Origin: Kaistia dalseonensis
Lineage (GTDB): Bacteria > Pseudomonadota > Alphaproteobacteria > Rhizobiales > Kaistiaceae
Reading direction: 5' to 3'
DNA length: 64,000 nt
Assembly (NCBI RefSeq): GCF_030814715.1
Contig: NZ_JAUSVO010000001.1
Location: 1,240,001-1,304,000, forward strand
A model generated the notes under the pieces. It did no database searches, was not told where the DNA came from, and saw only the letters and a program-made list of their open reading frames with translations. The position numbers and the translations under genes were made by a program. The first letter of the stretch is position 1, and each line of letters starts with the position of its first letter. Positions 1-64,000 of this stretch are shown here, piece after piece.

Positions 1-1
1 G

Positions 2-568
2 ATGTCGTGGCGGCGACGGCCCACCTTCTCGGCCGCGCCACGGCCTGATGCCGTGACCTATGCGATCCGCCCGGCCCGCGCGGACGATCTCGAGCGGCTG
101 CGGACGATCGAATATCGCGCGGCGGCGCTGTTCCGTCTGGTGGGGCTCGACGATATCGCCGATGGCGAGCCGAGCGATCCGCACTTCCTCCGCGCTGTGC
201 TTCGACATGGCCGGATCGCAGTAGCCGTCGACGCGGCCGACCAGCCCGTCGGGCTCGCGCTAGCGGGCATTCTCGACGACGCGCTCCATCTCTACGAGCT
301 GTCCGTCGATCCACATCACGGCCGGCGCGGGCTCGGTCGCCAATTGGTGACGAGCATCGAGGCTCATGCGATCGAATGCGGCCTCCCGGCACTGACGCTC
401 TCGACCTTTCGCCATGTGCCCTGGAACGGCCCGTTCTATGCCCGGCTCGGCTTTGCCGAAGTCGCCCGGGCGGACTGGACGCCCGCCTTTCATCTGCTGC
501 ACGCCCGCGAGCGGGATATGAGCCTTCCGGTCGAACAGCGCATGTTCATGCGAAAGGCGCTGGGCTGA
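2..568 (+). CDS. GNAT-family N-acetyltransferase
   Basis: Predicted acetyl-CoA-dependent N-acetyltransferase of 188 aa; the acceptor substrate is unknown. The GNAT fold is visible: the N-terminal strand (YAIRPARADDLERL) is followed by a central ELSVDPHHGRRGLGRQL segment holding the R-x-x-G-x-G acetyl-CoA pyrophosphate loop, then the late NGPFYARLGF motif typical of the family's C-terminal half. The ATG at position 2 is at the very window edge, so an upstream start cannot be excluded. The in-frame GTG at 53 gives a protein beginning right at the first GNAT strand and may be the true start. It faces the MFS gene at 601-1782 and shares a hairpin with it. Confidence 0.85.
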   Translation: MSWRRRPTFSAAPRPDAVTYAIRPARADDLERLRTIEYRAAALFRLVGLDDIADGEPSDPHFLRAVLRHGRIAVAVDAADQPVGLALAGILDDALHLYELSVDPHHGRRGLGRQLVTSIEAHAIECGLPALTLSTFRHVPWNGPFYARLGFAEVARADWTPAFHLLHARERDMSLPVEQRMFMRKALG

Positions 569-592
569 GACATCGTCCCGGCCCAGCGCCTT
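554..592. terminator. bidirectional terminator between convergent genes
   Basis: A perfect 12-bp stem (AAGGCGCTGGGC at 554-565 with its complement at 581-592) encloses a 15-nt loop. The GNAT stop codon (566-568) lies in the loop and the MFS stop is at 601-603. The position between two convergent genes fits a bidirectional terminator, although there is no long T-run on either side. Confidence 0.7.
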
Positions 593-600
593 CAACTGGC

Positions 601-1782
601 TCAGGCTGGCTGGGCGATCGGCTCCGGCCGGCGGTCGAGCGCACCGCTGCGCCAGGTCAGCAGCAGCGCGGCGGCCACGAGGACTGCGCCGACAGCCGGC
701 GTCGCTCCAAGGCCGAGCGGCGAGGCCACGACCAATCCGCCAACCCACGCGCCGAGCGCAATACCGAGGTTGAAGGCCGCGATGTTGAGCGCCGAGGCGA
801 CGTCGACCGCATTCGGCCGATGAACCTTGGCGAGCTGGACGACATAGAGCTGCAGGCCGGGCACATTGGCGAAGGAGAGAAAGCCGAGAGCGGCCAGCGT
901 CACGACTGCCAGCACCGGCGATGTCGCGGTGAAGGTGAAGAGCAGCAGCACCGCAGCCTGAAGGGCAAAGAGCACGGTCAGGGCCTTCACCGGATTGTGG
1001 TCCGCCACGCGGCCACCGACGATGTTGCCGATCGCGATCGCGATGCCGTAGAGGACTAGGATGAGGCTGACGCTCTCCGACGAGAAGCCGGTGATCTGCT
1101 CGATGATCGAGGCGAGATAGGTGAAGGCGACGAAGGTTCCGCCATAGCCGAGCGCGGTCATGGCGTAGACCAGAAGCAGGCGGCCGCTGCCGAGAACGCG
1201 CACCTGCTGGAGCAGGCTGACGGCCGGCGCCCTGGCGAGGTTGGAGGGCAGCAGCAGGGCGATACCAGCAAAGGCGACGAGGCCGAGCCCCGAGACAGCC
1301 CAGAAGGTGGCGCGCCAACCGAAGGTCTGGCCGATCAACGTACCGAGCGGAACGCCGGTGACGATGGCGACCGTCAGCCCCATGAACATCATCGCGATCG
1401 CGGAGGCACGGCGGTTTTCCGGCACCAGATCGGCGGCGATGGTCGAGCCGACGGAGAAGAAGACGCCATGGGCGAAGGCCGAGATGACGCGCGCGACCAG
1501 CAGCATTTCGTAGTTGGGCGCGAGCGCCGCGGCGGCGTTGCCGATGATGAAGAGCGTCATCAGCCCGAGCAGCAGGGGCTTGCGGCCGAGCCCACCGGTC
1601 AGGGCGGTCAATATGGGCGCGCCGAATGTGACGCCGAGCGCATAGACGCTGACGATCAGCCCGGCGAGCGGGAGCGTTATGCCGAGATCGTTGGCGACGG
1701 TCGGCAGCAATCCGACGATGACGAATTCCGTCGTGCCGATCGCATAGGCTGCGATCGTCAGGGCAAAGAGGGCGAGAGGCAT
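601..1782 (-). CDS. MFS transporter, DHA1 family (YdhP/NepI-like)
   Basis: Inner-membrane major facilitator of about 393 aa, probably a drug or small-metabolite/H+ antiporter. The N-terminus (MPLALFALTIAAYAIGTTEF) and the phrase FVIVGLLPTVANDLG are characteristic of the DHA1 exporters related to YdhP, AraJ and NepI, and about twelve hydrophobic segments can be seen. The loop 2-3 motif is seen as GGLGRKPLLLG. The reading frame is open to about 2118, but the upstream residues are arginine/serine-rich and not membrane-like, so the ATG at 1782 is taken as the start. Substrate cannot be told. No regulator is adjacent. Confidence 0.85.
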   Translation of the reverse strand: MPLALFALTIAAYAIGTTEFVIVGLLPTVANDLGITLPLAGLIVSVYALGVTFGAPILTALTGGLGRKPLLLGLMTLFIIGNAAAALAPNYEMLLVARVISAFAHGVFFSVGSTIAADLVPENRRASAIAMMFMGLTVAIVTGVPLGTLIGQTFGWRATFWAVSGLGLVAFAGIALLLPSNLARAPAVSLLQQVRVLGSGRLLLVYAMTALGYGGTFVAFTYLASIIEQITGFSSESVSLILVLYGIAIAIGNIVGGRVADHNPVKALTVLFALQAAVLLLFTFTATSPVLAVVTLAALGFLSFANVPGLQLYVVQLAKVHRPNAVDVASALNIAAFNLGIALGAWVGGLVVASPLGLGATPAVGAVLVAAALLLTWRSGALDRRPEPIAQPA

Positions 1783-2188
1783 GATGGCACCGGGGCCGCC
1801 CGACCGCGACACGCGCGGTCCGGGCGTTCTCTTTCGATGGGTTGATGTTGGAGCGGAATATCGGCGAGGGCACCCTGCGCGATAATCCCGGCGTCCGGAC
1901 GAACGCTTGTGAGTTGAATTCATCAATTGTGCACGGAAAGGCTCGTCGAGCTCTCCGGCATCCTCGATTCCGGGCTTCGCCCGCGCGCTGAATTGATTGG
2001 TATCGGCCGAGGCGAAAGCGTAGTGTTCGTTGGCTTCGGGCCAGAGCCCGACGACGGGGAACCCCAGTTCCCTGCCTGCCTGAGACGCGGATGCTCCATC
2101 CCTTACATGCAATGACAATCAAGACCGGGGCGGCTTGAACCTTTTGCCGGCACGGACGTTTGCGTCCGCGCTACGGCGATCCTCAAAC
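1783..2188. other. intergenic region between divergent genes
   Basis: About 400 bp between the MFS start and the small gene at 2189. It should hold both promoters. An imperfect palindrome centred on GAATTC near 1913-1925 is the only local symmetry noticed. No convincing gene or RNA was seen. Confidence 0.4.
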
Positions 2189-2479
2189 ATGGCGATGGGC
2201 ACGCCTGGCCCGTTGCCGCTGGAGATACGGTTGTTCAAATCCTGGCTCAATCTCACCATGCTCACCGTTGAATCCCAACAGGTGATCTGGCTCAGAACGA
2301 TGAAGATGGCCCTCGGTGGCCAAGGTGCTGAAAAAGAAGCCATGCTGATGGTGACGGAAAAGGTGGAGGCCGCCATCCATTCCGGCAATCGCCTGCTCGC
2401 AGGTCATTCGTCCGACGCGATCGTCAAGAGCTACCGCAGCAAGGTCAGGGCGAACATCCGCCGCCTCTCCAAGGACTGA
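2189..2479 (+). CDS. small protein of unknown function
   Basis: Predicted 96-aa soluble protein from the ATG at 2189; the frame extends to a TTG at 2135, which would give 114 aa. It has a Pro/Leu-rich start (GPLPLEIRLFKSWLNL), a central amphipathic helical stretch containing VIWLRTMKMALGGQGAEKEAM, and a basic C-terminus (SYRSKVRANIRRLSKD). No signal peptide or membrane segment is visible. The helical, Ala/Glu/Lys-rich composition recalls small phasin-like or helix-bundle proteins of rhizobia, but I do not recognise a named family. It is isolated, between a divergent MFS gene and an amino-acid permease. Confidence 0.6.
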   Translation: MAMGTPGPLPLEIRLFKSWLNLTMLTVESQQVIWLRTMKMALGGQGAEKEAMLMVTEKVEAAIHSGNRLLAGHSSDAIVKSYRSKVRANIRRLSKD

Positions 2480-2679
2480 TATCGCCGGGCAGGACCGCGC
2501 CAAGGCGCCGGCTGCCCGCTCGGCCCCGAATAGAAAACCCGCCCATCCTGAGACATACTCGCCAGCAGTGAGTCCCGCACCGGGACGCGCGCAAGTTGAT
2601 GTGCGCGCCGTTGCGGGAACATGGAGAATGGCGAGCGGCGCCGCGAAGGCCTGGCAACGCCATCCAGCGAGGGGAAGCG

Positions 2680-4110
2680 ATGTCGGGTTCGGCGGAACAG
2701 AAGCTCTCGCTGCCGGCGCTGAGCGCCATGGTGGTCGGTTCCATGGTCGGGGCCGGCATATTCTCCCTGCCGCAGACATTCGGCCACGCCACGGGCGGGC
2801 TCGGAGCCCTGGTCGCGTGGACGATCGCCGGCTTCGGCACGCTGATGCTGGCCCTGGTTTTCCAGACCCTATCGATGCGCAAACCGGATCTCGATTCCGG
2901 CATCTATGCCTATGCGAAGGCCGGCTTCGGCAATTATCCCGGCTTCGCATCGGCGCTCGGCTACTGGACCGTGGGATGCCTCGGCAATGTCTCCTATTTC
3001 GTGCTGATCAAGTCGACGCTCGGCGCGATCTTCCCGATCTTCGGCGACGGCAACACGGTTCCGGCCGTCGCGGTCTCCTCCGTCATCCTGTGGACCGTGC
3101 ATTTCATGATCCTGCGCGGCGTCCGGCAGGCCGCCTCGCTCAACACGATCGTGACCGTGGCGAAGATCATCCCGATCCTGATCTTCCTCGTTTTCGTCGC
3201 TGTCGGCTTCAAGGCCGATATCTTCGCCGCCAATTTCTGGGGCGGCGAGACGGCCTCGTTCGGCAGCATCTTCGCGCAGGTGCGCGGCACCATGCTCGTG
3301 ACCGTCTTCGTCTTCGTCGGTATCGAGGGCGCCAGCGTCTATTCGCGCTATGCCCGCGACCGCCGCGATGTCGGCCTCGCCACCGTGCTCGGCTTTCTCG
3401 GCGTGCTCTGCCTGCTCGTGCTGGTGACGATGCTCTCTTATGGCGTGCTGCTGCGGCCGGAGCTCGCCAATCTGCGCAACCCGTCCATGGCTGGCGTGCT
3501 GCAGGCGGTGGTCGGGCGCTGGGGCGCCGTCTTCGTCAGCGTCGGCCTGATCATTTCGGTGCTCGGCGCCTACCTCTCCTGGTCACTGCTCGCAGCCGAG
3601 GTGCTATTCTCGGCTGCGCGGATGAAGAGCATGCCCTCCTTCCTGGCGCGCGAGAACGACAATCATGTACCGGCGGCGGCGCTGTGGCTCACCAACAGCC
3701 TCGTCCAGATATTCCTGATCCTGACGCTCTTTGCCGAGCAGGCTTTCCTGCTGGCATTGAAGCTCACCAGTTCGATGATCCTGATCCCCTATCTGCTGGT
3801 CGGCGCCTACGCGGTGAAGCTCGCATGGACGGGCGAGACCTATGCGGGCGAGGCCAAGGCGCGCTCGGTCGACCTCACCCGCGCGATCATCGCCGCTATC
3901 TATGCCGCGGGGCTCATCTATGCCGGCGGCCTCAAATATCTGCTGCTCTCTGCGATCATCTACGCGCCCGGCACGACGCTGTTCTTCATCGCGCGTCGCG
4001 AACAGGGGCAGCCGGTTTTCACCGCCGTCGAGCGCGGGCTTTTCGCGCTCGCGCTGATCGGCGCGCTCGCCGCGATCTACGGCCTCGCGATTGGCGCGAT
4101 CACGATCTGA
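2680..4110 (+). CDS. basic amino-acid/ornithine antiporter-like APC permease
   Basis: Integral membrane transporter of 476 aa, amino acid-polyamine-organocation superfamily, closest in appearance to arginine-ornithine and lysine antiporters (ArcD/LysP-type APA family). The first helix carries the conserved VVGSMVGAGIFSLP signature and the next segments contain the family's helix 2-3 pattern. About twelve hydrophobic segments are seen. The ATG at 2680 is preceded by a strong GAGGGGAA ribosome-binding site; longer in-frame starts lack one. No arginine deiminase genes are nearby, so an arginine-deiminase role is not supported, and exchange of other basic amino acids or polyamines is equally possible. 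polA follows 46 bp downstream. Confidence 0.85.
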   Translation: MSGSAEQKLSLPALSAMVVGSMVGAGIFSLPQTFGHATGGLGALVAWTIAGFGTLMLALVFQTLSMRKPDLDSGIYAYAKAGFGNYPGFASALGYWTVGCLGNVSYFVLIKSTLGAIFPIFGDGNTVPAVAVSSVILWTVHFMILRGVRQAASLNTIVTVAKIIPILIFLVFVAVGFKADIFAANFWGGETASFGSIFAQVRGTMLVTVFVFVGIEGASVYSRYARDRRDVGLATVLGFLGVLCLLVLVTMLSYGVLLRPELANLRNPSMAGVLQAVVGRWGAVFVSVGLIISVLGAYLSWSLLAAEVLFSAARMKSMPSFLARENDNHVPAAALWLTNSLVQIFLILTLFAEQAFLLALKLTSSMILIPYLLVGAYAVKLAWTGETYAGEAKARSVDLTRAIIAAIYAAGLIYAGGLKYLLLSAIIYAPGTTLFFIARREQGQPVFTAVERGLFALALIGALAAIYGLAIGAITI

Positions 4111-4156
4111 GGCGGGATGAGCGGATGGCGGGCCTCAGACCCCATAGCCAAACGGC

Positions 4157-7100
4157 ATGACGGAAGGCATAGTCCCGCCCATGTCCGAACCGATCCAAAC
4201 CGCCCCGTCCGCCCCCGACCAGGCCGTGCCGACACGGCCCGTCCGGCAGGGTGACCACGTTTTCCTCGTCGATGGCTCGTCCTACATCTTCCGCGCCTAC
4301 CACGCCTTGCCGCCGCTGACGCGCAAGTCCGACGGGCTGCCCGTCGGCGCGGTTGCGGGTTTCTGCAACATGCTGTGGAAGCTGCTCAAGGAAGCCAATG
4401 AGGTCGGCGTCAAGCCGACCCATCTCGCCGTGGTGCTGGACCATTCGGCGGCGACCTTCCGCAACCAGATCTATGATCTGTACAAGGCGCAGCGTCCCGA
4501 GCCGCCGGAGGATCTGCGGCCGCAATTCGGCATGATCCGCAAGGCCGTGCACGCCTTCAACGTCGCCTGCATCGAGCAGAAGGGCTTCGAAGCGGACGAC
4601 CTGATCGCGACCTATGCGCGCCTCGCGGTCGAGGCAGGCGCCGACGTCACCATCGTCGCCTCCGACAAGGATCTGATGCAGCTGATCGGGCCGGGCGTGC
4701 TCATGCTCGATACGATGAAGGGCAAGACGATCGGCCGCGAAGAGGTGTTCGAGAAGTTCGGCGTCACGCCGGACAAGGTCGTCGACATCCAGGCGCTCGC
4801 CGGCGATTCCGTCGACAATGTTCCCGGCGTGCCGGGCATCGGTATCAAGACGGCCGCGCAGCTGATCGACGAATATGGCGATCTCGAAACGCTGCTGGCG
4901 CGCGCCGGCGAAATCAAGCAGCCGAAGCGGCGCGAAGCGCTGATAAACTTCGCCGAGCAGGCGCGCATTTCCATGCGCCTCGTGACGCTCGACCGCAATG
5001 TGCCGCTCAATGAACCGATTGATCGCCTCGGCGTGCGCTCCATCGATGGCGTGCGGCTGATCCGCTTCCTGAAGGCGCTCGAATTCTCGACGCTGACCGG
5101 CCGCGTCGCGGCGGCGACCGGCGTCGAATCCTCGGCCGTCGCGCCCGATCCCGAGATCGCCTCGGCGGCAACAGCGGGGGCAGCCGCACCGGCGCTGGAT
5201 TTCGGACCGGCGGCCGCTTCCGGCGAAGTGGGCGCCCCGCCCTCATCCGATGCGGCCCAGTCGCCGCGTGAACCCGATCCTGCGGGATTGGCGCCATCGC
5301 AGCTCGTCCATGCCCGGCTGAACGAGGCGCGCGCTCATCCGATCGACCGCGCCCGCTACGAGACCGTGGTCTCCGCCGATCGCCTGCGCGACTGGATGGA
5401 GCGCGCGGCCGAGATCGGCGTCGTCGCCGTCGATACGGAGACGACCTCGCTCGACCCGATGCAGGCCGATCTGGTCGGGGTCTCGCTCGCGCTCGCGCCT
5501 GATGAAGCCTGCTACATCCCGCTCGCCCATCGCGGCGCGGGTGACGGGCTCTTCACCGAGGGGCTGCTGCCGGGTCAGATTCCGATCAACGAGGCACTGG
5601 CGATCCTGAAGCCGGTCCTCGAAGATCCGGCGATCCTGAAGATCGCGCAGAACCTCAAATATGACTGGCTGATCCTGGCGCGCTACGGCATCGAGGTCGC
5701 GCCGTTCGACGACACCATGCTGATTTCCTACGTGCTCGATGCCGGGCGCGGCACGCATGGCATGGATCCGCTCTCGGAGAAATGGCTCGGCCACACGCCG
5801 ATCAAGTTCGACGACGTCACCGGCAAGGGCAAGGCGCGCATCACCTTCGACCGCGTGGCGATCGACAAGGCCACCGCCTATGCGGCGGAGGATGCCGACG
5901 TCACGCTCCGCCTGTGGCGCGCGCTGAAACCAAGGCTGGCGGCCGAAGGCATGACGACGGTCTATGAGACGCTGGAGCGGCCCATGGTGCCGGTCCTGGC
6001 GTCGATGGAGCGCCGGGGCATCTCGATCGACCGTTCGATCCTCTCCCGCCTTTCGGGCGAATTTGCACAGAGCGCCGCAGCGCTCGAGGCCGAGATCCAG
6101 GAACTGGCAGGCCAGCCCTTCAACGTGGGCTCGCCCAAGCAGTTGGGCGACATTCTCTTCGGTGTGCTCGGCATGCCTGGCGCGACGAAGACCGCGACCG
6201 GCGCCTGGGCCACGGGCGCGAGCATCCTCGAGGATCTGGCCGAGCAGGGTTATGAGCTGCCGCAGAAGATTCTCGACTGGCGCCAGCTCACCAAGCTGCG
6301 CTCGACCTACACCGATGCGCTTCCCTCCTACCAGCATCCCGAGACCAAACGGGTCCACACCTCCTATGCGCTTGCGGCCACCACGACGGGCCGCCTCTCC
6401 TCGTCCGAGCCGAACCTGCAAAACATTCCCGTTCGCACCGAGGCCGGCCGCAAGATCCGCAAGGCCTTTATCGCCGATCCCGGCTACAAGCTCGTCTCGG
6501 CCGACTATTCGCAGATCGAACTTCGGCTGCTGGCCGAGATCGCCAATATCCCCGCTTTGCGCAACGCCTTCCGCGAAGGCCTCGACATTCACGCCCTCAC
6601 CGCCTCGGAAATGTTCGGCGTGCCGGTCGAGGGCATGCCGTCCGAAGTCAGGCGACGCGCCAAGGCGATCAATTTCGGCATCATCTACGGTATTTCGGCC
6701 TTCGGCCTCGCCAACCAGCTCGGCATCGGCCGCGAAGAGGCGGGCGCCTACATCAAGCGCTATTTCGAGCGTTTCCCCGGCATTCGCGACTATATGGAAG
6801 AGACGAAGCGGATCTGCCGCGACAAGGGCTATGTGACGACCCTGTTCGGCCGCCGCTGCCATTATCCGGAGATCACCTCGAAGAACGCCTCGATCCGCTC
6901 CTTCAACGAGCGCGCGGCGATCAATGCGCGGTTGCAGGGCACCGCCGCCGACATCATCCGTCGCGCCATGATCCGCGTTGCCTCGAAGCTCGACGAGGCG
7001 AAACTCTCGGCCCGCATGCTGCTGCAGGTCCATGACGAACTGATCTTCGAAGTGCCGGACGAGGAGGTCGACGCCACGCTCAAGCTCGTGGCCGAGGTCA

Positions 7101-7189
7101 TGGAGCGGGCGCCGGAGCCGGCGGTCCAGCTTGCCGTCCCGCTCCGCGTCGATGCGCGCGCGGCCGACAATTGGGACGAGGCGCATTGA
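4157..7189 (+). CDS. polA: DNA polymerase I
   Basis: DNA polymerase I, which excises RNA primers and fills gaps in lagging-strand synthesis and repair. It is 1010 aa with all three domains: 5'-nuclease domain (about residues 30-310, FLVDGSSYIFRAYHALPP start and the DSVDNVPGVPGIG helix-hairpin-helix), a Pro/Ala-rich linker (about 320-400), a 3'-5' exonuclease domain with intact VDTETTSLDP Exo I motif (about 420-620), and the polymerase domain with motif A DYSQIELRLL, motif B RRRAKAINFGIIYG and motif C QVHDELIFEV. The proofreading residues appear intact, unlike in some polA families. The start is uncertain: ATG at 4157 or 4181; homologues usually begin near RQGDHVFLVDG, so 20-30 residues may be extra. 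Confidence 0.97.
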   Translation: MTEGIVPPMSEPIQTAPSAPDQAVPTRPVRQGDHVFLVDGSSYIFRAYHALPPLTRKSDGLPVGAVAGFCNMLWKLLKEANEVGVKPTHLAVVLDHSAATFRNQIYDLYKAQRPEPPEDLRPQFGMIRKAVHAFNVACIEQKGFEADDLIATYARLAVEAGADVTIVASDKDLMQLIGPGVLMLDTMKGKTIGREEVFEKFGVTPDKVVDIQALAGDSVDNVPGVPGIGIKTAAQLIDEYGDLETLLARAGEIKQPKRREALINFAEQARISMRLVTLDRNVPLNEPIDRLGVRSIDGVRLIRFLKALEFSTLTGRVAAATGVESSAVAPDPEIASAATAGAAAPALDFGPAAASGEVGAPPSSDAAQSPREPDPAGLAPSQLVHARLNEARAHPIDRARYETVVSADRLRDWMERAAEIGVVAVDTETTSLDPMQADLVGVSLALAPDEACYIPLAHRGAGDGLFTEGLLPGQIPINEALAILKPVLEDPAILKIAQNLKYDWLILARYGIEVAPFDDTMLISYVLDAGRGTHGMDPLSEKWLGHTPIKFDDVTGKGKARITFDRVAIDKATAYAAEDADVTLRLWRALKPRLAAEGMTTVYETLERPMVPVLASMERRGISIDRSILSRLSGEFAQSAAALEAEIQELAGQPFNVGSPKQLGDILFGVLGMPGATKTATGAWATGASILEDLAEQGYELPQKILDWRQLTKLRSTYTDALPSYQHPETKRVHTSYALAATTTGRLSSSEPNLQNIPVRTEAGRKIRKAFIADPGYKLVSADYSQIELRLLAEIANIPALRNAFREGLDIHALTASEMFGVPVEGMPSEVRRRAKAINFGIIYGISAFGLANQLGIGREEAGAYIKRYFERFPGIRDYMEETKRICRDKGYVTTLFGRRCHYPEITSKNASIRSFNERAAINARLQGTAADIIRRAMIRVASKLDEAKLSARMLLQVHDELIFEVPDEEVDATLKLVAEVMERAPEPAVQLAVPLRVDARAADNWDEAH

Positions 7190-7202
7190 GCGCCTCGTTC
7201 GC

Positions 7203-7220
7203 CCGGCCGGGATAGGCCGG
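7203..7220. terminator. possible hairpin between polA and dhaK
   Basis: Six-bp arms CCGGCC (7203-7208) and GGCCGG (7215-7220) with a 6-nt loop lie in the 33-bp gap between the convergent polA and dhaK stops. There is no T-run, so the terminator call is tentative. Confidence 0.4.
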
Positions 7221-7222
7221 CC

Positions 7223-8206
7223 TCACATCCCCCAGCGCAGCGCCGCGGTATGGACGGGCGCGTCCCAGAACCGTGCGACCTCGTCGTCGAGCATGGATAC
7301 AGTGATCGAGCAGCCGGCCATTTCGAGCGACGTCACGTAGGAACCGACGAGCGCGCGGCCAACGCGAATACCATGTTTTTCAATGGCCTGGCGGGCGGCG
7401 TTGAACATCAGATAGAGCTCCATCGACGGCGTGCCGCCGAAGCCGTTGACGAGCAGGATGGCATCGCCCGTGCCCGGCAGTTCGCTCGCGATCGCGGCCA
7501 CCATCTCGTCGGCGATCTGGCTCGCCGGCTCCAGCTTGACGCGCCGACGGCCAGGCTCGCCATGGATGCCGACGCCCATTTCCATCTCGTCCTCGGCGAG
7601 CGTGAAGGTCGGCGTGCCGGCGGCTGGAACGATGCAGCTCGTGAGCGCGACGCCCATGGACCGCGTCTGCGCATTGACCCGGTCGCCCAGCACCTTCAGT
7701 TCGGCGAGCGGCATGCCCGCCTCGGCGGCCGCACCCACGATCTTCTCCACGATCATCGTGCCGGCGACGCCGCGGCGGCCCGTCGACCAGGTCGAACGTT
7801 CGACCGCGACATCGTCATCGGTGATGACGGTCATGATTTCGCTGCCGGCCATCTCGGCCGCCATTTCGAAGTTCATGACGTCGCCTTCATAGTTCTTGAC
7901 GATGAAGAGCGCGCCGCCGCCCGTGTCGACTTCGGCGACGGCGGCGATCATCTGGTCGGGCGTCGGCGAAGTGAAGACCTGCCCGGGGCAGGCGGCATCC
8001 AGCATGCCGAAGCCGACAAAGCCTGCGTGAAGCGGCTCATGCCCCGAGCCGCCGCCCGAGACGATCGCCGGCTTGCCGGGCTTCAGCAGCGTGCGGCGGA
8101 CGAATTTCCGTTCCTCGCCGAGCCTGACGATATCGGCATGGGCGCTCGCGAAGCCGTCGAGGCTCTCGGCGAGCACCGTCTCGGGCGCGTTGATCAGCTT
8201 CTTCAT
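7223..8206 (-). CDS. dhaK: dihydroxyacetone kinase subunit DhaK
   Basis: Substrate-binding subunit (327 aa) of a PEP-dependent dihydroxyacetone-type kinase; with DhaL it converts dihydroxyacetone, or a related ketose, to its phosphate. Seen: the glycine-rich [13 protein letters not shown] loop, [16 protein letters not shown], and [11 protein letters not shown], which contains the histidine that in E. coli DhaK forms a covalent hemiaminal with the substrate carbonyl. The length fits the single-domain bacterial DhaK rather than the ATP-dependent fused enzyme. A GGGAGGAACC ribosome-binding site precedes the ATG at 8206. It is the last gene of the operon, 41 bp after the HTH-like gene and separated from dhaL by four genes. 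Confidence 0.95.
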
Positions 8207-8247
8207 GGTTCCTCCCTAAACGCAATGACGGGCGAGGCCTCCCTGCC

Positions 8248-8667
8248 CTACCCGTCGACCAGCTTCGCCAGGCGCTGCACGAATTCTCCCACCAGCCGGT
8301 CGAGATCCTGGTTCTTCTCCGGGTCGCCCAGATCCGGCAGGTAGATGACATGCGGCCGGACGCGGCGGACTTCCTTCAGCGACGGCACGCGGCGCGGATG
8401 GGCGCGCGCATAGCCATCGAGGAACAGCCGCCGCTCGTCGGGCGAGAAATGGCAGATCTCGAAGATCGTCTCGATATGCTGCGCCGGAACCGGCGTGGCA
8501 TAGGCGGGGTTGGTGATGTGGCTGACGAAGGAGCGGTTCTTGCCAAGCGCCTGCGCGAGACGCCCGCGCGTGCCGGAGGGCCGATTGTCCAGCACGCGCT
8601 GCAGCACCGCCTTGTAGGCGGCGACCGCTTCGGCGGCCGTGCTCGTCTCTTCGCCGGATTGCTTCAA
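8248..8667 (-). CDS. HTH-like protein embedded in the Dha-PTS operon
   Basis: Predicted 139-aa soluble protein, probably a DNA-binding regulator. The segment TRGRLAQALGKNRSFVSHITNP (about residues 33-54) reads as a Cro/C1-type helix-turn-helix; the C-terminal half (RPHVIYLPDLGDPEKNQDLDRLVGEF) is unassigned. The start is a TTG that overlaps the enzyme I stop as TTGA, suggesting translational coupling; no better start exists in frame. Its place between the PTS enzymes and dhaK suggests it senses the operon's substrate or phosphorylation state, but that is inference. Confidence 0.7.
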   Translation of the reverse strand: MKQSGEETSTAAEAVAAYKAVLQRVLDNRPSGTRGRLAQALGKNRSFVSHITNPAYATPVPAQHIETIFEICHFSPDERRLFLDGYARAHPRRVPSLKEVRRVRPHVIYLPDLGDPEKNQDLDRLVGEFVQRLAKLVDG

Positions 8668-10274
8668 GCGGGAACTCCCGCATGGATTTCGCTCAGCGCC
8701 AGCTTGACCCGACCGACCAGCGGCGGCGCCACGGAGACGGCGCGCAGCCCTGCCACGATCAGGCTCGGCAGGTGGCGCGGATCGCCGCCCATGTCGCCGC
8801 AGAGGCTGACGTCGATGCCGAGTTCCCGGCCCGTCTGGACCGTGTTGCGGATCAGCTCGATCACAGCCGGATGTCCCGGATCGTTCAGTCCAGCGACGGC
8901 CGCGATGTCGCGCGCGCTGGCGGTTGTATATTGGGTCAAATCATTGGAGCCGATCGAGAAGAAGGCCGCGGCGCTGAAGCGCTCGGGCACGATCGCGACG
9001 GCGGGCACCTCGACCATGATGCCGAGCGGCGGCCGGCTCGCGGCAATCCCCTCGCGCGCCAGCTCCACGACAGCCTCGTCAAGCAGCGCCGCCGCCTCGT
9101 CGATTTCTTCGGGAATGGTGATCATCGGCAGCATGATCTTGAGATTGCCGTGCTGTGCGGCTCGCGCCAAGGCCCGCAACTGAACCTTGAAGATCTCGGG
9201 CTTGGCGAGCGACAGGCGAATGCCGCGCGTGCCGAGGAAGGGGTTCGATTCCCCGTCTATGGTGAGCCCGGGCACAGGCTTGTCGCCGCCGGCGTCGACG
9301 GTGCGGATCGTCACCGGCTTCTCGCCCGCCCATTCGAGGATGCGGCGATAGGCGGTGTATTGCGCCATCTCGTCGGGCAGGCCCGACGCGCTCGAGAACA
9401 GGAACTCTGTCCGCACCAGGCCGATCCCGTCGCAGATCGCCGGATCGATGCGGTCGAGCTCGGCCGGCTCGGCGACGTTGATCAGCACGGCGATCCGCAC
9501 GCCATCGGCCGTCATGGCGGGATGGGTGAGCATGGCGGCCTCGCGCACGGCCTGGCCGGCCGCGTCGGCGCGCGCCGCGACATAGGCCGCGAGGTCGTCA
9601 GCGGTCGGGTCGAGGACGAGGCGCCCGCGCGCGCCATCGACGATCGCCTCGGTGAAACCGTTTTCGGGAATCGCGCCGAGGCCGACGGCCATCGGAACGC
9701 CACGCGACCGCGCCAGCATGGCGACATGGCTGGAGGGACTGCCTTCGCTCAGCGCGATAGCGCCGCCCTGCGTCCAGTCGATCGCGAGAAAGCGGCTCGG
9801 CGTCAGATCGCGGCCGATGATGACGGCGCCGGGCGGAACGGTGGCACCGGTCCCGGTCGCGAGCAGATGCCCCAGCACACGGTCGCGCAGATCTTCGAGA
9901 TCGGCGGCGCGCGCGCTGAAATAGGCGTCGTCGCTCGACCGATAATCCTCGATCTGCTCGCCCAGCGTCTCCGACCAGGCCGCGCCCGCCTCGACCCCGG
10001 CGGCGATCGCGCCCAGCGCCGGCGCGCGCAGCGCTTCGTCCTCCAGCATCGCGACCTGAAACTCAAGAATGGCGGCGCCCTCTTCATCCGCCGCACCGAT
10101 CAGCAGCAAGAGGTCCTCCGTCGCGGCCTGAATGGCGGCCTCCAGCGCACCGCGCTCTTCGGCGGGCGTGCCGGCGTGGCGATGCAGGCCGGCCAAATCC
10201 ACGATCCGGTGGATCGGGCCACGTGCAATCCCCGGCGCCGCGGCACGGCCGAAGCGTTCAACCATTGCCGACAT
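8664..10274 (-). CDS. PTS enzyme I (phosphoenolpyruvate-protein phosphotransferase)
   Basis: Takes phosphate from PEP and passes it to HPr. The 536-aa protein starts with the enzyme I N-terminal motif AAAPGIARGPI, has the swivelling phosphohistidine domain (ALSEGSPSSHVAMLARSRGV, active His in SSH) and a PEP-binding barrel with RTEFLF, TVDAGGDKP, GSNDLTQYT and the SLCGDMGG cysteine motif. There is no N-terminal GAF domain, so it is not the nitrogen-PTS enzyme PtsP but a dedicated enzyme I. It overlaps the HPr gene by 17 bp. In E. coli DhaM the EIIA, HPr and a truncated EI are fused in one chain; here they are three genes and the EI is full length. Confidence 0.93.
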   Translation of the reverse strand: MSAMVERFGRAAAPGIARGPIHRIVDLAGLHRHAGTPAEERGALEAAIQAATEDLLLLIGAADEEGAAILEFQVAMLEDEALRAPALGAIAAGVEAGAAWSETLGEQIEDYRSSDDAYFSARAADLEDLRDRVLGHLLATGTGATVPPGAVIIGRDLTPSRFLAIDWTQGGAIALSEGSPSSHVAMLARSRGVPMAVGLGAIPENGFTEAIVDGARGRLVLDPTADDLAAYVAARADAAGQAVREAAMLTHPAMTADGVRIAVLINVAEPAELDRIDPAICDGIGLVRTEFLFSSASGLPDEMAQYTAYRRILEWAGEKPVTIRTVDAGGDKPVPGLTIDGESNPFLGTRGIRLSLAKPEIFKVQLRALARAAQHGNLKIMLPMITIPEEIDEAAALLDEAVVELAREGIAASRPPLGIMVEVPAVAIVPERFSAAAFFSIGSNDLTQYTTASARDIAAVAGLNDPGHPAVIELIRNTVQTGRELGIDVSLCGDMGGDPRHLPSLIVAGLRAVSVAPPLVGRVKLALSEIHAGVPA

Positions 10275-10563
10275 GGGCTCCGACCTCGTCGAAATCGCGC
10301 TCGACCAGCCCGACCAGGGCCGCCACCGCCGCATCCGCATCAGCTCCTCGGGCGCGGAAATGCAGCGTCGTGCCTTGTGGCGCCTTGGCGGCCATGACCT
10401 TGACGATGCTCTTGGCGTCGATCCACGGTCCGTCCCCACCGAGGCCGAGCTCAATCGCCGACTGGAAGGTCTTGGCGAGCTTGGTCAGCTTCACCGAAGG
10501 GCGCGCATGCAGCCCGACCTCATGGGTGAGCAGGACACTGGCGGTTGTTTCGCTGTCGGCCAT
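10258..10563 (-). CDS. HPr phosphocarrier protein
   Basis: A 101-aa HPr that relays phosphate from enzyme I to DhaM. The active-site motif HEVGLHARPS (about residues 14-23) is intact, and KSIVKVM further on retains a serine at the position regulated by HPr kinase in other bacteria. The ATG at 10563 is chosen because a GGAAGGA ribosome-binding site lies just upstream; a GTG at 10578 is also in frame. It sits 18 bp after dhaM and overlaps the enzyme I gene, as expected for a dedicated relay. Confidence 0.93.
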   Translation of the reverse strand: MADSETTASVLLTHEVGLHARPSVKLTKLAKTFQSAIELGLGGDGPWIDAKSIVKVMAAKAPQGTTLHFRARGADADAAVAALVGLVERDFDEVGAHVGNG

Positions 10564-10581
10564 CACATTTCCTTCCACGCC

Positions 10582-10995
10582 TCAGGCGGGCGATAGTTCT
10601 TCCGCCATCCGTCTCACGGCATCGAGCGAAGCGCCGCCCGAGGCCTCCGTCGCGGCGATCACCGCGCCTTCGACGATCGGCGCGTTGCAGACGACGATCC
10701 TGCCCTGCCGCTCGGCCGGCTGCATCTCGATCGCCATTTCCGAATTGGTCTCCGCCCCGCCGAGATCGACGAGGATCGCGACGCCGGCCTCCGACCACGC
10801 CCGGTCGATCGCAGCCAGGATCGCTTCGACGCTGGTGCCGAGCCCGCCGCCGGGATCGCCGCCACAGAAGGCGAGCGGCACCTCCTCGCCCACCATCTGG
10901 CGCACCATCTCGGCCGTGCCTTTGGCGACGTCGGGCGAATGCGACACGATCACGATGCCGACATTGCCGTTCGCTGGATTCACTGGAGCGTTCAT
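10582..10995 (-). CDS. dhaM: DhaM, EIIA-type phosphotransferase subunit
   Basis: A 137-aa EIIA (mannose-family) domain protein that phosphorylates the ADP held by DhaL. The N-terminal strand ends in VIVSHSPDVAKG, whose histidine is the phosphorylation site; GGDPGGGLGTS and LVDLGGAETNSEMA follow, as in DhaM/PTS-EIIA(man) proteins. It contains only the EIIA domain, HPr and EI being encoded by the next two genes. Start overlaps the dhaL stop as ATGA. Confidence 0.92.
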   Translation of the reverse strand: MNAPVNPANGNVGIVIVSHSPDVAKGTAEMVRQMVGEEVPLAFCGGDPGGGLGTSVEAILAAIDRAWSEAGVAILVDLGGAETNSEMAIEMQPAERQGRIVVCNAPIVEGAVIAATEASGGASLDAVRRMAEELSPA

Positions 10996-11588
10996 AGTGC
11001 CTTTTCCGCCGTCTGCGAGATGGCTGCGACGAGCAATGCACTCGACCGCGCGCCGGGGTCCATGTGGCCGATCGACCGGTCGCCGAGGAAAGACGCCCGG
11101 CCGCGGATCGCCTTCATCGGGATCGTCGCCTCGGCCGCGGCTGAGGCGACCGCGGCGGGGTCGCCGCCATGGGTCAGCGCGTCTGCGACGGGGGCGAGGA
11201 CGTCGAGCATCGTCTTCTGGCCGATCTCGGATTTGCCGCGCGCCTTGACCGCCTCGATCGCGACGCCGAGCGCGCGGCCGAGATCGGCACGGGTCGGGTC
11301 AGCCGGCAGTTCCTTGCCCAAAGTCATGGCGAGCGTGCCGTAGAGCGGACCCGACGCGCCGCCAACCTTCATGACCAACGTCATGCCGATGGCCTTCAAC
11401 GCATCCGGCAAAGGCTTCGCCGCCAGACTGTCGAGATCGGCCAGCACGGCCTCAAGGCCGCGCTTCATGTTGAGCCCGTGATCACCGTCGCCGATCGCCT
11501 GGTCGAGCGCCGTCAGTTCGTCGGCATGGTCGATCACGCTACGCGCCGCCGTTTCGATCAAGGCCCGCCGCCTGGCTTCGTCGAGCAT
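10992..11588 (-). CDS. dhaL: dihydroxyacetone kinase subunit DhaL
   Basis: Nucleotide-binding subunit of the PEP-dependent kinase: it holds ADP permanently as a phosphate-carrying cofactor. The 198-aa protein has the DQAIGDGDHGLNM Mg-ADP binding motif and KVGGASGPLYGT, both diagnostic of DhaL. The ATG at 11588 follows a GGGAGGGA ribosome-binding site and overlaps the ABC ATPase stop by one base (TGATG). The joint between transporter and kinase genes is therefore seamless, so they are co-transcribed and probably translationally coupled. Confidence 0.95.
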   Translation of the reverse strand: MLDEARRRALIETAARSVIDHADELTALDQAIGDGDHGLNMKRGLEAVLADLDSLAAKPLPDALKAIGMTLVMKVGGASGPLYGTLAMTLGKELPADPTRADLGRALGVAIEAVKARGKSEIGQKTMLDVLAPVADALTHGGDPAAVASAAAEATIPMKAIRGRASFLGDRSIGHMDPGARSSALLVAAISQTAEKAL

Positions 11589-12610
11589 CAATTCCCTCCC
11601 CCGATGCGATTCCCCGCCTGATCGAAGTAGAGCGGATCGACCAGCGACAAGGCAACTTGGTCGCCTGCGACAAGATCCGTCTGCGGATCGACAAGCGTCG
11701 TCAGCTTGCGATCCCCGACGCTGACGTGAAGATGGTTCTGGTCGCCGAGATGCTCGATCCATTCGACCTTGCCGATCGCATGGCCGTTCGACGCCTTCTC
11801 GATCCTGAGATGCTCCGTCCGCGCGCCGATCGTCCGGGTGCCGGCGGGCGCACTGCCAGCCGGGATCAAGCCTTCGGGCACCAGATTGATCGCCGGCTGG
11901 CCGAGGCGCGCGGCGACGTAGAGATTGGCGGGATTGCGATAGATCTCGCGCGGGCTGCCGATCTGCACCAGACGCCCGGCATTCAGGATGCCGATCCGGC
12001 TCGCCAGCGTCATCGCCTCGATCTGGTCGTGCGTGACATAGAGGATGGTCGCGCCGAGATCCTGCTGGATGCGCTTCAGTTCCAGCCGGAGATCGGAGCG
12101 GAGTTTGGCATCGAGCGAGGAGAGCGGTTCGTCCATGAGGTAGATCGACGGCCGTCGCACCAGCGCCCGGCCAATCGCGACGCGCTGCATCTCGCCGCCC
12201 GAAAGCTGGGTCGCCCGGTTCTGCAGCTTGTGGGCGATCCTGAGCATGGTCGCAATATCGGTGACGCGGCGCTTGATCTCGGGTTCGGCAACGCGCCGCG
12301 CCGGCGAGCGCAGCGGAAAGGCGAGGTTGTCGTAGACCGAGAGATGCGGATAGAGCGAATATTGCTGAAAGACGAAGGTTACGTCCCGCCCGGCCGGCTC
12401 GACCGTCGTCACGTCATGGCCGCCGATGAAGATGCGGCCCTGGTCGGCACGTTCGAGGCCGGCGACAAGCCGCAGGGTCGTCGTCTTGCCGGCTCCGGTC
12501 GGCCCGAGCAGGACGATCAACTCGCCATCGGCGATGGTGAGGTTCAGATCATCGATGGCGGTCGTGGTGCCGAACCGCTTGGTGACGCCATCGAGCACGA
12601 CATCAGCCAT
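11588..12610 (-). CDS. ABC transporter ATPase, carbohydrate type (second)
   Basis: 340-aa nucleotide-binding subunit of the importer encoded upstream. Walker A GPTGAGKTT (a threonine where most relatives have serine), Q-loop VFQQYSLYPHLSVYDNLAFPL, signature LSGGEMQRVAIGRALV, Walker B YLMDEPLSSLD and the H-loop TH are all present, followed by a C-terminal OB/TOBE-like regulatory domain of about 100 residues as in MalK/UgpC types. Start at 12610 overlaps the preceding ATPase by 8 bp. Having two different ATPases recalls the GlpS/GlpT pair of the rhizobial glycerol importer and suggests a heterodimer. Confidence 0.93.
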   Translation of the reverse strand: MADVVLDGVTKRFGTTTAIDDLNLTIADGELIVLLGPTGAGKTTTLRLVAGLERADQGRIFIGGHDVTTVEPAGRDVTFVFQQYSLYPHLSVYDNLAFPLRSPARRVAEPEIKRRVTDIATMLRIAHKLQNRATQLSGGEMQRVAIGRALVRRPSIYLMDEPLSSLDAKLRSDLRLELKRIQQDLGATILYVTHDQIEAMTLASRIGILNAGRLVQIGSPREIYRNPANLYVAARLGQPAINLVPEGLIPAGSAPAGTRTIGARTEHLRIEKASNGHAIGKVEWIEHLGDQNHLHVSVGDRKLTTLVDPQTDLVAGDQVALSLVDPLYFDQAGNRIGGGN

Positions 12611-13700
12611 GGGCGGCCCCCTCACGCAGCGCGGAGCGCACGGCCCGGCCGGAGGCCCGGTCGAAAAGCGACAGGCGCTCGGAACGGAAGGCGAGCCCTA
12701 CCGTCTCGCCGGGATGCACGATGCGGTCCGAAGGCAGCCGCGCCTTGATCGAGCCATGCGCGGTTTCCACGGCCACGATCTGCGTCGTGCCGAGATATTC
12801 CGAGCCGAAGACGGCGCCGCGCAGCTTCGACCGATCGTCGAAGACGATGTGCTCCGGGCGGATGCCGAGCGCGAACTGGGCCGGCGCGTGATCCTCCCGA
12901 ATTTCCGGCACGGGCACCTCGGCGCCATTGACGCGCACCAGGCGGTCGCCGGCTGCGAGCCCGCCATGGAAGGTGAGGAAATTCATTGGCGGCGAGCCGA
13001 GGAAATCGGCGACGAACATGGTGGCGGGACGGTCATAGATTTCCTGCGGCTTGCCGAACTGCTCGATCACGCCATGGTTCATGACGGCGATCTTGTCGGC
13101 CATCGACATGGCCTCGAGCTGGTCGTGGGTGACATAGACAGTCGTCGCGTGGATGCGGTTATGAAGCTCGCGCAATTCCCGCACCATCAGGTCGCGAAAC
13201 TCGGTATCGAGCGTGCCGAGCGGCTCGTCCATCAGGAACGCCTTCGGCCGCCGCACGATGGCGCGGCCGAGCGCGACGCGCTGGCGGTCGCCGCCCGCAA
13301 GGCCGGAGACGGGCCGATCGAGCAGATGATCAATGCGCAGCAGCTTCGCCGCCTCCTCGACGCGCTGGCGAACCTCGCCCCGCGGCATGCCCTGGCAGAC
13401 CAGCGGGAAGCCGATATTCCTGCGCACATTCATATGCGGATAGAGCGCGAACATCTGGAAGACGAAGGCGATATCGCGCGCCGCTGCGCGATTGAACGTG
13501 ACGTCCTCGCCACCGAGCAGGATCTGCCCCGCCGTCGGCAGTTCGAGCCCTGCGATCATGCGCAGCGTCGTCGTCTTGCCGCAGCCCGACGGTCCCAGCA
13601 TGACGAAGAACTCGCCATCCTCGATCGTGAAGGTCGACCCCTTCACCGCCGTGAAGGAACCGAAGGATTTCTGGACGTTCTCGACCCGGATCTCGGCCAT
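12603..13700 (-). CDS. ABC transporter ATPase, carbohydrate type (first)
   Basis: 365-aa nucleotide-binding subunit. Walker A GPSGCGKTTTLRMIAGLE, Q-loop VFQMFALYPHMNVRRNIGFPL, Walker B FLMDEPLGTLD and the H-loop VTHDQLEAMSMA are intact. The signature reads LAGGDRQRVALGRAIV: LAGGD replaces the usual LSGGQ, the catalytic serine being an alanine, so in a heterodimer with the next ATPase one of the two ATP sites may be degenerate. A C-terminal TOBE-type domain follows. It starts 3 bp after the small membrane-protein gene. Confidence 0.93.
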   Translation of the reverse strand: MAEIRVENVQKSFGSFTAVKGSTFTIEDGEFFVMLGPSGCGKTTTLRMIAGLELPTAGQILLGGEDVTFNRAAARDIAFVFQMFALYPHMNVRRNIGFPLVCQGMPRGEVRQRVEEAAKLLRIDHLLDRPVSGLAGGDRQRVALGRAIVRRPKAFLMDEPLGTLDTEFRDLMVRELRELHNRIHATTVYVTHDQLEAMSMADKIAVMNHGVIEQFGKPQEIYDRPATMFVADFLGSPPMNFLTFHGGLAAGDRLVRVNGAEVPVPEIREDHAPAQFALGIRPEHIVFDDRSKLRGAVFGSEYLGTTQIVAVETAHGSIKARLPSDRIVHPGETVGLAFRSERLSLFDRASGRAVRSALREGAAHG

Positions 13701-13703
13701 GGC

Positions 13704-13916
13704 TTACTCCGGAAAATGGCTGACGATCGCGAACAGGATCGTGCCCGCGAGGATCGTAATGAAGGAATAGGCGTAAGCGGTCGCCGAATAGGGCTGCATC
13801 AGCATGACGACGCCGAGCCCGATCAGGATGGTCGCGATATTTTCCCAGGGCCCGCGGCGCAGGCGCAGGATCTTTGTGACCAGCGATGGTCGCGGCGGGA
13901 CGTGAATGTCGCTCAT
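13704..13916 (-). CDS. 70-aa two-helix membrane protein of the ABC operon
   Basis: A short protein with two predicted membrane helices (about residues 26-41 and 48-66) after a basic N-terminus. It overlaps the permease stop as ATGA and lies between permease and ATPase genes, so it is probably an accessory subunit of this transporter. The rhizobial glycerol importer operon carries a small membrane protein (GlpU) at a comparable place, but this sequence does not look like that DUF2160 family. Function unknown. Confidence 0.75.
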   Translation of the reverse strand: MSDIHVPPRPSLVTKILRLRRGPWENIATILIGLGVVMLMQPYSATAYAYSFITILAGTILFAIVSHFPE

Positions 13917-14866
13917 TTCCGCACCGCGCCGAAGGTGATGCCGCGCAGGAGGTGTTTCCTGAGCAGGATGGTGAAGACGAAGATCGGGATGACGAACAGC
14001 GTGGTCGCGGCCGCGACGGCCGGCCAGTCCTGCCCGCCCTCCCCGATGATGAACGGGATGAAGGGCGGCATGGTCTGCGCCGTGCCGGAGGTCAGCAGCA
14101 CCGCGAAGGCATATTCGTTCCAGGCGAAGATCAGGCAGAAGATTGCCGTCGCCGCGATGCCGGTCGCGGCCTGCGGCAGCACCGCCTTGCGGAAAGCCTG
14201 CAGGCGGGTATAGCCGTCGATCATCGCGGCTTCCTCATATTCGCGCGGGATCTCGTCGATGAAACCCTTGAGCAGCCAGACGGCGAGCGACACGTTGACG
14301 GCCGTATAGAGCAGGATCATGCCGAGCTTGGTGTCGGAGAGGCCGAGCTCGCGATACATGAGATAGATCGGGATCGCGACGGCGATCGGCGGCATCATGC
14401 GCGTCGAGAGGATAAAGAACAGCAGGTCGTCCTTGAGCGGCACCTTGAAGCGCGAGAAGCCATAGGCCGCGAGCGTTCCGAGGAACACCGCCAGGAAGGT
14501 CGAGCCGAAGGCGATGATGATCGAATTGACGAAGCGCGGAATGACGTTGGACGGGCCGGCGATGACCATGTTCCGGGAGCGCACCAGCTTGTCGTACCAG
14601 GTCGTCGGCGGCGGCAGCGTCGCGATCACCTCCGGCGTCTGCCGCGTCCGCGTCGTGAAGAGGTTCACATAGCCTTCGAGCGAGGGCGTGAAGATCACCT
14701 TGGGCGGATAGGAGATCGAATCCGGCGGTGTCTTGAAGCTCGTCGCGATGATCCACAGCAGCGGGATCATGGTGATGATTGCATAGACGATCACCAGAGC
14801 GCCGGCGATGCGGCGCGAGGCGGTCGAGGGCGCGACGACGGAATGGGCTTGGGTCAATCCGGGCAT
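13913..14866 (-). CDS. ABC transporter permease, MalG type
   Basis: 317-aa inner-membrane permease with six hydrophobic segments. The EAA loop is seen as EIPREYEEAAMIDGYTRLQAFRKAVLPQA, with the conserved glycine, which docks the ATPase. The single hydrophobic N-terminus followed by a large periplasmic loop (about residues 45-105) is typical of MalG/UgpE proteins. A TGAGGA ribosome-binding site precedes the ATG at 14866, 7 bp after the first permease. Confidence 0.92.
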   Translation of the reverse strand: MPGLTQAHSVVAPSTASRRIAGALVIVYAIITMIPLLWIIATSFKTPPDSISYPPKVIFTPSLEGYVNLFTTRTRQTPEVIATLPPPTTWYDKLVRSRNMVIAGPSNVIPRFVNSIIIAFGSTFLAVFLGTLAAYGFSRFKVPLKDDLLFFILSTRMMPPIAVAIPIYLMYRELGLSDTKLGMILLYTAVNVSLAVWLLKGFIDEIPREYEEAAMIDGYTRLQAFRKAVLPQAATGIAATAIFCLIFAWNEYAFAVLLTSGTAQTMPPFIPFIIGEGGQDWPAVAAATTLFVIPIFVFTILLRKHLLRGITFGAVRK

Positions 14867-14873
14867 GACATCC

Positions 14874-15836
14874 TCACCGCTGCTTCACGCGGTTCAGGGC
14901 CTTCACATAGATGTTCGCGAGGCCGAAGACGGTGACGAAAAGGATGATGGCGAGCGCCGAGGAATAGCCGGTGCGCCAGCTTTCGAAAGCCTGCCGCTTC
15001 AGCGTGATCGAGACCACCTCGGTGGTCGAGCCGGGTCCGCCGCCGGTCAGGAGGTTCACCATGTCGAACATCTTGAAGTTCTCAATGCCGCGGAAGAGCA
15101 CGGCGAGCATGATGAAGGGCAGCGCCATCGGCAGCGTGATCGACCAGAACTGGCGCCAGGGCGAGGCGCGGTCGACCTCGGCCGCCTCGTAGATATAGTC
15201 GGGGATCGAGCGCAGCCCGGCGAGACAGATCAGCATGACATAAGGCGTCCACATCCAGGCATCGACGATGACGATCGCCCAGGGCGAGAGCCGCACGCTG
15301 CCCAGCATCTGGAACGAGGACGGATCGATGCCGGTCACGAAGGAGATGGCGTAATTGAACAGCCCGCTCTGCGGCTGGTAGAGGAACGTCCAGAAATTCC
15401 CCACCACCGCCGGCGACAGCATCATCGGGATCAGGATGACGGTCGTCCAAAGCGCGTGGCCGCGAAACTTCTTGTCGATCAGCCAGGCGAGGCCGAAGCC
15501 GAGCACGGTCTCGATGATGATCGTCCAGATGACGAAATGCGCCGTGGTCTGCATCGCGGCCCAGACATCCGCATCGCCGAGAATGCGATGGTACCAGTCG
15601 AGCCCGACATATTTGACTTCGGCATTCGGCCGGTTGGCGCGGTAGTTCGTGAAGGACAGATAGATCGTCCAGATCAACGGAAAGATGTTGATCGCGAGCA
15701 GGAGAAGGATGGTCGGCCCGATGAAGAGCCAGGCGATGGCCTTGTCGGAGAGGCCGCGCACCGTCTTGCCGATGCCGGACGGCATGGCTTCGGCGACCCG
15801 ATCGGCAAAGGCTGTCTGGGCGGGAAGTTCGGTCAT
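14874..15836 (-). CDS. ABC transporter permease, MalF type
   Basis: About 320-aa inner-membrane permease with six helices. The first helix WLFIGPTILLLLAINIFPLIW and the segment YLSFTNYR are typical of MalF/UgpA permeases; the EAA loop is seen as SIPDYIYEAAEVDRASPWRQFWSITLPM. The ATG at 15836 begins just before the N-terminal helix; an in-frame ATG at 15860 adds eight residues and neither has a strong ribosome-binding site. It lies 95 bp after the binding-protein gene. Confidence 0.92.
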   Translation of the reverse strand: MTELPAQTAFADRVAEAMPSGIGKTVRGLSDKAIAWLFIGPTILLLLAINIFPLIWTIYLSFTNYRANRPNAEVKYVGLDWYHRILGDADVWAAMQTTAHFVIWTIIIETVLGFGLAWLIDKKFRGHALWTTVILIPMMLSPAVVGNFWTFLYQPQSGLFNYAISFVTGIDPSSFQMLGSVRLSPWAIVIVDAWMWTPYVMLICLAGLRSIPDYIYEAAEVDRASPWRQFWSITLPMALPFIMLAVLFRGIENFKMFDMVNLLTGGGPGSTTEVVSITLKRQAFESWRTGYSSALAIILFVTVFGLANIYVKALNRVKQR

Positions 15837-15931
15837 GGACCTACGATCCGGGCGTGTCATGGTGAGGGCGGTCAGGGTCGCCGTTCCGGGTTTGAGCGAA
15901 CCCGGAACGGCCGCTTTCTGTGCCGGGACGG

Positions 15932-17266
15932 CTACATCTTGCCGTCGTCCTGGAAGACCTGCGTCCAGTCGGCGACGAGCTTGTCGAGCGCTTCCTTGGC
16001 CGTGCCCTGGTCGGCGACGACATAGTCATGGACGCGCTTCTGTTCCGCCTGGAGCAGTTGCGCATAGGACGGCTCGGCCCAGAAATCCTTGACCATGGCC
16101 ATGGATTCCAGGAACTGCGCCGCGAACGGTGCGCTCTCCGGGAAGCTCGGATCGTTCAGGACCGACTTGGCGCAGGAATAGCCGCCGAGCGTCCACCACT
16201 TCTTCTGCACGTCGGGCTTGGCGAACCACTTGATGTACTGGAGCGCCTCGTCCTGCTTGTCGGAATAGGCGACCACCGAGATGCCCTGCCCGCCGAGCTG
16301 GGTGAAATGGCCCGCCGGTCCCGCCGGATTGACGAAGAAGCCGATCTTGTCGCCGCCGACATTCGGGTCCTTGTAGAGGCCGGGGAAGAAGGCGAAGAAG
16401 TTCATCTGGAGCGCCACCTGCCCCGATTTGAACGCGTCCAGGCCCTCGCTCATATAGCTGTTCGAGGCGCCGGGCGGCGTGCAGCACTTGTAGAGCTCTT
16501 TGTAGAATTCGAGGCCGGCGATCGCGCCGGGCGAATTCACGAAACCTTCCATCTCATACGGCTTTTTCGGGTTCTGATATTCGAAGCCGTAATCATAGAG
16601 GACGTTCGAGACGCCCATGGTGATGCCCTCGGAGCCGCGCTCCGTATAGATCGAGGCGCCATAGACCGTCTTGCCGTCGATCTCTCGGCCCTGGAAGAAC
16701 GTCGCGATGTCCTTCAACTCGTCATAGGTCTTCGGGACAGCGAGATCGCGGCCGTATTTCTCCTTGAACGCCGCCTGGATCTCGGGCTTGGCGAACCAGT
16801 CCTTGCGATAGGTCCAGCCGACGGCGTCGCCCATGGCCGGCAGCGCCCAGTAGTTCGGCGTGTTCTTCGGCCATTCCGAATAGCCGACCACCGTCGCCGG
16901 CATGAAGTCATCCATCGAGATGCCTTCCTTGGCGAAGAAGTCGTTCAGCTTGACGTAATGGCCGTTCTCGGCCGAGCCGCCGATCCACTGGCTGTCGCCG
17001 ATGATCAGGTCGCAGAGCTTGCCATGCGAGTTGAGCTCGTTCAGGAAGCGGTCGGCATAGTTCGTCCACGGGACGAATTCGAATTTCATGTCGATGCCGG
17101 ATTGCTTGGTGAAATCCTTCGACAATTCGACGAGCGCATTGGCGGGATCCCAGGCGGCCCAGCAGAGCGTCAGCTGCTTGTCGGCCGCCCTGGCGCCATC
17201 GATCGATGCGCCGGTCATCAAGACGGCCGCGCCGATCGCGGCAGCCACGGCGATTAGCTTCCTCAT
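15932..17266 (-). CDS. ABC transporter substrate-binding protein, family 1
   Basis: 444-aa periplasmic binding protein. A cleavable signal peptide (MRKLIAVAAAIGAAVLMTGA, cleavage likely after the ARA near residue 27) precedes a family 1 fold with WDPANALVELSKDFTKQSGIDMKF and later QVALQMNFFAFFPG and EALQYIKWFA. It is clearly shorter than the roughly 570-residue glycerol-binding protein GlpV, so substrate identity is not simply glycerol. Because the operon continues into dha kinase genes, a three- or four-carbon ketose or polyol is the best guess. GGGAGGGA precedes the ATG at 17266. First gene of the operon. Confidence 0.92.
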   Translation of the reverse strand: MRKLIAVAAAIGAAVLMTGASIDGARAADKQLTLCWAAWDPANALVELSKDFTKQSGIDMKFEFVPWTNYADRFLNELNSHGKLCDLIIGDSQWIGGSAENGHYVKLNDFFAKEGISMDDFMPATVVGYSEWPKNTPNYWALPAMGDAVGWTYRKDWFAKPEIQAAFKEKYGRDLAVPKTYDELKDIATFFQGREIDGKTVYGASIYTERGSEGITMGVSNVLYDYGFEYQNPKKPYEMEGFVNSPGAIAGLEFYKELYKCCTPPGASNSYMSEGLDAFKSGQVALQMNFFAFFPGLYKDPNVGGDKIGFFVNPAGPAGHFTQLGGQGISVVAYSDKQDEALQYIKWFAKPDVQKKWWTLGGYSCAKSVLNDPSFPESAPFAAQFLESMAMVKDFWAEPSYAQLLQAEQKRVHDYVVADQGTAKEALDKLVADWTQVFQDDGKM

Positions 17267-17808
17267 CAGTCCCTCCCTGAAAAGCCCATGCGTCCGCGAT
17301 CGCGCAAAAGACCGGCGCGTCCGCTTGGATCGCTTCCTCGCGCGACCCTGGGCAGGTGATTTGAAGACGTTCCCTCATGCGCCGGTTCATTCCGGCGGCT
17401 GTTTAGTTATTTTGTTTAGTAGAGCGCAGTTTCATAAACTGTGCAATGGCTGTTTTCAGCCATTATGTGTGCATTGCAACATAAATAAACTAAACCATGT
17501 TTAGTAATCCGCCGTGTCGATCAATACCGCCGCCAACGCGCGCGGCAGGTCGGATTCGGTCGTGTGTGCCGAGATGCGATGCAGCGACCGCCTCGTTATC
17601 GTGCAGTGCAACATAGGCGATTGATATCCGGGGCGAGCTGTGGCACGGCGGGTGTCAGGCTCTCCGCCCATCCGCCATTCGCCGGCCTAACGCCCGGCCC
17701 CTTCGCCCCTTCCCGAAGGAAGAGACATCATGCGCCAATCGATCCGTACCCATTCCATGAACACCGCCCCCAGACCGGCCGGCGCCTTCGGGCAGAGGAA
17801 CTGAGACG
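17267..17808. other. divergent intergenic region
   Basis: 540 bp between two divergent operons, holding the operator cluster at 17401-17505 and presumably both promoters. A weak minus-strand candidate is TTGCAC with a 17-bp spacer to TCTACT (about 17444 down to 17416). The stretch 17510-17808 shows no credible gene. Confidence 0.45.
17401..17505. promoter_or_regulatory. operator cluster upstream of the ABC-Dha-PTS operon
   Basis: Between the binding-protein gene and the deoxyribosyltransferase gene. Seen: GTTTAGT twice as a direct repeat 13 bp apart (17401-17407 and 17414-17420); a palindrome with 7-bp arms ACTAAAC/GTTTAGT and a 3-nt centre (17489-17505); and a perfect 8-bp hairpin AATGGCTG/CAGCCATT (17445-17452, 17457-17464), flanked by TGCAATG/CATTGCA (17442-17448, 17472-17478). 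The repeated GTTTAGT suggests one regulator binding at several sites and looping or cooperating. The position suits control of the minus-strand operon, the plus-strand operon, or both. The regulator is not evident. Confidence 0.6.
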
Positions 17809-18390
17809 ATGAAGGTTTACCTCGCCGGGCCGGAAGTGTTCTTCGAGAACCGCGACGCCATCATGTCGGCCAAGACCGAATTGACGCGCCGCTATGGCTT
17901 CACGCCGACGGTCTGGACGGGGGAGAAATACGATCCCTCCTCGAGCCCGTTCGACATTGGCCTGCAGATCAGCGCCTTCAACGAGAATGTCATGCGCGAG
18001 AGCGATCTGATCATCGCCAATCTGACGCCCTATCGCGGCATCAGCGCTGATGTCGGCACGGCCTATGAACTCGGCTTCATGGTCGCGAGCGGCAAGCCGG
18101 CCTTCGGCTATTCGAATGATGGCCGCCTCTTCGCCGAGCGCGTCACCGCCGATTACTACAAGGGCGCGGTCGCGCGGGACCTGCGCGGGTTCATCCGCGG
18201 CGCCGACGGGCTGCTCGTGGAAAACAACGACATGGGCGACAATCTGATGCTGGATGGCGGCATCCGCCACATGGGCGGCGTCTTCATCCGCCGCTCCGTC
18301 GCGCCGGAACGGATGTTCGATGATCTCGGCGCCTTCGAGGAATGCCTCGCCGCCGCCCGCGCCCGCCTTCTCGGAGCCTCAGCAGCATGA
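17809..18390 (+). CDS. nucleoside 2-deoxyribosyltransferase family protein
   Basis: 193-aa soluble protein of the nucleoside 2-deoxyribosyltransferase superfamily, which cleaves or exchanges the N-glycosidic bond of deoxynucleosides or related nucleosides. Seen: the N-terminal KVYLAGPEVFF strand-loop, the SDLIIANLTPYRG segment and SADVGTAYELGFM, whose glutamate corresponds to the catalytic nucleophile in the family. A GAGGAAC ribosome-binding site precedes the ATG. The stop overlaps the amidase start as ATGA. Together with the nucleoside hydrolase two genes on, it suggests nucleoside breakdown. Confidence 0.85.
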   Translation: MKVYLAGPEVFFENRDAIMSAKTELTRRYGFTPTVWTGEKYDPSSSPFDIGLQISAFNENVMRESDLIIANLTPYRGISADVGTAYELGFMVASGKPAFGYSNDGRLFAERVTADYYKGAVARDLRGFIRGADGLLVENNDMGDNLMLDGGIRHMGGVFIRRSVAPERMFDDLGAFEECLAAARARLLGASAA

Positions 18391-19799
18391 CGACATCTGC
18401 CCCCACAGCATCGGATATGGTCGAAGATCTCGCCGCAGGCCGTGTTTCCGCCGTCGATCTCTTCGAGGACGCCGTTGCGCGCATCGAGGCCGAGGATGGC
18501 GCCATCAATGCCGTGGTCGTCAGGGATTTCGACCGTGCCCGTGATGCGGCCAAGGCGGCCGATGCCGCGCTCGCGCGCGGAGAGCGGCGGCCTTTCCTCG
18601 GCGTGCCGGTCACGATCAAGGAATCGTTCGACATCGCCGGCCTGCCGACGAGCTGGGGGCTTTCCTATTATCGCAATGCGATCGCCACGGCCGATTCCGC
18701 CGCTGTCGCGCGCCTGCGGGCGGCGGGCGCCGTCATCCTCGGCAAGAGCAATGTTTCCGAGGCGCTGTCGGGCTGGGATGGCGACAATCCGGTCTATGGC
18801 CGCACGAGCAACCCGCTCGATCTGAACCGCACGCCCGGCGGGTCCTCGGCCGGTGCCGCCGCCGCCGTCGCGGCCGGTTTCGTGCCCTTCGATATCGGCT
18901 CGGATATTGGCGGCTCGATCCGCGTTCCCGCGCATTTCTGCGGCCTCTATGGCCATAATACCAGCTATGGCGTGATCCCTTTGCGCGGCCATGTGCTGGA
19001 GGGACGGCGCGCCCGCATCGACTTCTCCTGCCCCGGTCCGATCGCGCGCTCCGTCGCCGATCTCGAGCGCGGCCTCGCCGTGATGGCGGGTCCCGATGAG
19101 GATGAAGCCGTCGGCTACAGCCTGACGCTGCCGCCGGCGCGCCACCGTGCCCTGCGCGACTACCGTGTCCTGGTGCTGACGCAGCATCCGCTGATCCCGA
19201 CGGATCCCGAGATTTCCGGCGCCGTCGAACGGCTGGCCGGCGCGCTCGGGCAGGCTGGCGCCAGGGTGACCGCGGCCGAGCCGATCATTCCCGATCTCGC
19301 CATGCTGACGCGCAACTATATCGAGCTCCTTTCTGCGGCGCTGACCGTGGCCGACACCGATGAAGGCGCGGCGCAGCGCGCCGAGGCGCTCGCCGCTCTG
19401 TCACCCGACGACCAGAGCTTCCGTGCGCTGCGCCTGCGCGGCGCCGGCACGGCGCATTATGAGTGGCTGCGTGCCAATGAGGTCAGGGCCAAATTGCGGC
19501 ACGCCTGGCGCCAGGTGTTCATGGATTATGACGTCCTGATCTGCCCGCCCTTCCCGACCACCGCGCCGACCCATGCCGAGAGTGCCGAGCCGACCATCAC
19601 CGTTGACGGCCGGATGATCGACCGCAGTGACCAGATCGCCTGGTGCGCACCGGCGACCGGCTCGGGCCTCCCCGCCACCGTCGCACCGATCGCGCGCAGC
19701 CGAGCGGGCCTGCCGATCGGCGTCCAGATCATCGCGCCCTATCTGGAGGACTATACCGGGCTCCGTTTCGCCGCGCTGATCCGCGAGCTGACGGGGTGA
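18387..19799 (+). CDS. amidase signature family hydrolase
   Basis: 470-aa amide hydrolase of the amidase signature family. The catalytic Ser-cisSer-Lys triad is complete: lysine in PVTIKESFD, and both serines in GGSSAGAAAAVAAG with SDIGGSIRVPAHFCG following. The ATG at 18387 overlaps the preceding stop (ATGA), so the two genes are translationally coupled. Substrate unknown; with nucleoside-cleaving enzymes on both sides, an amide of a heterocycle (nicotinamide-like or a ring-opened base) is conceivable. Confidence 0.88.
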   Translation: MTTSAPTASDMVEDLAAGRVSAVDLFEDAVARIEAEDGAINAVVVRDFDRARDAAKAADAALARGERRPFLGVPVTIKESFDIAGLPTSWGLSYYRNAIATADSAAVARLRAAGAVILGKSNVSEALSGWDGDNPVYGRTSNPLDLNRTPGGSSAGAAAAVAAGFVPFDIGSDIGGSIRVPAHFCGLYGHNTSYGVIPLRGHVLEGRRARIDFSCPGPIARSVADLERGLAVMAGPDEDEAVGYSLTLPPARHRALRDYRVLVLTQHPLIPTDPEISGAVERLAGALGQAGARVTAAEPIIPDLAMLTRNYIELLSAALTVADTDEGAAQRAEALAALSPDDQSFRALRLRGAGTAHYEWLRANEVRAKLRHAWRQVFMDYDVLICPPFPTTAPTHAESAEPTITVDGRMIDRSDQIAWCAPATGSGLPATVAPIARSRAGLPIGVQIIAPYLEDYTGLRFAALIRELTG

Positions 19800-19829
19800 A
19801 CCGGATTGACAGTTCCGGGAACCGCCTCG

Positions 19830-19855
19830 AAACTTGTTTGACTACGAACAAGTTT
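19830..19855. promoter_or_regulatory. palindromic operator before the nucleoside hydrolase
   Basis: A 26-bp palindrome: left arm AAACTTGTTTG, 4-nt centre, right arm CGAACAAGTTT, with 10 of 11 arm positions complementary. It ends 11 bp before the ATG at 19867 and overlaps the ribosome-binding region, so a bound repressor would block expression of the hydrolase. A very similar site lies at 25033-25052. Confidence 0.7.
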
Positions 19856-19866
19856 GGGAGCGCTCC

Positions 19867-20817
19867 ATGGCACCGCGAAAACTGATCCTCGACGTCGACA
19901 CCGGCACCGACGACGCCGTCGCCATCATGCTCGCGGCGCTGCACCCCGATCTCGAACTGGTCGCCTGCACGACCGTCAACGGCAATCGCGAGATCGAGCA
20001 CACGACGGAGAACACGCTGCGCACGCTCGACCATATTGGTCGCGGCGATATTCCCGTTCATGCCGGGCTGGCGCGCCCGATCGCGCGGCTCGATTTCCCG
20101 ATTCCACGCGCCCAGCGCGATCCCGGCGTCCATTTCGTCGAGATGCCGCTCGCCAAGGCGACATCGAAGGTCCAGGCGACGAATGCCGTCGATTTCCTGA
20201 TCGATTTCTACCGCAACACGACCGACGCAGTGACGTTGGTTCCCGTCGGACCGCTCTCGAACATCGCGACCGCGCTGTCGCTGTTCCCGAAGCTGGTCGA
20301 TTATATTCCCGAGGTGATCATCATGGGTGGCGGCCATGCCATCGGCAATGTGACCTCCTCGGCCGAGTTCAACATCTGGGCCGATCCCGAGGCCGCGGCC
20401 ATGGTTTTCGCGGCCGGCTTTCCCAACCTGACGCTGGTGCCGCTCGACGCCACCCACAAGGCCGTCATCAGCCTCGACCAGTGCAAGACCTTGCGTGCGT
20501 CCGGCAAGCCGGCGGCGGAAGCCGCGGCTATCTTCGTGGAGAAGCGCGTCGAGGGTTACCGAAACTACCAGCGGCTCGACAATCCCGATGCCGCGCCGAT
20601 CCACGACGCGCTCTGCATCGCCGCGATGATCTACCCTGAGGTGATCACGACGGAGGACTATTTCGTCGATGTCGAGACAGAGGGTCGGCTCACGGTCGGC
20701 CGCACCGTGCTCGACGTGAACAAGCGCGCCAAGCGCGACCCGAACGCCCATGTCGCGATGACGGCCAACACGGCGCTGTTCGGCAATTTCGTGCTCGATA
20801 CGCTGATCAACAACTGA
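19867..20817 (+). CDS. inosine/uridine-preferring nucleoside hydrolase
   Basis: 316-aa calcium-dependent nucleoside N-ribohydrolase releasing free base and ribose. The metal site DVDTGTDDAVAIM at the N-terminus is diagnostic, supported by the active-site neighbourhood VTLVPVGPLSNIATAL, IIMGGGHA, AEFNIWADPEAA and the C-terminal IHDALCIAAM. The start at 19867 follows GGGAG and gives the canonical MxxRKLILDVDTG beginning; the frame is open back to 19834 through the operator. It is 67 bp after the amidase and may be separately regulated. Confidence 0.93.
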   Translation: MAPRKLILDVDTGTDDAVAIMLAALHPDLELVACTTVNGNREIEHTTENTLRTLDHIGRGDIPVHAGLARPIARLDFPIPRAQRDPGVHFVEMPLAKATSKVQATNAVDFLIDFYRNTTDAVTLVPVGPLSNIATALSLFPKLVDYIPEVIIMGGGHAIGNVTSSAEFNIWADPEAAAMVFAAGFPNLTLVPLDATHKAVISLDQCKTLRASGKPAAEAAAIFVEKRVEGYRNYQRLDNPDAAPIHDALCIAAMIYPEVITTEDYFVDVETEGRLTVGRTVLDVNKRAKRDPNAHVAMTANTALFGNFVLDTLINN

Positions 20818-20885
20818 CGGAGCGCCCGAGCGCTTCCAAACGAACTGGACTTCGGCTCGCGTGAAGGAACCGCGATCGATCGAAT

Positions 20886-23800
20886 TTAGGTCGCCGGCTT
20901 CCTGATCCGCGCGATCGTCTCTTCGAGATCCTGCCAGCTCGCGCGATCCGGCGCGAAGCGCTGGCGGAGATAGCGGATCAGATCGGCGAGCTGCCTGTTG
21001 TCCAGCGCTGCGCCAAAGGCCGGCATGGTGCCGCTATGGCCCTCTATGCCGCCTAGGATCGCGCGGATGACATTGTCGGGCTTGGCGGCATGCAGATTGG
21101 TGTTGAAGCCGAGCGCCGGGCCGGCATTGACCAGGATCGCGCCACGCCCCGCCTCGTGGCAGGAGGCACAGCCACCGTCATAGAATCGTGCGCCGGTCGA
21201 CGAGGGTGGCGCGGCGCTCACCGATGTCGCGGCGCTGATATGGGCGGCGCGGCTCTCGACCTCGTCGAGCGCCATCGGATCGCTGAAGCTCGCCAGATAG
21301 ACCGACATGGCGCGGATATCCTCATCCGGCAGCGCGCGCAATTCGGCTACGACCGGCGCCATGGGACCGGCAGCCGTGCCGTGATGCAGCGATTTTCCGG
21401 TTCGGAGATAGCGATAGATGTCGGCCTCGGTCCACGGGATCGGCGCATGCGAGAGGTTCGTCAGCGCCGGCGCCTCCCACCCTTCGGCGACGCCACCGGC
21501 GAGATAGGACGCGCCCGTCTTCTCGGCGCCGAGCGCGTTGCGCGGCGAGTGGCAGGCGCTGCAATGGCCGAGCCCGTCGACCAGATAGCGGCCGCGATTC
21601 CAGGCCTCTGATTGCGCCGTGTCTGCCTCGATCGTTCCCGGCCGGTTGAAGAGCAGGTTCCAGCCGGCCACCAGCGGACGGATGTTGAACGGAAAGGTCA
21701 TCCGCGTCGGCGCATTGGCCTTTGCCACCGCCGTCTGGCTCATCAGGAAGGCATAGAGCGCCTGGAGATCCGCCTCGTCGGCCTTGGCGAAGTTTGGATA
21801 GGGGAAGGCCGGATAGAGATGGCGGCCATCACGATGCAATCCCTCGCGCATGGCTCGCTCGAAGGCCGGATAAGACCAGTTGCCGATGCCGGTGGAGACA
21901 TCGGGCGTGATGTTCGTGCTCATCACCGTTCCGAACGGAGTCTCGATGGCGAGCCCGCCGGCATAGGCAGCGCCACCCGGGGCCGTGTGGCAGACGGCGC
22001 AGGCGCCGAGCGACGCCATCACCCGGCCGCGCTCGATCGTCGAGGCGGAATAGGTCGTCGGATCAGGGCGCGCGATCGGCGGGATCGCCGCGCGGATCGG
22101 CAACGCCATTGCCGCGAAGCCCGCCAGCCCGACCGCGAGTGCGCCGAGCCCGCCGAAGAATGCAAAACGGCGTCGCTTCCTGGCCGGCGCCGCCGTCTTC
22201 TGTGGCAAGCGGCCGAGACCGGCCAGCACGCGCTCCGGCGTCAGCGGCAATTCTCGAAAGCGCACGCCCGTGGCGTCATAGACAGCATTGACGATCGCGG
22301 CGGCGCTCGGGACCGAGGCGGATTCGCCGGCGCCGAGCGGCGGCTCATATTGCCGGTCCATCATCAGCACGTCGACCGAAGGCAGGTCGGGAAAGCCCAG
22401 GATCGGATAGGCGCCCCACTCCCGGCTTGCGACGGCCGTGGTCTCGCTGAAGGACACCTCCTCCTTCAGCACCCGGCTTGTCGACTGGATGACATTGCCG
22501 TGGATCTGGTGGCGCACGCCGGCCGGATTGACCATCATGCCGGTATCCTGGCCGACCACGACGCGGGTGACGTTCACCTCGCCCGTCACGCGATTGACAG
22601 CGACCTCCGCTGCCCATGCCGACCACGCCGCCGCCGTTCCCGGCCATTTGCCATGGACATAGCGGGCTTGCGCGAAGCCGCGTCCGCGCACGATCTCCGT
22701 GCCGTCTTCCTGCGGCGCCGGACCGACGCGCGGTGTCCAGCCCGCCCGTTCGGCGGTCGCGCGGGTGAGCTCGGCAGCGCGCGGATCGGTCAGATGATCG
22801 AGGCGGAAGGCGACAGGGTCGGCGCCTGCCTCTTCGGCGAGTTCGTCGATGAAGCTCTCATGGGCGAAGACATTCGGCATGGCCGAGACACCGCGCAGCC
22901 ATGAGGCGCGGACGATCGGCGCCATGTCATGAACCGTGACGCGGATGTTCTCGTAATCATAGGCGGGGCGGCTGGTGCGGTCGCCCATCTGCGCAATGAA
23001 GGGACGCGGCGACACTGCGCCGGTCAGCAGCAGCGCCAAGGTCGGCGCCAGATTGGAGGGATAGCGCGTCTCGAAATCATAGGCCGCGAGCGATCCGCCC
23101 GGCCCGAGCGCACCCGAGACATCGATCAGCTGGGCCGCACCCTTCGGCTCCCAGAGATGCTCCTGCTCGCGCGTCAGCTGGACCCTGACCGGACGACCGA
23201 CGCCGCGCGAGAGCAAGGCCGCGTCGGCAGTGACGTCATCGGCGCAATTGCGGCCATAGCAGCCAGCCGCCTCGATGCGGATCACCTCGATCCGCTCTTC
23301 CGCGAGCCCCATCAGCAAAGCGAGATCGGTCCGCATCGGATAGGGGTTCTGCGTGCCGGACCAGACGCGGAGGCCATTCGGCTGGAAGTCGGCAACCGCG
23401 CAGGACGGGCCGATCGAGCCATGCATCTGATAGGGCCAGACATAGGTCCGGTCGAGCCGATGCCCTGCGATGGCGAGCGCGGCGTCGACATCGCCTTCAT
23501 CGACCAGCCGGCGCGACTGGACCGGCTGAGCGCGCAGTGCGTTCTCGACATGGCCGAGATCGGCACCGGCAACCCATGGCTTCCATGTTACCTTGAGGGC
23601 GGCGGCCGCCTCGATCGCCTGCTCCTCGCGCTCGCAGACGACGCCGATGAAATCGCCCTGCACCACCACCGCGACGACACCTGGCACATGAGCGATCGAC
23701 GCCTTGTCGACCTCCTCAAGGCTGCGCCCGACGAAGTCGCCGGCATCGATGCCTGAATAAGGCGGGCGGACCACACGGCCATGCAGCATGCCCGGCACGC

Positions 23801-24431
23801 GGACATCATGCACATAGACGAAGCTGCCGGTGACCTTGTCGGGAATATCGACCCGGCCGACCGATCGGCCGACAATCCGGTAATCCGCGACGTCCTTGAC
23901 CGGCGTTTCCGGGTCGAGCAGCAGATGGATCTGGCGGTTCTGCAGCAATTCGCCAAAGGGGAGCGCGATGCGCGCGTCTTCCCTGGAGCGCAGAATCCCG
24001 TCGCGGATAACGAGATCGTCCGTTGGCCGGTCGAGCATGTCCGCGGCAAGGCCGAGCAGATGAAGCCTTGCCTGCGCGGCGGCGATGCGCAGCGGACGCG
24101 CGCTGATCTGGATCGTCTCGCTCGCGATCGTCGGGCCCTGGTCGGGCGTGTTGTCGGTGTCGCCGAGCGCCATCGTGACGGTGTCGATCGCGACATCAAG
24201 CTCCTCGGCGACGATCTGCGCGAGGGCGGTCCGGATGCCTGTCCCGAGATCGACATGACCATTGAAGGCGTAGACCGCTCCTTCCTCGGTCAGGCAGAGA
24301 TGGAGATCGAGCGCGTCCGGATCGAGAGCATCGGCGGCACTGGTACGCCGCTCGACAATGGCGAGCACGCCGCTGCGCTGCAGCAAGGCCCGGCGGTATG
24401 GCGTCTCCATGCGGGTCGGCGTTTCCGTCAT
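20886..24431 (-). CDS. molybdopterin hydroxylase large subunit fused to tri-haem cytochrome c (NicB-like)
   Basis: 1181-aa fusion. Residues 1 to about 740 are a xanthine dehydrogenase-family molybdopterin domain, which hydroxylates a ring carbon using water; the active-site glutamate is in GAGESASVPSAAAIVNA. A basic stretch and one membrane helix (about 750-780) lead to a cytochrome c region with three CxxCH haem sites: CAVCH (about 810), CSACH (about 956) and CASCH (about 1086). Size and layout match nicotinate dehydrogenase subunit B of Pseudomonas (NicB). Electrons would pass to the respiratory chain rather than to NAD. No other nicotinate-pathway genes are present, so the substrate may instead be a purine or other N-heterocycle. 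Confidence 0.9.
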   Translation of the reverse strand: MTETPTRMETPYRRALLQRSGVLAIVERRTSAADALDPDALDLHLCLTEEGAVYAFNGHVDLGTGIRTALAQIVAEELDVAIDTVTMALGDTDNTPDQGPTIASETIQISARPLRIAAAQARLHLLGLAADMLDRPTDDLVIRDGILRSREDARIALPFGELLQNRQIHLLLDPETPVKDVADYRIVGRSVGRVDIPDKVTGSFVYVHDVRVPGMLHGRVVRPPYSGIDAGDFVGRSLEEVDKASIAHVPGVVAVVVQGDFIGVVCEREEQAIEAAAALKVTWKPWVAGADLGHVENALRAQPVQSRRLVDEGDVDAALAIAGHRLDRTYVWPYQMHGSIGPSCAVADFQPNGLRVWSGTQNPYPMRTDLALLMGLAEERIEVIRIEAAGCYGRNCADDVTADAALLSRGVGRPVRVQLTREQEHLWEPKGAAQLIDVSGALGPGGSLAAYDFETRYPSNLAPTLALLLTGAVSPRPFIAQMGDRTSRPAYDYENIRVTVHDMAPIVRASWLRGVSAMPNVFAHESFIDELAEEAGADPVAFRLDHLTDPRAAELTRATAERAGWTPRVGPAPQEDGTEIVRGRGFAQARYVHGKWPGTAAAWSAWAAEVAVNRVTGEVNVTRVVVGQDTGMMVNPAGVRHQIHGNVIQSTSRVLKEEVSFSETTAVASREWGAYPILGFPDLPSVDVLMMDRQYEPPLGAGESASVPSAAAIVNAVYDATGVRFRELPLTPERVLAGLGRLPQKTAAPARKRRRFAFFGGLGALAVGLAGFAAMALPIRAAIPPIARPDPTTYSASTIERGRVMASLGACAVCHTAPGGAAYAGGLAIETPFGTVMSTNITPDVSTGIGNWSYPAFERAMREGLHRDGRHLYPAFPYPNFAKADEADLQALYAFLMSQTAVAKANAPTRMTFPFNIRPLVAGWNLLFNRPGTIEADTAQSEAWNRGRYLVDGLGHCSACHSPRNALGAEKTGASYLAGGVAEGWEAPALTNLSHAPIPWTEADIYRYLRTGKSLHHGTAAGPMAPVVAELRALPDEDIRAMSVYLASFSDPMALDEVESRAAHISAATSVSAAPPSSTGARFYDGGCASCHEAGRGAILVNAGPALGFNTNLHAAKPDNVIRAILGGIEGHSGTMPAFGAALDNRQLADLIRYLRQRFAPDRASWQDLEETIARIRKPAT

Positions 24432-24922
24432 GGCGCCGCGCTCGCGCCTTCGCGCATCCGCCGCGCGGCCGTCATCACCGCGCGCAGGATCTCGATATGC
24501 GTGCCACAGCGGCAGAGATTGAAGCGCAGTTCATTGCGGATCGAGGCCTCGTCGGGGTCAGGATCGCGATCGAGCAGCGCCTTGGCCGTCATGATCATGC
24601 CATTCAGGCAATAGCCGCATTGGGCAGCCTGCTCCTCGATAAAGGCCGCCTGCACCGGATGGAGGTGGTCGATCGTCCCGAGACCTTCGAGCGTCACGAT
24701 CTCGCGCCCTTCGGCCGAGGCGGCCGAAACGACGCAGCTGCGCGCCGCGATGCCATCGATGATGACCGTGCAGGCGCCGCACTCACCGAGGCCGCAACCA
24801 TATTTCGGGCTGTTCAGGCAGAGATCGTTGCGGAGCAGGAAGAGCAGCGGCGTGCGTGGCTCGGCCTCGACGACATGCGCCTGACCGTTGACGCGGAGCT
24901 GGATCGGCCGCGCTGCCCTCAT
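24428..24922 (-). CDS. 2Fe-2S subunit of the molybdenum hydroxylase (NicA-like)
   Basis: 164-aa iron-sulfur subunit that carries electrons from the molybdenum site. The plant-type cluster motif CGLGECGACTV and the second-cluster motifs CGYC and CRCGTH are all present, as in the small subunits of nicotinate, isoquinoline and aldehyde dehydrogenases. The ATG at 24922 gives the standard length; the frame is open to 25288 but the extra residues are unrelated. The stop overlaps the large-subunit start (ATGA). An operator-like palindrome lies about 110 bp upstream. Confidence 0.93.
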   Translation of the reverse strand: MRAARPIQLRVNGQAHVVEAEPRTPLLFLLRNDLCLNSPKYGCGLGECGACTVIIDGIAARSCVVSAASAEGREIVTLEGLGTIDHLHPVQAAFIEEQAAQCGYCLNGMIMTAKALLDRDPDPDEASIRNELRFNLCRCGTHIEILRAVMTAARRMREGASAAP

Positions 24923-25383
24923 GGCGCCTCGTACCCATGGCCGGCCATCGCCCGCCACGGTTTCCCGATCAGCCACCACCCTCGCCCAGTACCAATCCCC
25001 TCGCCTGCCAACATGGGCGGCGCCCCTGCATTTTTGTTTGTACACACACAAGATGACCCAAGCCGCGGAGACTGGCAATGCGTGGCGCCATCTCAGATGC
25101 CTACGCAGGAAAGCCGACTTATCGCTTGGTGCATTCTCGGCTAAACTCCGTCTCTTCGACGCCTTTTGGGCGGCGGCGAGGGGAAGGAAAGTCGTCGGTA
25201 GAGGGATCGCATGTCGGGCATGACACAGCATCCCGGCGCAAGAACTTGGCGGGATAGAGGTTTCGAGCGACATCGAAGCTTCAAACAAGCATGGTAGCGT
25301 TCACGATAGACGGCTTATTATCGACGGGTCAGGGGACCCGCTCGGGGAACTTCGGCGACTATTCGCCAAAGGGAGAAAGAAGA
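24923..25383. other. divergent promoter region
   Basis: 460 bp between the hydroxylase small subunit and the ABC binding protein. It contains the palindrome at 25033-25052 and a half-site at 25282-25289. No credible gene is seen inside. Confidence 0.5.
25033..25052. promoter_or_regulatory. second copy of the TTGTTTG-type operator
   Basis: Arms TTTGTTTG and CACACAAG around a 4-nt centre, each arm one base away from the ideal CTTGTTTG/CAAACAAG. Arm length, spacing and 14 of 20 bases agree with the site at 19830-19855. It sits in the divergent region between the hydroxylase operon and the ABC importer. A further half-site CAAACAAG occurs at 25282-25289, without a matching arm. Confidence 0.6.
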
Positions 25384-26487
25384 ATGACGACGAACTGGAT
25401 GCGTTTGACGGTTTCGGCGCTCGCGATCTGCGCCTCGACCAGCCTGGCCTTCAGCCAGAGCCTTGACGAGCTCGTTGCGGCCGCCAAGAAGGAAGGCTCG
25501 CTCACGACCATCGCGCTGCCGCATGACTGGTGCGGCTATGGCGACGTGATCGCCGGCTTCAAGGCGAAGTATGGCCTCGAGGTCAACGAGCTCAATCCGG
25601 ACGCCGGTTCGGGCGACGAAATCGAGGCCATCAAGGCCAACAAGGGCAATACCGGCCCGCAGGCTCCCGACGTCATCGATGTCGGCCTCTCCTTCGGCCC
25701 CTCGGCCAAGGCCGAAGGCCTGATCCAGCCCTACAAGGTCTCGACCTGGGACACGATTCCCGACAGCGCCAAGGATGCCGACGGCTATTGGTATGGCGAC
25801 TATTACGGCGTGATGTCGTTCGAAGTGAACACCGACATCGTCAAGGACGTGCCGAAGGACTGGGCCGACCTGCTGAAGCCGGACTACGCCAACGCGGTCG
25901 CGCTCGCGGGTGATCCGCGCTCGGCTAACCAGGCGATCCAGGCCGTCTACGCCGCGGGCCTCTCCGCCGCCAAGGGCGACGCCGCCAAGGCCGCCGACGA
26001 GGGCCTGAAGTTCTTCGCCGAACTGAACAAGGCCGGCAATTTCGTGCCCGTCACGGGCAAGGCCGCCTCGCTCGCCCAGGGCGCGACGCCGATCGTGCTG
26101 CGCTGGGACTATAACGCGCTCGCCGACAAGGACACGCTCAAGGGCAACCCGCCCGTCGAAGTCGTGATCCCGGCCTCCGGCGTCGTCGCCGGCGTGTACG
26201 TCCAGGCGATCAGCGCTTTCGCGCCGCATCCCAACGCCGCCAAGCTCTGGATGGAGTATCTCTATTCGGACGAAGGCCAGCTCGGCTGGCTGAAGGGCTA
26301 TTGCCACCCGATCCGCTTCAACGACCTCGCCAAGAACGGCAAGATCCCGGCGGACCTGCTGGCCAAGATGCCCCCGGCCGAAGCCTATGCCACCGCCGTG
26401 TTCCCCTCGCTCGCCGAGCAGAACGCGTCGAAGGAGATCATCGCCAAGCAGTGGGACACCGTCGTCGGCGCCAGCGTGGCGAAGTAA
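25384..26487 (+). CDS. ABC transporter substrate-binding protein (PotD/iron-type fold)
   Basis: 367-aa periplasmic protein with a signal peptide (MTTNWMRLTVSALAICAST, cleavage probably after AFS near residue 24). The mature part begins LDELVAAAKKEGSLTTIALP, typical of the cluster that includes iron(III), phosphonate and polyamine-like binding proteins. A GGGAGAAAGAAG ribosome-binding site precedes the ATG at 25384; the frame is open further upstream but without signal-peptide character. Genes for two permeases and an ATPase follow. The substrate cannot be read from sequence; divergence from the hydroxylase genes suggests an N-heterocycle or related organic ion. Confidence 0.88.
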   Translation: MTTNWMRLTVSALAICASTSLAFSQSLDELVAAAKKEGSLTTIALPHDWCGYGDVIAGFKAKYGLEVNELNPDAGSGDEIEAIKANKGNTGPQAPDVIDVGLSFGPSAKAEGLIQPYKVSTWDTIPDSAKDADGYWYGDYYGVMSFEVNTDIVKDVPKDWADLLKPDYANAVALAGDPRSANQAIQAVYAAGLSAAKGDAAKAADEGLKFFAELNKAGNFVPVTGKAASLAQGATPIVLRWDYNALADKDTLKGNPPVEVVIPASGVVAGVYVQAISAFAPHPNAAKLWMEYLYSDEGQLGWLKGYCHPIRFNDLAKNGKIPADLLAKMPPAEAYATAVFPSLAEQNASKEIIAKQWDTVVGASVAK

Positions 26488-26588
26488 GTTCGTTTGCGAT
26501 GAAAGGCCTTGCAAGGATCGCGGCTTCGGTCGACCCTTCCCGGGGTTGACCGCTGGTCGGGCTTATCCTCGCAGGGGCCGTAGTGTCC

Positions 26589-26614
26589 GGCTCCCTCGCC
26601 TCGGCGGGGGAGCC
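26589..26614 (+). other. intercistronic hairpin between binding protein and permease genes
   Basis: Arms GGCTCCC (26589-26595) and GGGAGCC (26608-26614) in the 145-bp gap. No T-run follows, so it more likely stabilises or attenuates the mRNA, letting the binding protein exceed the membrane subunits, than fully terminates it. Confidence 0.5.
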
Positions 26615-26632
26615 TTCATGTGACAGGTCGAT

Positions 26633-27532
26633 ATGACGAACAGTTCGATTACCGACACGAATTTCAGCACCGCGGCCGTCCGGCCGCGCCCGATCTCGTG
26701 GTCGTGGCTCGGTGTCGTTCCGTTCCTCCTCTTCACCTTGATGTTCCTGCTGCTCCCGGCGGCAAACCTGATCATCGGCGCCTTCCAGGACGCTGCCGGC
26801 AATTTCACGCTGCAGAACATCGCCAATCTCTCGCAGCCGACGATCCTGCGCGCCTACCAGATGTCGATCGGCATCAGCGCCGCCTCGGCCTTTCTGGGCG
26901 CAGTGATTGGTTTCGCGCTGGCGCTCGCCGCCGTGCTCGGCCGCCTGCCGCGCTGGGTGCGGCCCTCGCTGATGACGTTTTCGGGCGTCGCCTCGCAATT
27001 TGCCGGCGTGCCGCTCGCCTTCGCCTTCCTCGCGACGCTGGGGCGCACGGGTCTCGTCACCGCCCTGCTCTTCAACATCTTCGGCATCAACATCTACCGC
27101 TACGGCTTCAACCTCCTGAGTTTCTCCGGGCTGACGCTGACCTATCTCTATTTCCAGATTCCGCTGATGGTGCTGATCCTCACGCCCGCGCTCGATGGCC
27201 TGAAGCGCGAATGGCGCGAGGCATCGGCGATCCTCGGCGCCTCGACCTGGCAATATTGGCGCATGATCGCGCTGCCGATCCTGTGGCCGAGCCTACTCGG
27301 CGCCTTCATGCTGCTCTTCGCCAACTCCTTCGGCGCGATTGCGACGGCCTATGCGCTGACCGGCTCCTCGCTCAACATCATCACCATCCTGCTCTATGCG
27401 CAGATCCGCGGCGACGTGTTGCATGATCCCAATCTCGGCTACGCGCTGGCGCTCGGCATGATTTTGATCACCGGCATCTCCAATGGCATCTATATCTGGC
27501 TGAGTTCGCGCACCGGGCGGTGGATCCGATGA
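26633..27532 (+). CDS. ABC transporter permease, PotB-like
   Basis: 299-aa inner-membrane subunit with about six helices. The EAA cytoplasmic loop is visible as EWREASAILGASTWQYWRMIALPILWP, with the conserved glycine. The first helix WLGVVPFLLFTLMFLLLP is followed by the periplasmic segment usual for PotB/CysT-type permeases. Start ATG at 26633; ends in an ATGA overlap with the second permease. Confidence 0.9.
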   Translation: MTNSSITDTNFSTAAVRPRPISWSWLGVVPFLLFTLMFLLLPAANLIIGAFQDAAGNFTLQNIANLSQPTILRAYQMSIGISAASAFLGAVIGFALALAAVLGRLPRWVRPSLMTFSGVASQFAGVPLAFAFLATLGRTGLVTALLFNIFGINIYRYGFNLLSFSGLTLTYLYFQIPLMVLILTPALDGLKREWREASAILGASTWQYWRMIALPILWPSLLGAFMLLFANSFGAIATAYALTGSSLNIITILLYAQIRGDVLHDPNLGYALALGMILITGISNGIYIWLSSRTGRWIR

Positions 27533-28314
27533 AACAATCCCGTATCGCGCCCTGGATCGGCGTCATCTTCGGCGCGATCTACTTCCTCGTTCCGCTGATC
27601 GCGACCTTCGAATTCTCGCTCAGGATGGAGCGTGGCCGCTATTCGTTCGAGGCCTATCGGATCGTCCTCGGCGACCCGAATTTCCAGGCGAGCTTCGGCT
27701 ATTCGGCCTTCATCGCCGTGTGCACGATCATCGTCGGCGTCGCGCTCGTCGTGCCGACCGCCTATGTCGTGCAGCTGAAATTGCCGAAGCTACGGCCGGT
27801 GATCGAATTCCTGACGCTGCTGCCGCTCGTCATTCCGGCGATCGTCATCGTGTTCGGCTATCTCCGCATGTATAATTCCTCGTCCTGGCTGCCCCTGACC
27901 GGCAGCGCGCGCGGAACCGATGTCCTGCTCACCTTCAGCTATGTCACGCTCGCCCTGCCCTACATGTATCGCTCGGTCGATACGGGCCTGCGCGCGATCG
28001 ATGTGCGCACGCTGACGGAAGCCGCGCAGAGCCTGGGCAGCTCGTGGCCGCGCATCCTGCTGACCGTGATCCTGCCCAATGTGCGCGTCGCCGTGCTGTC
28101 GGGCTCGTTCCTGACCTTTGCGATCGTGATCGGCGAGTTCACCATGGCGAGCCTGTTGAACCGCCCGGCCTTCGGACCGTATCTCCAGCTCATCGGCGCC
28201 AATCGCGCTTATGAGCCCGCGGCACTGGCCATCATCGCTTTCGCCATTACATGGGCTTGCATGGGCCTGATCAATCTTTTCGGCGCCATGGGTCAGCAGA
28301 CCCAACGCCGCTGA
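27529..28314 (+). CDS. ABC transporter permease, PotC-like
   Basis: 261-aa second permease with about six helices. The EAA loop reads DVRTLTEAAQSLGSSWPRILLTVILPNVR. The ATG at 27529 overlaps the upstream stop (ATGA), indicating coupled translation and a heterodimeric channel. The ATPase gene begins 21 bp downstream. Confidence 0.9.
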   Translation: MKQSRIAPWIGVIFGAIYFLVPLIATFEFSLRMERGRYSFEAYRIVLGDPNFQASFGYSAFIAVCTIIVGVALVVPTAYVVQLKLPKLRPVIEFLTLLPLVIPAIVIVFGYLRMYNSSSWLPLTGSARGTDVLLTFSYVTLALPYMYRSVDTGLRAIDVRTLTEAAQSLGSSWPRILLTVILPNVRVAVLSGSFLTFAIVIGEFTMASLLNRPAFGPYLQLIGANRAYEPAALAIIAFAITWACMGLINLFGAMGQQTQRR

Positions 28315-28335
28315 TATCTCTCCAAGGAATCGAAC

Positions 28336-29406
28336 ATGGCATTCCTGTCGATCGAGAAGCTGGTCAAGACCTTCGGAACGCAGACGACGGTGAAGGGTGT
28401 CGACCTCGCCGTCGAGCGAGGCGAGTTCGTGACCCTGCTCGGGCCGAGCGGCTGCGGCAAGACGACGATCCTGCGCATGGTGGCGGGATTCGAGACCGCG
28501 ACGAGCGGCACGATCCGCATCGACGGCAAGGATGTGACCGATCTGAAGCCGAACCAGCGCAATATCGGCATGGTGTTTCAGGCCTATGCGCTGTTCCCGA
28601 ACATGAGCGTCGCCGACAACATCGCCTTCGGCCTGAAGGTCGCCAAGAAGTCCTCGGCCGAGATCGCGGCGCGCGTCAAGGAAATGCTGGAGCTGATCAA
28701 GCTGCCGCAACTCGGCGAGCGCTACCCCTATCAGCTTTCCGGCGGCCAGCAGCAGCGTGTGGCGCTTGCCCGCGCGCTGGCCGTCAAGCCACAGATCCTT
28801 CTCCTCGACGAGCCGCTTTCCGCCCTCGACGCCAAGATCCGCATCTCGCTTCGTGACGAGATCCGGGCGGTGCAGCGCTCCCTCGGCATCACGACGATCT
28901 TCGTGACGCACGACCAGGAAGAAGCGCTGTCCATGTCGGACCGCATCTGCGTGATGAATGAGGGCCACATCGAGCAGCTCGGCACGCCGTTCGAAGTCTA
29001 TAATTATCCGACGACGCGTTTCGTCGCCTCATTCGTCGGCACGCTCAACATCGTCAATGGCAAGGTGGCGGATTCGGCCACGGGCAAGCTGCTGGTCGAC
29101 GGGCAGGAAATCGTGACCTCGCGCAGCCTCAATGGCGCCAGCACGGGCGATGCCCTCTCGCTCGCGCTCCGACCCGAGGCGCTGACCATGGGCCGAGCCA
29201 ACGGGCTCAGCAACAATCTCGACGGCACGATCGACGAGGTGCATTTCCTCGGCTCGGTCGTGCGCATCCGCGTCAAGTTCAAGGACAGCGCGATCTCGCT
29301 CGACACCTTCAACAAGCCGCACCTGCCCCCGCCCGAGCGCGGCCAGCCCGTGACGGTGAACTTCGGCCGTGAGGACATTCTCGTCCTCGACGGCGCCCCG
29401 AACTGA
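28336..29406 (+). CDS. ABC transporter ATPase, PotA/FbpC type
   Basis: 356-aa nucleotide-binding subunit for the importer. Walker A GPSGCGKTTILRMVAGFE, Q-loop VFQAYALFPNMSV, signature LSGGQQQRVALARALA, Walker B LLLDEPLSALDAK and H-loop VTHDQEEALSMSD are complete. A C-terminal TOBE-type domain (about residues 240-350) matches putrescine/iron-type ATPases. It is the last gene of the four-gene operon and meets the aldo/keto reductase gene tail-to-tail with a 9-bp gap. Confidence 0.94.
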   Translation: MAFLSIEKLVKTFGTQTTVKGVDLAVERGEFVTLLGPSGCGKTTILRMVAGFETATSGTIRIDGKDVTDLKPNQRNIGMVFQAYALFPNMSVADNIAFGLKVAKKSSAEIAARVKEMLELIKLPQLGERYPYQLSGGQQQRVALARALAVKPQILLLDEPLSALDAKIRISLRDEIRAVQRSLGITTIFVTHDQEEALSMSDRICVMNEGHIEQLGTPFEVYNYPTTRFVASFVGTLNIVNGKVADSATGKLLVDGQEIVTSRSLNGASTGDALSLALRPEALTMGRANGLSNNLDGTIDEVHFLGSVVRIRVKFKDSAISLDTFNKPHLPPPERGQPVTVNFGREDILVLDGAPN

Positions 29407-29415
29407 AAGCGCGGC

Positions 29416-30402
29416 TTAGGCCGCCGCCTTGTCCCGGTCGAGCAGCCGATCGATTTCGCTCATCACATCCTGAGCAAGCGGCCCCTTGTGGAGCGCGCCG
29501 GCATTTTCCTCGATCTGCTGTGGCGTGCGCACGCCGGGAATCGGCAGCGTCGTAGCCGAGCGCGCCCAGAGCCACGCGATCGCGCCCTGCGTCAGCGAGC
29601 GTCCGTCCGATTGCAGCAAGTCGCGGATCTGTGCCAGCCGATGCGCAAAGGCCGGCGCGACCTGACCATCCTTGAAATAGGTCAGCCATTCGAGCCCGGC
29701 CACGCGGACATCATTGGCCGGCAGCCGCGCGCCGTGATCGAACTTGCCGGTGAGAAGGCCCATCGCCAGCGGCGAGCGGTTGATCGACGTCAGCCCTGCC
29801 CGCTCGATCAGCGCGATCATCTCGTCCGCGGGATCGAAGACGTTCATGGCATGCTGGATGGAGACGAACCCATCACGTCCGGCAAAAGCCGCAGCGCTCT
29901 CCGGCGTATCCGTGCTCCATCCGAAGGCGTCGATCTTGCCGGCTTTTCTGAGACGGCCGAGCGTGTCAAAGACCGACTCGGCATCGGCGATGCTCAAGCC
30001 GCCGAGATGAAGCTGCAGCAGATCGATCCGCTCGCGACGCAGCCGCTTCAATGAAGTCTCGACGCTCTTCTCGATATAGGCGGTGGAGTAATCCTCGCCC
30101 GTCATCTGCCGCGTCGCCGGATCGGAGACATAGCCGAACTTGGTCGCGATGATCGCATCGGGGTGGCCGGCGAGCGCCTCGCCCAGGACGACTTCGGAAT
30201 GGCCGGCGCCGTAATTGCTCGCCGTATCGAAGAACCGGATGCCGAGATCGAGCGCCCGGTGAATGGCCGCGATCGACGTGCGATCATCGACATCGCCCCA
30301 ACCGAGCGGAACCGAGCCGGCAAAGAACGGCCCGCCAATGGCCCAGCAGCCGAAGCCGAGCGCCGGGATCGTCCGGCCATTCCAGAGAGTTCGTGTGAGC
30401 AT
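29416..30402 (-). CDS. aldo/keto reductase
   Basis: 328-aa NAD(P)H-dependent oxidoreductase of the aldo/keto reductase family. The catalytic tetrad is readable: Asp and Tyr in FFDTASNYGAGHSE, Lys in ATKFG and His in LQLHLG; the C-terminal IPGVRTPQQIEENAGAL is the cofactor phosphate-binding end. Substrate unknown. It is transcribed divergently from the LysR gene, so that regulator is its likely controller. Confidence 0.92.
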   Translation of the reverse strand: MLTRTLWNGRTIPALGFGCWAIGGPFFAGSVPLGWGDVDDRTSIAAIHRALDLGIRFFDTASNYGAGHSEVVLGEALAGHPDAIIATKFGYVSDPATRQMTGEDYSTAYIEKSVETSLKRLRRERIDLLQLHLGGLSIADAESVFDTLGRLRKAGKIDAFGWSTDTPESAAAFAGRDGFVSIQHAMNVFDPADEMIALIERAGLTSINRSPLAMGLLTGKFDHGARLPANDVRVAGLEWLTYFKDGQVAPAFAHRLAQIRDLLQSDGRSLTQGAIAWLWARSATTLPIPGVRTPQQIEENAGALHKGPLAQDVMSEIDRLLDRDKAAA

Positions 30403-30574
30403 GGCGCAATCCTTGTTCGCTAAACCGGCATATTACAGAATTGGAACGATGATCAGTCGAGAGTGCCCTTGGCGAAGCACTCGTGGGCGTTGAGACATGA
30501 CGATCAACATTTCATTGGTATAGAACGAACCGCATTGCGGGCAAACCAACGATGCCGCAAGGATCATTTCAAAA

Positions 30575-31453
30575 ATGAAAGACATCGACTGGCAGGACCT
30601 CAAACTGTTTCTCGCCGTGGCGCGCGCCGGCGGGCTCGGCCCCGCCGCGCGACTGGTCGACGCCAGCGCGCCAACGCTCGGGCGGCGCGTCACAGCCCTG
30701 GAACAGGCGCTAGGTCAACGGCTCTTCACACGTCGGCAACAGGGCTATGAACTGACCGAGGCGGGACGGAGCCTGCTCGTCCATGCGCAGGAGGTCGAGG
30801 CCGCGACAGCCGCAATCGAGCGCTGGCGGGCAGGAACCACCACGCGGCCGAGCGTCCGCATCTCTGCCGGTCACTGGATGACATCGTTTCTCGCCGACAA
30901 TATCGCCGCGATCTGGACGACGGCCGATGCCTGGTCGCTGGACTTCGTGACGGCGAATGCACGGCTCGATATTGGCCGCCGCGCCGCCGATATCGGCATC
31001 CGCAACCGCCGACCCGAGGAGGGCTGGCTCGCCGGCCGCAAGGTCGCAGTCACGGCCTTCGCCGCCTTTTGCCGGCGCGGCGGGAAGGCGGAAGAGACCC
31101 TGCCGTGGATCGCTTTGGCCGGCGACGCAGCCATCACCCCCTCGGCGCAATGGGTGGCGCGCCATCATGGCGAGCAGGTCGCGATCAAGGTGAGCGACCC
31201 ACGCAGCCTGTTCGATCTCGTGCGGAGCGGTGCCGGACAGGCGGTCATGCCCTGCCTCGCGGGAGATCGCGAGCCGGCGTTCGAGCGGGCCGGACCGCTG
31301 ATCGGCGAATTGACGGCCGAACAATGGCTGGTCACCCATCACGAGGACCGTCATCATCCCGCCATCCATGCGACGGTGGAGCGCATCGCCCGCCTGATCG
31401 GCGCGCATCAGGGCCTCTTCGCGGGTCACGAAACGAAAACGGGCGCCCCATAG
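30575..31453 (+). CDS. LysR-family transcriptional regulator
   Basis: 292-aa LysR-type regulator. The N-terminal winged helix is clear (LKLFLAVARAGGLGPAARLVDASAPTLGRRVTALE, residues 8 onward), followed by a shortish effector domain with SDPRSLFDLVRSGAGQAVMPCLAGDREP. It diverges from the aldo/keto reductase gene across 172 bp that should contain its operators. The stop codon lies within a hairpin that serves the opposite strand. Confidence 0.92.
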   Translation: MKDIDWQDLKLFLAVARAGGLGPAARLVDASAPTLGRRVTALEQALGQRLFTRRQQGYELTEAGRSLLVHAQEVEAATAAIERWRAGTTTRPSVRISAGHWMTSFLADNIAAIWTTADAWSLDFVTANARLDIGRRAADIGIRNRRPEEGWLAGRKVAVTAFAAFCRRGGKAEETLPWIALAGDAAITPSAQWVARHHGEQVAIKVSDPRSLFDLVRSGAGQAVMPCLAGDREPAFERAGPLIGELTAEQWLVTHHEDRHHPAIHATVERIARLIGAHQGLFAGHETKTGAP

Positions 31454-31463
31454 GGACGCCCGT
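31439..31463 (-). terminator. terminator of the aldehyde dehydrogenase transcript
   Basis: A 7-bp stem ACGGGCG/CGCCCGT (31439-31445, 31457-31463) is extended by CCC/GGG after one mismatch with an ATA loop. On the minus strand it is followed by TTTTCGTTTC, a U-rich tail, so it terminates the transcript coming from 31493. The LysR stop codon (31451-31453) lies inside it. Confidence 0.7.
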
Positions 31464-31492
31464 CCTGATTGCCTGCTCCCTTTCGGGAAAGA

Positions 31493-32929
31493 CTACGGCA
31501 GCGTGTAGGCCGTCTTCACGGTCGTGAAGAACTCGACCGCATACTTGCCCTGCTCGCGCGGGCCGTAGCTCGAACCCTTCCGCCCGCCAAACGGCACATG
31601 ATAGTCGACGCCTGCCGTCGGCAAGTTGACCATGACCATGCCAGCTTCCGCATTGCGCTTGAAATGGGTCGCATATTTCAGGCTGGTCGTGACGATGCCG
31701 GCCGACAGGCCGAACGGCGTGTCATTGGCAACCGCGAGCGCCTCTTCATAGTCCTTGACCTTGATCACGCTCGCGACCGGGCCGAACACTTCTTCCTTGT
31801 TGATGCGCATGTCCGGCGTCGTCTCGGTGAAGAGCGCCGGCTGCAGGAAGAAGCCCGGATTTTCGCGGGTAACGCGATCGCCGCCGGCGACGAGCTTGCC
31901 GCCCTCGTCCTTGGCGATCTGGATGTAGCGCTCATCCTGGTCGAGCTGGCTCTGGTCGACGACCGGGCCGATATGCGTGCCCTGCTTGACGGCATCATCG
32001 ACCACGAGGTCCTTGATGCGGTTGGTCAGCGCCTCGACATACTGGTCGTGAATCTTCTCGGTCACGATCAGGCGCGACGATGCCGTGCAGCGCTGGCCGG
32101 TGGCGAAGAAGGCGCTGTTCGCCGTGCTTTCCACGGCCGTCTTGAGGTCGGCGTCATCGAGCACGATGGTCGGGTTCTTGCCGCCCATTTCGAGCTGGAA
32201 CTTGCGCATGACCTGGATCGAGGCTTCGGCGACCTTCTTGCCGGTGCCGACCGAGCCGGTGAAGCTGACGGCGTTCACCTTCGGCGATTCCAGGATCGCC
32301 TGGCCGACGACCGAGCCACGGCCCATGACCAGATTGACCACGCCCTTGGGCAGGCCGTTGCGGACGAGGATGTCGACGATCGTCCAGGCGCAGGCGGGAA
32401 CCAGATCGGCGGGCTTGAGCACGACGGTGTTGCCGTAAGCGATCGCGGGCGCGAGCTTCCAGGCCGGAATGGCGATCGGGAAGTTCCACGGCGTGATCAG
32501 GCCGACGACGCCCACCGGCTCGCGGGTGATCGTGACATCGATGCCGGGGCGCACGCTCGGCAGGATCTCGCCTGCAAGGCGCAACGTTTCGCCGGCAAAG
32601 AAGTGGAAGATCTGCGCGGCGCGGATCGTCTCGCCAATGCCCTCGGGAAGGGTCTTGCCCTCCTCGCGCGAGAGCAGGCGGCCGATCTCGTCCTTGCGCG
32701 CCAGGATCTCGTCGCCGGTCGCCTTGAGGATGTCGTGGCGCTGCTGGATGCCGGAATGCGACCACGTCTTGAAGGCATCGGCCGCAGCGTCGATCGCTGC
32801 CTTGGCGTCCGCAGCGGTGCCCTGCGCGAACTCGCCGATCACTTCATTGGTGTTGGACGGGTTGATGTTCGGCCGTGCGTCGCCGCCGACCCATTCACCG
32901 CCGATATAGTTCTTGTGAAGCGCGCTCAT
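31493..32929 (-). CDS. aldehyde dehydrogenase, probable 2-ketoglutaric semialdehyde dehydrogenase
   Basis: 478-aa NAD(P)-dependent aldehyde dehydrogenase. The catalytic cysteine is in FFATGQRCTASSRLIV, the general base in LEMGGKNPTIVLD, and the cofactor loop FTGSVGTGKKVAEA is present. The ATG at 32929 follows AAGGAT. Its placement 162 bp after a GguC-type FAH-fold gene and the GntR gene fits oxidation of 2-ketoglutaric semialdehyde to 2-oxoglutarate, the last step of the non-phosphorylating pentose or sugar-acid route. That substrate is inferred from context; the fold alone does not prove it. Confidence 0.88.
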   Translation of the reverse strand: MSALHKNYIGGEWVGGDARPNINPSNTNEVIGEFAQGTAADAKAAIDAAADAFKTWSHSGIQQRHDILKATGDEILARKDEIGRLLSREEGKTLPEGIGETIRAAQIFHFFAGETLRLAGEILPSVRPGIDVTITREPVGVVGLITPWNFPIAIPAWKLAPAIAYGNTVVLKPADLVPACAWTIVDILVRNGLPKGVVNLVMGRGSVVGQAILESPKVNAVSFTGSVGTGKKVAEASIQVMRKFQLEMGGKNPTIVLDDADLKTAVESTANSAFFATGQRCTASSRLIVTEKIHDQYVEALTNRIKDLVVDDAVKQGTHIGPVVDQSQLDQDERYIQIAKDEGGKLVAGGDRVTRENPGFFLQPALFTETTPDMRINKEEVFGPVASVIKVKDYEEALAVANDTPFGLSAGIVTTSLKYATHFKRNAEAGMVMVNLPTAGVDYHVPFGGRKGSSYGPREQGKYAVEFFTTVKTAYTLP

Positions 32930-33091
32930 CACGAAATCCTTGCAAACCGTTGAAATGGATGCATCGCCCCAAGTGATCGGGGCAACGTCGAGGCTGGGAG
33001 GAATTGGATTGGAACCGGGCCATCCTTCTATCCCTCCCCGCCCGCAAGGCCAACCCGCAAAGCGGTCAGCCTTCAAGAATGAGGGAAACCC

Positions 33092-34087
33092 TCAGAGCTG
33101 AATGACTTTAACGTCCTCGGCTGGCGCGAAGGCCAGCGCATTGCGCAGCGGCAGGCCGAAGGCCTCGGCCTCGATCTCGAACACGTCGCCCGGCTCCGTC
33201 TTGATGCCGGCCGCAACGCTCAGCGTCGCGGTGCCGTAGGTATGGACATGCACCTGGCCGGGGCGGCGGAAGAAATCATACTTGAAGTGGTGGTGCTCGA
33301 GATTGGCGAGCGTGTGGGACATGTTCGCCTCGCCCGAGAGGAAAGGCTCGTCGAAAATCGCCTTGCCGTCACGGATGACCTTGGAGCGGCCGCGCACGTC
33401 GTCGGGCAACGCACCGATCAGCAGCTCCGGTCCGACGGAACAGGGCCGCAGCTTGGAATGGGCGAGATAGAGATAGTTCACCCGCTCCATGATGTGGTCG
33501 GAGAACTCGTTGGCGAGCGAAAAGCCGATCCGATAGGGCTGGCCGTCATCGCCGACAATGTAGATGCCGGCGATCTCGGGCTCTTCGCCGCCATCCTGGG
33601 CAAAGGACGGCGCGGTCAGCGGCTTCTCAGGTCCGACGAGCAGCGCGCCGTCGCCCTTGTAGAACCACTCCGGCTGCACGCCCGTCTGGCCGGCGGCCGG
33701 CTTGCCGCCCTCGAGGCCCATGCGGAACATCTTCATCGAATCCGTCAGCGTCTCTTCGGCCGCCGCGACGGTCTTGTGCATCGCGTCGCGGGCCGAGGCG
33801 GAACCGAGATGCGTCAGGCCCGTGCCGGTGATCAGCAGATGGGCAGGATCGGGATGATCGATCGGCGCCAGCACGCGGCCCGAGGCCAGCAGCGCCGCAC
33901 GATCGACGGTCTCGCTCACGCCCGAAATCGACGAATTCACCAGTGCCTCGATGCCGGTCTTTGCGGCGATCGCCGCCTTGGCGATCTCATAGACCGTGTC
34001 GTAGCCCGGCACGATCACGGAACGCTCGCCCACGGTAGCCACGACCGCGCGCTTGCCGGCTTCGGTCTCGATCTGCATCAGTCGCAT
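33092..34087 (-). CDS. GguC/AraD1-type fumarylacetoacetate hydrolase-fold protein
   Basis: 331-aa protein resembling the GguC/AraD1 group, which has a fumarylacetoacetase fold and acts on 2-keto-3-deoxy sugar acids, for example dehydrating 2-keto-3-deoxyarabonate. Seen: LLITGTGLTHLGSASARDAM, EPEIAGIYIVGDDGQPYRIGF, and SHTLANLEHHHFKYDFF; the acidic residues fit the metal site of the fold. AGGAGG precedes the ATG at 34087. With the aldehyde dehydrogenase downstream, this would feed carbon to 2-oxoglutarate. No sugar dehydrogenase or lactonase is in the window. Confidence 0.82.
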   Translation of the reverse strand: MRLMQIETEAGKRAVVATVGERSVIVPGYDTVYEIAKAAIAAKTGIEALVNSSISGVSETVDRAALLASGRVLAPIDHPDPAHLLITGTGLTHLGSASARDAMHKTVAAAEETLTDSMKMFRMGLEGGKPAAGQTGVQPEWFYKGDGALLVGPEKPLTAPSFAQDGGEEPEIAGIYIVGDDGQPYRIGFSLANEFSDHIMERVNYLYLAHSKLRPCSVGPELLIGALPDDVRGRSKVIRDGKAIFDEPFLSGEANMSHTLANLEHHHFKYDFFRRPGQVHVHTYGTATLSVAAGIKTEPGDVFEIEAEAFGLPLRNALAFAPAEDVKVIQL

Positions 34088-34164
34088 CGATAGTCCTCCT
34101 GTCAGCCTTTGGCGGGGCCTTCGCCCTCCGCCATTATGAGAATGAGCCGCTTCCCACGGAGCGC

Positions 34165-34974
34165 TCAGCGGATTTCGTTGCCGTCCCCGGCCTCGACGCT
34201 GCGCCCGATCCAGATCGAATCGAACACATTGCCCTTGGCGTTGCGAAGCAGGCGACGCATGGCGAGATAGGCTTCGTCGGGATTGTGATCGCGGATCGCC
34301 TCATAGACGTCGCGGTGCTGAAACACGGCGTCGTCACCCATCACGGTGCGCCAGCCGAGCGAGAACGAGATGACGAGGCCTGATTCGATCAGCCCGCCGA
34401 CCGAACGGATCATCGGATTGTGCGAGGCTTCGAGCACCGTCATGTGAAAGGCGAGATCGGCCTTGATCTGGTCGGCGCTGCCGCGGTCGCGGTTCTGGAT
34501 GCCGTCGAGCGCAAGGCGCAGTGCCTCGATCTCGGCCGGAGTCGCCCGCTCAGCCGCGCGCGCCGCTGCGGCCGGCTCGATAATCTCGCGCATCTCGAAC
34601 AGAGAATGGATGAACTCGTCGCTCGGGCGCTGGTCGATCTGCCATTTGAGCACGTCGGGATCGAGCATGTTCCAGTCGGTGCGCGGACGCACCTTGGTGC
34701 CGATCTTCGGCCGGGACACCGTCAGGCCCTTGGCCGACAGTAGCCGCACGGCCTCGCGCACCGCCGTGCGCGATACGCCAAACTCTTCCTGAACCTTGGG
34801 TTCGGTCGGCAAGGTCTCGCCGGGCTGATAATGACCCGATACGATCCGGCGCCCGATCTCGCTCGCCACCCTGTCCGACAGGCTGCCCGAGCGGTCCCGC
34901 CCCGGCGCCGTCCCTGGTCGCGTGGTATCGCCGCCGCCGCGCATCGTCAGTTCGTTTCCCCATCCTCGCGCCAA
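34165..34974 (-). CDS. GntR-family regulator, FadR/FCD subfamily
   Basis: 269-aa repressor candidate. The winged helix-turn-helix (about residues 35-100) contains GRRIVSGHYQPGETLPTEPKVQEEFGVSRTAVREAVRLLSAKGL, a textbook GntR domain read here in pieces; the C-terminal FCD domain has FEMREIIEPAAAARAAERAT and FHMTVLEASHNPMI, whose histidine and asparagine lie at the metal/ligand site. An in-frame ATG at 34944 is an alternative start. First gene of the sugar-acid cluster, so probably its autoregulated repressor. Confidence 0.9.
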   Translation of the reverse strand: MARGWGNELTMRGGGDTTRPGTAPGRDRSGSLSDRVASEIGRRIVSGHYQPGETLPTEPKVQEEFGVSRTAVREAVRLLSAKGLTVSRPKIGTKVRPRTDWNMLDPDVLKWQIDQRPSDEFIHSLFEMREIIEPAAAARAAERATPAEIEALRLALDGIQNRDRGSADQIKADLAFHMTVLEASHNPMIRSVGGLIESGLVISFSLGWRTVMGDDAVFQHRDVYEAIRDHNPDEAYLAMRRLLRNAKGNVFDSIWIGRSVEAGDGNEIR

Positions 34975-35228
34975 AACGCGGAGCGGCTCATCACGGCCAC
35001 GCTATCATAGTATGTTTGATGGAGAATAGATTCAACCGGCCTGAGACACGCCCGCAGGAGCTACGCACAGCGCTCTCCAATCGGGCGGGTATCGCCGAAG
35101 CCGACGGAAGCGGCGAGACGAAATGGGAGTGTCCCCTGCGCCGCACATTCGTCGTATGTTTCTCAGCCGGACAGCAAGACAGCCTCGCAGGGGAACCCGC
35201 GAGGCTGCCTGGATGATTGAAGATCAGG

Positions 35229-35936
35229 TCAGCGGGCGCGCTGATTGAACAGGATCTTCTGCGCTTCCTTGTCATCGGCGAGGCTCAAGGGAGCGACCGG
35301 TGCCTTGACCGCCATGCCGCGCTGGACGCCGGGGCGCGCATTCATCGCGTCGATCCAGCGCTTCACATGCGGGAATTCCGACGTGTCGAACTGCTGGGTC
35401 TCCCAGCCAGCGGCCCAGCCGAAGATCGCCATATCGGCGATCGAATAGGCGCCGGCGACGAATTCATGGTTGGCGAGGCGGCGGTCGAGCACGCCATAGA
35501 GGCGGTGCGTCTCGTCCTGGTAGCGCTTGGTGGCGTAGGGAATGCGCTCGGGTGCATAGACCGAGAAATGGTTGCGCTGGCCGAGCATCGGGCCGAAGCC
35601 GGCCATCTGCCACATCAGCCATTCTTCGACGGCTACGCGCTCACGCTCGGCCGTCGGATAGAACTGGCCGAACTTGCGGCCAATATAGAGCAGGATCGCG
35701 CCGGATTCGAATACCGAGATCGGAGCGCCATCCGGACCTTCCGGATCGACGATCGCCGGCATCTTGTTGTTCGGCGAAATCTCGAGGAATTCCGGCTTGA
35801 ACTGGTCTCCCTTGCCGATGTTGATGAACTTCAGCTCATAGGGAAGACCGAGTTCCTCGAACAGGATCGTGATCTTCTTGCCGTTCGGCGTCGGCCAGAA
35901 ATAGAGATCGATCGGCTTGGTCTGCGTAACCGTCAT
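35229..35936 (-). CDS. glutathione S-transferase, Nu-class (YfcG/YghU-like)
   Basis: 235-aa glutathione transferase-fold protein. The N-terminal thioredoxin-like domain starts LYFWPTPNGKKITILFEELG, and the PNGxK phrase is typical of the Nu-class enzymes YfcG and YghU, which act as glutathione-dependent disulfide reductases or peroxidases. NNKMPAIVD supplies the cis-proline and FESGAILLYIG the glutathione gamma-glutamyl contact. A helical C-terminal domain follows with YSIADMAIFGW. It lies 50 bp from gatB on the same strand. Confidence 0.88.
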   Translation of the reverse strand: MTVTQTKPIDLYFWPTPNGKKITILFEELGLPYELKFINIGKGDQFKPEFLEISPNNKMPAIVDPEGPDGAPISVFESGAILLYIGRKFGQFYPTAERERVAVEEWLMWQMAGFGPMLGQRNHFSVYAPERIPYATKRYQDETHRLYGVLDRRLANHEFVAGAYSIADMAIFGWAAGWETQQFDTSEFPHVKRWIDAMNARPGVQRGMAVKAPVAPLSLADDKEAQKILFNQRAR

Positions 35937-35985
35937 GAGGCACCTTTGACTGAGGGAGACGAGTGAGAATTGGGCGATCGCGCGC

Positions 35986-37467
35986 TTATTCCAGGCCGAG
36001 CTTCTTCTTGAGGATGTCGTTGACGGCCTGCGGATTGGCCTTGCCGCCCGAGGCCTTCATGATCTGGCCGACAAACCAGCCGGCAAGCGTCGGCTTGAGC
36101 TTCACCTGCTCGACCTTGTCTGGATTGGCGGCGATGATGTCGTCGACGACCTTCTCGATCGCGCCGGTATCGGTCACCTGCTTCAGCCCGCGCGCCTCGA
36201 CGATGACCTTGGGGTCGCCGCCTTCGGTCCAGACGATCTCGAACAGGTCCTTGGCGATCTTGCCCGAGATAGTGCCATCGCTGATCAGGTCGACGATGCC
36301 GCCCAACTGATCGGCCGAGACCGGGCTCTCGCTGATGTCCTTGCCGTCCTTGTTGAGGCGTGCAGCGAGCTCCTGCGTCACCCAGTTCGCGGCAAGCTTG
36401 GCATCGCGCCCCTTGGCCACCGCCTCGTAGAAATCGGCCGTGTCCTTCTCCAGCACCAGGACGTGCGCGTCATAGGGCGAAAGACCGAGATCGGCGATGA
36501 AGCGTGCCTTCTTGGCGTCTGGCAGTTCCGGGAGATGGGCCGCGAGGTCGTCGACCCAGGCCTGGTCGAGCACCAGCGGCAGCAGGTCGGGATCGGGGAA
36601 GTAGCGGTAGTCATGCGCCTCTTCCTTGGAACGCATCGACCGGGTCTCGCCCTTATTGGCATCGAACAGACGCGTTTCCTGCGTGATCATGCCGCCATCC
36701 TCGATGATGCCGATCTGGCGCCGTGCCTCATAGTCGACCGCCTGGCCGACGAAGCGGATCGAGTTCACGTTCTTGATCTCGCAGCGCGTGCCGAGCGGGT
36801 CACCGGGCTTGCGCACGGAAACGTTGACGTCGGCGCGCATCGAGCCTTCATCCATATTGCCGTCGCAGGTGCCGAGATAGCGCACGATGGTTCTGAGCTT
36901 GGTCAGATAGGCCTTGGCCTCGTCGGCCGAGCGCAGATCCGGCTTCGACACGATCTCCATCAGCGCGACGCCCGAGCGGTTCAGGTCGACGAAGCTCATT
37001 GTGGGATGCTGGTCGTGCAGCGACTTGCCGGCATCCTGCTCCAGATGCAGGCGCTCGATGCCGACGGTCACGCTCTCGCCGCCGTCGAGATCGATCACGA
37101 TCTCGCCCTCGCCGACGATCGGCTGCTTGAACTGCGAGATCTGGTAGCCCTGCGGCAGATCCGGATAGAAATAGTTCTTCCGGTCGAAGACGCTGCGATT
37201 GTTGATGACGGCCTTGAGGCCGAGGCCGGTGCGCACAGCCTGGGCGACGCATTCGCGGTTGATCACCGGCAGCATGCCGGGCATGGCCGCATCGACGAGG
37301 CTGACATGCGAATTCGGCGCGCCACCAAACGCCGTCGAAGCGCCCGAGAAGAGCTTGGAATTGGAAAGCACCTGCGCGTGCACTTCCATGCCAATCACGA
37401 CCTCCCAATCCCCGGTTGCGCCCTTGATGAGCTTCTTGGGGTCGGCGGTGCGGACGATGGCGTTCAT
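35986..37467 (-). CDS. gatB: Asp-tRNA(Asn)/Glu-tRNA(Gln) amidotransferase subunit B
   Basis: 493-aa GatB, the tRNA-binding and kinase subunit that activates mischarged Glu-tRNA(Gln) or Asp-tRNA(Asn) for amidation. The N-terminal cradle domain begins [22 protein letters not shown], with [15 protein letters not shown] and [12 protein letters not shown] as further family signatures; the C-terminal YqeY-like tail (about residues 400-493) ends [18 protein letters not shown]. gatA and gatC are not in the window. The short alphaproteobacterial GltX at 40934 would supply the mischarged tRNA substrate in organisms lacking GlnRS. Confidence 0.97.
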
Positions 37468-37583
37468 GGGCAGGCTCCGGATTTCATTCGTTCAACGGGT
37501 TAGTGCCTCACGCCCGGCTCTGCAAGATGTCACGCGTGAGGGCCGGCGCGCTGCCTGTGCCGCGCACCGGCACCTTCGGCGCT

Positions 37584-38093
37584 TCAGTCGAGATAATCCT
37601 TGCACTGCACGGCCGGCTTGTCGCCCCACGGCATGATCGGAACCGTCGAGATCGAGTTCTTCGGGCTGCCGTCGACGAGCTTGTCGGAATAGACGAGGTA
37701 GACCAGCACATTGCGCTTGGCATCGCAGCCGCGCACGATCTGCATCTTCTTGAACCAGAAGGAACGGCGCTGGCGGAACATCTCGTCGCCCTGCCCGACC
37801 TTGCCCTTGAAGGCGATCGGCCCGACCTGGCGACAGGCGAGCGAGATATCCGAGGTCTCTTCCGCGACGCCGAACATGCCGGAGACGCCCCCCTTCTCAG
37901 GGGCCGCGAAATGGCAGGCGACGCCATCAATGTCGGGATCGTCAATGCCGTAGACAGCGATCTTGTCGTTCGGCGTCACCCATTTGAACGTCGTCGATTC
38001 CTTGAAGATGAGATCGGGATCTTCGGCGAGTGCGGGTCCACCGAGGACCAGCATGGCGAAGGTGACGACCGAAGCAAGCAGACCAAGGCGCAT
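37584..38093 (-). CDS. creA: CreA family protein
   Basis: 169-aa exported protein of the CreA family, whose function is unknown. A signal peptide (MRLGLLASVVTFAMLVLGG, cleavage probably after ALA) precedes a conserved body containing FKWVTPNDKIAVYGIDDPDIDGVACH, QRRSFWFKKMQIVRGCDAKRNVLVYLVYSDKL and a C-terminal SISTVPI. Four cysteines in the mature part could form two disulfides. The ATG at 38093 is chosen because the signal peptide begins there. A 20-bp perfect palindrome lies about 70-90 bp upstream. Confidence 0.9.
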   Translation of the reverse strand: MRLGLLASVVTFAMLVLGGPALAEDPDLIFKESTTFKWVTPNDKIAVYGIDDPDIDGVACHFAAPEKGGVSGMFGVAEETSDISLACRQVGPIAFKGKVGQGDEMFRQRRSFWFKKMQIVRGCDAKRNVLVYLVYSDKLVDGSPKNSISTVPIMPWGDKPAVQCKDYLD

Positions 38094-38161
38094 GACGCTC
38101 TCCCGCGACCAATGATGGCCGCTATATAGGCGCGCCCGATGACGGCGCGAAGAGCACCGCC

Positions 38162-38181
38162 ATGAATGACCGGTCATTCAT
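38162..38181. promoter_or_regulatory. perfect 20-bp palindrome upstream of creA
   Basis: ATGAATGACCGGTCATTCAT reads identically on both strands with no spacer, so it is a dimer-binding DNA site rather than a hairpin terminator. The TGACCGGTCA core resembles operators of TetR-family repressors. It lies 69-88 bp upstream of the creA ATG and 13 bp beyond the MATE stop, so creA is the gene it could control. No regulator is encoded next to it. Confidence 0.65.
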
Positions 38182-38193
38182 TCCAGACCGCAG

Positions 38194-39618
38194 TCAGGAC
38201 GCCTCATAGGCGAGCCGCGGCGGCGTCTCGAGCCCGAGGCGCCCGCGCCTCAGCCAGCGGACCAGCATCAGCGTCGAGACGGTCGCGAGGCCGCTCGCAA
38301 GACCGATCCAGATGCCGATGCCGCCGAGCTTGAACCCGAAGCCGAGCAACACGCCGCTGCCGAGACCGACGCCCCAGAAGCCGATCGCCGCAAAGATCAT
38401 CGGCACCTTGGTGTCGTGCAATCCCCGCAGCATGCCCGACCCGATCGCCTGCGCGCCGTCGAACACCTGGAACAGCGCTGCAATGCCGAGGAAGGACACG
38501 CCGATGGCGACGACCTCCGCATTGGCCGGATCGAAGCGATCGATGAAGATCCCGATCAACTGCTCCGGAATGAAGAAGATCGTCAGCGCGGTGCAGCACA
38601 TGAAGCCGACGCCGAGCACGAACGGTGTCCAGCCGGCCCGGCGGATGCCCTCATGGTCGCGCGCGCCATAGGCAATGCCGACACGGACGGTCACGGCCTG
38701 GGAGAAGCCGAGCGGCACCATGAAGCAGAGCGCCGCGATCTGGATCGCGATCGCATGCGCCGCCACCGAAGCCTCGCTGATCAGACCCATCAGGAAGACG
38801 GCCGCGTTGAACACGGTCACCTCGAAGCCGACTGCGATGCCGATCGGCAGGCCGAGCTTCCAGAGGCCGACGAAGCGGGCCCAATCCGGCCGCCAGAAGC
38901 GGCCGAACAGATGATAGCGGCGAAAGCGACGATGGCGCATGCAGACGATCGCCATGCCGAGGAACATCACGGTGGAGGAAAGGCTGCTGCCGATACCGGC
39001 GCCGACGATGCCGAGCGCGGGAAAGCCGAACTTTCCGAAGACGAGCACCCAGACCGCCAGCGCGTTGAGCGCAACCCCGATCACGCCGACGACGACCGAC
39101 CAGATCGGCTGCTCCAGCGCGGCCACGAAAGCCCTCAGCACCAGATACCAGAGGAAGGGCAGCATCGCCCATTGCAGGCCACGCATGTAATGCGCGGCGA
39201 TGCTGGCGAGTTCGGGCTCCTGCCCGATGGCGATCAGGATCGGCTCGGTGTTCCAGAGGATGATCCAGAACGGGATCACCAGCGCCACGGCGGCCCAGAG
39301 CCCCTGCCGCACTGTGCGACGGACGTCGCGCACCGAGTGCTTCTTGCGGCCGATCTCCCGCGCGATCATGGGCGAGACGGCCGAGACGAGACCAATGCCG
39401 AAGATCAGCAGTGCGAAATAGAGATTGGTGCCGAGCGCGCCGGCGGCCAGCATGCGTGAGCCGAGCCAGCCGATCATGATGACGTCGGTGACGTTGATGA
39501 GGGTCTGGGCGAGATTGGTCAGGATCAGCGGAAGGGCGAGCGCAATGGTAGCGCGCGCCTCCTCGGCCCAGGGCCTGATCGGCGCATCGTCATGGGCGGC
39601 GATGTCACGTGCGGTCAT
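38194..39618 (-). CDS. MATE-family efflux transporter (NorM-like)
   Basis: 474-aa multidrug and toxin extrusion transporter exchanging cationic compounds for Na+ or H+. Twelve hydrophobic segments occur in two similar halves; LALPLILTNLAQTLINVTDVIMIGWLG opens the first as in NorM, and FDGAQAIGSGMLRGLHDTKVPM lies in the second. The ATG at 39618 removes an arginine-rich upstream extension that is open in frame. Confidence 0.92.
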   Translation of the reverse strand: MTARDIAAHDDAPIRPWAEEARATIALALPLILTNLAQTLINVTDVIMIGWLGSRMLAAGALGTNLYFALLIFGIGLVSAVSPMIAREIGRKKHSVRDVRRTVRQGLWAAVALVIPFWIILWNTEPILIAIGQEPELASIAAHYMRGLQWAMLPFLWYLVLRAFVAALEQPIWSVVVGVIGVALNALAVWVLVFGKFGFPALGIVGAGIGSSLSSTVMFLGMAIVCMRHRRFRRYHLFGRFWRPDWARFVGLWKLGLPIGIAVGFEVTVFNAAVFLMGLISEASVAAHAIAIQIAALCFMVPLGFSQAVTVRVGIAYGARDHEGIRRAGWTPFVLGVGFMCCTALTIFFIPEQLIGIFIDRFDPANAEVVAIGVSFLGIAALFQVFDGAQAIGSGMLRGLHDTKVPMIFAAIGFWGVGLGSGVLLGFGFKLGGIGIWIGLASGLATVSTLMLVRWLRRGRLGLETPPRLAYEAS

Positions 39619-39882
39619 GGAAATCGAACTCTCGGACGGGCCGCGGGGACATGCCCGCCGGCCGATTGAGCGCCCAATAGGCATATTGCCTCTGGAATGG
39701 CCACCAAAACATCGTGATGGCTGCGATCAGGCCCGTGAATGAATTCACAAGATCGTCAGTCCTGGGGGAGACTTCCGCCTTTGGGACGCCCTGCGGATGA
39801 CCGCCGGGCACAATCATGCTAGGACCAACATGATTAAGGTCGATTTCTCGGTTGCGACCGGGGCCGTGATAGAGACCATAAA

Positions 39883-41001
39883 ATGAGCGTCGATAGAGTA
39901 TTCTTGCGTGTCGCCATCGCGGCGATGTTTCTGGGCATGGGCGGCGGTCTGGCCGAGGCTGCGTCGGCGGTCTGCAACAGCCTGGAATCACGCCTTTCTT
40001 CCCTGCAGCGTGGCCAGAGCGGCGGCGCCGGGCAGGCTGCCGCGCTCGATGGCGCGCTGAACCGCCAGCGCGCGGAGCTCAATGCGGCCAATGCGCAGGC
40101 GCGCAATGCCGGCTGCCGCGGCTTCCTGATCTTCAAGTCCAAGGCCGGCCCGGAATGCGCTTCGATCAACAAGAACATCGCGCGCATGGAAGGCAATCTG
40201 GCCAAGCTGCAGGGCCAGCGCGGTCGTGTGAACTACGATCCGGCGAGCAGCAACCGCCAGCGGTCGGAGTTGCTGCAGCAGCTCGGCGCCAATAATTGCG
40301 GTCCGCAATATGCGGCCTATGCCAACAGCCGCCCGCGCAATCTGCTCGACATGATCTTCAACCCGAATGGCAACGTCTACGCGCCGCAAGCGCCGCAGGG
40401 CGAGGTGGCTCGCATCGACCAGGGTGGCCTGACAGAACCCGGCGACAATACAGGCGGCTATGATCGCGGCTTCGGCGGCGGCAAGTATCGTACGCTCTGC
40501 GTGCGCACCTGCGACGGCTATTATTTCCCGATCAGCTTCTCGACCACCCGGGCCGGCTTCGCGACCGACGAGCAGATCTGCCGTCAGATGTGCCCCGGCA
40601 CCGACGTTGCGCTCTATGCCCACCGTAATCCCGGGCAGGACAGCCGCCAGGCGCTCTCGACCACCGACACGACACCCTATAGCGAACTGCCAACCGCCTT
40701 CGCCTATCGCACCAGCTTCAATCCGATCTGCACCTGCGGCAAGCCTCAGGCGCTCGACAGCGTCGCGGGCGGCTATTCTCCGGCGGCGATCGGACCCTTC
40801 GCGTCCAATCTCGCGCCCGTTCCCGTCTCCGCGCCTTCGCTCGGCGAAGATCCGGAAACACTCGCCAACCGCGCCGGCAATCTGAGCCCTGTCGATATCG
40901 GCAAGCCGAACGTGGCGACGCCGGTCGCCGGCCTTACTCCGCTGCCGCCGCGGAGCGGAGCCGCTCGCCGAGTCGGTCCATCGTATTTCTACGCCCAATG
41001 A
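39883..41001 (+). CDS. DUF2865 envelope protein
   Basis: 372-aa secreted or envelope protein of the DUF2865 family found in Hyphomicrobiales; function unknown. A signal peptide ([20 protein letters not shown], cleavage after AEA) is followed by an Ala/Gln/Arg-rich helical region (about residues 30-135) and the conserved cysteine-rich core [20 protein letters not shown] through [15 protein letters not shown], then a Pro-rich tail. Its 3' end overlaps the opposite-strand gltX by 68 bp, so the last 22 residues share DNA with the gltX end. Confidence 0.9.
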
Positions 41002-42334
41002 GCGGCAGCAGCGCGGCGAGCTCCGGCCCGTGATCGAGGCCCGTTAGCGCCAGCCTCAGCGGCATGAACAGCGCCCTGCCCTTGCGACCGGTCGCCGCCT
41101 TGATCGCGTCGGTCCAGCGCTTCCACGTCTCGCCGTCGAACGGCTCCTCGGGCAGCAGTTCGATCGCGGCCGCGAGGAGCGGCGCGTCGCCAGCGTCCGC
41201 CGGCGCCATCTCGACGAGCGGCCCGGTCACAACCTGCCACCAGCCGCGCGCGTCGGCGAGCTTCACGATGTTGGCGCGCGCAATATTCCAGAACGCTTCA
41301 CCGCCGCCGACACCCATTGCTCCCAAACGGTCGGCCACCGCGGCAAATCCCGTTGCGTGCAACAGCTTGGCGTTGAGCCCGTCCAGATCCGCCGGGTCGA
41401 AACGGGCCGGGGACTTCGAGACCATGGAGAGATCGACCGTCTCGGCCAGCGTTACGAGATCCGGCACGGCCTCGACAGGCGCGGACGTGCCGATCAGCAC
41501 GGCGAGCGAGGCAACTGCCATCGGCTCATAGCCCGCCTCGGCGAGCGAGCCGAGCGACAAGGCGCCCGTACGCTTCGAAAGCCCCTCTCCGCTCGCCGTG
41601 GTCAAGGTGTTGTGGTGGCCGAAGACGGGCACGAAATCCGAAAGCGCCTGGAAGATCTGGATCTGGACGCCGGTATTGGTGACATGATCATCGCCGCGGA
41701 TGACATGCGTCACGCCCATGTCGACATCGTCGACGACCGAAGGCAGCGTGTAGAGGTAGGAGCCGTCCTCGCGGACCAGCACCGGATCGGAGAGCGAGCC
41801 GATATCGACGCTCTCATGGCCGCGCACCAGATCGTCCCAGGTCACATGGCCGGCCGTCTCGTCGAGCTTGAAGCGCCAATGCGGCTTGCGTCCTTCAGCC
41901 TCCAGCGCCGCCTTCTCGGCATCGCTGAGCCGCAGGCCGGCGCGGTCATAGATCGGCGGCAGCCCGCGCGCCATCTGGCGCTTGCGACGGCGGTCGAGCT
42001 CGTCCGCCGTCTCGTAGCAGGCATAGAGCCGGCCAGCCTGCTTAAGCCGGAGCACGGCCGCATCATAGGCAGCGGTCCGCAGCGACTGGCGCTCGAAGCG
42101 ATGCGGCTTGATGCCGAGCCAGTCTATGTCGCGCAGGATCGCGTCGGCATAGTCCTCCCGCGAGCGCTCGCGATCGGTATCGTCGAGCCGCAGGATGAAG
42201 CTGCCGCCATGGCGGAGTGCGAACAGCCAGTTGAACAGGGCCGGACGCGCATTGCCGATATGGAGATAGCCGGTCGGCGACGGGGCGAAACGGACGGTGA
42301 CGGATGAGTGGGGCGTGGCGGCTGAATGGGACAT
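40934..42334 (-). CDS. gltX: glutamate-tRNA ligase, short alphaproteobacterial type
   Basis: 466-aa class I glutamyl-tRNA synthetase. The HIGH-box reads [10 protein letters not shown] and the KMSKS loop [30 protein letters not shown] and [14 protein letters not shown] lie between. The protein is shorter than typical GltX, mainly in the C-terminal anticodon domain. Hyphomicrobiales often carry two gltX genes; which one this is (Glu-specific or tRNA(Gln)-mischarging) cannot be settled from sequence reading. The ATG at 42334 gives a normal start just before the Rossmann fold. Confidence 0.94.
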
Positions 42335-42376
42335 GGCGAGCGGTTTAGCGCGCGGCCACCAGCCACGCAATCAAGC

Positions 42377-43465
42377 CTAGCGCACGATCGTGATCTTCTC
42401 GGCGGCGCGCGTGATGCCGGTGTAGAGCCAGCGGTCACGATGCTCGCGAAAAGCGTAGCTCTCGTCGAAAAGGACGAGGTCATCCCATTGCGAACCCTGC
42501 GACTTGTGCACGGTCAGCGCATAGCCATAGTCGAACTCGTCCGAATTGCGCCGCTGCGGATAGGAAAGATCCTCGCCGCCATTTTCGAAGAAGTTCGGAT
42601 GGACGGCGACCTTGACGGTCTTGCCGCCCTCCTCGGGCCCGACACTCAGGCGCAACAGGCTCTTGCGCGGCGCGCCGAGCGCCGAGACCACCCAGGTTCC
42701 GCCATTGAGCAGGCCCTTCTGCTTGTCGTTCCTGAGGCAGACGAGCTTGTCGCCGACAGCCGGCATTGGGCTGAGCAGTCCCTTCAGTTCGCGAATGCGC
42801 TGGTTGTAGAGCCTGCGGGTCTTGTTGGTGCCGACGAGGACCTGATCGGCGGAGAGGATCTGCGCGGCGTCGATCTCCTTCCGCGAGATCACACGGCTTT
42901 CGCCATGCTCGCCATAGTCGATCGTCTCGCCGGCGCGGACCTGCATGGAGAGGCGGATGATCGGATTGTCCTGCGCCTGGCGGTGAACTTCGGTCAGCAT
43001 GTGGTCGGGCGGCGCCTCGGTGAAGAAGCCCCCGCCCTTGACTGGCGGAAGCTGCGCTGGATCGCCGAGCACCAGCACGGGCGTGCCGAAGGAAAGCAGA
43101 TCGCGGCCAAGGTCTTCATCCACCATCGAGCATTCGTCGATGATGATCAGTTCCGCTTTCGATGCCGCACTCTCATGGTTGATGGCAAAGACCGGCTGCT
43201 CGTCATCCTCACCGGCGCGCGGCCGATAGATGAGGCTGTGGATCGTGCCCGCCCCCTCACAGCCCTTGGAACGCAGGACATGCGCCGCCTTGCCGGTGAA
43301 GGCCGCAAAGGCCACGGTGCCGTCAATATCCGCCGCTATATGCTTGGCGAGCGTCGTCTTGCCGGTGCCGGCATAGCCGAACAGGCGAAAGACCGGCGAA
43401 TCGCCGCGTCGCAGCCACGACGCTACGGCACTCAAGGCGTCTTCCTGTTGGGGCGACCAGCGCAT
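42377..43465 (-). CDS. RecD-like ATP-dependent DNA helicase
   Basis: 362-aa superfamily 1B helicase, a short RecD/TraA-type protein. Walker A GYAGTGKTTLAKHI, motif Ia AFTGKAAHVL, Walker B ELIIIDECSMVDEDLG, motif III VLVLGDPAQLPPV, motif V YALTVHKSQGSQWDDLVLFDES and motif VI RWLYTGITRAAEKI are all intact. RecB/RecC homologues are not adjacent, so it acts alone or with unknown partners. The ATG at 43465 directly precedes the RWSPQQEDAL start typical of the family. It is 42 bp from gltX on the same strand. Confidence 0.92.
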   Translation of the reverse strand: MRWSPQQEDALSAVASWLRRGDSPVFRLFGYAGTGKTTLAKHIAADIDGTVAFAAFTGKAAHVLRSKGCEGAGTIHSLIYRPRAGEDDEQPVFAINHESAASKAELIIIDECSMVDEDLGRDLLSFGTPVLVLGDPAQLPPVKGGGFFTEAPPDHMLTEVHRQAQDNPIIRLSMQVRAGETIDYGEHGESRVISRKEIDAAQILSADQVLVGTNKTRRLYNQRIRELKGLLSPMPAVGDKLVCLRNDKQKGLLNGGTWVVSALGAPRKSLLRLSVGPEEGGKTVKVAVHPNFFENGGEDLSYPQRRNSDEFDYGYALTVHKSQGSQWDDLVLFDESYAFREHRDRWLYTGITRAAEKITIVR

Positions 43466-43856
43466 GGGTTCTCCTGACGAGTGATCCGCTCCTGATAGCC
43501 GATTCACGGCATGTGGCAGAAGCCCGACGGCAGTGATCTCGTGACATTTGAGCAACAGTCACGATGCTTGAATGCAACATGAGCCAAAAAGTCTTTGCGT
43601 GCCTTGGTTTCGGCCAATCTCGGCCGCAGAGAGACATGATCGAAGAATGAGACGTTTGCAGCCTCGATGATTGATCTGTCCTGTGGCGGAATTGTCATTG
43701 CGGCGACGGTGGAAAGCAATCAGTAAGGATGCATGTCATTTATTGGAGCAAGCGCCGTGGCGACCCGGCGAATCAGTTGGCCTTCTGGGCCGACTCGCTG
43801 GTGATGTCATTGTATTCTCTCAATTCTTCCCCACTTCGTGCTGAAAGGGACAGGCT
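43466..43856. other. intergenic region
   Basis: 390 bp between the helicase start and the L,D-transpeptidase start (divergent), expected to hold both promoters. Short open frames exist (for example a 71-codon minus-strand frame at 43504-43719) but lack a ribosome-binding site and normal codon use. No RNA structure recognised. Confidence 0.4.
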
Positions 43857-44666
43857 TTGAACGAACCGAAGCCTCTGAAGACGACTGGCAAGCTCAGCCG
43901 TCGTGCATTTGTGATCGGCATGCCTGCCCTGCTCGCTGCCTGCCAGACCTCCCAGACCACCGCGCCCGGCATCGCCGCGGCCAGCCAACCCGCATTCATC
44001 GATCAGGGCTTTGCCCAGATGTATGCCGCCATCGATACGGAGCCCTTCCCGGTTCCCGCGGTCGACGTCTCCAAGATGGATCCGCAGTTCCTGCGTCAGG
44101 TGGTGTCGATACCGGCTGGAATGCAAGCCGAGCCCGGCACAATCGTCATCGATCCGCCGAACCATTTCCTCTATCTCGTCTTCGAGAACGGGACCGCCAT
44201 CCGCTACGGCGTCGGCGTCGGCCGCCAGGGCTTTGCATGGTCGGGTGACGCCTCGATCCAGGCGAAGCGTGAATGGCCGAAATGGCATCCGCCCAAGGAA
44301 ATGATGGCCCGCGACCCGGAAGCGGCGAAGTGGCCCGACGGCATGCCCGGTGGCCCCGGCAACCCGCTTGGCGCCCGCGCCATGTATCTCTACCAGGGCA
44401 AGGTCGACACGCTCTATCGCATCCATGGCACGACGCAGCCCTGGTCGATCGGCAAGTCGCTCTCCTCGGGTTGTATCCGCCTGATCAACCAGGACATCAT
44501 CGACCTCTACAGCCGCGTTCCGATCGGCACACGGGTGACAGTGCTCGGCAATGTCGAGCCGGATCCGGTCGCCGTCTATCAGAGCCATGGCGGCGCGGTC
44601 CCGGACCCCGTCGTGCCGCGCACATCGTCCAATACGACGATGCCGTCCGGTGGCGCCAACGGCTGA
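43857..44666 (+). CDS. L,D-transpeptidase (YkuD domain), lipoprotein-type export signal
   Basis: 269-aa peptidoglycan cross-linking or remodelling enzyme. The YkuD active site HGTTQPWSIGKSLSSGCIRLIN has its catalytic cysteine and histidine. The N-terminus carries a twin-arginine-like SRRAF motif followed by a lipobox (PALLAAC, Cys about residue 28), so it is probably exported and lipid-anchored. The start is a TTG at 43857 preceded by AAAGGGACAGG; no ATG in frame precedes the signal sequence. Alphaproteobacterial cell walls often contain many 3-3 cross-links, consistent with many such enzymes. A strong terminator follows. Confidence 0.92.
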   Translation: MNEPKPLKTTGKLSRRAFVIGMPALLAACQTSQTTAPGIAAASQPAFIDQGFAQMYAAIDTEPFPVPAVDVSKMDPQFLRQVVSIPAGMQAEPGTIVIDPPNHFLYLVFENGTAIRYGVGVGRQGFAWSGDASIQAKREWPKWHPPKEMMARDPEAAKWPDGMPGGPGNPLGARAMYLYQGKVDTLYRIHGTTQPWSIGKSLSSGCIRLINQDIIDLYSRVPIGTRVTVLGNVEPDPVAVYQSHGGAVPDPVVPRTSSNTTMPSGGANG

Positions 44667-44692
44667 TCGCCGCGCCCATCCAACGATTGATC

Positions 44693-44720
44693 AAGGCCCT
44701 CTTCGGAGGGCCTTTTTCTT
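44693..44720 (+). terminator. intrinsic terminator after the L,D-transpeptidase gene
   Basis: Perfect 9-bp stem AAGGCCCTC/GAGGGCCTT with a TTCG tetraloop, followed by a T-rich run to 44720. This is a textbook rho-independent terminator, 27 bp past the stop codon. Confidence 0.92.
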
Positions 44721-44835
44721 TTCGGGTATCCCTGCCTGGAAAAGACGCGGCGCAGCCGGGATTTGCGGTTGAACAGTCGGGGCGTTGCCTCCACTTTCGA
44801 GGGGCCCTCGATCCACCCGAACCGAAAGCTGATAC

Positions 44836-46779
44836 GTGCCGCACTACACGCCGCTCATCGCGACGATCGTCATTGGTCTCGTTCTCGCCTTCATCCTGGG
44901 GCTCATCGCCCACAGGTTGCGCATTTCTCCGCTGGTTGGATATCTCCTCGCCGGCGTGCTGGCCGGACCGTTCACGCCGGGATTCGTCGCAGACCAGAAC
45001 CTCGCCAATGAACTCGCCGAGATCGGCGTCATCCTGCTGATGTTCGGCGTCGGATTGCACTTTTCGCTCAAGGACCTGATGTCCGTCAAAGCGATCGCGG
45101 TGCCCGGCGCCATCGTGCAGATCGCGGTGGCCACGCTGCTCGGCGTCGGCCTCGGCTGGGCGGTAGGATGGTCCATCGCCGGCAGTGTCGTCTTCGGCCT
45201 GGCGCTGTCGGTCGCCAGTACCGTGGTGCTGCTCCGCTCGCTGCAGGAACGGCGGCTGATCGACACGGATCGCGGCCGGATCGCCGTCGGGTGGCTCATC
45301 GTCGAAGACCTCGCCATGGTGCTGGCACTGGTGCTGCTGCCGGCGCTGGCCGAGATCCTGACCGGCGGACAGGCCTCCGGCGCCGGCCTCGCCGCACGCA
45401 GCGGCTATGGTCTGATTGGCATTCTGGCCATCACGATCGGCAAGGTCGTGGCCTTCGTCGCGCTGATGCTGATCGTCGGACGGCGGGTCATCCCCTGGCT
45501 CCTGCACTATGTCGCCCATACCGGCTCACGCGAATTGTTCCGCCTGGCGGTGCTGGCCATAGCGCTTGGTGTTGCCTTTGGCGCCGCAACGTTGTTCGGC
45601 GTTTCCTTTGCGCTCGGCGCCTTCTTCGCCGGCATGATCCTGAGCGAATCCCCGCTGTCGCAGCGCGCCACCGAGGAGACGCTGCCGCTGCGTGACGCCT
45701 TCGCAGTGCTGTTCTTCGTTTCGGTCGGCATGCTGTTCGATCCCAGCATCGTGCTGCGCGAACCGCTGCTGCTGGTCGCCACGCTCGCCATCATCCTGGT
45801 CGGCAAGTCGATCGCGGCGTTCCTGATCGTGCGCGCCTTCGGCTATGCGAAGTCGACGGCGCTGACGATCTCCGCCAGCCTCGCGCAGATCGGCGAGTTC
45901 TCGTTCATCCTCGCAGCGCTCGGCGTCGATCTCGGCCTGCTGAACCAGACCGGCCGCGATCTGATCCTCGCCGGCGCCATTCTTTCGATCCTCCTGAACC
46001 CGCTCGCCTTCGCCTTCGCCAAGCTGATCCTGCAGCGGAGCGATGAGAAGAAGAAGGACGCGCCGACGGTGGCGCCGCCCGCCGAGGCGCCCGCCCCGGC
46101 CCCCGCCGCCGAGGCGCCCGTTCACGAGGACGCCCCGGCCCTTGTGCCGACGGCGCTGACCGATCACACGATCGTCGTGGGTTTCGGCCGCGTCGGACGC
46201 ATCGTGACGGAGAAGCTCAAGGAGGAAGGCCGCGCCTATCTCGTGATCGAGAATGGCGGCGAGCGCGCCAAGGAGGCCCGCGAGGCCGGCGCGGAGGTCA
46301 TCGTCGGCAATGCCGTCGAGGCCGAAGTTCTCGCGGCGGCGAACCCGACTTCGGCACGCCACCTGCTGGTCGCCATTCCGGACGCCTTCGAGGCGGGCCA
46401 GATCGTCTCCAAGGCCCGGGCGATCAACCCGCTGATCGAGATCATTGCGCGCGGCCGCACCGAGGCGGAGGTCGCCCATCTGGTGAGCTATGGCGCCAAT
46501 CTCGCCATTATGGGCGAGCGCGAGATCGCGCTCGGCATGGTCGCCTGCATCAACCAGGTGCCGGAGGGCGCCCCGACCTCCGCATCAGAGCCTGGACCCA
46601 CGACAGAGGCCCAGCCGCCGGCATCGGACGATATCGCGGCTACCGACGTCACCAGTGCGGCCGAAGCCCCTGGAGCGGAGACGCCGTCCGAGATGCCGGA
46701 GGCAGCCAGGGAAACCATCGAGGCCGGCGAGCCGGAACCGCTCGGCGGGAGCCCCGAAAAGGGCACCGAGCCGGCCTGA
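44836..46779 (+). CDS. Kef-type cation/proton antiporter with TrkA-N domain (YbaL-like)
   Basis: 647-aa CPA2 monovalent cation/H+ antiporter. Residues 1 to about 400 contain twelve or so membrane helices with the LVGYLLAGVLAGPFTPGF opening and the SVASTVVLLRSLQ segment typical of Kef/YbaL. After a Pro/Ala-rich linker (about 410-440), a TrkA-N Rossmann domain starts at HTIVVGFGRVGRIV (about 440-560) and would bind a nucleotide to gate the channel. The last about 70 residues are Pro/Glu/Ala-rich, low-complexity and probably disordered. The start is GTG at 44836. No separate ancillary KefF/G gene is nearby. Confidence 0.92.
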   Translation: MPHYTPLIATIVIGLVLAFILGLIAHRLRISPLVGYLLAGVLAGPFTPGFVADQNLANELAEIGVILLMFGVGLHFSLKDLMSVKAIAVPGAIVQIAVATLLGVGLGWAVGWSIAGSVVFGLALSVASTVVLLRSLQERRLIDTDRGRIAVGWLIVEDLAMVLALVLLPALAEILTGGQASGAGLAARSGYGLIGILAITIGKVVAFVALMLIVGRRVIPWLLHYVAHTGSRELFRLAVLAIALGVAFGAATLFGVSFALGAFFAGMILSESPLSQRATEETLPLRDAFAVLFFVSVGMLFDPSIVLREPLLLVATLAIILVGKSIAAFLIVRAFGYAKSTALTISASLAQIGEFSFILAALGVDLGLLNQTGRDLILAGAILSILLNPLAFAFAKLILQRSDEKKKDAPTVAPPAEAPAPAPAAEAPVHEDAPALVPTALTDHTIVVGFGRVGRIVTEKLKEEGRAYLVIENGGERAKEAREAGAEVIVGNAVEAEVLAAANPTSARHLLVAIPDAFEAGQIVSKARAINPLIEIIARGRTEAEVAHLVSYGANLAIMGEREIALGMVACINQVPEGAPTSASEPGPTTEAQPPASDDIAATDVTSAAEAPGAETPSEMPEAARETIEAGEPEPLGGSPEKGTEPA

Positions 46780-46808
46780 CAGGTCCGCTCGGCCCAAAGC
46801 GGCTTCGA

Positions 46809-47603
46809 TCAGTCGAAGCGGTACATATCCATGGAAAGCGCGCCATATTCATAGGAATTATGGATGCGCGTTCCCTTGGCGTCCTTGCCCGCCGCGCCGA
46901 GCGCGACGAAGAACGGCAGGAAATGATCGTCTTCCGGATGCGCCATGGCGGCATGCGGCGCGCGGGCGCGGTAATCGATCAGGCTTTCCGCATCGCCCAC
47001 TGCGGCGCGGGTGGCGACCCAGTCGGCAAACTCCTTCGCCCAATCGACCACCGGCGCATCGACGTCCGGTCGGCCGGCCGGGTTGCGGAAGAAGAGCCCC
47101 AGATTATGGGTGGCGGCCCCGGTGCCGATGATCATCACACCCTCGGCGCGCAGCGCCTCGAGCGCTCGGCCGAGCGCATAATGATAGGCGGCATTGCGGT
47201 GCGGCTGGATCGAAAGCTGCACCAGCGGCACCTTGGCATCCGGCCAGATCAGCGAGAGCGGCACCCAGGTTCCGTGATCGAAGCCGCGCTTCGGCGCAAC
47301 ATCGGCCGGCAGGCCGGCCGCCTTCAGCAGATCGTAGACCTCCTGCGCAATGACGGCATCGCCGGGCGCCGGATAGACGATCTCGTAGAGCGGCTTCGGA
47401 AAGCCGCGGAAATCATAGATCATGTCGGGGTGCTGGTCGGCGACCACCGTCGGCTCATCGGTCTCGAAATGGGCCGAGACGACCAGAACCGCGCGCGGAC
47501 GCGGCAGGCTGGCGCCGAGCGTCTGCAGGAAGCGGTGCGCCGACGTGTCGGTGAGCGCGAGCATGGGCGAGCCATGCGAGAGAAACAGGGTTGGGAGAGA
47601 CAT
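46809..47603 (-). CDS. LigB-fold dioxygenase (4,5-DOPA dioxygenase-like, YgiD family)
   Basis: 264-aa class III extradiol dioxygenase-fold protein, similar to plant and bacterial 4,5-DOPA dioxygenase. Metal-ligand histidines are visible in FLSHGSP near the N-terminus, VSAHFET, and TGAATHNLG. The ATG at 47603 follows a GGAGG-like stretch in the upstream sequence, giving the canonical MSLPTLFLSHGSPML start. Physiological substrate unknown; these enzymes act on catechol-type aromatics. It is convergent with the antiporter gene. Confidence 0.88.
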   Translation of the reverse strand: MSLPTLFLSHGSPMLALTDTSAHRFLQTLGASLPRPRAVLVVSAHFETDEPTVVADQHPDMIYDFRGFPKPLYEIVYPAPGDAVIAQEVYDLLKAAGLPADVAPKRGFDHGTWVPLSLIWPDAKVPLVQLSIQPHRNAAYHYALGRALEALRAEGVMIIGTGAATHNLGLFFRNPAGRPDVDAPVVDWAKEFADWVATRAAVGDAESLIDYRARAPHAAMAHPEDDHFLPFFVALGAAGKDAKGTRIHNSYEYGALSMDMYRFD

Positions 47604-47724
47604 GAAAGCCTCCTTGGCTTGCTGCTTCCAGATGTAGTGCAGACTTGCGGTAGCCGTAAGATGCACGATCGAGCACGCAGCGTTCAGCCATATTGACCAA
47701 TCCGGAAGCCGGCCCGGGCGTCGC

Positions 47725-48324
47725 TCAGAGGCTGGCGGCGATCAGCCGATCCGCGACGATCGCGACGGATCGCGCCGGCCCGCCCTCGCCGAAGAGCTGC
47801 CCGGAAACATAGGCGCCCTCGATCAGCAGCAAGAGGCCATCGCCGAGGACCTCCGGTTCGGCGGCGCCCATGGTGCGGGCCATCTCGACCAGCCGCCGGC
47901 GCAGCTCGCGCTTGTTCCCCTCCGCGACGCGGCGCGCGGGCGTCTCCGGCTCGGGATATTCGACCGCGGCGTTGGTCATGCCGCAGCCGCGATAGCCGTT
48001 CAGCGTCGCGCGCAGGGCGAGCGGCTCGAGAAAGGCGCGGATCTGTGCGCGCGGATCGCCTGGATGGAGCGCCACCGCCGCATCGAAGCGCACCCAGAAT
48101 TCGGCCTCGTAATCCCGCATATAGGCAGCGGCGAGTTCATCCTTGGAGCCGAAGCTGCGATAGAGCGTCGGCTTGGTGACACCAGCGCGCGCGACGATCT
48201 CGTCCACGCCCACCGCCCGGATGCCCAGACGATAGAACAGGTCTCGCGCCGTCGCCTTGATCCGGTCCGCTGCACGTGGCGACGGCGCAACAGCCCCCGC
48301 GTCAATCTCCGACTTGCCCGACAT
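47725..48324 (-). CDS. TetR-family transcriptional regulator
   Basis: 199-aa TetR-type repressor. The N-terminal helix-turn-helix is read in RLGIRAVGVDEIVARAGVTKPTLYRSF (about residues 30-56), with a KDELAAAYM continuation; the C-terminal ligand domain is variable. The ATG at 48324 gives a short normal N-terminus. It is divergent from the MFS gene, with an ACCGGT-centred inverted repeat between them, so the transporter is its probable target. Confidence 0.92.
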   Translation of the reverse strand: MSGKSEIDAGAVAPSPRAADRIKATARDLFYRLGIRAVGVDEIVARAGVTKPTLYRSFGSKDELAAAYMRDYEAEFWVRFDAAVALHPGDPRAQIRAFLEPLALRATLNGYRGCGMTNAAVEYPEPETPARRVAEGNKRELRRRLVEMARTMGAAEPEVLGDGLLLLIEGAYVSGQLFGEGGPARSVAIVADRLIAASL

Positions 48325-48353
48325 GGCCTTCCGAAATCCATCTTGACGATGTA

Positions 48354-48367
48354 ACAGACCGGTACGT
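48354..48367. promoter_or_regulatory. putative TetR operator
   Basis: Arms ACAGACC and GGTACGT around the centre of ACCGGT, 5 of 7 positions complementary, in the 78-bp gap between the divergent TetR and MFS genes. Its position, 30-35 bp from each start, suits repression of both. Confidence 0.5.
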
Positions 48368-48402
48368 ATCATAGCGCATCATCAAATGGAACGGTCTTCG
48401 CC

Positions 48403-49680
48403 ATGAAGTCAGTCGTCAAGCGGCCATTTGGCCAGAAATACGCCTTTGTTGTCGCCGGCGTCATTTTCGTGGCCCTTCTGGCCTCGGCAGGTTCCCGTGC
48501 AACGCCTGGCGTCCTGATGCTGCCGCTCGAAGGTGCGTTTGGCTGGGACCGCAGCACGATCTCGCTGGCGGCGGCAATCGGCATCTTCCTCTACGGGCTG
48601 ACCGGCCCGTTCGCCGCAGCCCTCATGCAGACCTTCGGCGTTCGCCGCACGCTCATCTGTGCGCTTCTGCTGATGTGCGTTTCGACCGGGCTCAGCGCCT
48701 TCATGACCACGCCCTGGCAATTCATCGCCACCTGGGGCGTGCTGTCGGGCGTCGGCTCGGGCGCGGTGGCGCTCGTCCTCGGCGCCACGATCGTCAACCG
48801 CTGGTTCGTGACCAATCGCGGCCTGATGATGGGCCTGCTGACGGCGAGCACCGCCACCGGTACGCTGATCTTTCTTCCGGGTCTGGCGGCGCTCGCCACC
48901 TGGGGCGGCTGGCAGGCCGTGGTGATCACGCTGTCGATCATCATGGCCGCCCTCGTGCCGCTGGCCTATTTCCTCATTCCCGAGCGGCCGGAGGATGCCG
49001 GCCTCGTGCCCTATGGCGCCGATCCGGACGCCCCGCCGGCAGCAGCTGCGCCGCAGGGCAACGCCTTCGCCAATGCCATCAATGCGCTGGTCGAAGCCTC
49101 GAAGACCAAGGTCTTCTGGTATCTCTTCGCCACCTTCTTCATTTGCGGCTTCACGACCAATGGCCTGATCGGCACCCACATGATCGCCTTCTGTGGCGAC
49201 ATGGGCATTCCCGAGGTTCAGGCCGCCAGCATGCTCGCCATGATGGGCCTGTTCGACCTGATCGGAACGACCGGCTCGGGCTGGCTCACCGACCGCTTCG
49301 ATCCCCGCAAGCTGCTATTCATCTATTATGCCTTCCGCGGACTCTCGCTGATCTACCTGCCCTTCACCGATTTCTCGTTCTACAGCCTCTCCTTCTTCGT
49401 CGTGCTCTACGGCCTCGACTGGATCGCCACCGTTCCGCCGACCGTGAAGCTCGCCAACGAGGCCTTCGGCGATCGCAGGGCACCGATCGTCTTCGGCTGG
49501 ATCGCGGCCGGCCACCAGCTCGGCGCGGCCTGCGCCGCGTTCCTGGGTGGCTATATGCGCACGGTGCAGGGAAACTATTTCGACGCTTTCATCATCGCCG
49601 GCTCGACCGGCCTGATCGCCGCCGTCCTCGCGCTGATGATCGGTCGCCAGAAGCGCGCGGCCGAACCTGCCGTAGCGTGA
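48403..49680 (+). CDS. MFS transporter, OFA/monocarboxylate-like
   Basis: 425-aa major facilitator with twelve predicted helices; the first (FVVAGVIFVALLASAGSRATPGVLM) and GWDRSTISLAAAIGIFLYGLTGPF resemble oxalate/formate-antiporter and monocarboxylate-like families. A cytoplasmic loop after helix 6 is rich in Pro and Ala. The last 35 codons are almost repeated at 51964-52124, downstream of the RTX gene. Probably controlled by the divergent TetR protein. Confidence 0.9.
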   Translation: MKSVVKRPFGQKYAFVVAGVIFVALLASAGSRATPGVLMLPLEGAFGWDRSTISLAAAIGIFLYGLTGPFAAALMQTFGVRRTLICALLLMCVSTGLSAFMTTPWQFIATWGVLSGVGSGAVALVLGATIVNRWFVTNRGLMMGLLTASTATGTLIFLPGLAALATWGGWQAVVITLSIIMAALVPLAYFLIPERPEDAGLVPYGADPDAPPAAAAPQGNAFANAINALVEASKTKVFWYLFATFFICGFTTNGLIGTHMIAFCGDMGIPEVQAASMLAMMGLFDLIGTTGSGWLTDRFDPRKLLFIYYAFRGLSLIYLPFTDFSFYSLSFFVVLYGLDWIATVPPTVKLANEAFGDRRAPIVFGWIAAGHQLGAACAAFLGGYMRTVQGNYFDAFIIAGSTGLIAAVLALMIGRQKRAAEPAVA

Positions 49681-49730
49681 TCGCGACTTTCGGAGGTATC
49701 CGACGCTACGGAATGTTGACGGATTCCGCT

Positions 49731-49771
49731 CCGTGCTGCATAGCAGACAAAGTTGCTGCGACGCAGCACGG
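49731..49771. other. inverted repeats between the MFS and RTX genes
   Basis: Outer arms CCGTGCTGC (49731-49739) and GCAGCACGG (49763-49771) are perfect; nested inside is TGCTGCG-A-CGCAGCA (49754-49768). There is no T-run. It may be the MFS terminator, an operator for the RTX gene 37 bp downstream, or a trace of the rearrangement. Confidence 0.45.
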
Positions 49772-49808
49772 CGCTAGATTGCTCAACTAGCCAACGGTCG
49801 AGGCGGAC

Positions 49809-51923
49809 ATGGCGACTATAACGGGAACCAGCGGAAACGATACCCTGACGGGGACCTCCGGTACCGATATCATCAACGGCCTCGAAGGTGATGACATCAT
49901 TCATGGCGGCGCGGGCAATGATATCATTGATGGCGGCCCCGGAGCAGACCAGCTTTATGGCGATGACGGCAATGACATCATCAAGTCATGGCGCTTCGAA
50001 GGGCCTGACTATATCGATGGCGGCGATGGTATAGACCAGCTGTGGCTGAAGCGCAGCTATGTCTATATCAACGAACAGATCGATATATCGACGGCCGACA
50101 AGATCGCGACAGTTCAAGACCTCGGCGACGGCACACTCATCGTCAACATTGAACAGCTCAACGTCACCGGCGGCTATGGCGACGACTGTTTCGTTGGCGG
50201 GGCGCTCGACGATACGCTTTATGGCTGGCACGGCAACGACACACTGATCGGCAATGACGGTAACGACTATATCGATGGCGGCTCTGGCGACGACGTCATC
50301 TATGGCGGCAGCGGCCACAACACGCTGATTGGCTATTCGGGCAACGACACGATCTATTCGGGGCCGGATGCGGTCGACAAGATCGATGGCGGCACCGGCA
50401 TCGACCTTCTCGTGTTCGACCGGACCGGATCGAACATCGGCATTACGCTCTCCATGGCTATCGATCCGGCCGTGGTGCAGACCCTCGCCGACGGCAGCAC
50501 GGTGACCGGTATCGAGCGTCTCGAATTTCATGGCGGCAGCGGCAATGACGTCGTCACGGCCGGAACTTTGGCCGCCGTGATCTACGGCGGCGACGGCAAT
50601 GACGAATTGCACGGCGGCGACGGCAGCGACGTGCTGAGTGGCGATGACGGCGATGACTGGATTTTCGTCAGCGCCGGGGCTGGATCGCATGACGTCATCA
50701 GTGGGGGCGCGGGCAGCGATACGCTGGACTTCTCCGCGATCACCGGTGGCGTCACTTTCGCACTCGCAAGTTCCGGCACTTTCGTGGATGAGAGCCAGAA
50801 CATCAGCTTCGACTATTCGGGCATAGAGAACGTCACCGGCACGAGCAGCGATGATATCCTCACAGGGAATAGCGGTTCCAACGTTCTGAAGGGCGGGGCC
50901 GGTAACGATGTCCTCGTCGTCACGGCGGGAGCCGGATCGCACGACGTGCTCGATGGCGGCACCGGCTCCGACACGCTCGACTTCTCGAATATCGCCGGCA
51001 GCATCCGCTTCACGCTGGCCGATTCCGGGAACTTCACCGATACCGCCCAGAACATCAATTTCGACTATGCGGGGATCGAGAACGTCACCGGCACGCGGGG
51101 GGCCGATATCATCGTCGGCAATGACGGGGCCAATATTCTGCTCGGCGGTGCCGGCAACGACAACATTACCGGCGGCGCCGGTAATGACGTCATCGATGGC
51201 GGGCCGGGCATCGATTTCATCGATGGCGGGCTGGATGCCGATATTCTTTCGGGCGGCGACGGCGACGACATCATCAAGTCATGGTTGAAGAGCGGTCCCG
51301 ACCAGATCGATGGCGGCAACGGCATCGACTGGGTCTGGATCGCGCGCAACGATCTTTCTGTCGCGATGACGCTCGACCTTTCGACGCCTGAAAAGATCGC
51401 CTCCGTCCAGAATCTCGGCGACGGCACGACGATCACCGGCATCGAGCGGCTGAACTATGTCGGCAGCAATGGCGTCGACATCATCACCGGCGGCGCCTTT
51501 GCCGACAGCATTGATGGTGGCCGCGGCGATGACATCATCAATGGCGGTTTGGGCGATGACCTGATCAAGGGCGGCGCCGGCAATGACGACCTGACCGGCG
51601 GTGGCGGCAACGACGCGATCTATGGTGGCGACGGCAATGATATTGTCAGGGTCAACGGTGAGCTGTCCTATGCCGATGGCGGCAACGGGACAGATTCGCT
51701 CTATCTCTATCTCACGGCCGATCAGTACGCTGACGGCAACGTCCGGCAGGACCTAGCAGCCTATCAGGCCCTGATCGACAACTCGTCGTCGAGCGAGACC
51801 TATACCTTCAGCCACTCGTTCGGGCTGACGGTCACGGGTTTCGAGAGCCTCACCGTTTTTGTCGACGGCGTCGCCCAGGCGATCCCCCAAGCCGATTCCA
51901 GCTCGGATTGGCTGCTCAGCTAG
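49809..51923 (+). CDS. RTX-type calcium-binding repeat protein
   Basis: 704-aa protein built almost entirely of glycine/aspartate nonapeptide repeats (GGxGxDxLx; for example NGLEGDDIIHGGAGNDIIDG at the start), which form calcium-filled beta-rolls outside the cell. Two 84-residue units repeat in tandem (nt about 50662-50913 and 50914-51165, sharing GAGSHDV and SFDYSGIENVTGT-like phrases). Longer modules opening IIKSW and GPD-IDGGxGID recur 431 codons apart (nt 49977 and 51270). No signal peptide, protease or lipase domain is seen; the C-terminus fits a type I secretion signal (ends DWLLS), but no type I exporter genes are near. Adhesin or surface-layer role is possible. Confidence 0.93.
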   Translation: MATITGTSGNDTLTGTSGTDIINGLEGDDIIHGGAGNDIIDGGPGADQLYGDDGNDIIKSWRFEGPDYIDGGDGIDQLWLKRSYVYINEQIDISTADKIATVQDLGDGTLIVNIEQLNVTGGYGDDCFVGGALDDTLYGWHGNDTLIGNDGNDYIDGGSGDDVIYGGSGHNTLIGYSGNDTIYSGPDAVDKIDGGTGIDLLVFDRTGSNIGITLSMAIDPAVVQTLADGSTVTGIERLEFHGGSGNDVVTAGTLAAVIYGGDGNDELHGGDGSDVLSGDDGDDWIFVSAGAGSHDVISGGAGSDTLDFSAITGGVTFALASSGTFVDESQNISFDYSGIENVTGTSSDDILTGNSGSNVLKGGAGNDVLVVTAGAGSHDVLDGGTGSDTLDFSNIAGSIRFTLADSGNFTDTAQNINFDYAGIENVTGTRGADIIVGNDGANILLGGAGNDNITGGAGNDVIDGGPGIDFIDGGLDADILSGGDGDDIIKSWLKSGPDQIDGGNGIDWVWIARNDLSVAMTLDLSTPEKIASVQNLGDGTTITGIERLNYVGSNGVDIITGGAFADSIDGGRGDDIINGGLGDDLIKGGAGNDDLTGGGGNDAIYGGDGNDIVRVNGELSYADGGNGTDSLYLYLTADQYADGNVRQDLAAYQALIDNSSSSETYTFSHSFGLTVTGFESLTVFVDGVAQAIPQADSSSDWLLS

Positions 51924-51963
51924 CGGCGACCCAAGCCCGTCTGGTTTAATGAGGTCAGGTGCC

Positions 51964-52124
51964 GCGCGGCCTGCGCTGCCTTCTTGGGTGGCTCTATACG
52001 CACGGTGCAGGGAAACTATTTCGACGCCTTCATCATCGCCGGCTCGACCGGCCTGATCGCCGCCGCTATCGCTTTGCTGATCAAGCGGCCGCGCCAGCAG
52101 GCCGTCGCCGTTGGCGCCGCCTGA
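51964..52124 (+). pseudogene. truncated second copy of the MFS transporter 3' end
   Basis: By eye 96 of 102 bases of 51964-52065 match 49523-49624 in the intact MFS gene, and the frame still reads AACAAFLGG then IRTVQGNYFDAFIIAGSTGLIAA, ending in its own divergent tail and a TGA at 52122-52124. The frame is open back to the RTX stop (51921-51923), in the same register as the RTX gene. It has no start or first 370 codons, so it is a remnant. See the finding on its origin. Confidence 0.85.
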
Positions 52125-52140
52125 AAGGGAGACAGGCTCC

Positions 52141-52947
52141 TTGATCTTCTCGCCCTACCTGACGCGCTGGCGGCTCACAGCCGACGGTGCGCCGATCGAG
52201 ACGGCGACGAGCCACCTGCTGCCGGTCCTTCATGCCGGCAACCCCGCCATGCTCAAGCTGCTCAAGCCTTCGAGCGATGAGGGCCCCGGCATAGCGGCCC
52301 TCGGCTGGTTTGGGGGCGCCGGCGCGGTGCGTCTCATTGCAGCGAAAGACGATGCGGTGCTGATGGAGCGGGCCATCGGAACGCGCTCGCTCACAGAGAT
52401 GGCGATCTCCGGCGACGATCAGGGCGCAATCCGCATCATCGCGGCGGTCGCGATGCAGCTCCATGCGCCCCGCGCCACGCCGCCGCCCGCCCTGCCCGAC
52501 CTGACGCGCCGATTTCGTGCCCTGTTCGAGACAGGCGCCTCCCATCCGGTATTGCCCCGATGCGCGGCGATGGCACGGCGCCTTCTCGCCGCGCCGCGCT
52601 CGGTGGGTGTCCTGCACGGCGACCTGCACCACCAGAACGTGCTCGACAGTCCACGCGGCTGGGTCGCCATCGATCCAAAGGGCGTCTCCGGCGAGCGCGC
52701 CTATGACGTTGCCAACCTGTTTCTCAATCCCGTCGACGTGGATCGGCTCGTTCTCGACCCCGCTCGCGCCCTGCGCCTCGCGAACACCGTATCCGATGCG
52801 CTCGGCATTGAGCGGCCACGCATCCTCGGCTTCGCCTTTGCCCATGCCGGCCTCTCCGCGGCCTGGTGCATTGAGGACGGGATCAACCCTCGGCTCGCCA
52901 TCGAAGCCGCCGAAATGCTGGAGCCGCTGGTCGGAGAGGTTGGCTAG
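52141..52947 (+). CDS. aminoglycoside/hydroxyurea phosphotransferase-like kinase (APH(6) family)
   Basis: 268-aa kinase-fold protein of the group including streptomycin 6-phosphotransferase and hydroxyurea kinases. The catalytic loop VLHGDLHHQNVLDSPRGWVAIDPKGVSGERAYDVAN, read here in overlapping parts, has the HGDxxxxN and DPKG metal-binding residues. The TTG at 52141 is preferred for its AAAGGGAG ribosome-binding site, 17 bp after the MFS remnant stop; a TTG at 52111 overlaps the remnant. Whether it gives resistance or acts on a metabolite cannot be told. Confidence 0.83.
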   Translation: MIFSPYLTRWRLTADGAPIETATSHLLPVLHAGNPAMLKLLKPSSDEGPGIAALGWFGGAGAVRLIAAKDDAVLMERAIGTRSLTEMAISGDDQGAIRIIAAVAMQLHAPRATPPPALPDLTRRFRALFETGASHPVLPRCAAMARRLLAAPRSVGVLHGDLHHQNVLDSPRGWVAIDPKGVSGERAYDVANLFLNPVDVDRLVLDPARALRLANTVSDALGIERPRILGFAFAHAGLSAAWCIEDGINPRLAIEAAEMLEPLVGEVG

Positions 52948-52961
52948 ACGGAACTGCGACC

Positions 52962-53366
52962 TCAGTCGTCGCCCTCGAACTGCGGGGCGTCGGCTTCGAC
53001 TTCATAATAGTCGCCTTTCTCGGCGACGAAGATGTGGCGTCCGATGGTGGCGCCGGTCGGCAGGTCGAAGCCGCCCATGGCGATCGCCACGCGGTCGCTG
53101 CCATTGCGCCGCCGCCAGAACAGGACGGAGCCGCATGTGCCGCAGAAGCCGCGCTCGGCCTGTTCCGACGATTGGTACCAGCGCACGTGTTCGGCGCCGG
53201 AAAGCGCGAGGTCCGCTGCGGCCGCGTTGGTCGTGGCGAGAAAATGGCCCGTTTGGCGCCTGCACATAGTGCAATGGCAGATGACGATCGGCTCGAGCTC
53301 GACCGCGACCGCATAGGTCACGGCCCCGCAAAGACATGAACCCGTATGCGTCGACGGGTTCGCCAT
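52962..53366 (-). CDS. GFA-family zinc protein (glutathione-dependent formaldehyde-activating-like)
   Basis: 134-aa protein of the Gfa/CENP-V family. Zinc cysteines are seen in GSCLCGAV, CHCTMCRR and GFCGTCGS. Biochemical role of most members is unproven. It starts 3 bp after the DAHP synthase stop on the same strand. Confidence 0.9.
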   Translation of the reverse strand: MANPSTHTGSCLCGAVTYAVAVELEPIVICHCTMCRRQTGHFLATTNAAAADLALSGAEHVRWYQSSEQAERGFCGTCGSVLFWRRRNGSDRVAIAMGGFDLPTGATIGRHIFVAEKGDYYEVEADAPQFEGDD

Positions 53367-53369
53367 CGT

Positions 53370-54755
53370 TCAGATTCCCGCGACGGCGATCTTCCGCGTC
53401 TCGCCATGCCGGCTCGCCTTGAGCAGCTCGGCCACCAGGAAGGCGAGTTCCAGCGCCTGATCGGCATTGAGGCGCGGATCGCAATGGGTGTGGTAGCGAT
53501 CCGACAGATCCTCGTCGGTGATCGCCCGCGCGCCGCCGGTGCATTCCGTCACGTTCTTGCCGGTCATCTCGATGTGGATGCCGCCCGGATAGGTGCCCTC
53601 GGCCGCATGCACCTCGAAGAAGCTCTTCACTTCCTTCAGGATCAGCTCGAAGGGCCGCGTCTTGTAGCCGGTGATCGCCTTGATGGTGTTGCCGTGCATC
53701 GGATCGCACGACCAGACGACGGAGCGTCCTTCCCGCTCGACGGCGCGGATCAGCTGCGGCAGGTGATCGAACACCTTGTTGGCACCGAAGCGGCAGATCA
53801 GCGTCAGCCGGCCGGCCTCGTTCTCGGGATTGAGGATGTCGATGAGCTTCAGCAGGCCGTCGGCCGAGAGCGACGGACCGCATTTGAGGCCGATCGGGTT
53901 CTTCACGCCGCGCATATATTCGACATGGGCATGATCGGGCTGGCGCGTGCGATCGCCGATCCAGAGCATATGGCCGGACGTCGCATACCAGTCGCCGGAG
54001 GTGGAATCGACGCGCGTCATCGCCTGTTCGTAGCCGAGCAGCAGCGCCTCGTGCGAGGTGAAGAAATCGGTCGAGCGCAGCGAGGGCGCCGTGTCCGGAT
54101 CGATGCCGCAGGCGCGCATGAAGGCCATCGCCTCGGAGATGCGATCCGCGATCTCCTGGTAATGGTGGCCCTGCGGGCTGTCCTTGACGAAGCCGAGCAT
54201 CCACTGGTGGACATGCTCGAGATTGGCGTAGCCGCCCTGCGCGAAGGCGCGCAGCAGGTTGAGCGTCGCGGCGGACTGGCGATAGGAATCCTCGATCCGG
54301 CGCGGGTCGGGATTGCGCGATTCCGGCGTGAATTCGATGCCGTTGATGATGTCACCGCGATAGCTCGGCAGTTCGATGCCGTTCATCGCCTCCAGCGGCG
54401 CCGAACGGGGCTTCGCGAACTGGCCGGCAATACGGCCGACCTTCACCACGGGCATCTGGCCAGCGAAGGTCAGCACGACAGCCATCTGCAGGAAGACGCG
54501 GAAGAAATCGCGGATATTGTCGGGATGATGCTCGGCGAAGCTCTCGGCGCAATCGCCGCCCTGCAGCAGGAAGCTCTCGCCACGAGACACGGCGGCAAGG
54601 CCCTTCTTGAGCTTGCGCGCTTCGCCGGCGAAAACGAGCGGTGGATAGCTGGAAAGCCGTGCCTCGACTGCCGCCAGCGCGGCAGGATCGGCATAATCCG
54701 GCACCTGCTGGATCGGCATTGCGCGCCAGCTGTCAGGCTTCCAGGTCGTCGTCAT
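53370..54755 (-). CDS. class II 3-deoxy-7-phosphoheptulonate synthase
   Basis: 461-aa plant-type (AroAII) DAHP synthase, first enzyme of the shikimate pathway, joining PEP and erythrose 4-phosphate. Class II signatures include [48 protein letters not shown] and [15 protein letters not shown]. An in-frame GTG three codons upstream (54764) is an alternative start. No other aro genes are adjacent. A GFA gene follows by 3 bp. Confidence 0.95.
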
Positions 54756-54901
54756 GGCCGTCACTCCACACCCTGCCCTGTCTTCAGGCCTTGCAGATCA
54801 ACAGCTGCCAGAGCCTTTGCGGGCTTCGAAAAGGTGGCGCCTTATACACGCGCGGACATGCCGACGCCACCTGAAACGGCCCGCTGGCGTGGTCGCGCCC
54901 C

Positions 54902-55798
54902 TCAGGCCGGATCGGCGAGGCTCGCCCAGAGATGGGCCGTCGCGAGGCTGCGATGCGGCGCGAACGGACGCATCGCGATCTCCTGCTGCTTGGCGTCTGG
55001 CCGATCGGGGAGCGCGAGCAGGCGTTGCAGCGCGGTCGCAAGACCGGAATCGCCGATCGGCGCGACATCGGGCAGGCCGAGCCCGCGCAGCATGATGTAG
55101 CGCGCCGTCCAGGGGCCGACGCCGCGAATGGCACAGAGCGCGGCTTCGGCCTCCACCGGGCTTGCTGTGGCGAGATGGTCGAGCAACAGGTCTCCGGCTG
55201 CGATCAGCCCGGCCATTCCGACCAGATAGCTCGCCTTGGATCGCGAGAACCGCATCGCCGTCAGCACGGCCGGATCGAGCGCCGCAACCTCGGCCGGGCC
55301 CGGATGAGCGCGCAGCCCGCTCGCGCCCACGACCGGTCCGAGATGTTCGATCAGGGCACGGCGCAGCGCGGCGGCGAAGGAGAGATTGATCTGCTGCCCG
55401 ATCACCGCCCAGCAGACCGCCTCCCAGCTATTGGCGGTCAGCGGAATGCGCAGGCCCGATCGGCCGCCGATCAGCCGCGCCGCGCCCGACATCGCCTCAA
55501 AGGCGAGCGGATCGCTCTTGAGACCGAGCATGCGCGCGACGATGCGCTCCAGCGTCTGCCGCCCGGCTTCGGAAACGGGCCCTTCGATACGGTAGCGCGC
55601 ACGGGAAAGAGACGAATCCTCGGCCTGCCCAAGGTCGACCTCGACGAGGCGCGGACCGCCTTCGAGCCATACCGGCTTGGCGATGGTGGCGCCGGTCACT
55701 CGCTCGCTGACGCTGAGCGCGTCCCGCCCATGATAGGCGAGGATGGGGCCCGCTCTGTATCCGGGCGGAAGCGCGAGCGTAAACTCGACGCCGCTCAT
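54902..55798 (-). CDS. DNA-3-methyladenine glycosylase, AlkA family
   Basis: 298-aa base-excision DNA glycosylase removing alkylated bases. The HhH-GPD domain contains GVGPWTARYIMLRGLGLPDVAP and the catalytic aspartate probably in IGDSGLATALQR; the N-terminal AlkA-N beta domain (about residues 1-115) is present. It overlaps the stand-alone Ada zinc-domain gene by ATGA, so both act in alkylation damage repair. Many bacteria fuse the two functions with an AraC helix-turn-helix between; here that part is missing. Confidence 0.92.
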   Translation of the reverse strand: MSGVEFTLALPPGYRAGPILAYHGRDALSVSERVTGATIAKPVWLEGGPRLVEVDLGQAEDSSLSRARYRIEGPVSEAGRQTLERIVARMLGLKSDPLAFEAMSGAARLIGGRSGLRIPLTANSWEAVCWAVIGQQINLSFAAALRRALIEHLGPVVGASGLRAHPGPAEVAALDPAVLTAMRFSRSKASYLVGMAGLIAAGDLLLDHLATASPVEAEAALCAIRGVGPWTARYIMLRGLGLPDVAPIGDSGLATALQRLLALPDRPDAKQQEIAMRPFAPHRSLATAHLWASLADPA

Positions 55799-56010
55799 GC
55801 CGACCGCGCCGCATCCGACATCGCCGGCGCATCAGGCCGGCACCGCTTGCAGGCGCGCAGGCCAGCCGCCTCGGCATCCGCCGCCGTGACGAAGAAGCGC
55901 GTGTTCTTTGGCAAAGGCGGCCGCGACGGACAGGCCGGCCGACAATAGATGCCGGTTGTCACGACACCGTAGAAGGCATGGCCGGCGGGAACAGGTTCAA
56001 TCGTGCTCAT
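55795..56010 (-). CDS. stand-alone Ada N-terminal zinc/methylphosphotriester-acceptor domain
   Basis: 71-aa protein that is only the Ada zinc domain, which takes methyl groups from DNA phosphotriesters onto a cysteine. The acceptor and zinc cysteines are present in TTGIYCRPACPSR and ACKRCRP, spaced as in Ada. There is no AraC helix-turn-helix, DNA-binding or methyltransferase (OGT) domain in this frame or next to it. The ATG at 56010 is the better start of two. Coupled to alkA by a 4-bp overlap. Confidence 0.88.
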   Translation of the reverse strand: MSTIEPVPAGHAFYGVVTTGIYCRPACPSRPPLPKNTRFFVTAADAEAAGLRACKRCRPDAPAMSDAARSA

Positions 56011-56358
56011 GGGCGCCATTCTCATCCCGCAGGCGCGCTTGGGCCACCCGTTTCCTGCACAGCCGATTTCGCCCGCCGCGCCTGTCCATGTTCAACACGT
56101 CGAGTGCCACGTTCAGTCTGCCTGCGCGGTCACGCTGACGGTGGAGTGCAGCGACATGCCGATTTCAAAGAGCAAACAGCCGCGCCAACGAAGACACGAG
56201 CATTGGCACGACAGTCGACCGTTCGAGTTCCACCTTCGTCAACCACACATTCGACGCGAGAACTGCTTGGACTCTCAGGCGACATCCTATACGACATCGC
56301 CCGTGGGAGTTGCCTTCAAGTGAAATCATCAAGCGGCTTGAATGGTTTGGAGCAGAAC
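56011..56358. other. intergenic region at the edge of the glycosyltransferase pair
   Basis: 348 bp between the Ada-domain start and the glycosyltransferase GTG. AT content is visibly higher than in surrounding genes. No credible gene or RNA was seen. Confidence 0.4.
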
Positions 56359-57507
56359 GTGAATATTGAACTAACGATCCTGATGCCGTGCTTGAACGAG
56401 GCAGAAACTCTTGCGATCTGCATCCGCAAAGCCAAAGCGTTTCTGGTCCAGACCGGGATAGCCGGAGAAGTGCTGATCGCCGATAATGGCTCGACAGATG
56501 GCTCCCGTGCAATCGCCGAGGCGGAAGGAGCACGCGTGATTCCCGTTGCAACGAAAGGCTATGGAGCGGCCTTGCGCGGCGGCATAAGCAGCGCAAGCGG
56601 CACCTTTGTCATTATGGGTGACGCAGACGATTCTTATGACTTCAGCAGCTTGATGCCCTTTGTCGAACGGTTGAGATCCGGCGCGGATATCGTCATGGGA
56701 AACCGCTTCCAAGGGGGTATCGCTCCTGGAGCTATGCCGTTTTTGCATCGCTATTTGGGGAACCCGGTCCTGAGTTGGATCGGCCGACTGTTCTTCAAGA
56801 TCAAGGTCGGCGACTTTCACTGCGGCCTGCGCGGCTTCAATCGAGAGAAGATCCGAGATCTGGAACTGCGCACAACGGGCATGGAATTCGCCAGCGAGAT
56901 GCTGGTCCGCGCCTCTCTCGAAGGCTACGAAATAGCCGAGGTGCCGACCACGCTGAAGAAGGACGGGCGATCACGCCCTCCCCATTTGCGCACATGGCGC
57001 GATGGCTGGCGCCACCTCACATTCCTGCTGATGTACAGCCCGAAGTGGCTCTTCATCTATCCAGGCCTGTTCCTGCTGGTCTTTGGCCTCGTCGCAGCTT
57101 TCGCGCTCCTGCCCGGCACGCTGCGCATTGATGACGTCAGTTTCGACGTTCACACCTTTATCGTCGCGTGTTTCTCTGTGCTGATCGGCATTCAGGCCCT
57201 GAGCTTTGCCGCCCTCGCGCACCGTTTTGCCGACAAGAACAAACTCATCCCGATTTCGGGACGTCACTCCCGGCTACTGGACTGGCTAACGCTCGAACGC
57301 GTTCTGATCGGTGGCGGCATTCTGTTCGTGTTGGGCGCGGGTGGAACAGGCTGGTGTGTGGCACAATGGGCGTCTGTCAGCTTTGGCCCACTTGTCTATG
57401 CCTCGCTCCTGCGCGTTCTGCTTCTTTCAGTGACGTCTATGGCGATCGGCCTGCAACTGGCGTTCACGGCATTCCTCTCGGCCATCATTGAAATTCCGAC
57501 GCGCTGA
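56359..57507 (+). CDS. GT2 glycosyltransferase with C-terminal membrane segments
   Basis: 382-aa membrane-anchored glycosyltransferase, family 2, probably a polyprenyl-phosphate sugar synthase (dolichol-phosphate mannose synthase-like). The GT-A domain starts LTILMPCLNEAETL, has EVLIADNGSTDGS and the DxD-type metal site in MGDADDSYDF, then a long amphipathic part and four to five membrane helices (about residues 220-370). The GTG at 56359 follows GGAG; a TTG at 56338 is also in frame. It faces the GT-C-like gene at 57562. Codon use and AT content differ from neighbours. Confidence 0.88.
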   Translation: MNIELTILMPCLNEAETLAICIRKAKAFLVQTGIAGEVLIADNGSTDGSRAIAEAEGARVIPVATKGYGAALRGGISSASGTFVIMGDADDSYDFSSLMPFVERLRSGADIVMGNRFQGGIAPGAMPFLHRYLGNPVLSWIGRLFFKIKVGDFHCGLRGFNREKIRDLELRTTGMEFASEMLVRASLEGYEIAEVPTTLKKDGRSRPPHLRTWRDGWRHLTFLLMYSPKWLFIYPGLFLLVFGLVAAFALLPGTLRIDDVSFDVHTFIVACFSVLIGIQALSFAALAHRFADKNKLIPISGRHSRLLDWLTLERVLIGGGILFVLGAGGTGWCVAQWASVSFGPLVYASLLRVLLLSVTSMAIGLQLAFTAFLSAIIEIPTR

Positions 57508-57561
57508 CATCGGACGATGCCTGACGCGCCTGACGCGTAAGCCCATCGTTTACGGCGGGCT

Positions 57562-59661
57562 CTACGCTGGGCGGGTCGGCACCGGAGGCCACAAAAGGCA
57601 CCAGATGGACACTACGGCGGTTATCAACGCGATATAGGAGGCAGGAGCGCAGTAGGTATAGGCTCTTGCAGCTGGAAACGAACTAACGTCGATCAGCGCC
57701 AGAATGACAATTCGGCCTGCGACCAGCGCCCAGCCCGCCGTCGCAAAAATGAGGACCGGTGACCACCGTCCGGTTAGCCAGGACAACAAGAATGCCAGGA
57801 ACCCAGCCCCCAAAAGCACAGGCACTGTCATCATGCCGAAATTTGACAGCATCGTTCTGATCTCGATCGCGGCTGAGAACGGCCAACCGGTGGTGGAATC
57901 ATGACGAAGAAAAATCGGCTCGGGCTGATCGACATTGTCGACCAGCCAAATTGCTGATCCGGCCTGAACGCTGCGAGCTCCGGCCCTCCGTTCAAGCTTC
58001 ATTGCAAGGCTCTCCAGCCCCGGCCTGACCGCGAACAGAGTGCAAACATCAGGACAGTCAAATGACATCGCAAAACGGCTGCGCGACGCCGCGGGACCGA
58101 AATGAGCGATGAGGTCGGGGCTGTCCTGACGCTCGACAGCTACCGGAATTACCCTGCCGGCCTGCGAAAGTGCAGCCCATACCGGCCAGTCTGAGCCACT
58201 TGTATCGAAGAACCACCCACTCAACTTGACGCGTCGATCGACTTTTGGCCCATCCGGCCCAAAGGGAGCCGGGGTGATGGGGTAGTTCAGGAACCCCCAA
58301 AATCGATAGAAGTCGTCGACGTCATTATCGGGGGAGATCGAGGCCGGCGAAGCAACGTCACCCGGCGCTTGAACGAAACTGACGGTTTGCACTGCGGCCA
58401 GGATCGACGCCGGCAGACCGACCTTCCACTGTTCGTCCGACATAGGTGGAAGATACCCGATGCCATCCTTGCGGCATGAAAGACGGCCATCCGCGCAAGC
58501 CTGCTTTAGCTCGGCGCCCAACTCAGCAAAAGCTAGCGAGGCATCGGACGGTGAGCCGTAGTGTCCGGACCACGCGACGGCCTGGCGTAGCGCCCACATG
58601 TAATAGCCGCCCGTTATCTCCCCGCAAGTGTGAGGAAAGTAGGTGCAGCCCAGCCTCTCCCAGCCATTTAAGACACCGCCTGGAGCGAGCAACTCTTCAA
58701 CGGTCCGATAAGATGGAACAACCGCGGCAATCTTCCTCCGCGCCTGCAGTGAGACAGGCACCAGAGGAATCCGCGGGCCCTCTTCGACCGACTGCAAGAT
58801 ACCCAGCGCCTCTTCGAACCTTCGTTCCTTGAAATCAACGCCGATGAAACTGTGATAGGCGATGGCGTTTGCAGTCATGAACAGCACGTGAACCAACCCA
58901 AACGACAGAACGGCCGCCGCAGCGCCCATCAAGATGCTTCGCCGAGCCCCCGGTCCGAATTCTCGGGTTTGGTTCGATCTAGCCTTGGGTGTAGTGCTGA
59001 ACGGCCCCCCTAAGCTCCAGTTCGACGGGCGATAAAGCACCGCTGCACCGAGGAAGAGCAGCAAAAGGCCCGGTGCGAACCAGATCCCCTCTTCACGTGA
59101 GAGCCAAGTCCAGCCAAGCAGGAGACCCGCGACAACGCCAAGCAACAATGCGTGCAGGGTCCGGCTCGGCGGCGCGAGGAACAGGACTGCGAAAATCGAG
59201 AATACTGCGACCGACTGCGACCAATAGATCTGGTCACGAAGAATTCTCGAAAAATCAGACAGATATGCAACCGGATTGATGATCAGGACAACGAAGAGCG
59301 CGCAGGCGACGTTCATCGATCTCGTTAATCTGAGCACAGCCCAGCAGGCGGCGGCGATGGCGAAAAGCTGGAATAGCGCTATCGTCAGTGGCAAGGGCAT
59401 CCCACTCAGGTGACTGAGCGCGAGGAACAGAGGATACCCAGGGCCCTTGGCAAGCGTGAGCTCGTTGTAAGGGCCAAGCCAATTGCCATTTGCGATATTC
59501 AATCCAAGGCGCAGAAACAACGCGTCGTCATGGATCGCGAAAGGCAGAATGATAAGGGGCAGATAGGCCGCCAGGAAAAGCTTGAGCGCGATGCCGACGA
59601 CGAAGATCAAAATGTGAACGGCTGTTGCACGCGCGCGCGATCCGTCGTCGATATTCAGCAC
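57562..59661 (-). CDS. GT-C-like polytopic membrane protein, possible glycosyltransferase
   Basis: 699-aa protein with about nine membrane helices in the N-terminal half and three or more at the C-terminus, separated by a large soluble region (about residues 270-590). The first periplasmic loop holds an acidic pair in IHDDALFLRLGLNI followed by LAKGPGYPLFLAL, as in GT-C enzymes using polyprenyl-phosphate sugars. The GT2 partner nearby could make that donor. No exact family was recognised. The start is GTG at 59661. Lower GC than neighbours suggests acquisition from elsewhere. Confidence 0.72.
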   Translation of the reverse strand: MLNIDDGSRARATAVHILIFVVGIALKLFLAAYLPLIILPFAIHDDALFLRLGLNIANGNWLGPYNELTLAKGPGYPLFLALSHLSGMPLPLTIALFQLFAIAAACWAVLRLTRSMNVACALFVVLIINPVAYLSDFSRILRDQIYWSQSVAVFSIFAVLFLAPPSRTLHALLLGVVAGLLLGWTWLSREEGIWFAPGLLLLFLGAAVLYRPSNWSLGGPFSTTPKARSNQTREFGPGARRSILMGAAAAVLSFGLVHVLFMTANAIAYHSFIGVDFKERRFEEALGILQSVEEGPRIPLVPVSLQARRKIAAVVPSYRTVEELLAPGGVLNGWERLGCTYFPHTCGEITGGYYMWALRQAVAWSGHYGSPSDASLAFAELGAELKQACADGRLSCRKDGIGYLPPMSDEQWKVGLPASILAAVQTVSFVQAPGDVASPASISPDNDVDDFYRFWGFLNYPITPAPFGPDGPKVDRRVKLSGWFFDTSGSDWPVWAALSQAGRVIPVAVERQDSPDLIAHFGPAASRSRFAMSFDCPDVCTLFAVRPGLESLAMKLERRAGARSVQAGSAIWLVDNVDQPEPIFLRHDSTTGWPFSAAIEIRTMLSNFGMMTVPVLLGAGFLAFLLSWLTGRWSPVLIFATAGWALVAGRIVILALIDVSSFPAARAYTYCAPASYIALITAVVSIWCLLWPPVPTRPA

Positions 59662-59882
59662 CGTCTATCTATCCCTTTGCCATCGCCCAACAATGATAAC
59701 AACCAGTCGAATGCATCGGAAGTCGGAGCAAACATGTTCCGACTGGCCGCTATGAAGCACCACAAGCCAGGCGTGGCGGCAAGAATGTAGCCACAACGAT
59801 GTCAATGGTCCTGTCTCCCAAGCAGGCCTGGGTTCAAGGCCCATGTTCAGGCCGCATCGTCGAGCAAGCAAAGCCGCCTCGC

Positions 59883-61166
59883 TCAGGCGAACTTCCTCGC
59901 CGAAAGCCAGAGGCCGACGCCGACGCCCATCACGCAGAGAGCGGCGAGATAGTGCGCGTGCGCCATCGGGTCGACCTTGAGCGCCAGCGATACCAGGAGC
60001 GGGGTCAGGCCGCCGAAGATCGCGTAGGCGATGTTGTAGGCGAAGGAGACGCCGGTGAAGCGCACCGCCGGCGGGAACGCTTTGACGAGCACATAGGGCA
60101 CCGCGCCGATGACGCCGACCGAGAAGCCGGCCAGCGCATAGAGCGGGAAAAGCAGCGACGCGTCGGTGCGGATCAGATTGTAGAAGAGATAGGTCGAGGC
60201 ACCGAGGAAGAGGCTGCCGAAGGTCAGGAAGCGGCCGGGCCCGACCTTGTCGACCAGGTAGCCGGAGAGAATGCAGCCGAACGACAGGAACAAAGTCGCG
60301 ATCGAATTGCCGGCCAGCGCCTGCTTCGGCGGGATCTGATAGAGCGTCTGCAGCAGGGTCGGCGTCATCAGGATGGTCACGACGATGCCGGCCGAGAGCA
60401 GCCAGGTCAGAAGCATCGAGATGACCGTCGCGCTCCTGTGATCGCGGATGACGGTCTTCAGCGGCAGTTCCGAGGCGAGCGCCTGGCGCTGCTGCATTTC
60501 CTTGAAGATCGGCGTTTCCTGCAGCCATTGGCGCAGATAGACCGCCACGAGGCCGAATATGCCGCCGAGCAGGAACGGGAAGCGCCATGCATAGGCGAGG
60601 ATATCGTCAGGCGTATAGAGCCAGTTGAGCCCGGTGGCGACGAGCGAGCCGAGCAGGATGCCGGCCGTCAGGCCCGAGGTCAGGATGCCGCAGGCGAAGC
60701 CGATGCGGTTCTCAGGCACATGCTCGGCGACGAAGGTCCATGCGCCGGGCACCTCGCCACCGATCGCCGCGCCCTGGAGCAGGCGCATGACCAGCAGCAG
60801 CACGGGGGCGGCAATGCCGATCGTCGCATAGGTCGGGAGTGCCGCTATGCCGAGTGTCGACAGCGCCATCAGGAAGATGGAGAGCGCGAACATGCGCTTG
60901 CGGCCCAGCTTGTCGCCAAAATGGGCGAGCACGATGCCGCCGATCGGGCGCGCCAGATAGCCGGCGGCGAAAATGCCGAAAACCTGCAATTGCTGCACCC
61001 AGACCGGGATTTCCGGTGGGAAGAACAAATGTCCGATCGGAGCGACGAAATAGACGAAGATGATGAAATCGTAGAACTCGAGCGCGCCACCGAGGGCGGA
61101 AAGGCCGAGTGTCTTGTAGTCGTCGCCGGCGAGCAGGCGATGACGGGGAGCAGCAATAGCGGACAT
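59883..61166 (-). CDS. MFS transporter, metabolite:H+ symporter (MHS) family
   Basis: 427-aa major facilitator of the MHS group (ProP, ShiA, KgtP relatives) that imports organic acids or zwitterions with protons. Seen: the GGALEFYDFIIFVYFVAPIGHLFFP helix 1 region and FGDKLGRKRMFALSIFLM (loop 2-3) with RLLQGAAIGGEVPGAW. The ATG at 61166 avoids a basic N-terminal extension. The 134-bp upstream gap holds a Fur-like inverted repeat. Substrate unknown. Confidence 0.92.
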   Translation of the reverse strand: MSAIAAPRHRLLAGDDYKTLGLSALGGALEFYDFIIFVYFVAPIGHLFFPPEIPVWVQQLQVFGIFAAGYLARPIGGIVLAHFGDKLGRKRMFALSIFLMALSTLGIAALPTYATIGIAAPVLLLVMRLLQGAAIGGEVPGAWTFVAEHVPENRIGFACGILTSGLTAGILLGSLVATGLNWLYTPDDILAYAWRFPFLLGGIFGLVAVYLRQWLQETPIFKEMQQRQALASELPLKTVIRDHRSATVISMLLTWLLSAGIVVTILMTPTLLQTLYQIPPKQALAGNSIATLFLSFGCILSGYLVDKVGPGRFLTFGSLFLGASTYLFYNLIRTDASLLFPLYALAGFSVGVIGAVPYVLVKAFPPAVRFTGVSFAYNIAYAIFGGLTPLLVSLALKVDPMAHAHYLAALCVMGVGVGLWLSARKFA

Positions 61167-61214
61167 GATCTGAACTCTGGGCCGGTCGGATGACGCCCGG
61201 CGCACTCTTGATTG

Positions 61215-61229
61215 TGAGAATGCGTCTCA
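61215..61229. promoter_or_regulatory. Fur/Irr-like inverted repeat before the MHS transporter
   Basis: TGAGAATGCGTCTCA has 5-bp arms TGAGA/TCTCA. It matches the alphaproteobacterial Fur-type pattern TGAGAATGATTCTCA at 13 of 15 positions. The nonamer ATGCGTCTC recurs at 61264-61272. It lies about 50 bp upstream of the transporter start. Confidence 0.45.
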
Positions 61230-61300
61230 ATGCCCCCGCCGGACGCCATTTTCAACAAGGAATATGCGTCTCGGCTTATTGCTTTGGTCGGGGGCCGCGT

Positions 61301-62671
61301 TCAGCGGCGATGCCGGATCGTCGGCTCGCGCATGGTGACCAGTTCCTCGGCGACGGTCGGATGCAGCGCCATGGCCGAATCGAAATCCGCCTTGGTCGCG
61401 CGCATCTTGAGCGGGATCGCCACGATCTGCGTGATCTCGGCCGCGTCCACGCCGAGGATGTGGCAACCGAGCACGCGGTCGGTCTCGGCATCGACGATCA
61501 GCTTCATCAGCATCTTCTCGTCGCGGCCGGTCAACGTGTGCTTCATCGGCCTGAAGGTGGCGCGATAGATGTCGACGGCGGCGAACTCCGCCAGCGCCTC
61601 GGCCTCGGTGAGCCCGACCGAGCCGATCTCGGGCTGCGAGAATACGGCCTTCGGAATGCCGAGATGATCGACCGAAACACGCTTGCCGCCAAAGACGGTA
61701 TCGGCAAAGGCGTGACCCTCCCGGATCGCGACCGGGGTCAGGTTGACGCGATTGGTGACATCGCCGACGGCATAGATCGACGGCACGTTCGACTGCGAAT
61801 ATTCGTCCACGATGACGGCGCCGGCGCCATCCGTTGCAACGCCGGCATTTTCGAGCCCGATGCCACGCGTATTGGGCTGCCGTCCCGTCGCGATCATCAC
61901 CTCGCCGGCGGGCAGTGCGAGCCCGCCCTTCGTCCGTGCAACGAGGCCGTCCGCGCTCTTCTCGATACCCACAAGTTCATCGCCGAGGATGACGCGCACG
62001 CCCTTCTTCTCGATCTCGTCCTTCAGCATGTGGCGAAGATCAGCATCGAAGCCGCGCAGCAGCGCATCGCCACGATGTATCAGGGTCGTCTCGACGCCCA
62101 GCCCGTTGAAGATGCCGGCGAACTCGACGGCGATGAAGCCACCGCCCACGACGACGATCTGCTTGGGCAGACGCGGCAGATGAAACGCCTCGTTCGAGCT
62201 GATCGCCAGTTCGCGCCCCGGCAGATCGGGATCGATATAGGGCGCGGCGCCGGTCGCAACGAGAATGTACTTCGCCGTCACCACCCGACCATCGGCGAGG
62301 CGGACGGTGTGCGGATCCTCGATGGTCGCGCGCATCGCGACCAACGTCGCGCCGGAGCGCTCGAGATTGCGGATATAGATGCCGTTCAGCCGGTCGATCT
62401 CGCGATCCTTGTGCGCCAGCAGGGTCGGCCAGTCGAACTGCGTCTCGCCGACGGTCCAGCCGAAGCCGACCGCGTCCTCGAATTCCTCGGTGAAGCGCGA
62501 GGCATAGACGAACAGCTTCTTGGGCACGCAGCCGCGGATCACGCAGGTGCCGCCGACGCGATACTCTTCCGCCACCATCACGCGGGCGCCATGGCTCGCG
62601 GCAATGCGGCCAGCGCGCACGCCGCCGGAGCCCGCCCCGATGACGAAGAGATCGACGTCGAATTCAGTCAT
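61301..62671 (-). CDS. gor: glutathione-disulfide reductase
   Basis: 456-aa FAD flavoenzyme that reduces oxidised glutathione with NADPH. The FAD fingerprint DLFVIGAGSGGVRAGRIAA, redox disulfide GGTCVIRGCVPKKL, NADPH-binding IVVVGGGFIAVEFAGIF and the C-terminal dimer segment with the catalytic His in AMALHPTVAEELVT are all present. The ATG at 62671 gives a normal length. It follows the DUF2059 gene on the same strand. Confidence 0.95.
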   Translation of the reverse strand: MTEFDVDLFVIGAGSGGVRAGRIAASHGARVMVAEEYRVGGTCVIRGCVPKKLFVYASRFTEEFEDAVGFGWTVGETQFDWPTLLAHKDREIDRLNGIYIRNLERSGATLVAMRATIEDPHTVRLADGRVVTAKYILVATGAAPYIDPDLPGRELAISSNEAFHLPRLPKQIVVVGGGFIAVEFAGIFNGLGVETTLIHRGDALLRGFDADLRHMLKDEIEKKGVRVILGDELVGIEKSADGLVARTKGGLALPAGEVMIATGRQPNTRGIGLENAGVATDGAGAVIVDEYSQSNVPSIYAVGDVTNRVNLTPVAIREGHAFADTVFGGKRVSVDHLGIPKAVFSQPEIGSVGLTEAEALAEFAAVDIYRATFRPMKHTLTGRDEKMLMKLIVDAETDRVLGCHILGVDAAEITQIVAIPLKMRATKADFDSAMALHPTVAEELVTMREPTIRHRR

Positions 62672-62777
62672 GACAATCCGCTCACAGCAAAATGGCCGAT
62701 CCCGAGCGAACCGGCCATCGCGTCTATGTCGTTGTTTTATCGGGTTTCCGCAAGCCGCTCCGCGATGCGCGAGCGGC

Positions 62778-63284
62778 CTAGAACTCGATTCCCTTCTTCT
62801 TCAGCTCTTCGCGCGACTTCTCGTAGAGTTCCTCGCCGACACGATCGGACCAGCCCTTCACGGATTGCAGCGTTTCGCCGACGACCTTCGGGCCGATATC
62901 GGCGAGCTTGGAGCCGGCCGGGCTCTTGTAGAAGGTCGCGATCGCGTTCAACTCGTCCTCGGTGAAGTATTTCGCCCAGATCCGCGCGACGTCATTGTCG
63001 AGATCCTTGCGGCGCGACACCAGCTCCAGCGCCTCGGCATCGACGACCTGCGAGATGGCCTGATGCTGGTCGGGGCGCATCCGGATGAGCTTGTTCTGGG
63101 TCTGCTGCGACAGGAGCGGCAACAGGTTGTCGAAACCGCGCGAGGTCTTGGCGGCGACCACCGCATCGAGTGCGGCCGCCAGATGCGCCTCGGTGATCTC
63201 CTGCGCCCTGGCGACGCCGGCGATGCCGATCGCCAGGCCCACGGCCAGCGCGACAGCGCGGATGGAGGAGCGGATGAATGTCAT
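62778..63284 (-). CDS. DUF2059 secreted protein
   Basis: 168-aa exported protein with a signal peptide (MTFIRSSIRAVALAVGLAIG, cleavage after ARA near residue 27). The body is the DUF2059 helical domain, with the conserved WAKYFTEDELNAIATFYKSPAG segment. Function unknown. Located between rpiA and gor on one strand, often conserved together with them. Confidence 0.88.
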   Translation of the reverse strand: MTFIRSSIRAVALAVGLAIGIAGVARAQEITEAHLAAALDAVVAAKTSRGFDNLLPLLSQQTQNKLIRMRPDQHQAISQVVDAEALELVSRRKDLDNDVARIWAKYFTEDELNAIATFYKSPAGSKLADIGPKVVGETLQSVKGWSDRVGEELYEKSREELKKKGIEF

Positions 63285-63312
63285 GAACGGACTCCCAATG
63301 GGCGAATGACGT

Positions 63313-64000
63313 TTAAGCGGACAGCCAGAGCAGGCCTTCTGGGCGGGCGATCACGGCGGCGGTGGCAAGGCCGATGAAAAGGCCATGCTCCACGACCCCC
63401 GGAATCGCGGCAAGAGCAAGACTCAAGGCTTCTGGCTCTTGAATGAGGCCAAAAGATGCATCGATGATGGCGTGTCCACCATCGGTTACGAACGGCTTGC
63501 CGTCGGCGCCCTGGCGCCGCGCCAGCTTCGGCGGCAGCCCGAGCCGGGTCGCGGCGGCGGCGATCGCCAGGACGGTCGCACCCAGTCCGAAATGATTGAC
63601 CTCGATCGGCAGCGGAAACGCGCCGAGCGTATCGACGAGCTTCGTTCCGTCGGCGATGACGATCATGCGATCCGAAGCGGCCGCGACGATCTTCTCGCGC
63701 AGCAATGCCCCACCGCCGCCCTTGATCAGGCGCAGCGCATGGTCGAGCTCGTCGGCGCCATCGACCGTCAGATCGAGATGCGGCGTTTCGTCGAGCGTTG
63801 TGAGCGTGATCCCTTCGGCGCGGGCGAGAGCAGCTGTGCGCTCCGAAGTCGGCACGCCGATAATGTCGAGACCACCCCGGACCCGCTCGCCGAGACCACG
63901 GACGAAGTGTTCCGCGGTCGACCCCGTCCCGATGCCGAGCCGCATGCCGGGACGGACATGCTCCAACGCCGCCAGGGCGGCCTGCTTCTTGAGATCGTCG
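63313..64000 (-). CDS. rpiA: ribose-5-phosphate isomerase A (5' end beyond the window)
   Basis: Pentose-phosphate enzyme interconverting ribose 5-phosphate and ribulose 5-phosphate. The visible part of about 229 residues has [32 protein letters not shown] with the catalytic Asp pair, [16 protein letters not shown] with the catalytic Lys, and NHFG. The frame runs through the right edge (reading [19 protein letters not shown]), so only a few N-terminal residues are missing. Confidence 0.95.

Follow-up and report, generated by a model that had tools for sequence, protein, structure and literature searches.

An ABC importer operon with its own putative PEP-dependent dihydroxyacetone kinase relay and a candidate local regulator in Kaistia dalseonensis

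A known PEP-dependent dihydroxyacetone (DHA) kinase is the DhaKLM system of E. coli, with which the regulator DhaR is linked. Clusters combining separate genes for enzyme I (EI) and HPr with a DHA kinase operon, as at the locus described here, were noted in 2008 in M. loti and B. japonicum (PMC2405797, Fig. 7 text), the available part of that text mentioning neither an ABC importer nor an HTH gene or an operator. Also close is blr3566-blr3577 of B. diazoefficiens, with the same twelve genes in the same order, and an orthologous block is present in B. diazoefficiens SZCCT0423 (L035). According to the accessible part of PMC5017801, the whole set of twelve is jointly raised in a published array and treated as ABC plus PTS genes, and neither a substrate nor an operator nor a regulatory role for blr3576 is given there. 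The novelty that the initial annotation of the Kaistia cluster implied is thus lost to this earlier publication. Our literature search found no paper on the cluster's substrate, and no bacterial ABC importer dedicated to dihydroxyacetone was found in the open-licence literature (titles and beginnings of abstracts).

The window, a stretch of 64,000 nucleotides of contig NZ_JAUSVO010000001.1, carries twelve minus-strand genes running from 17266 down to 7223, all open, intact and co-directional, in the order SBP (binding protein), P1, P2, S70, A1, A2, dhaL, dhaM, HPr, EI, HTH, dhaK:

15932..17266, minus strand: SBP, 444 aa, operon start (SBP_bac_1/SBP_bac_8)
15861..15931, minus strand: gap between SBP and P1, containing a GC-rich hairpin of 13 bp (-32.6 kcal/mol, z -3.5 vs 200 shuffles)
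14874..15860, minus strand: permease P1, 328 aa (BPD_transp_1)
13913..14866, minus strand: permease P2, 317 aa (BPD_transp_1)
13704..13916, minus strand: S70, small membrane protein of 70 aa, constant in position and size in the relatives examined
12603..13700, minus strand: ATPase A1, 365 aa (ABC_tran, TOBE_2, OB_MalK)
11588..12610, minus strand: ATPase A2, 340 aa (ABC_tran, TOBE_2)
10992..11588, minus strand: dhaL, 198 aa, PTS-type, IGDGDHGLN (TIGR02365 207.8 bits, cut-off 138.3; aligned with E. coli DhaL 3pnl_B)
10582..10995, minus strand: dhaM, 137 aa, EIIA-Man domain only, VSHS (TIGR02364 135.1 bits, cut-off 98.25)
10258..10563, minus strand: HPr, 101 aa, GLHARP (PF00381 77.1 bits)
8664..10274, minus strand: enzyme I, 536 aa, three domains, SSHVAMLAR and CGD (TIGR01417 351.3 bits, cut-off 341.7; aligned with 2hro_A)
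8248..8667, minus strand: HTH protein, 139 aa, candidate for local control of transcription (predicted lambda-repressor-like domain; footprint association)
7223..8206, minus strand: dhaK, 327 aa, GIHGEPG (TIGR02363 457.5 bits, cut-off 406.25; aligned with E. coli DhaK 4lrx_A)

The overlaps of 1, 4, 8 and 17 bp reported initially for this single run are correct (P2/S70, 4; A1/A2, 8; A2/dhaL, 1; dhaL/dhaM, 4; HPr/EI, 17; EI/HTH, 4, with a TTG start), and at the other five of eleven junctions the genes are separated by gaps (SBP/P1, 71 bp; P1/P2, 7; S70/A1, 3; dhaM/HPr, 18; HTH/dhaK, 41). The hairpin in the longest gap, which follows the SBP gene, probably stabilises the mRNA. The search for this gene order in relatives, which had been proposed as a check, found the genes linked: all twelve occur in identical order in 43 of 71 fetched relatives (6/9, 21/30 and 16/32 in three sets), so the order is not due to chance, and the block recurs across families. 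Among the other 28, seven carry an extra ATP-type kinase gene, seven are interrupted by a contig end, six have a relay but no importer, dhaK is inverted in one, the relay is fused in another, and six lack the block. No conservation of flanking genes was found around the block, recurrent neighbours being limited to part of the loci (an IolE-like and Gfo/Idh pair near 17 of 76, XylA and/or XylB near 7 of 76).

The first six genes have the make-up of a carbohydrate ABC importer with MalK-type ATPases (an SBP_bac_1 protein, two BPD_transp_1 permeases and TOBE ATPases). The structure model of the SBP is poor (pLDDT 61). Its orthologues share 65-83% identity in 37 other genomes of the order, and the importer orthologues stand clearly apart from paralogues, with 38 places at 65% identity or above and the next at 49%. 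For S70, neither Pfam nor NCBIfam gave a matching family at E 0.001; its identification as DUF2160, the GlpU family, was rejected by sequence, since none of four members matched it even at E 10.

The kinase and relay genes are assigned by Pfam as Dak1 (dhaK), Dak2 (dhaL), EIIA-man (dhaM), PTS-HPr and three PEP-utiliser domains (EI), and their scores against the NCBIfam models dhaK1, dha_L_ycgS, dha_pts and PTS_I_fam are all above the cut-offs, that of DhaM (TIGR02364) placing it with the EIIA-Man type. The alignments of DhaK and DhaL with the E. coli structures run through the catalytic motifs. The histidine of the DhaK motif GIHGEPG, presumably the substrate-binding residue, is conserved in 35/35 DhaK rows, and the GDGDHG motif of DhaL in 34/35 (L049 has GDADHG). 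In EI all three domains are present, with the histidine of SSH and the cysteine of CGD aligned with 2hro_A; the strict histidine motif is found in 29 of 39 rows, and of the ten misses all seven inspected retain the histidine, the other three being Salinicoccus rows. The relay motifs are intact, and DhaKLM would receive its phosphate from PEP through EI and HPr. The genome has a single Dak1, no member of the PTS_EIIC family PF02378, two EI genes (the operon copy and a longer one on contig 2) and two HPr genes (operon and contig 2). A relay private to the kinase is plausible, and since a second EI and a second HPr exist in the genome, cross-talk with them is possible. A variant arrangement occurs in L022, where a separate DhaM (68%) adjoins the HTH gene alongside a fused DhaM-HPr-EI.

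A survey of 150 genomes of the order identified 38 close orthologues of the importer, of which 24 occur in genomes with an HTH-marked PEP relay and 14 in genomes without one. Twelve of these 14 are directly followed by a single-chain ATP-type dihydroxyacetone kinase, the contigs of the other two ending too early. In this kinase DhaK and DhaL are fused into one protein of about 540 aa. Its closest model is TIGR02361 (dak_ATP), against which three tested proteins score 489-527 bits, below the cut-off of 575. Both the PEP relay and the ATP-type kinase are present at seven loci, and two betaproteobacterial plasmids have the importer with dhaL and dhaK alone. On the importer tree (64 rows) the ATP-type kinase changes three times and the relay twice. 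Judging from these gene contexts, the importer is accompanied by a DhaK-family kinase irrespective of the phosphoryl donor, and therefore the imported substrate and the kinase substrate are probably the same. The originally proposed mixed ABC importer and PEP-kinase module with a local regulator gains support from its linkage across relatives and from the other DhaK-family kinase found where the importer lacks the relay.

The HTH gene lies beside EI in 64/64 relay loci. At E 0.001 its product had no hit in Pfam or NCBIfam (Pfam HTH_31 gave 13.7 bits, cut-off 27). Two HTH matches lacking dha genes, L082 and L086 (the latter at E 1.9e-4), were left out. A five-helix lambda-repressor-like domain is predicted (pLDDT 85); such domains make up most of the first 50 of 137 Foldseek matches, none of them at E ≤0.001, and no PDB match at E 0.001 was found by Foldseek (best 0.18). 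The predicted fold, together with a DNA footprint association, favours the idea of a built-in regulator. The footprint consists of a 26-bp consensus site, GTTTAGT-N12-ACTAAAC, upstream of the first gene, represented here by:

17414..17439, minus strand: proposed operator GTTTATG-N12-ACTAAAC, differing from the consensus at two positions, with TTGC ahead of it at about 17446-17443; place conserved in relatives
17401..17407, minus strand: third operator heptamer, ACTAAAC
17489..17505, unstranded: upstream inverted pair ACTAAAC-N3-GTTTAGT

The proposed operator is the only site in the genome at two or fewer mismatches (five for a control pattern). At least two upstream heptamers precede 46 of 52 importer loci with the HTH gene (six lack the two) compared with 0 of 12 without it, and 0 of 3200 dinucleotide shuffles. 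In 87 sequences all 43 paired sites fall within 400 bp before the first gene. On plasmids outside motif discovery (excluding L188, a 43% paralogue), at least one heptamer occurs in 4/4 HTH-positive and 0/8 HTH-negative cases. In the relays devoid of the importer a heptamer site precedes dhaL, although of six such loci one has no intact heptamer and one a single heptamer. The exact paired site is no commoner than its reversed control in the 150 genomes (15 vs 15), and the information lies in placement alone, not abundance: 14 of the 15 sites are at the telling place, with one site in each exact-match genome. On the enlarged tree the HTH gene changes twice and the site changes along with it, two independent changes being too few for a test. 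A sigma-70 consensus scan of the operon promoter region gave no match, so the proposed overlap of the site with the promoter is based on a conserved TTGC that precedes the site at a constant spacing. From this pattern in the DNA we infer that the HTH protein may control the operon through the candidate site. It is quite improbable that the conserved site serves another regulator, as might be argued from the frequency of unlinked regulators; against this, the site tracks the HTH gene and not the importer, and occurs once per genome in the 15 exact-match genomes and once in K. dalseonensis, as for a local regulator.

Overall, we consider it likely that the cluster is an autoregulated operon by which a short ketose, with dihydroxyacetone as the likeliest candidate, is taken up and then trapped metabolically by a PEP-driven kinase. 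From the SBP the ketose would pass to the ATP-driven importer formed by two permeases, two ATPases and the 70-aa membrane accessory. Inside the cell DhaK would hold it via the active-site histidine, phosphate would travel from PEP to EI, HPr, DhaM and DhaL-ADP and then onto the ketose, and the resulting dihydroxyacetone phosphate could join central metabolism with no further operon enzyme needed. The HTH protein would bind GTTTAGT-N12-ACTAAAC across the promoter and control the operon, probably as a repressor. The genes with their order and linkage, the motifs, the swap of kinase type behind one importer and the placement of the site are direct observations in this scheme, and the substrate, the phosphotransfer, the DNA binding and the sign and signal of control are what we infer. 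A polyol, initially allowed for as substrate, finds no support, the conserved block containing no dehydrogenase.

Some DhaK homologues use C4 ketose substrates, and import of a larger, C4-C5 ketose (e.g. erythrulose- or pentulose-like) with DhaK as its kinase would suit the XylA and/or XylB genes near 7/76 loci and the IolE-like and Gfo/Idh pair near 17/76. We regard this as unlikely, as the conserved block includes neither an isomerase nor an aldolase, the flanks are not conserved, and DhaK scores above the dhaK1 equivalog cut-off. Glycerol import, with a dehydrogenase elsewhere yielding dihydroxyacetone, would explain a six-part plan that matches GlpSTPQUV as described in the available text of PMC7912956, but appears very unlikely for a block devoid of dehydrogenase, glpK and glpD, whose 70-aa protein has no DUF2160 match even at E 10. 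The relay might also be chiefly regulatory, with phosphorylation of EI, HPr and DhaM reporting the PEP state and gating the importer or the HTH protein while the kinase acts on endogenous dihydroxyacetone. Such a role has a parallel in R. leguminosarum, where PTSNtr is reported to inactivate ABC transport (PMC3665714), and could account for the six relay loci lacking the importer and for L022 keeping its separate DhaM (68%) by the HTH gene despite the fused DhaM-HPr-EI. It is nevertheless quite improbable, as the relay includes full catalytic kinase subunits and importer orthologues elsewhere have a kinase without any relay.

Returning to uptake and trapping of dihydroxyacetone, we tentatively suggest, with more doubt than confidence, that the 139-aa protein is the first member of a new regulator family, one that senses whether DhaM is phosphorylated (or whether DhaK/DhaL carry ketose) and thereby couples PEP supply to transcription of the ATP-driven importer. 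The switch would be gated by the PTS although no PTS permease takes part, and it would belong to a cassette in which the phosphoryl donor (a private relay from PEP, no local relay, or ATP) was exchanged in evolution and the importer kept. The analysis offers a testable substrate answer for a widespread, unassigned importer, a natural swap of PEP- and ATP-driven kinases behind one transporter, and a DNA site, open to gel-shift, for an unannotated protein.

Compared with E. coli DhaKLM, the subunits DhaK, DhaL and DhaM have matching motifs, but DhaM is here a single EIIA domain of 137 aa, unlike the fused form described by model NF008478 (473 positions), EI and HPr lie inside the operon, an ABC importer is attached, and the regulator is not DhaR-like. 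With GlpSTPQUV the importer shares its plan of SBP, small membrane protein, two permeases and two ATPases (PMC7912956, available text); glpK and glpD are neither in the operon nor adjoining it. The single-chain ATP-type DAK (TIGR02361), while absent from the K. dalseonensis genome with its one Dak1, fills the place of the kinase behind the same importer in other genomes.

The initial annotation had described a twelve-gene importer and kinase run, which the window sequence confirmed with all genes intact. The products are a solute-binding protein (SBP), two permeases (P1, P2), a 70-aa membrane protein (S70), two importer ATPases (A1, A2), DhaL, DhaM, HPr, enzyme I (EI), a 139-aa helix-turn-helix protein (HTH, the proposed local regulator) and DhaK.

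4157-7189, plus strand: polA, convergent, one flank of the block
17266-7223, minus strand: SBP, P1, P2, S70, A1, A2, dhaL, dhaM, HPr, EI, HTH, dhaK
15861-15931: strong 13-bp hairpin (z -3.5) in the SBP-P1 gap
17414-17439: paired heptamer site (see below)
17809-20817, plus strand: nucleoside 2-deoxyribosyltransferase, amidase and inosine-uridine nucleoside hydrolase, divergent, the other flank

Neighbouring genes overlap at six operon junctions, by 1-17 bp, and are separated at the other five; the widest gap (71 bp) lies 3' of the SBP gene. Family searches agreed with the names first given to the genes: DhaM is a single EIIA-Man domain, EI is complete with its three domains, and the catalytic motifs of DhaK, DhaL and EI align with solved structures. 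The phosphate relay (PEP to EI, HPr, DhaM and DhaL) had also been claimed to be private to the kinase. It does look dedicated, but the 5.18-Mb genome holds a second EI N-domain (a 759-aa frame on contig 2, besides the operon EI) and a second HPr, which could feed it; there is one Dak1 domain, and PF02378, the EIIC family searched, is absent. The same genome carries an SBP paralogue (48% identity; C4:234669-235940, locus L027) with permease and ATPase genes of its own, without S70 or DhaK.

The HTH protein, used as a marker for the distribution searches, was matched in 10 of 289 genomes of Alphaproteobacteria and 32 of 150 of Rhizobiales; the latter draw included two genomes of the same genus, G415 with the protein and G385 without it (best SBP match there, 47%). 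The twelve genes stand in the same order in 43 of 71 fetched relatives (sets of 9, 30 and 32, the set of 30 being biased to close kin because it was seeded by an EI query), so that the proposed linkage held on comparison. The remainder comprise loci with an added kinase gene (7), a cut at the contig end (7), a relay without importer (6), an inverted dhaK (1), a fused relay (1) or no block (6). The HTH gene adjoins that of EI in all 64 relay loci. The importer tree places the window with L028 (Bradyrhizobium sp. U87765) and L029 (Kaistia hirudinis).

A search of 150 genomes of the order (E limit 1e-100) split the SBP relatives in two: 38 places share at least 65% identity, and the remaining 11 share 49% at most. 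The HTH gene occurs in 24 of the 38 genomes with a close SBP and is missing from 14; in 12 of these 14 loci a fused, single-chain DhaK-DhaL of 538-544 aa directly follows the importer, and in the other two the contigs end within it. Three fused proteins tested had TIGR02361 (dak_ATP) as top score, at 489-527 bits versus a cut-off of 575, and their DhaL motif is what we take to be the ATP type. This kinase coexists with an HTH-marked relay in seven loci, and with a relay lacking HTH in an eighth, L158. (The near-identical importer locus L156 retains only remnants of dhaL and dhaK.) Minimum changes on the importer tree (64 rows plus outgroup) were three for the ATP-type kinase and two for the relay. 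The betaproteobacterial plasmids L184 and L190 have the importer with dhaL and dhaK and no local DhaM, HPr, EI or HTH, and in the six genomes whose relay has no adjoining importer, no SBP exceeds 32% identity. On this comparative evidence the kinase is the part replaced over time and the importer the part kept.

A DhaK-family kinase is the common element of the importer loci readable to their end; we therefore infer that importer and kinase act on one substrate. No enzyme besides the kinase was conserved with the importer in the compared flanks, and dihydroxyacetone would be the simplest choice, because its phosphate needs no extra step. Xylose isomerase and/or xylulokinase genes adjoin the importer in L019, L020, L052, L091, L154, L164 and L165. 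An IolE-like TIM-barrel gene and a Gfo/Idh gene were seen at 17 of the 76 loci bearing an importer or a relay (L078, L083, L084, L096 and 13 more); of the six importer-less relays, four also have them alongside.

A heptamer, GTTTAGT/ACTAAAC, is repeated 5' of the SBP gene. At least two copies stand in 41 of 45 loci that have the relay but no ATP-type kinase, in 5 of 8 that have both, and in 0 of 11 that have the ATP-type kinase but no relay; sorted by the HTH gene, in 46 of 52 loci possessing it (the exceptions are L023, L076, L081, L085, L098 and L102) and 0 of 12 lacking it. None of 3200 dinucleotide shuffles reached two. Four of the six importer-less relays have at least two 5' of dhaL, L078 has one, and L096 has none, with GTTTAGC...GCTAAAC there. 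The usual putative site reads TTGC-N2-T-GTTTAGT-N12-ACTAAAC-A. Allowing one mismatch (two for the window), a scan of 86 loci plus the window yielded 43 paired sites, all within 400 bp 5' of an SBP or dhaL gene. Exact pairs (spacer 11-13) occur 15 times in 150 genomes, once each in 15 genomes. Fourteen mark the start of an SBP or dhaL operon and belong to genomes with HTH; the fifteenth (G407) adjoins an aldo/keto reductase gene. The reversed pattern used as control is equally common (15 times, 13 genomes); the count is therefore uninformative and location is the evidence. The site at 17414-17439 is the only one in its genome at up to two mismatches (control pattern, five), and the window's four ACTAAAC copies (0.53 expected) all lie within 17401-17505.

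Plasmids that had played no part in defining the motif served as a check. Thirteen loci were taken from the matches listed (12 of 40 in one list, 1 of 30 in another) and twelve counted, leaving out a 43% paralogue; a heptamer precedes the SBP gene in all four with HTH (a paired site in three) and in none of the eight without. On an enlarged importer tree (76 rows), at least one heptamer accompanies 55 of 56 HTH-bearing and 2 of 20 HTH-less rows, and at least two accompany 48 of 56 and 0 of 20. HTH changes twice there, and both independent contrasts point the same way in almost every one of 200 pairings (1.9 of 2), but two contrasts are too few for significance. LacI-type genes, counted as relatives of one query, lie close to 13 of the order's 14 importer loci without HTH and to 4 of 71 loci of the HTH- and EI-seeded sets, so the regulatory switch seems to have been exchanged along with the kinase.

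The HTH structure model (pLDDT 85, 20 sequences) has five N-terminal helices and one C-terminal helix. Lambda-repressor-like domains made up most of the Foldseek matches listed (best E 0.18), none of which reached 0.001. L022 (genome G043; 7785-12725) has its relay fused as DhaM-HPr-EI, yet a second, separate DhaM, 68% identical to the window's, directly precedes the HTH gene; this single case suggests that the window-type DhaM and HTH act together. Locus L082 has an HTH relative (12530-12916) with no dha genes within 19.5 kb, and its genome also holds a complete block (L074).

Newly derived by comparison are the cluster's likely function, the kinase exchange and the likely local switch. The cluster itself is real, conserved and was in print before: in the excerpted text of PMC5017801, blr3566-blr3577 of Bradyrhizobium diazoefficiens have the window's gene order; in a tetR-type mutant their expression rises 4.2- to 24.3-fold, and in bacteroids it is lower (bsr3569 was equated with S70 and blr3576 with HTH by position and via L035). 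Elsewhere, excerpts list a blr3566 orthologue among nodule-stage genes (PMC8632152), describe a glycerol ABC importer built of six parts (PMC7912956) and place DHA kinase genes together with EI and HPr genes in M. loti and B. japonicum (PMC2405797).
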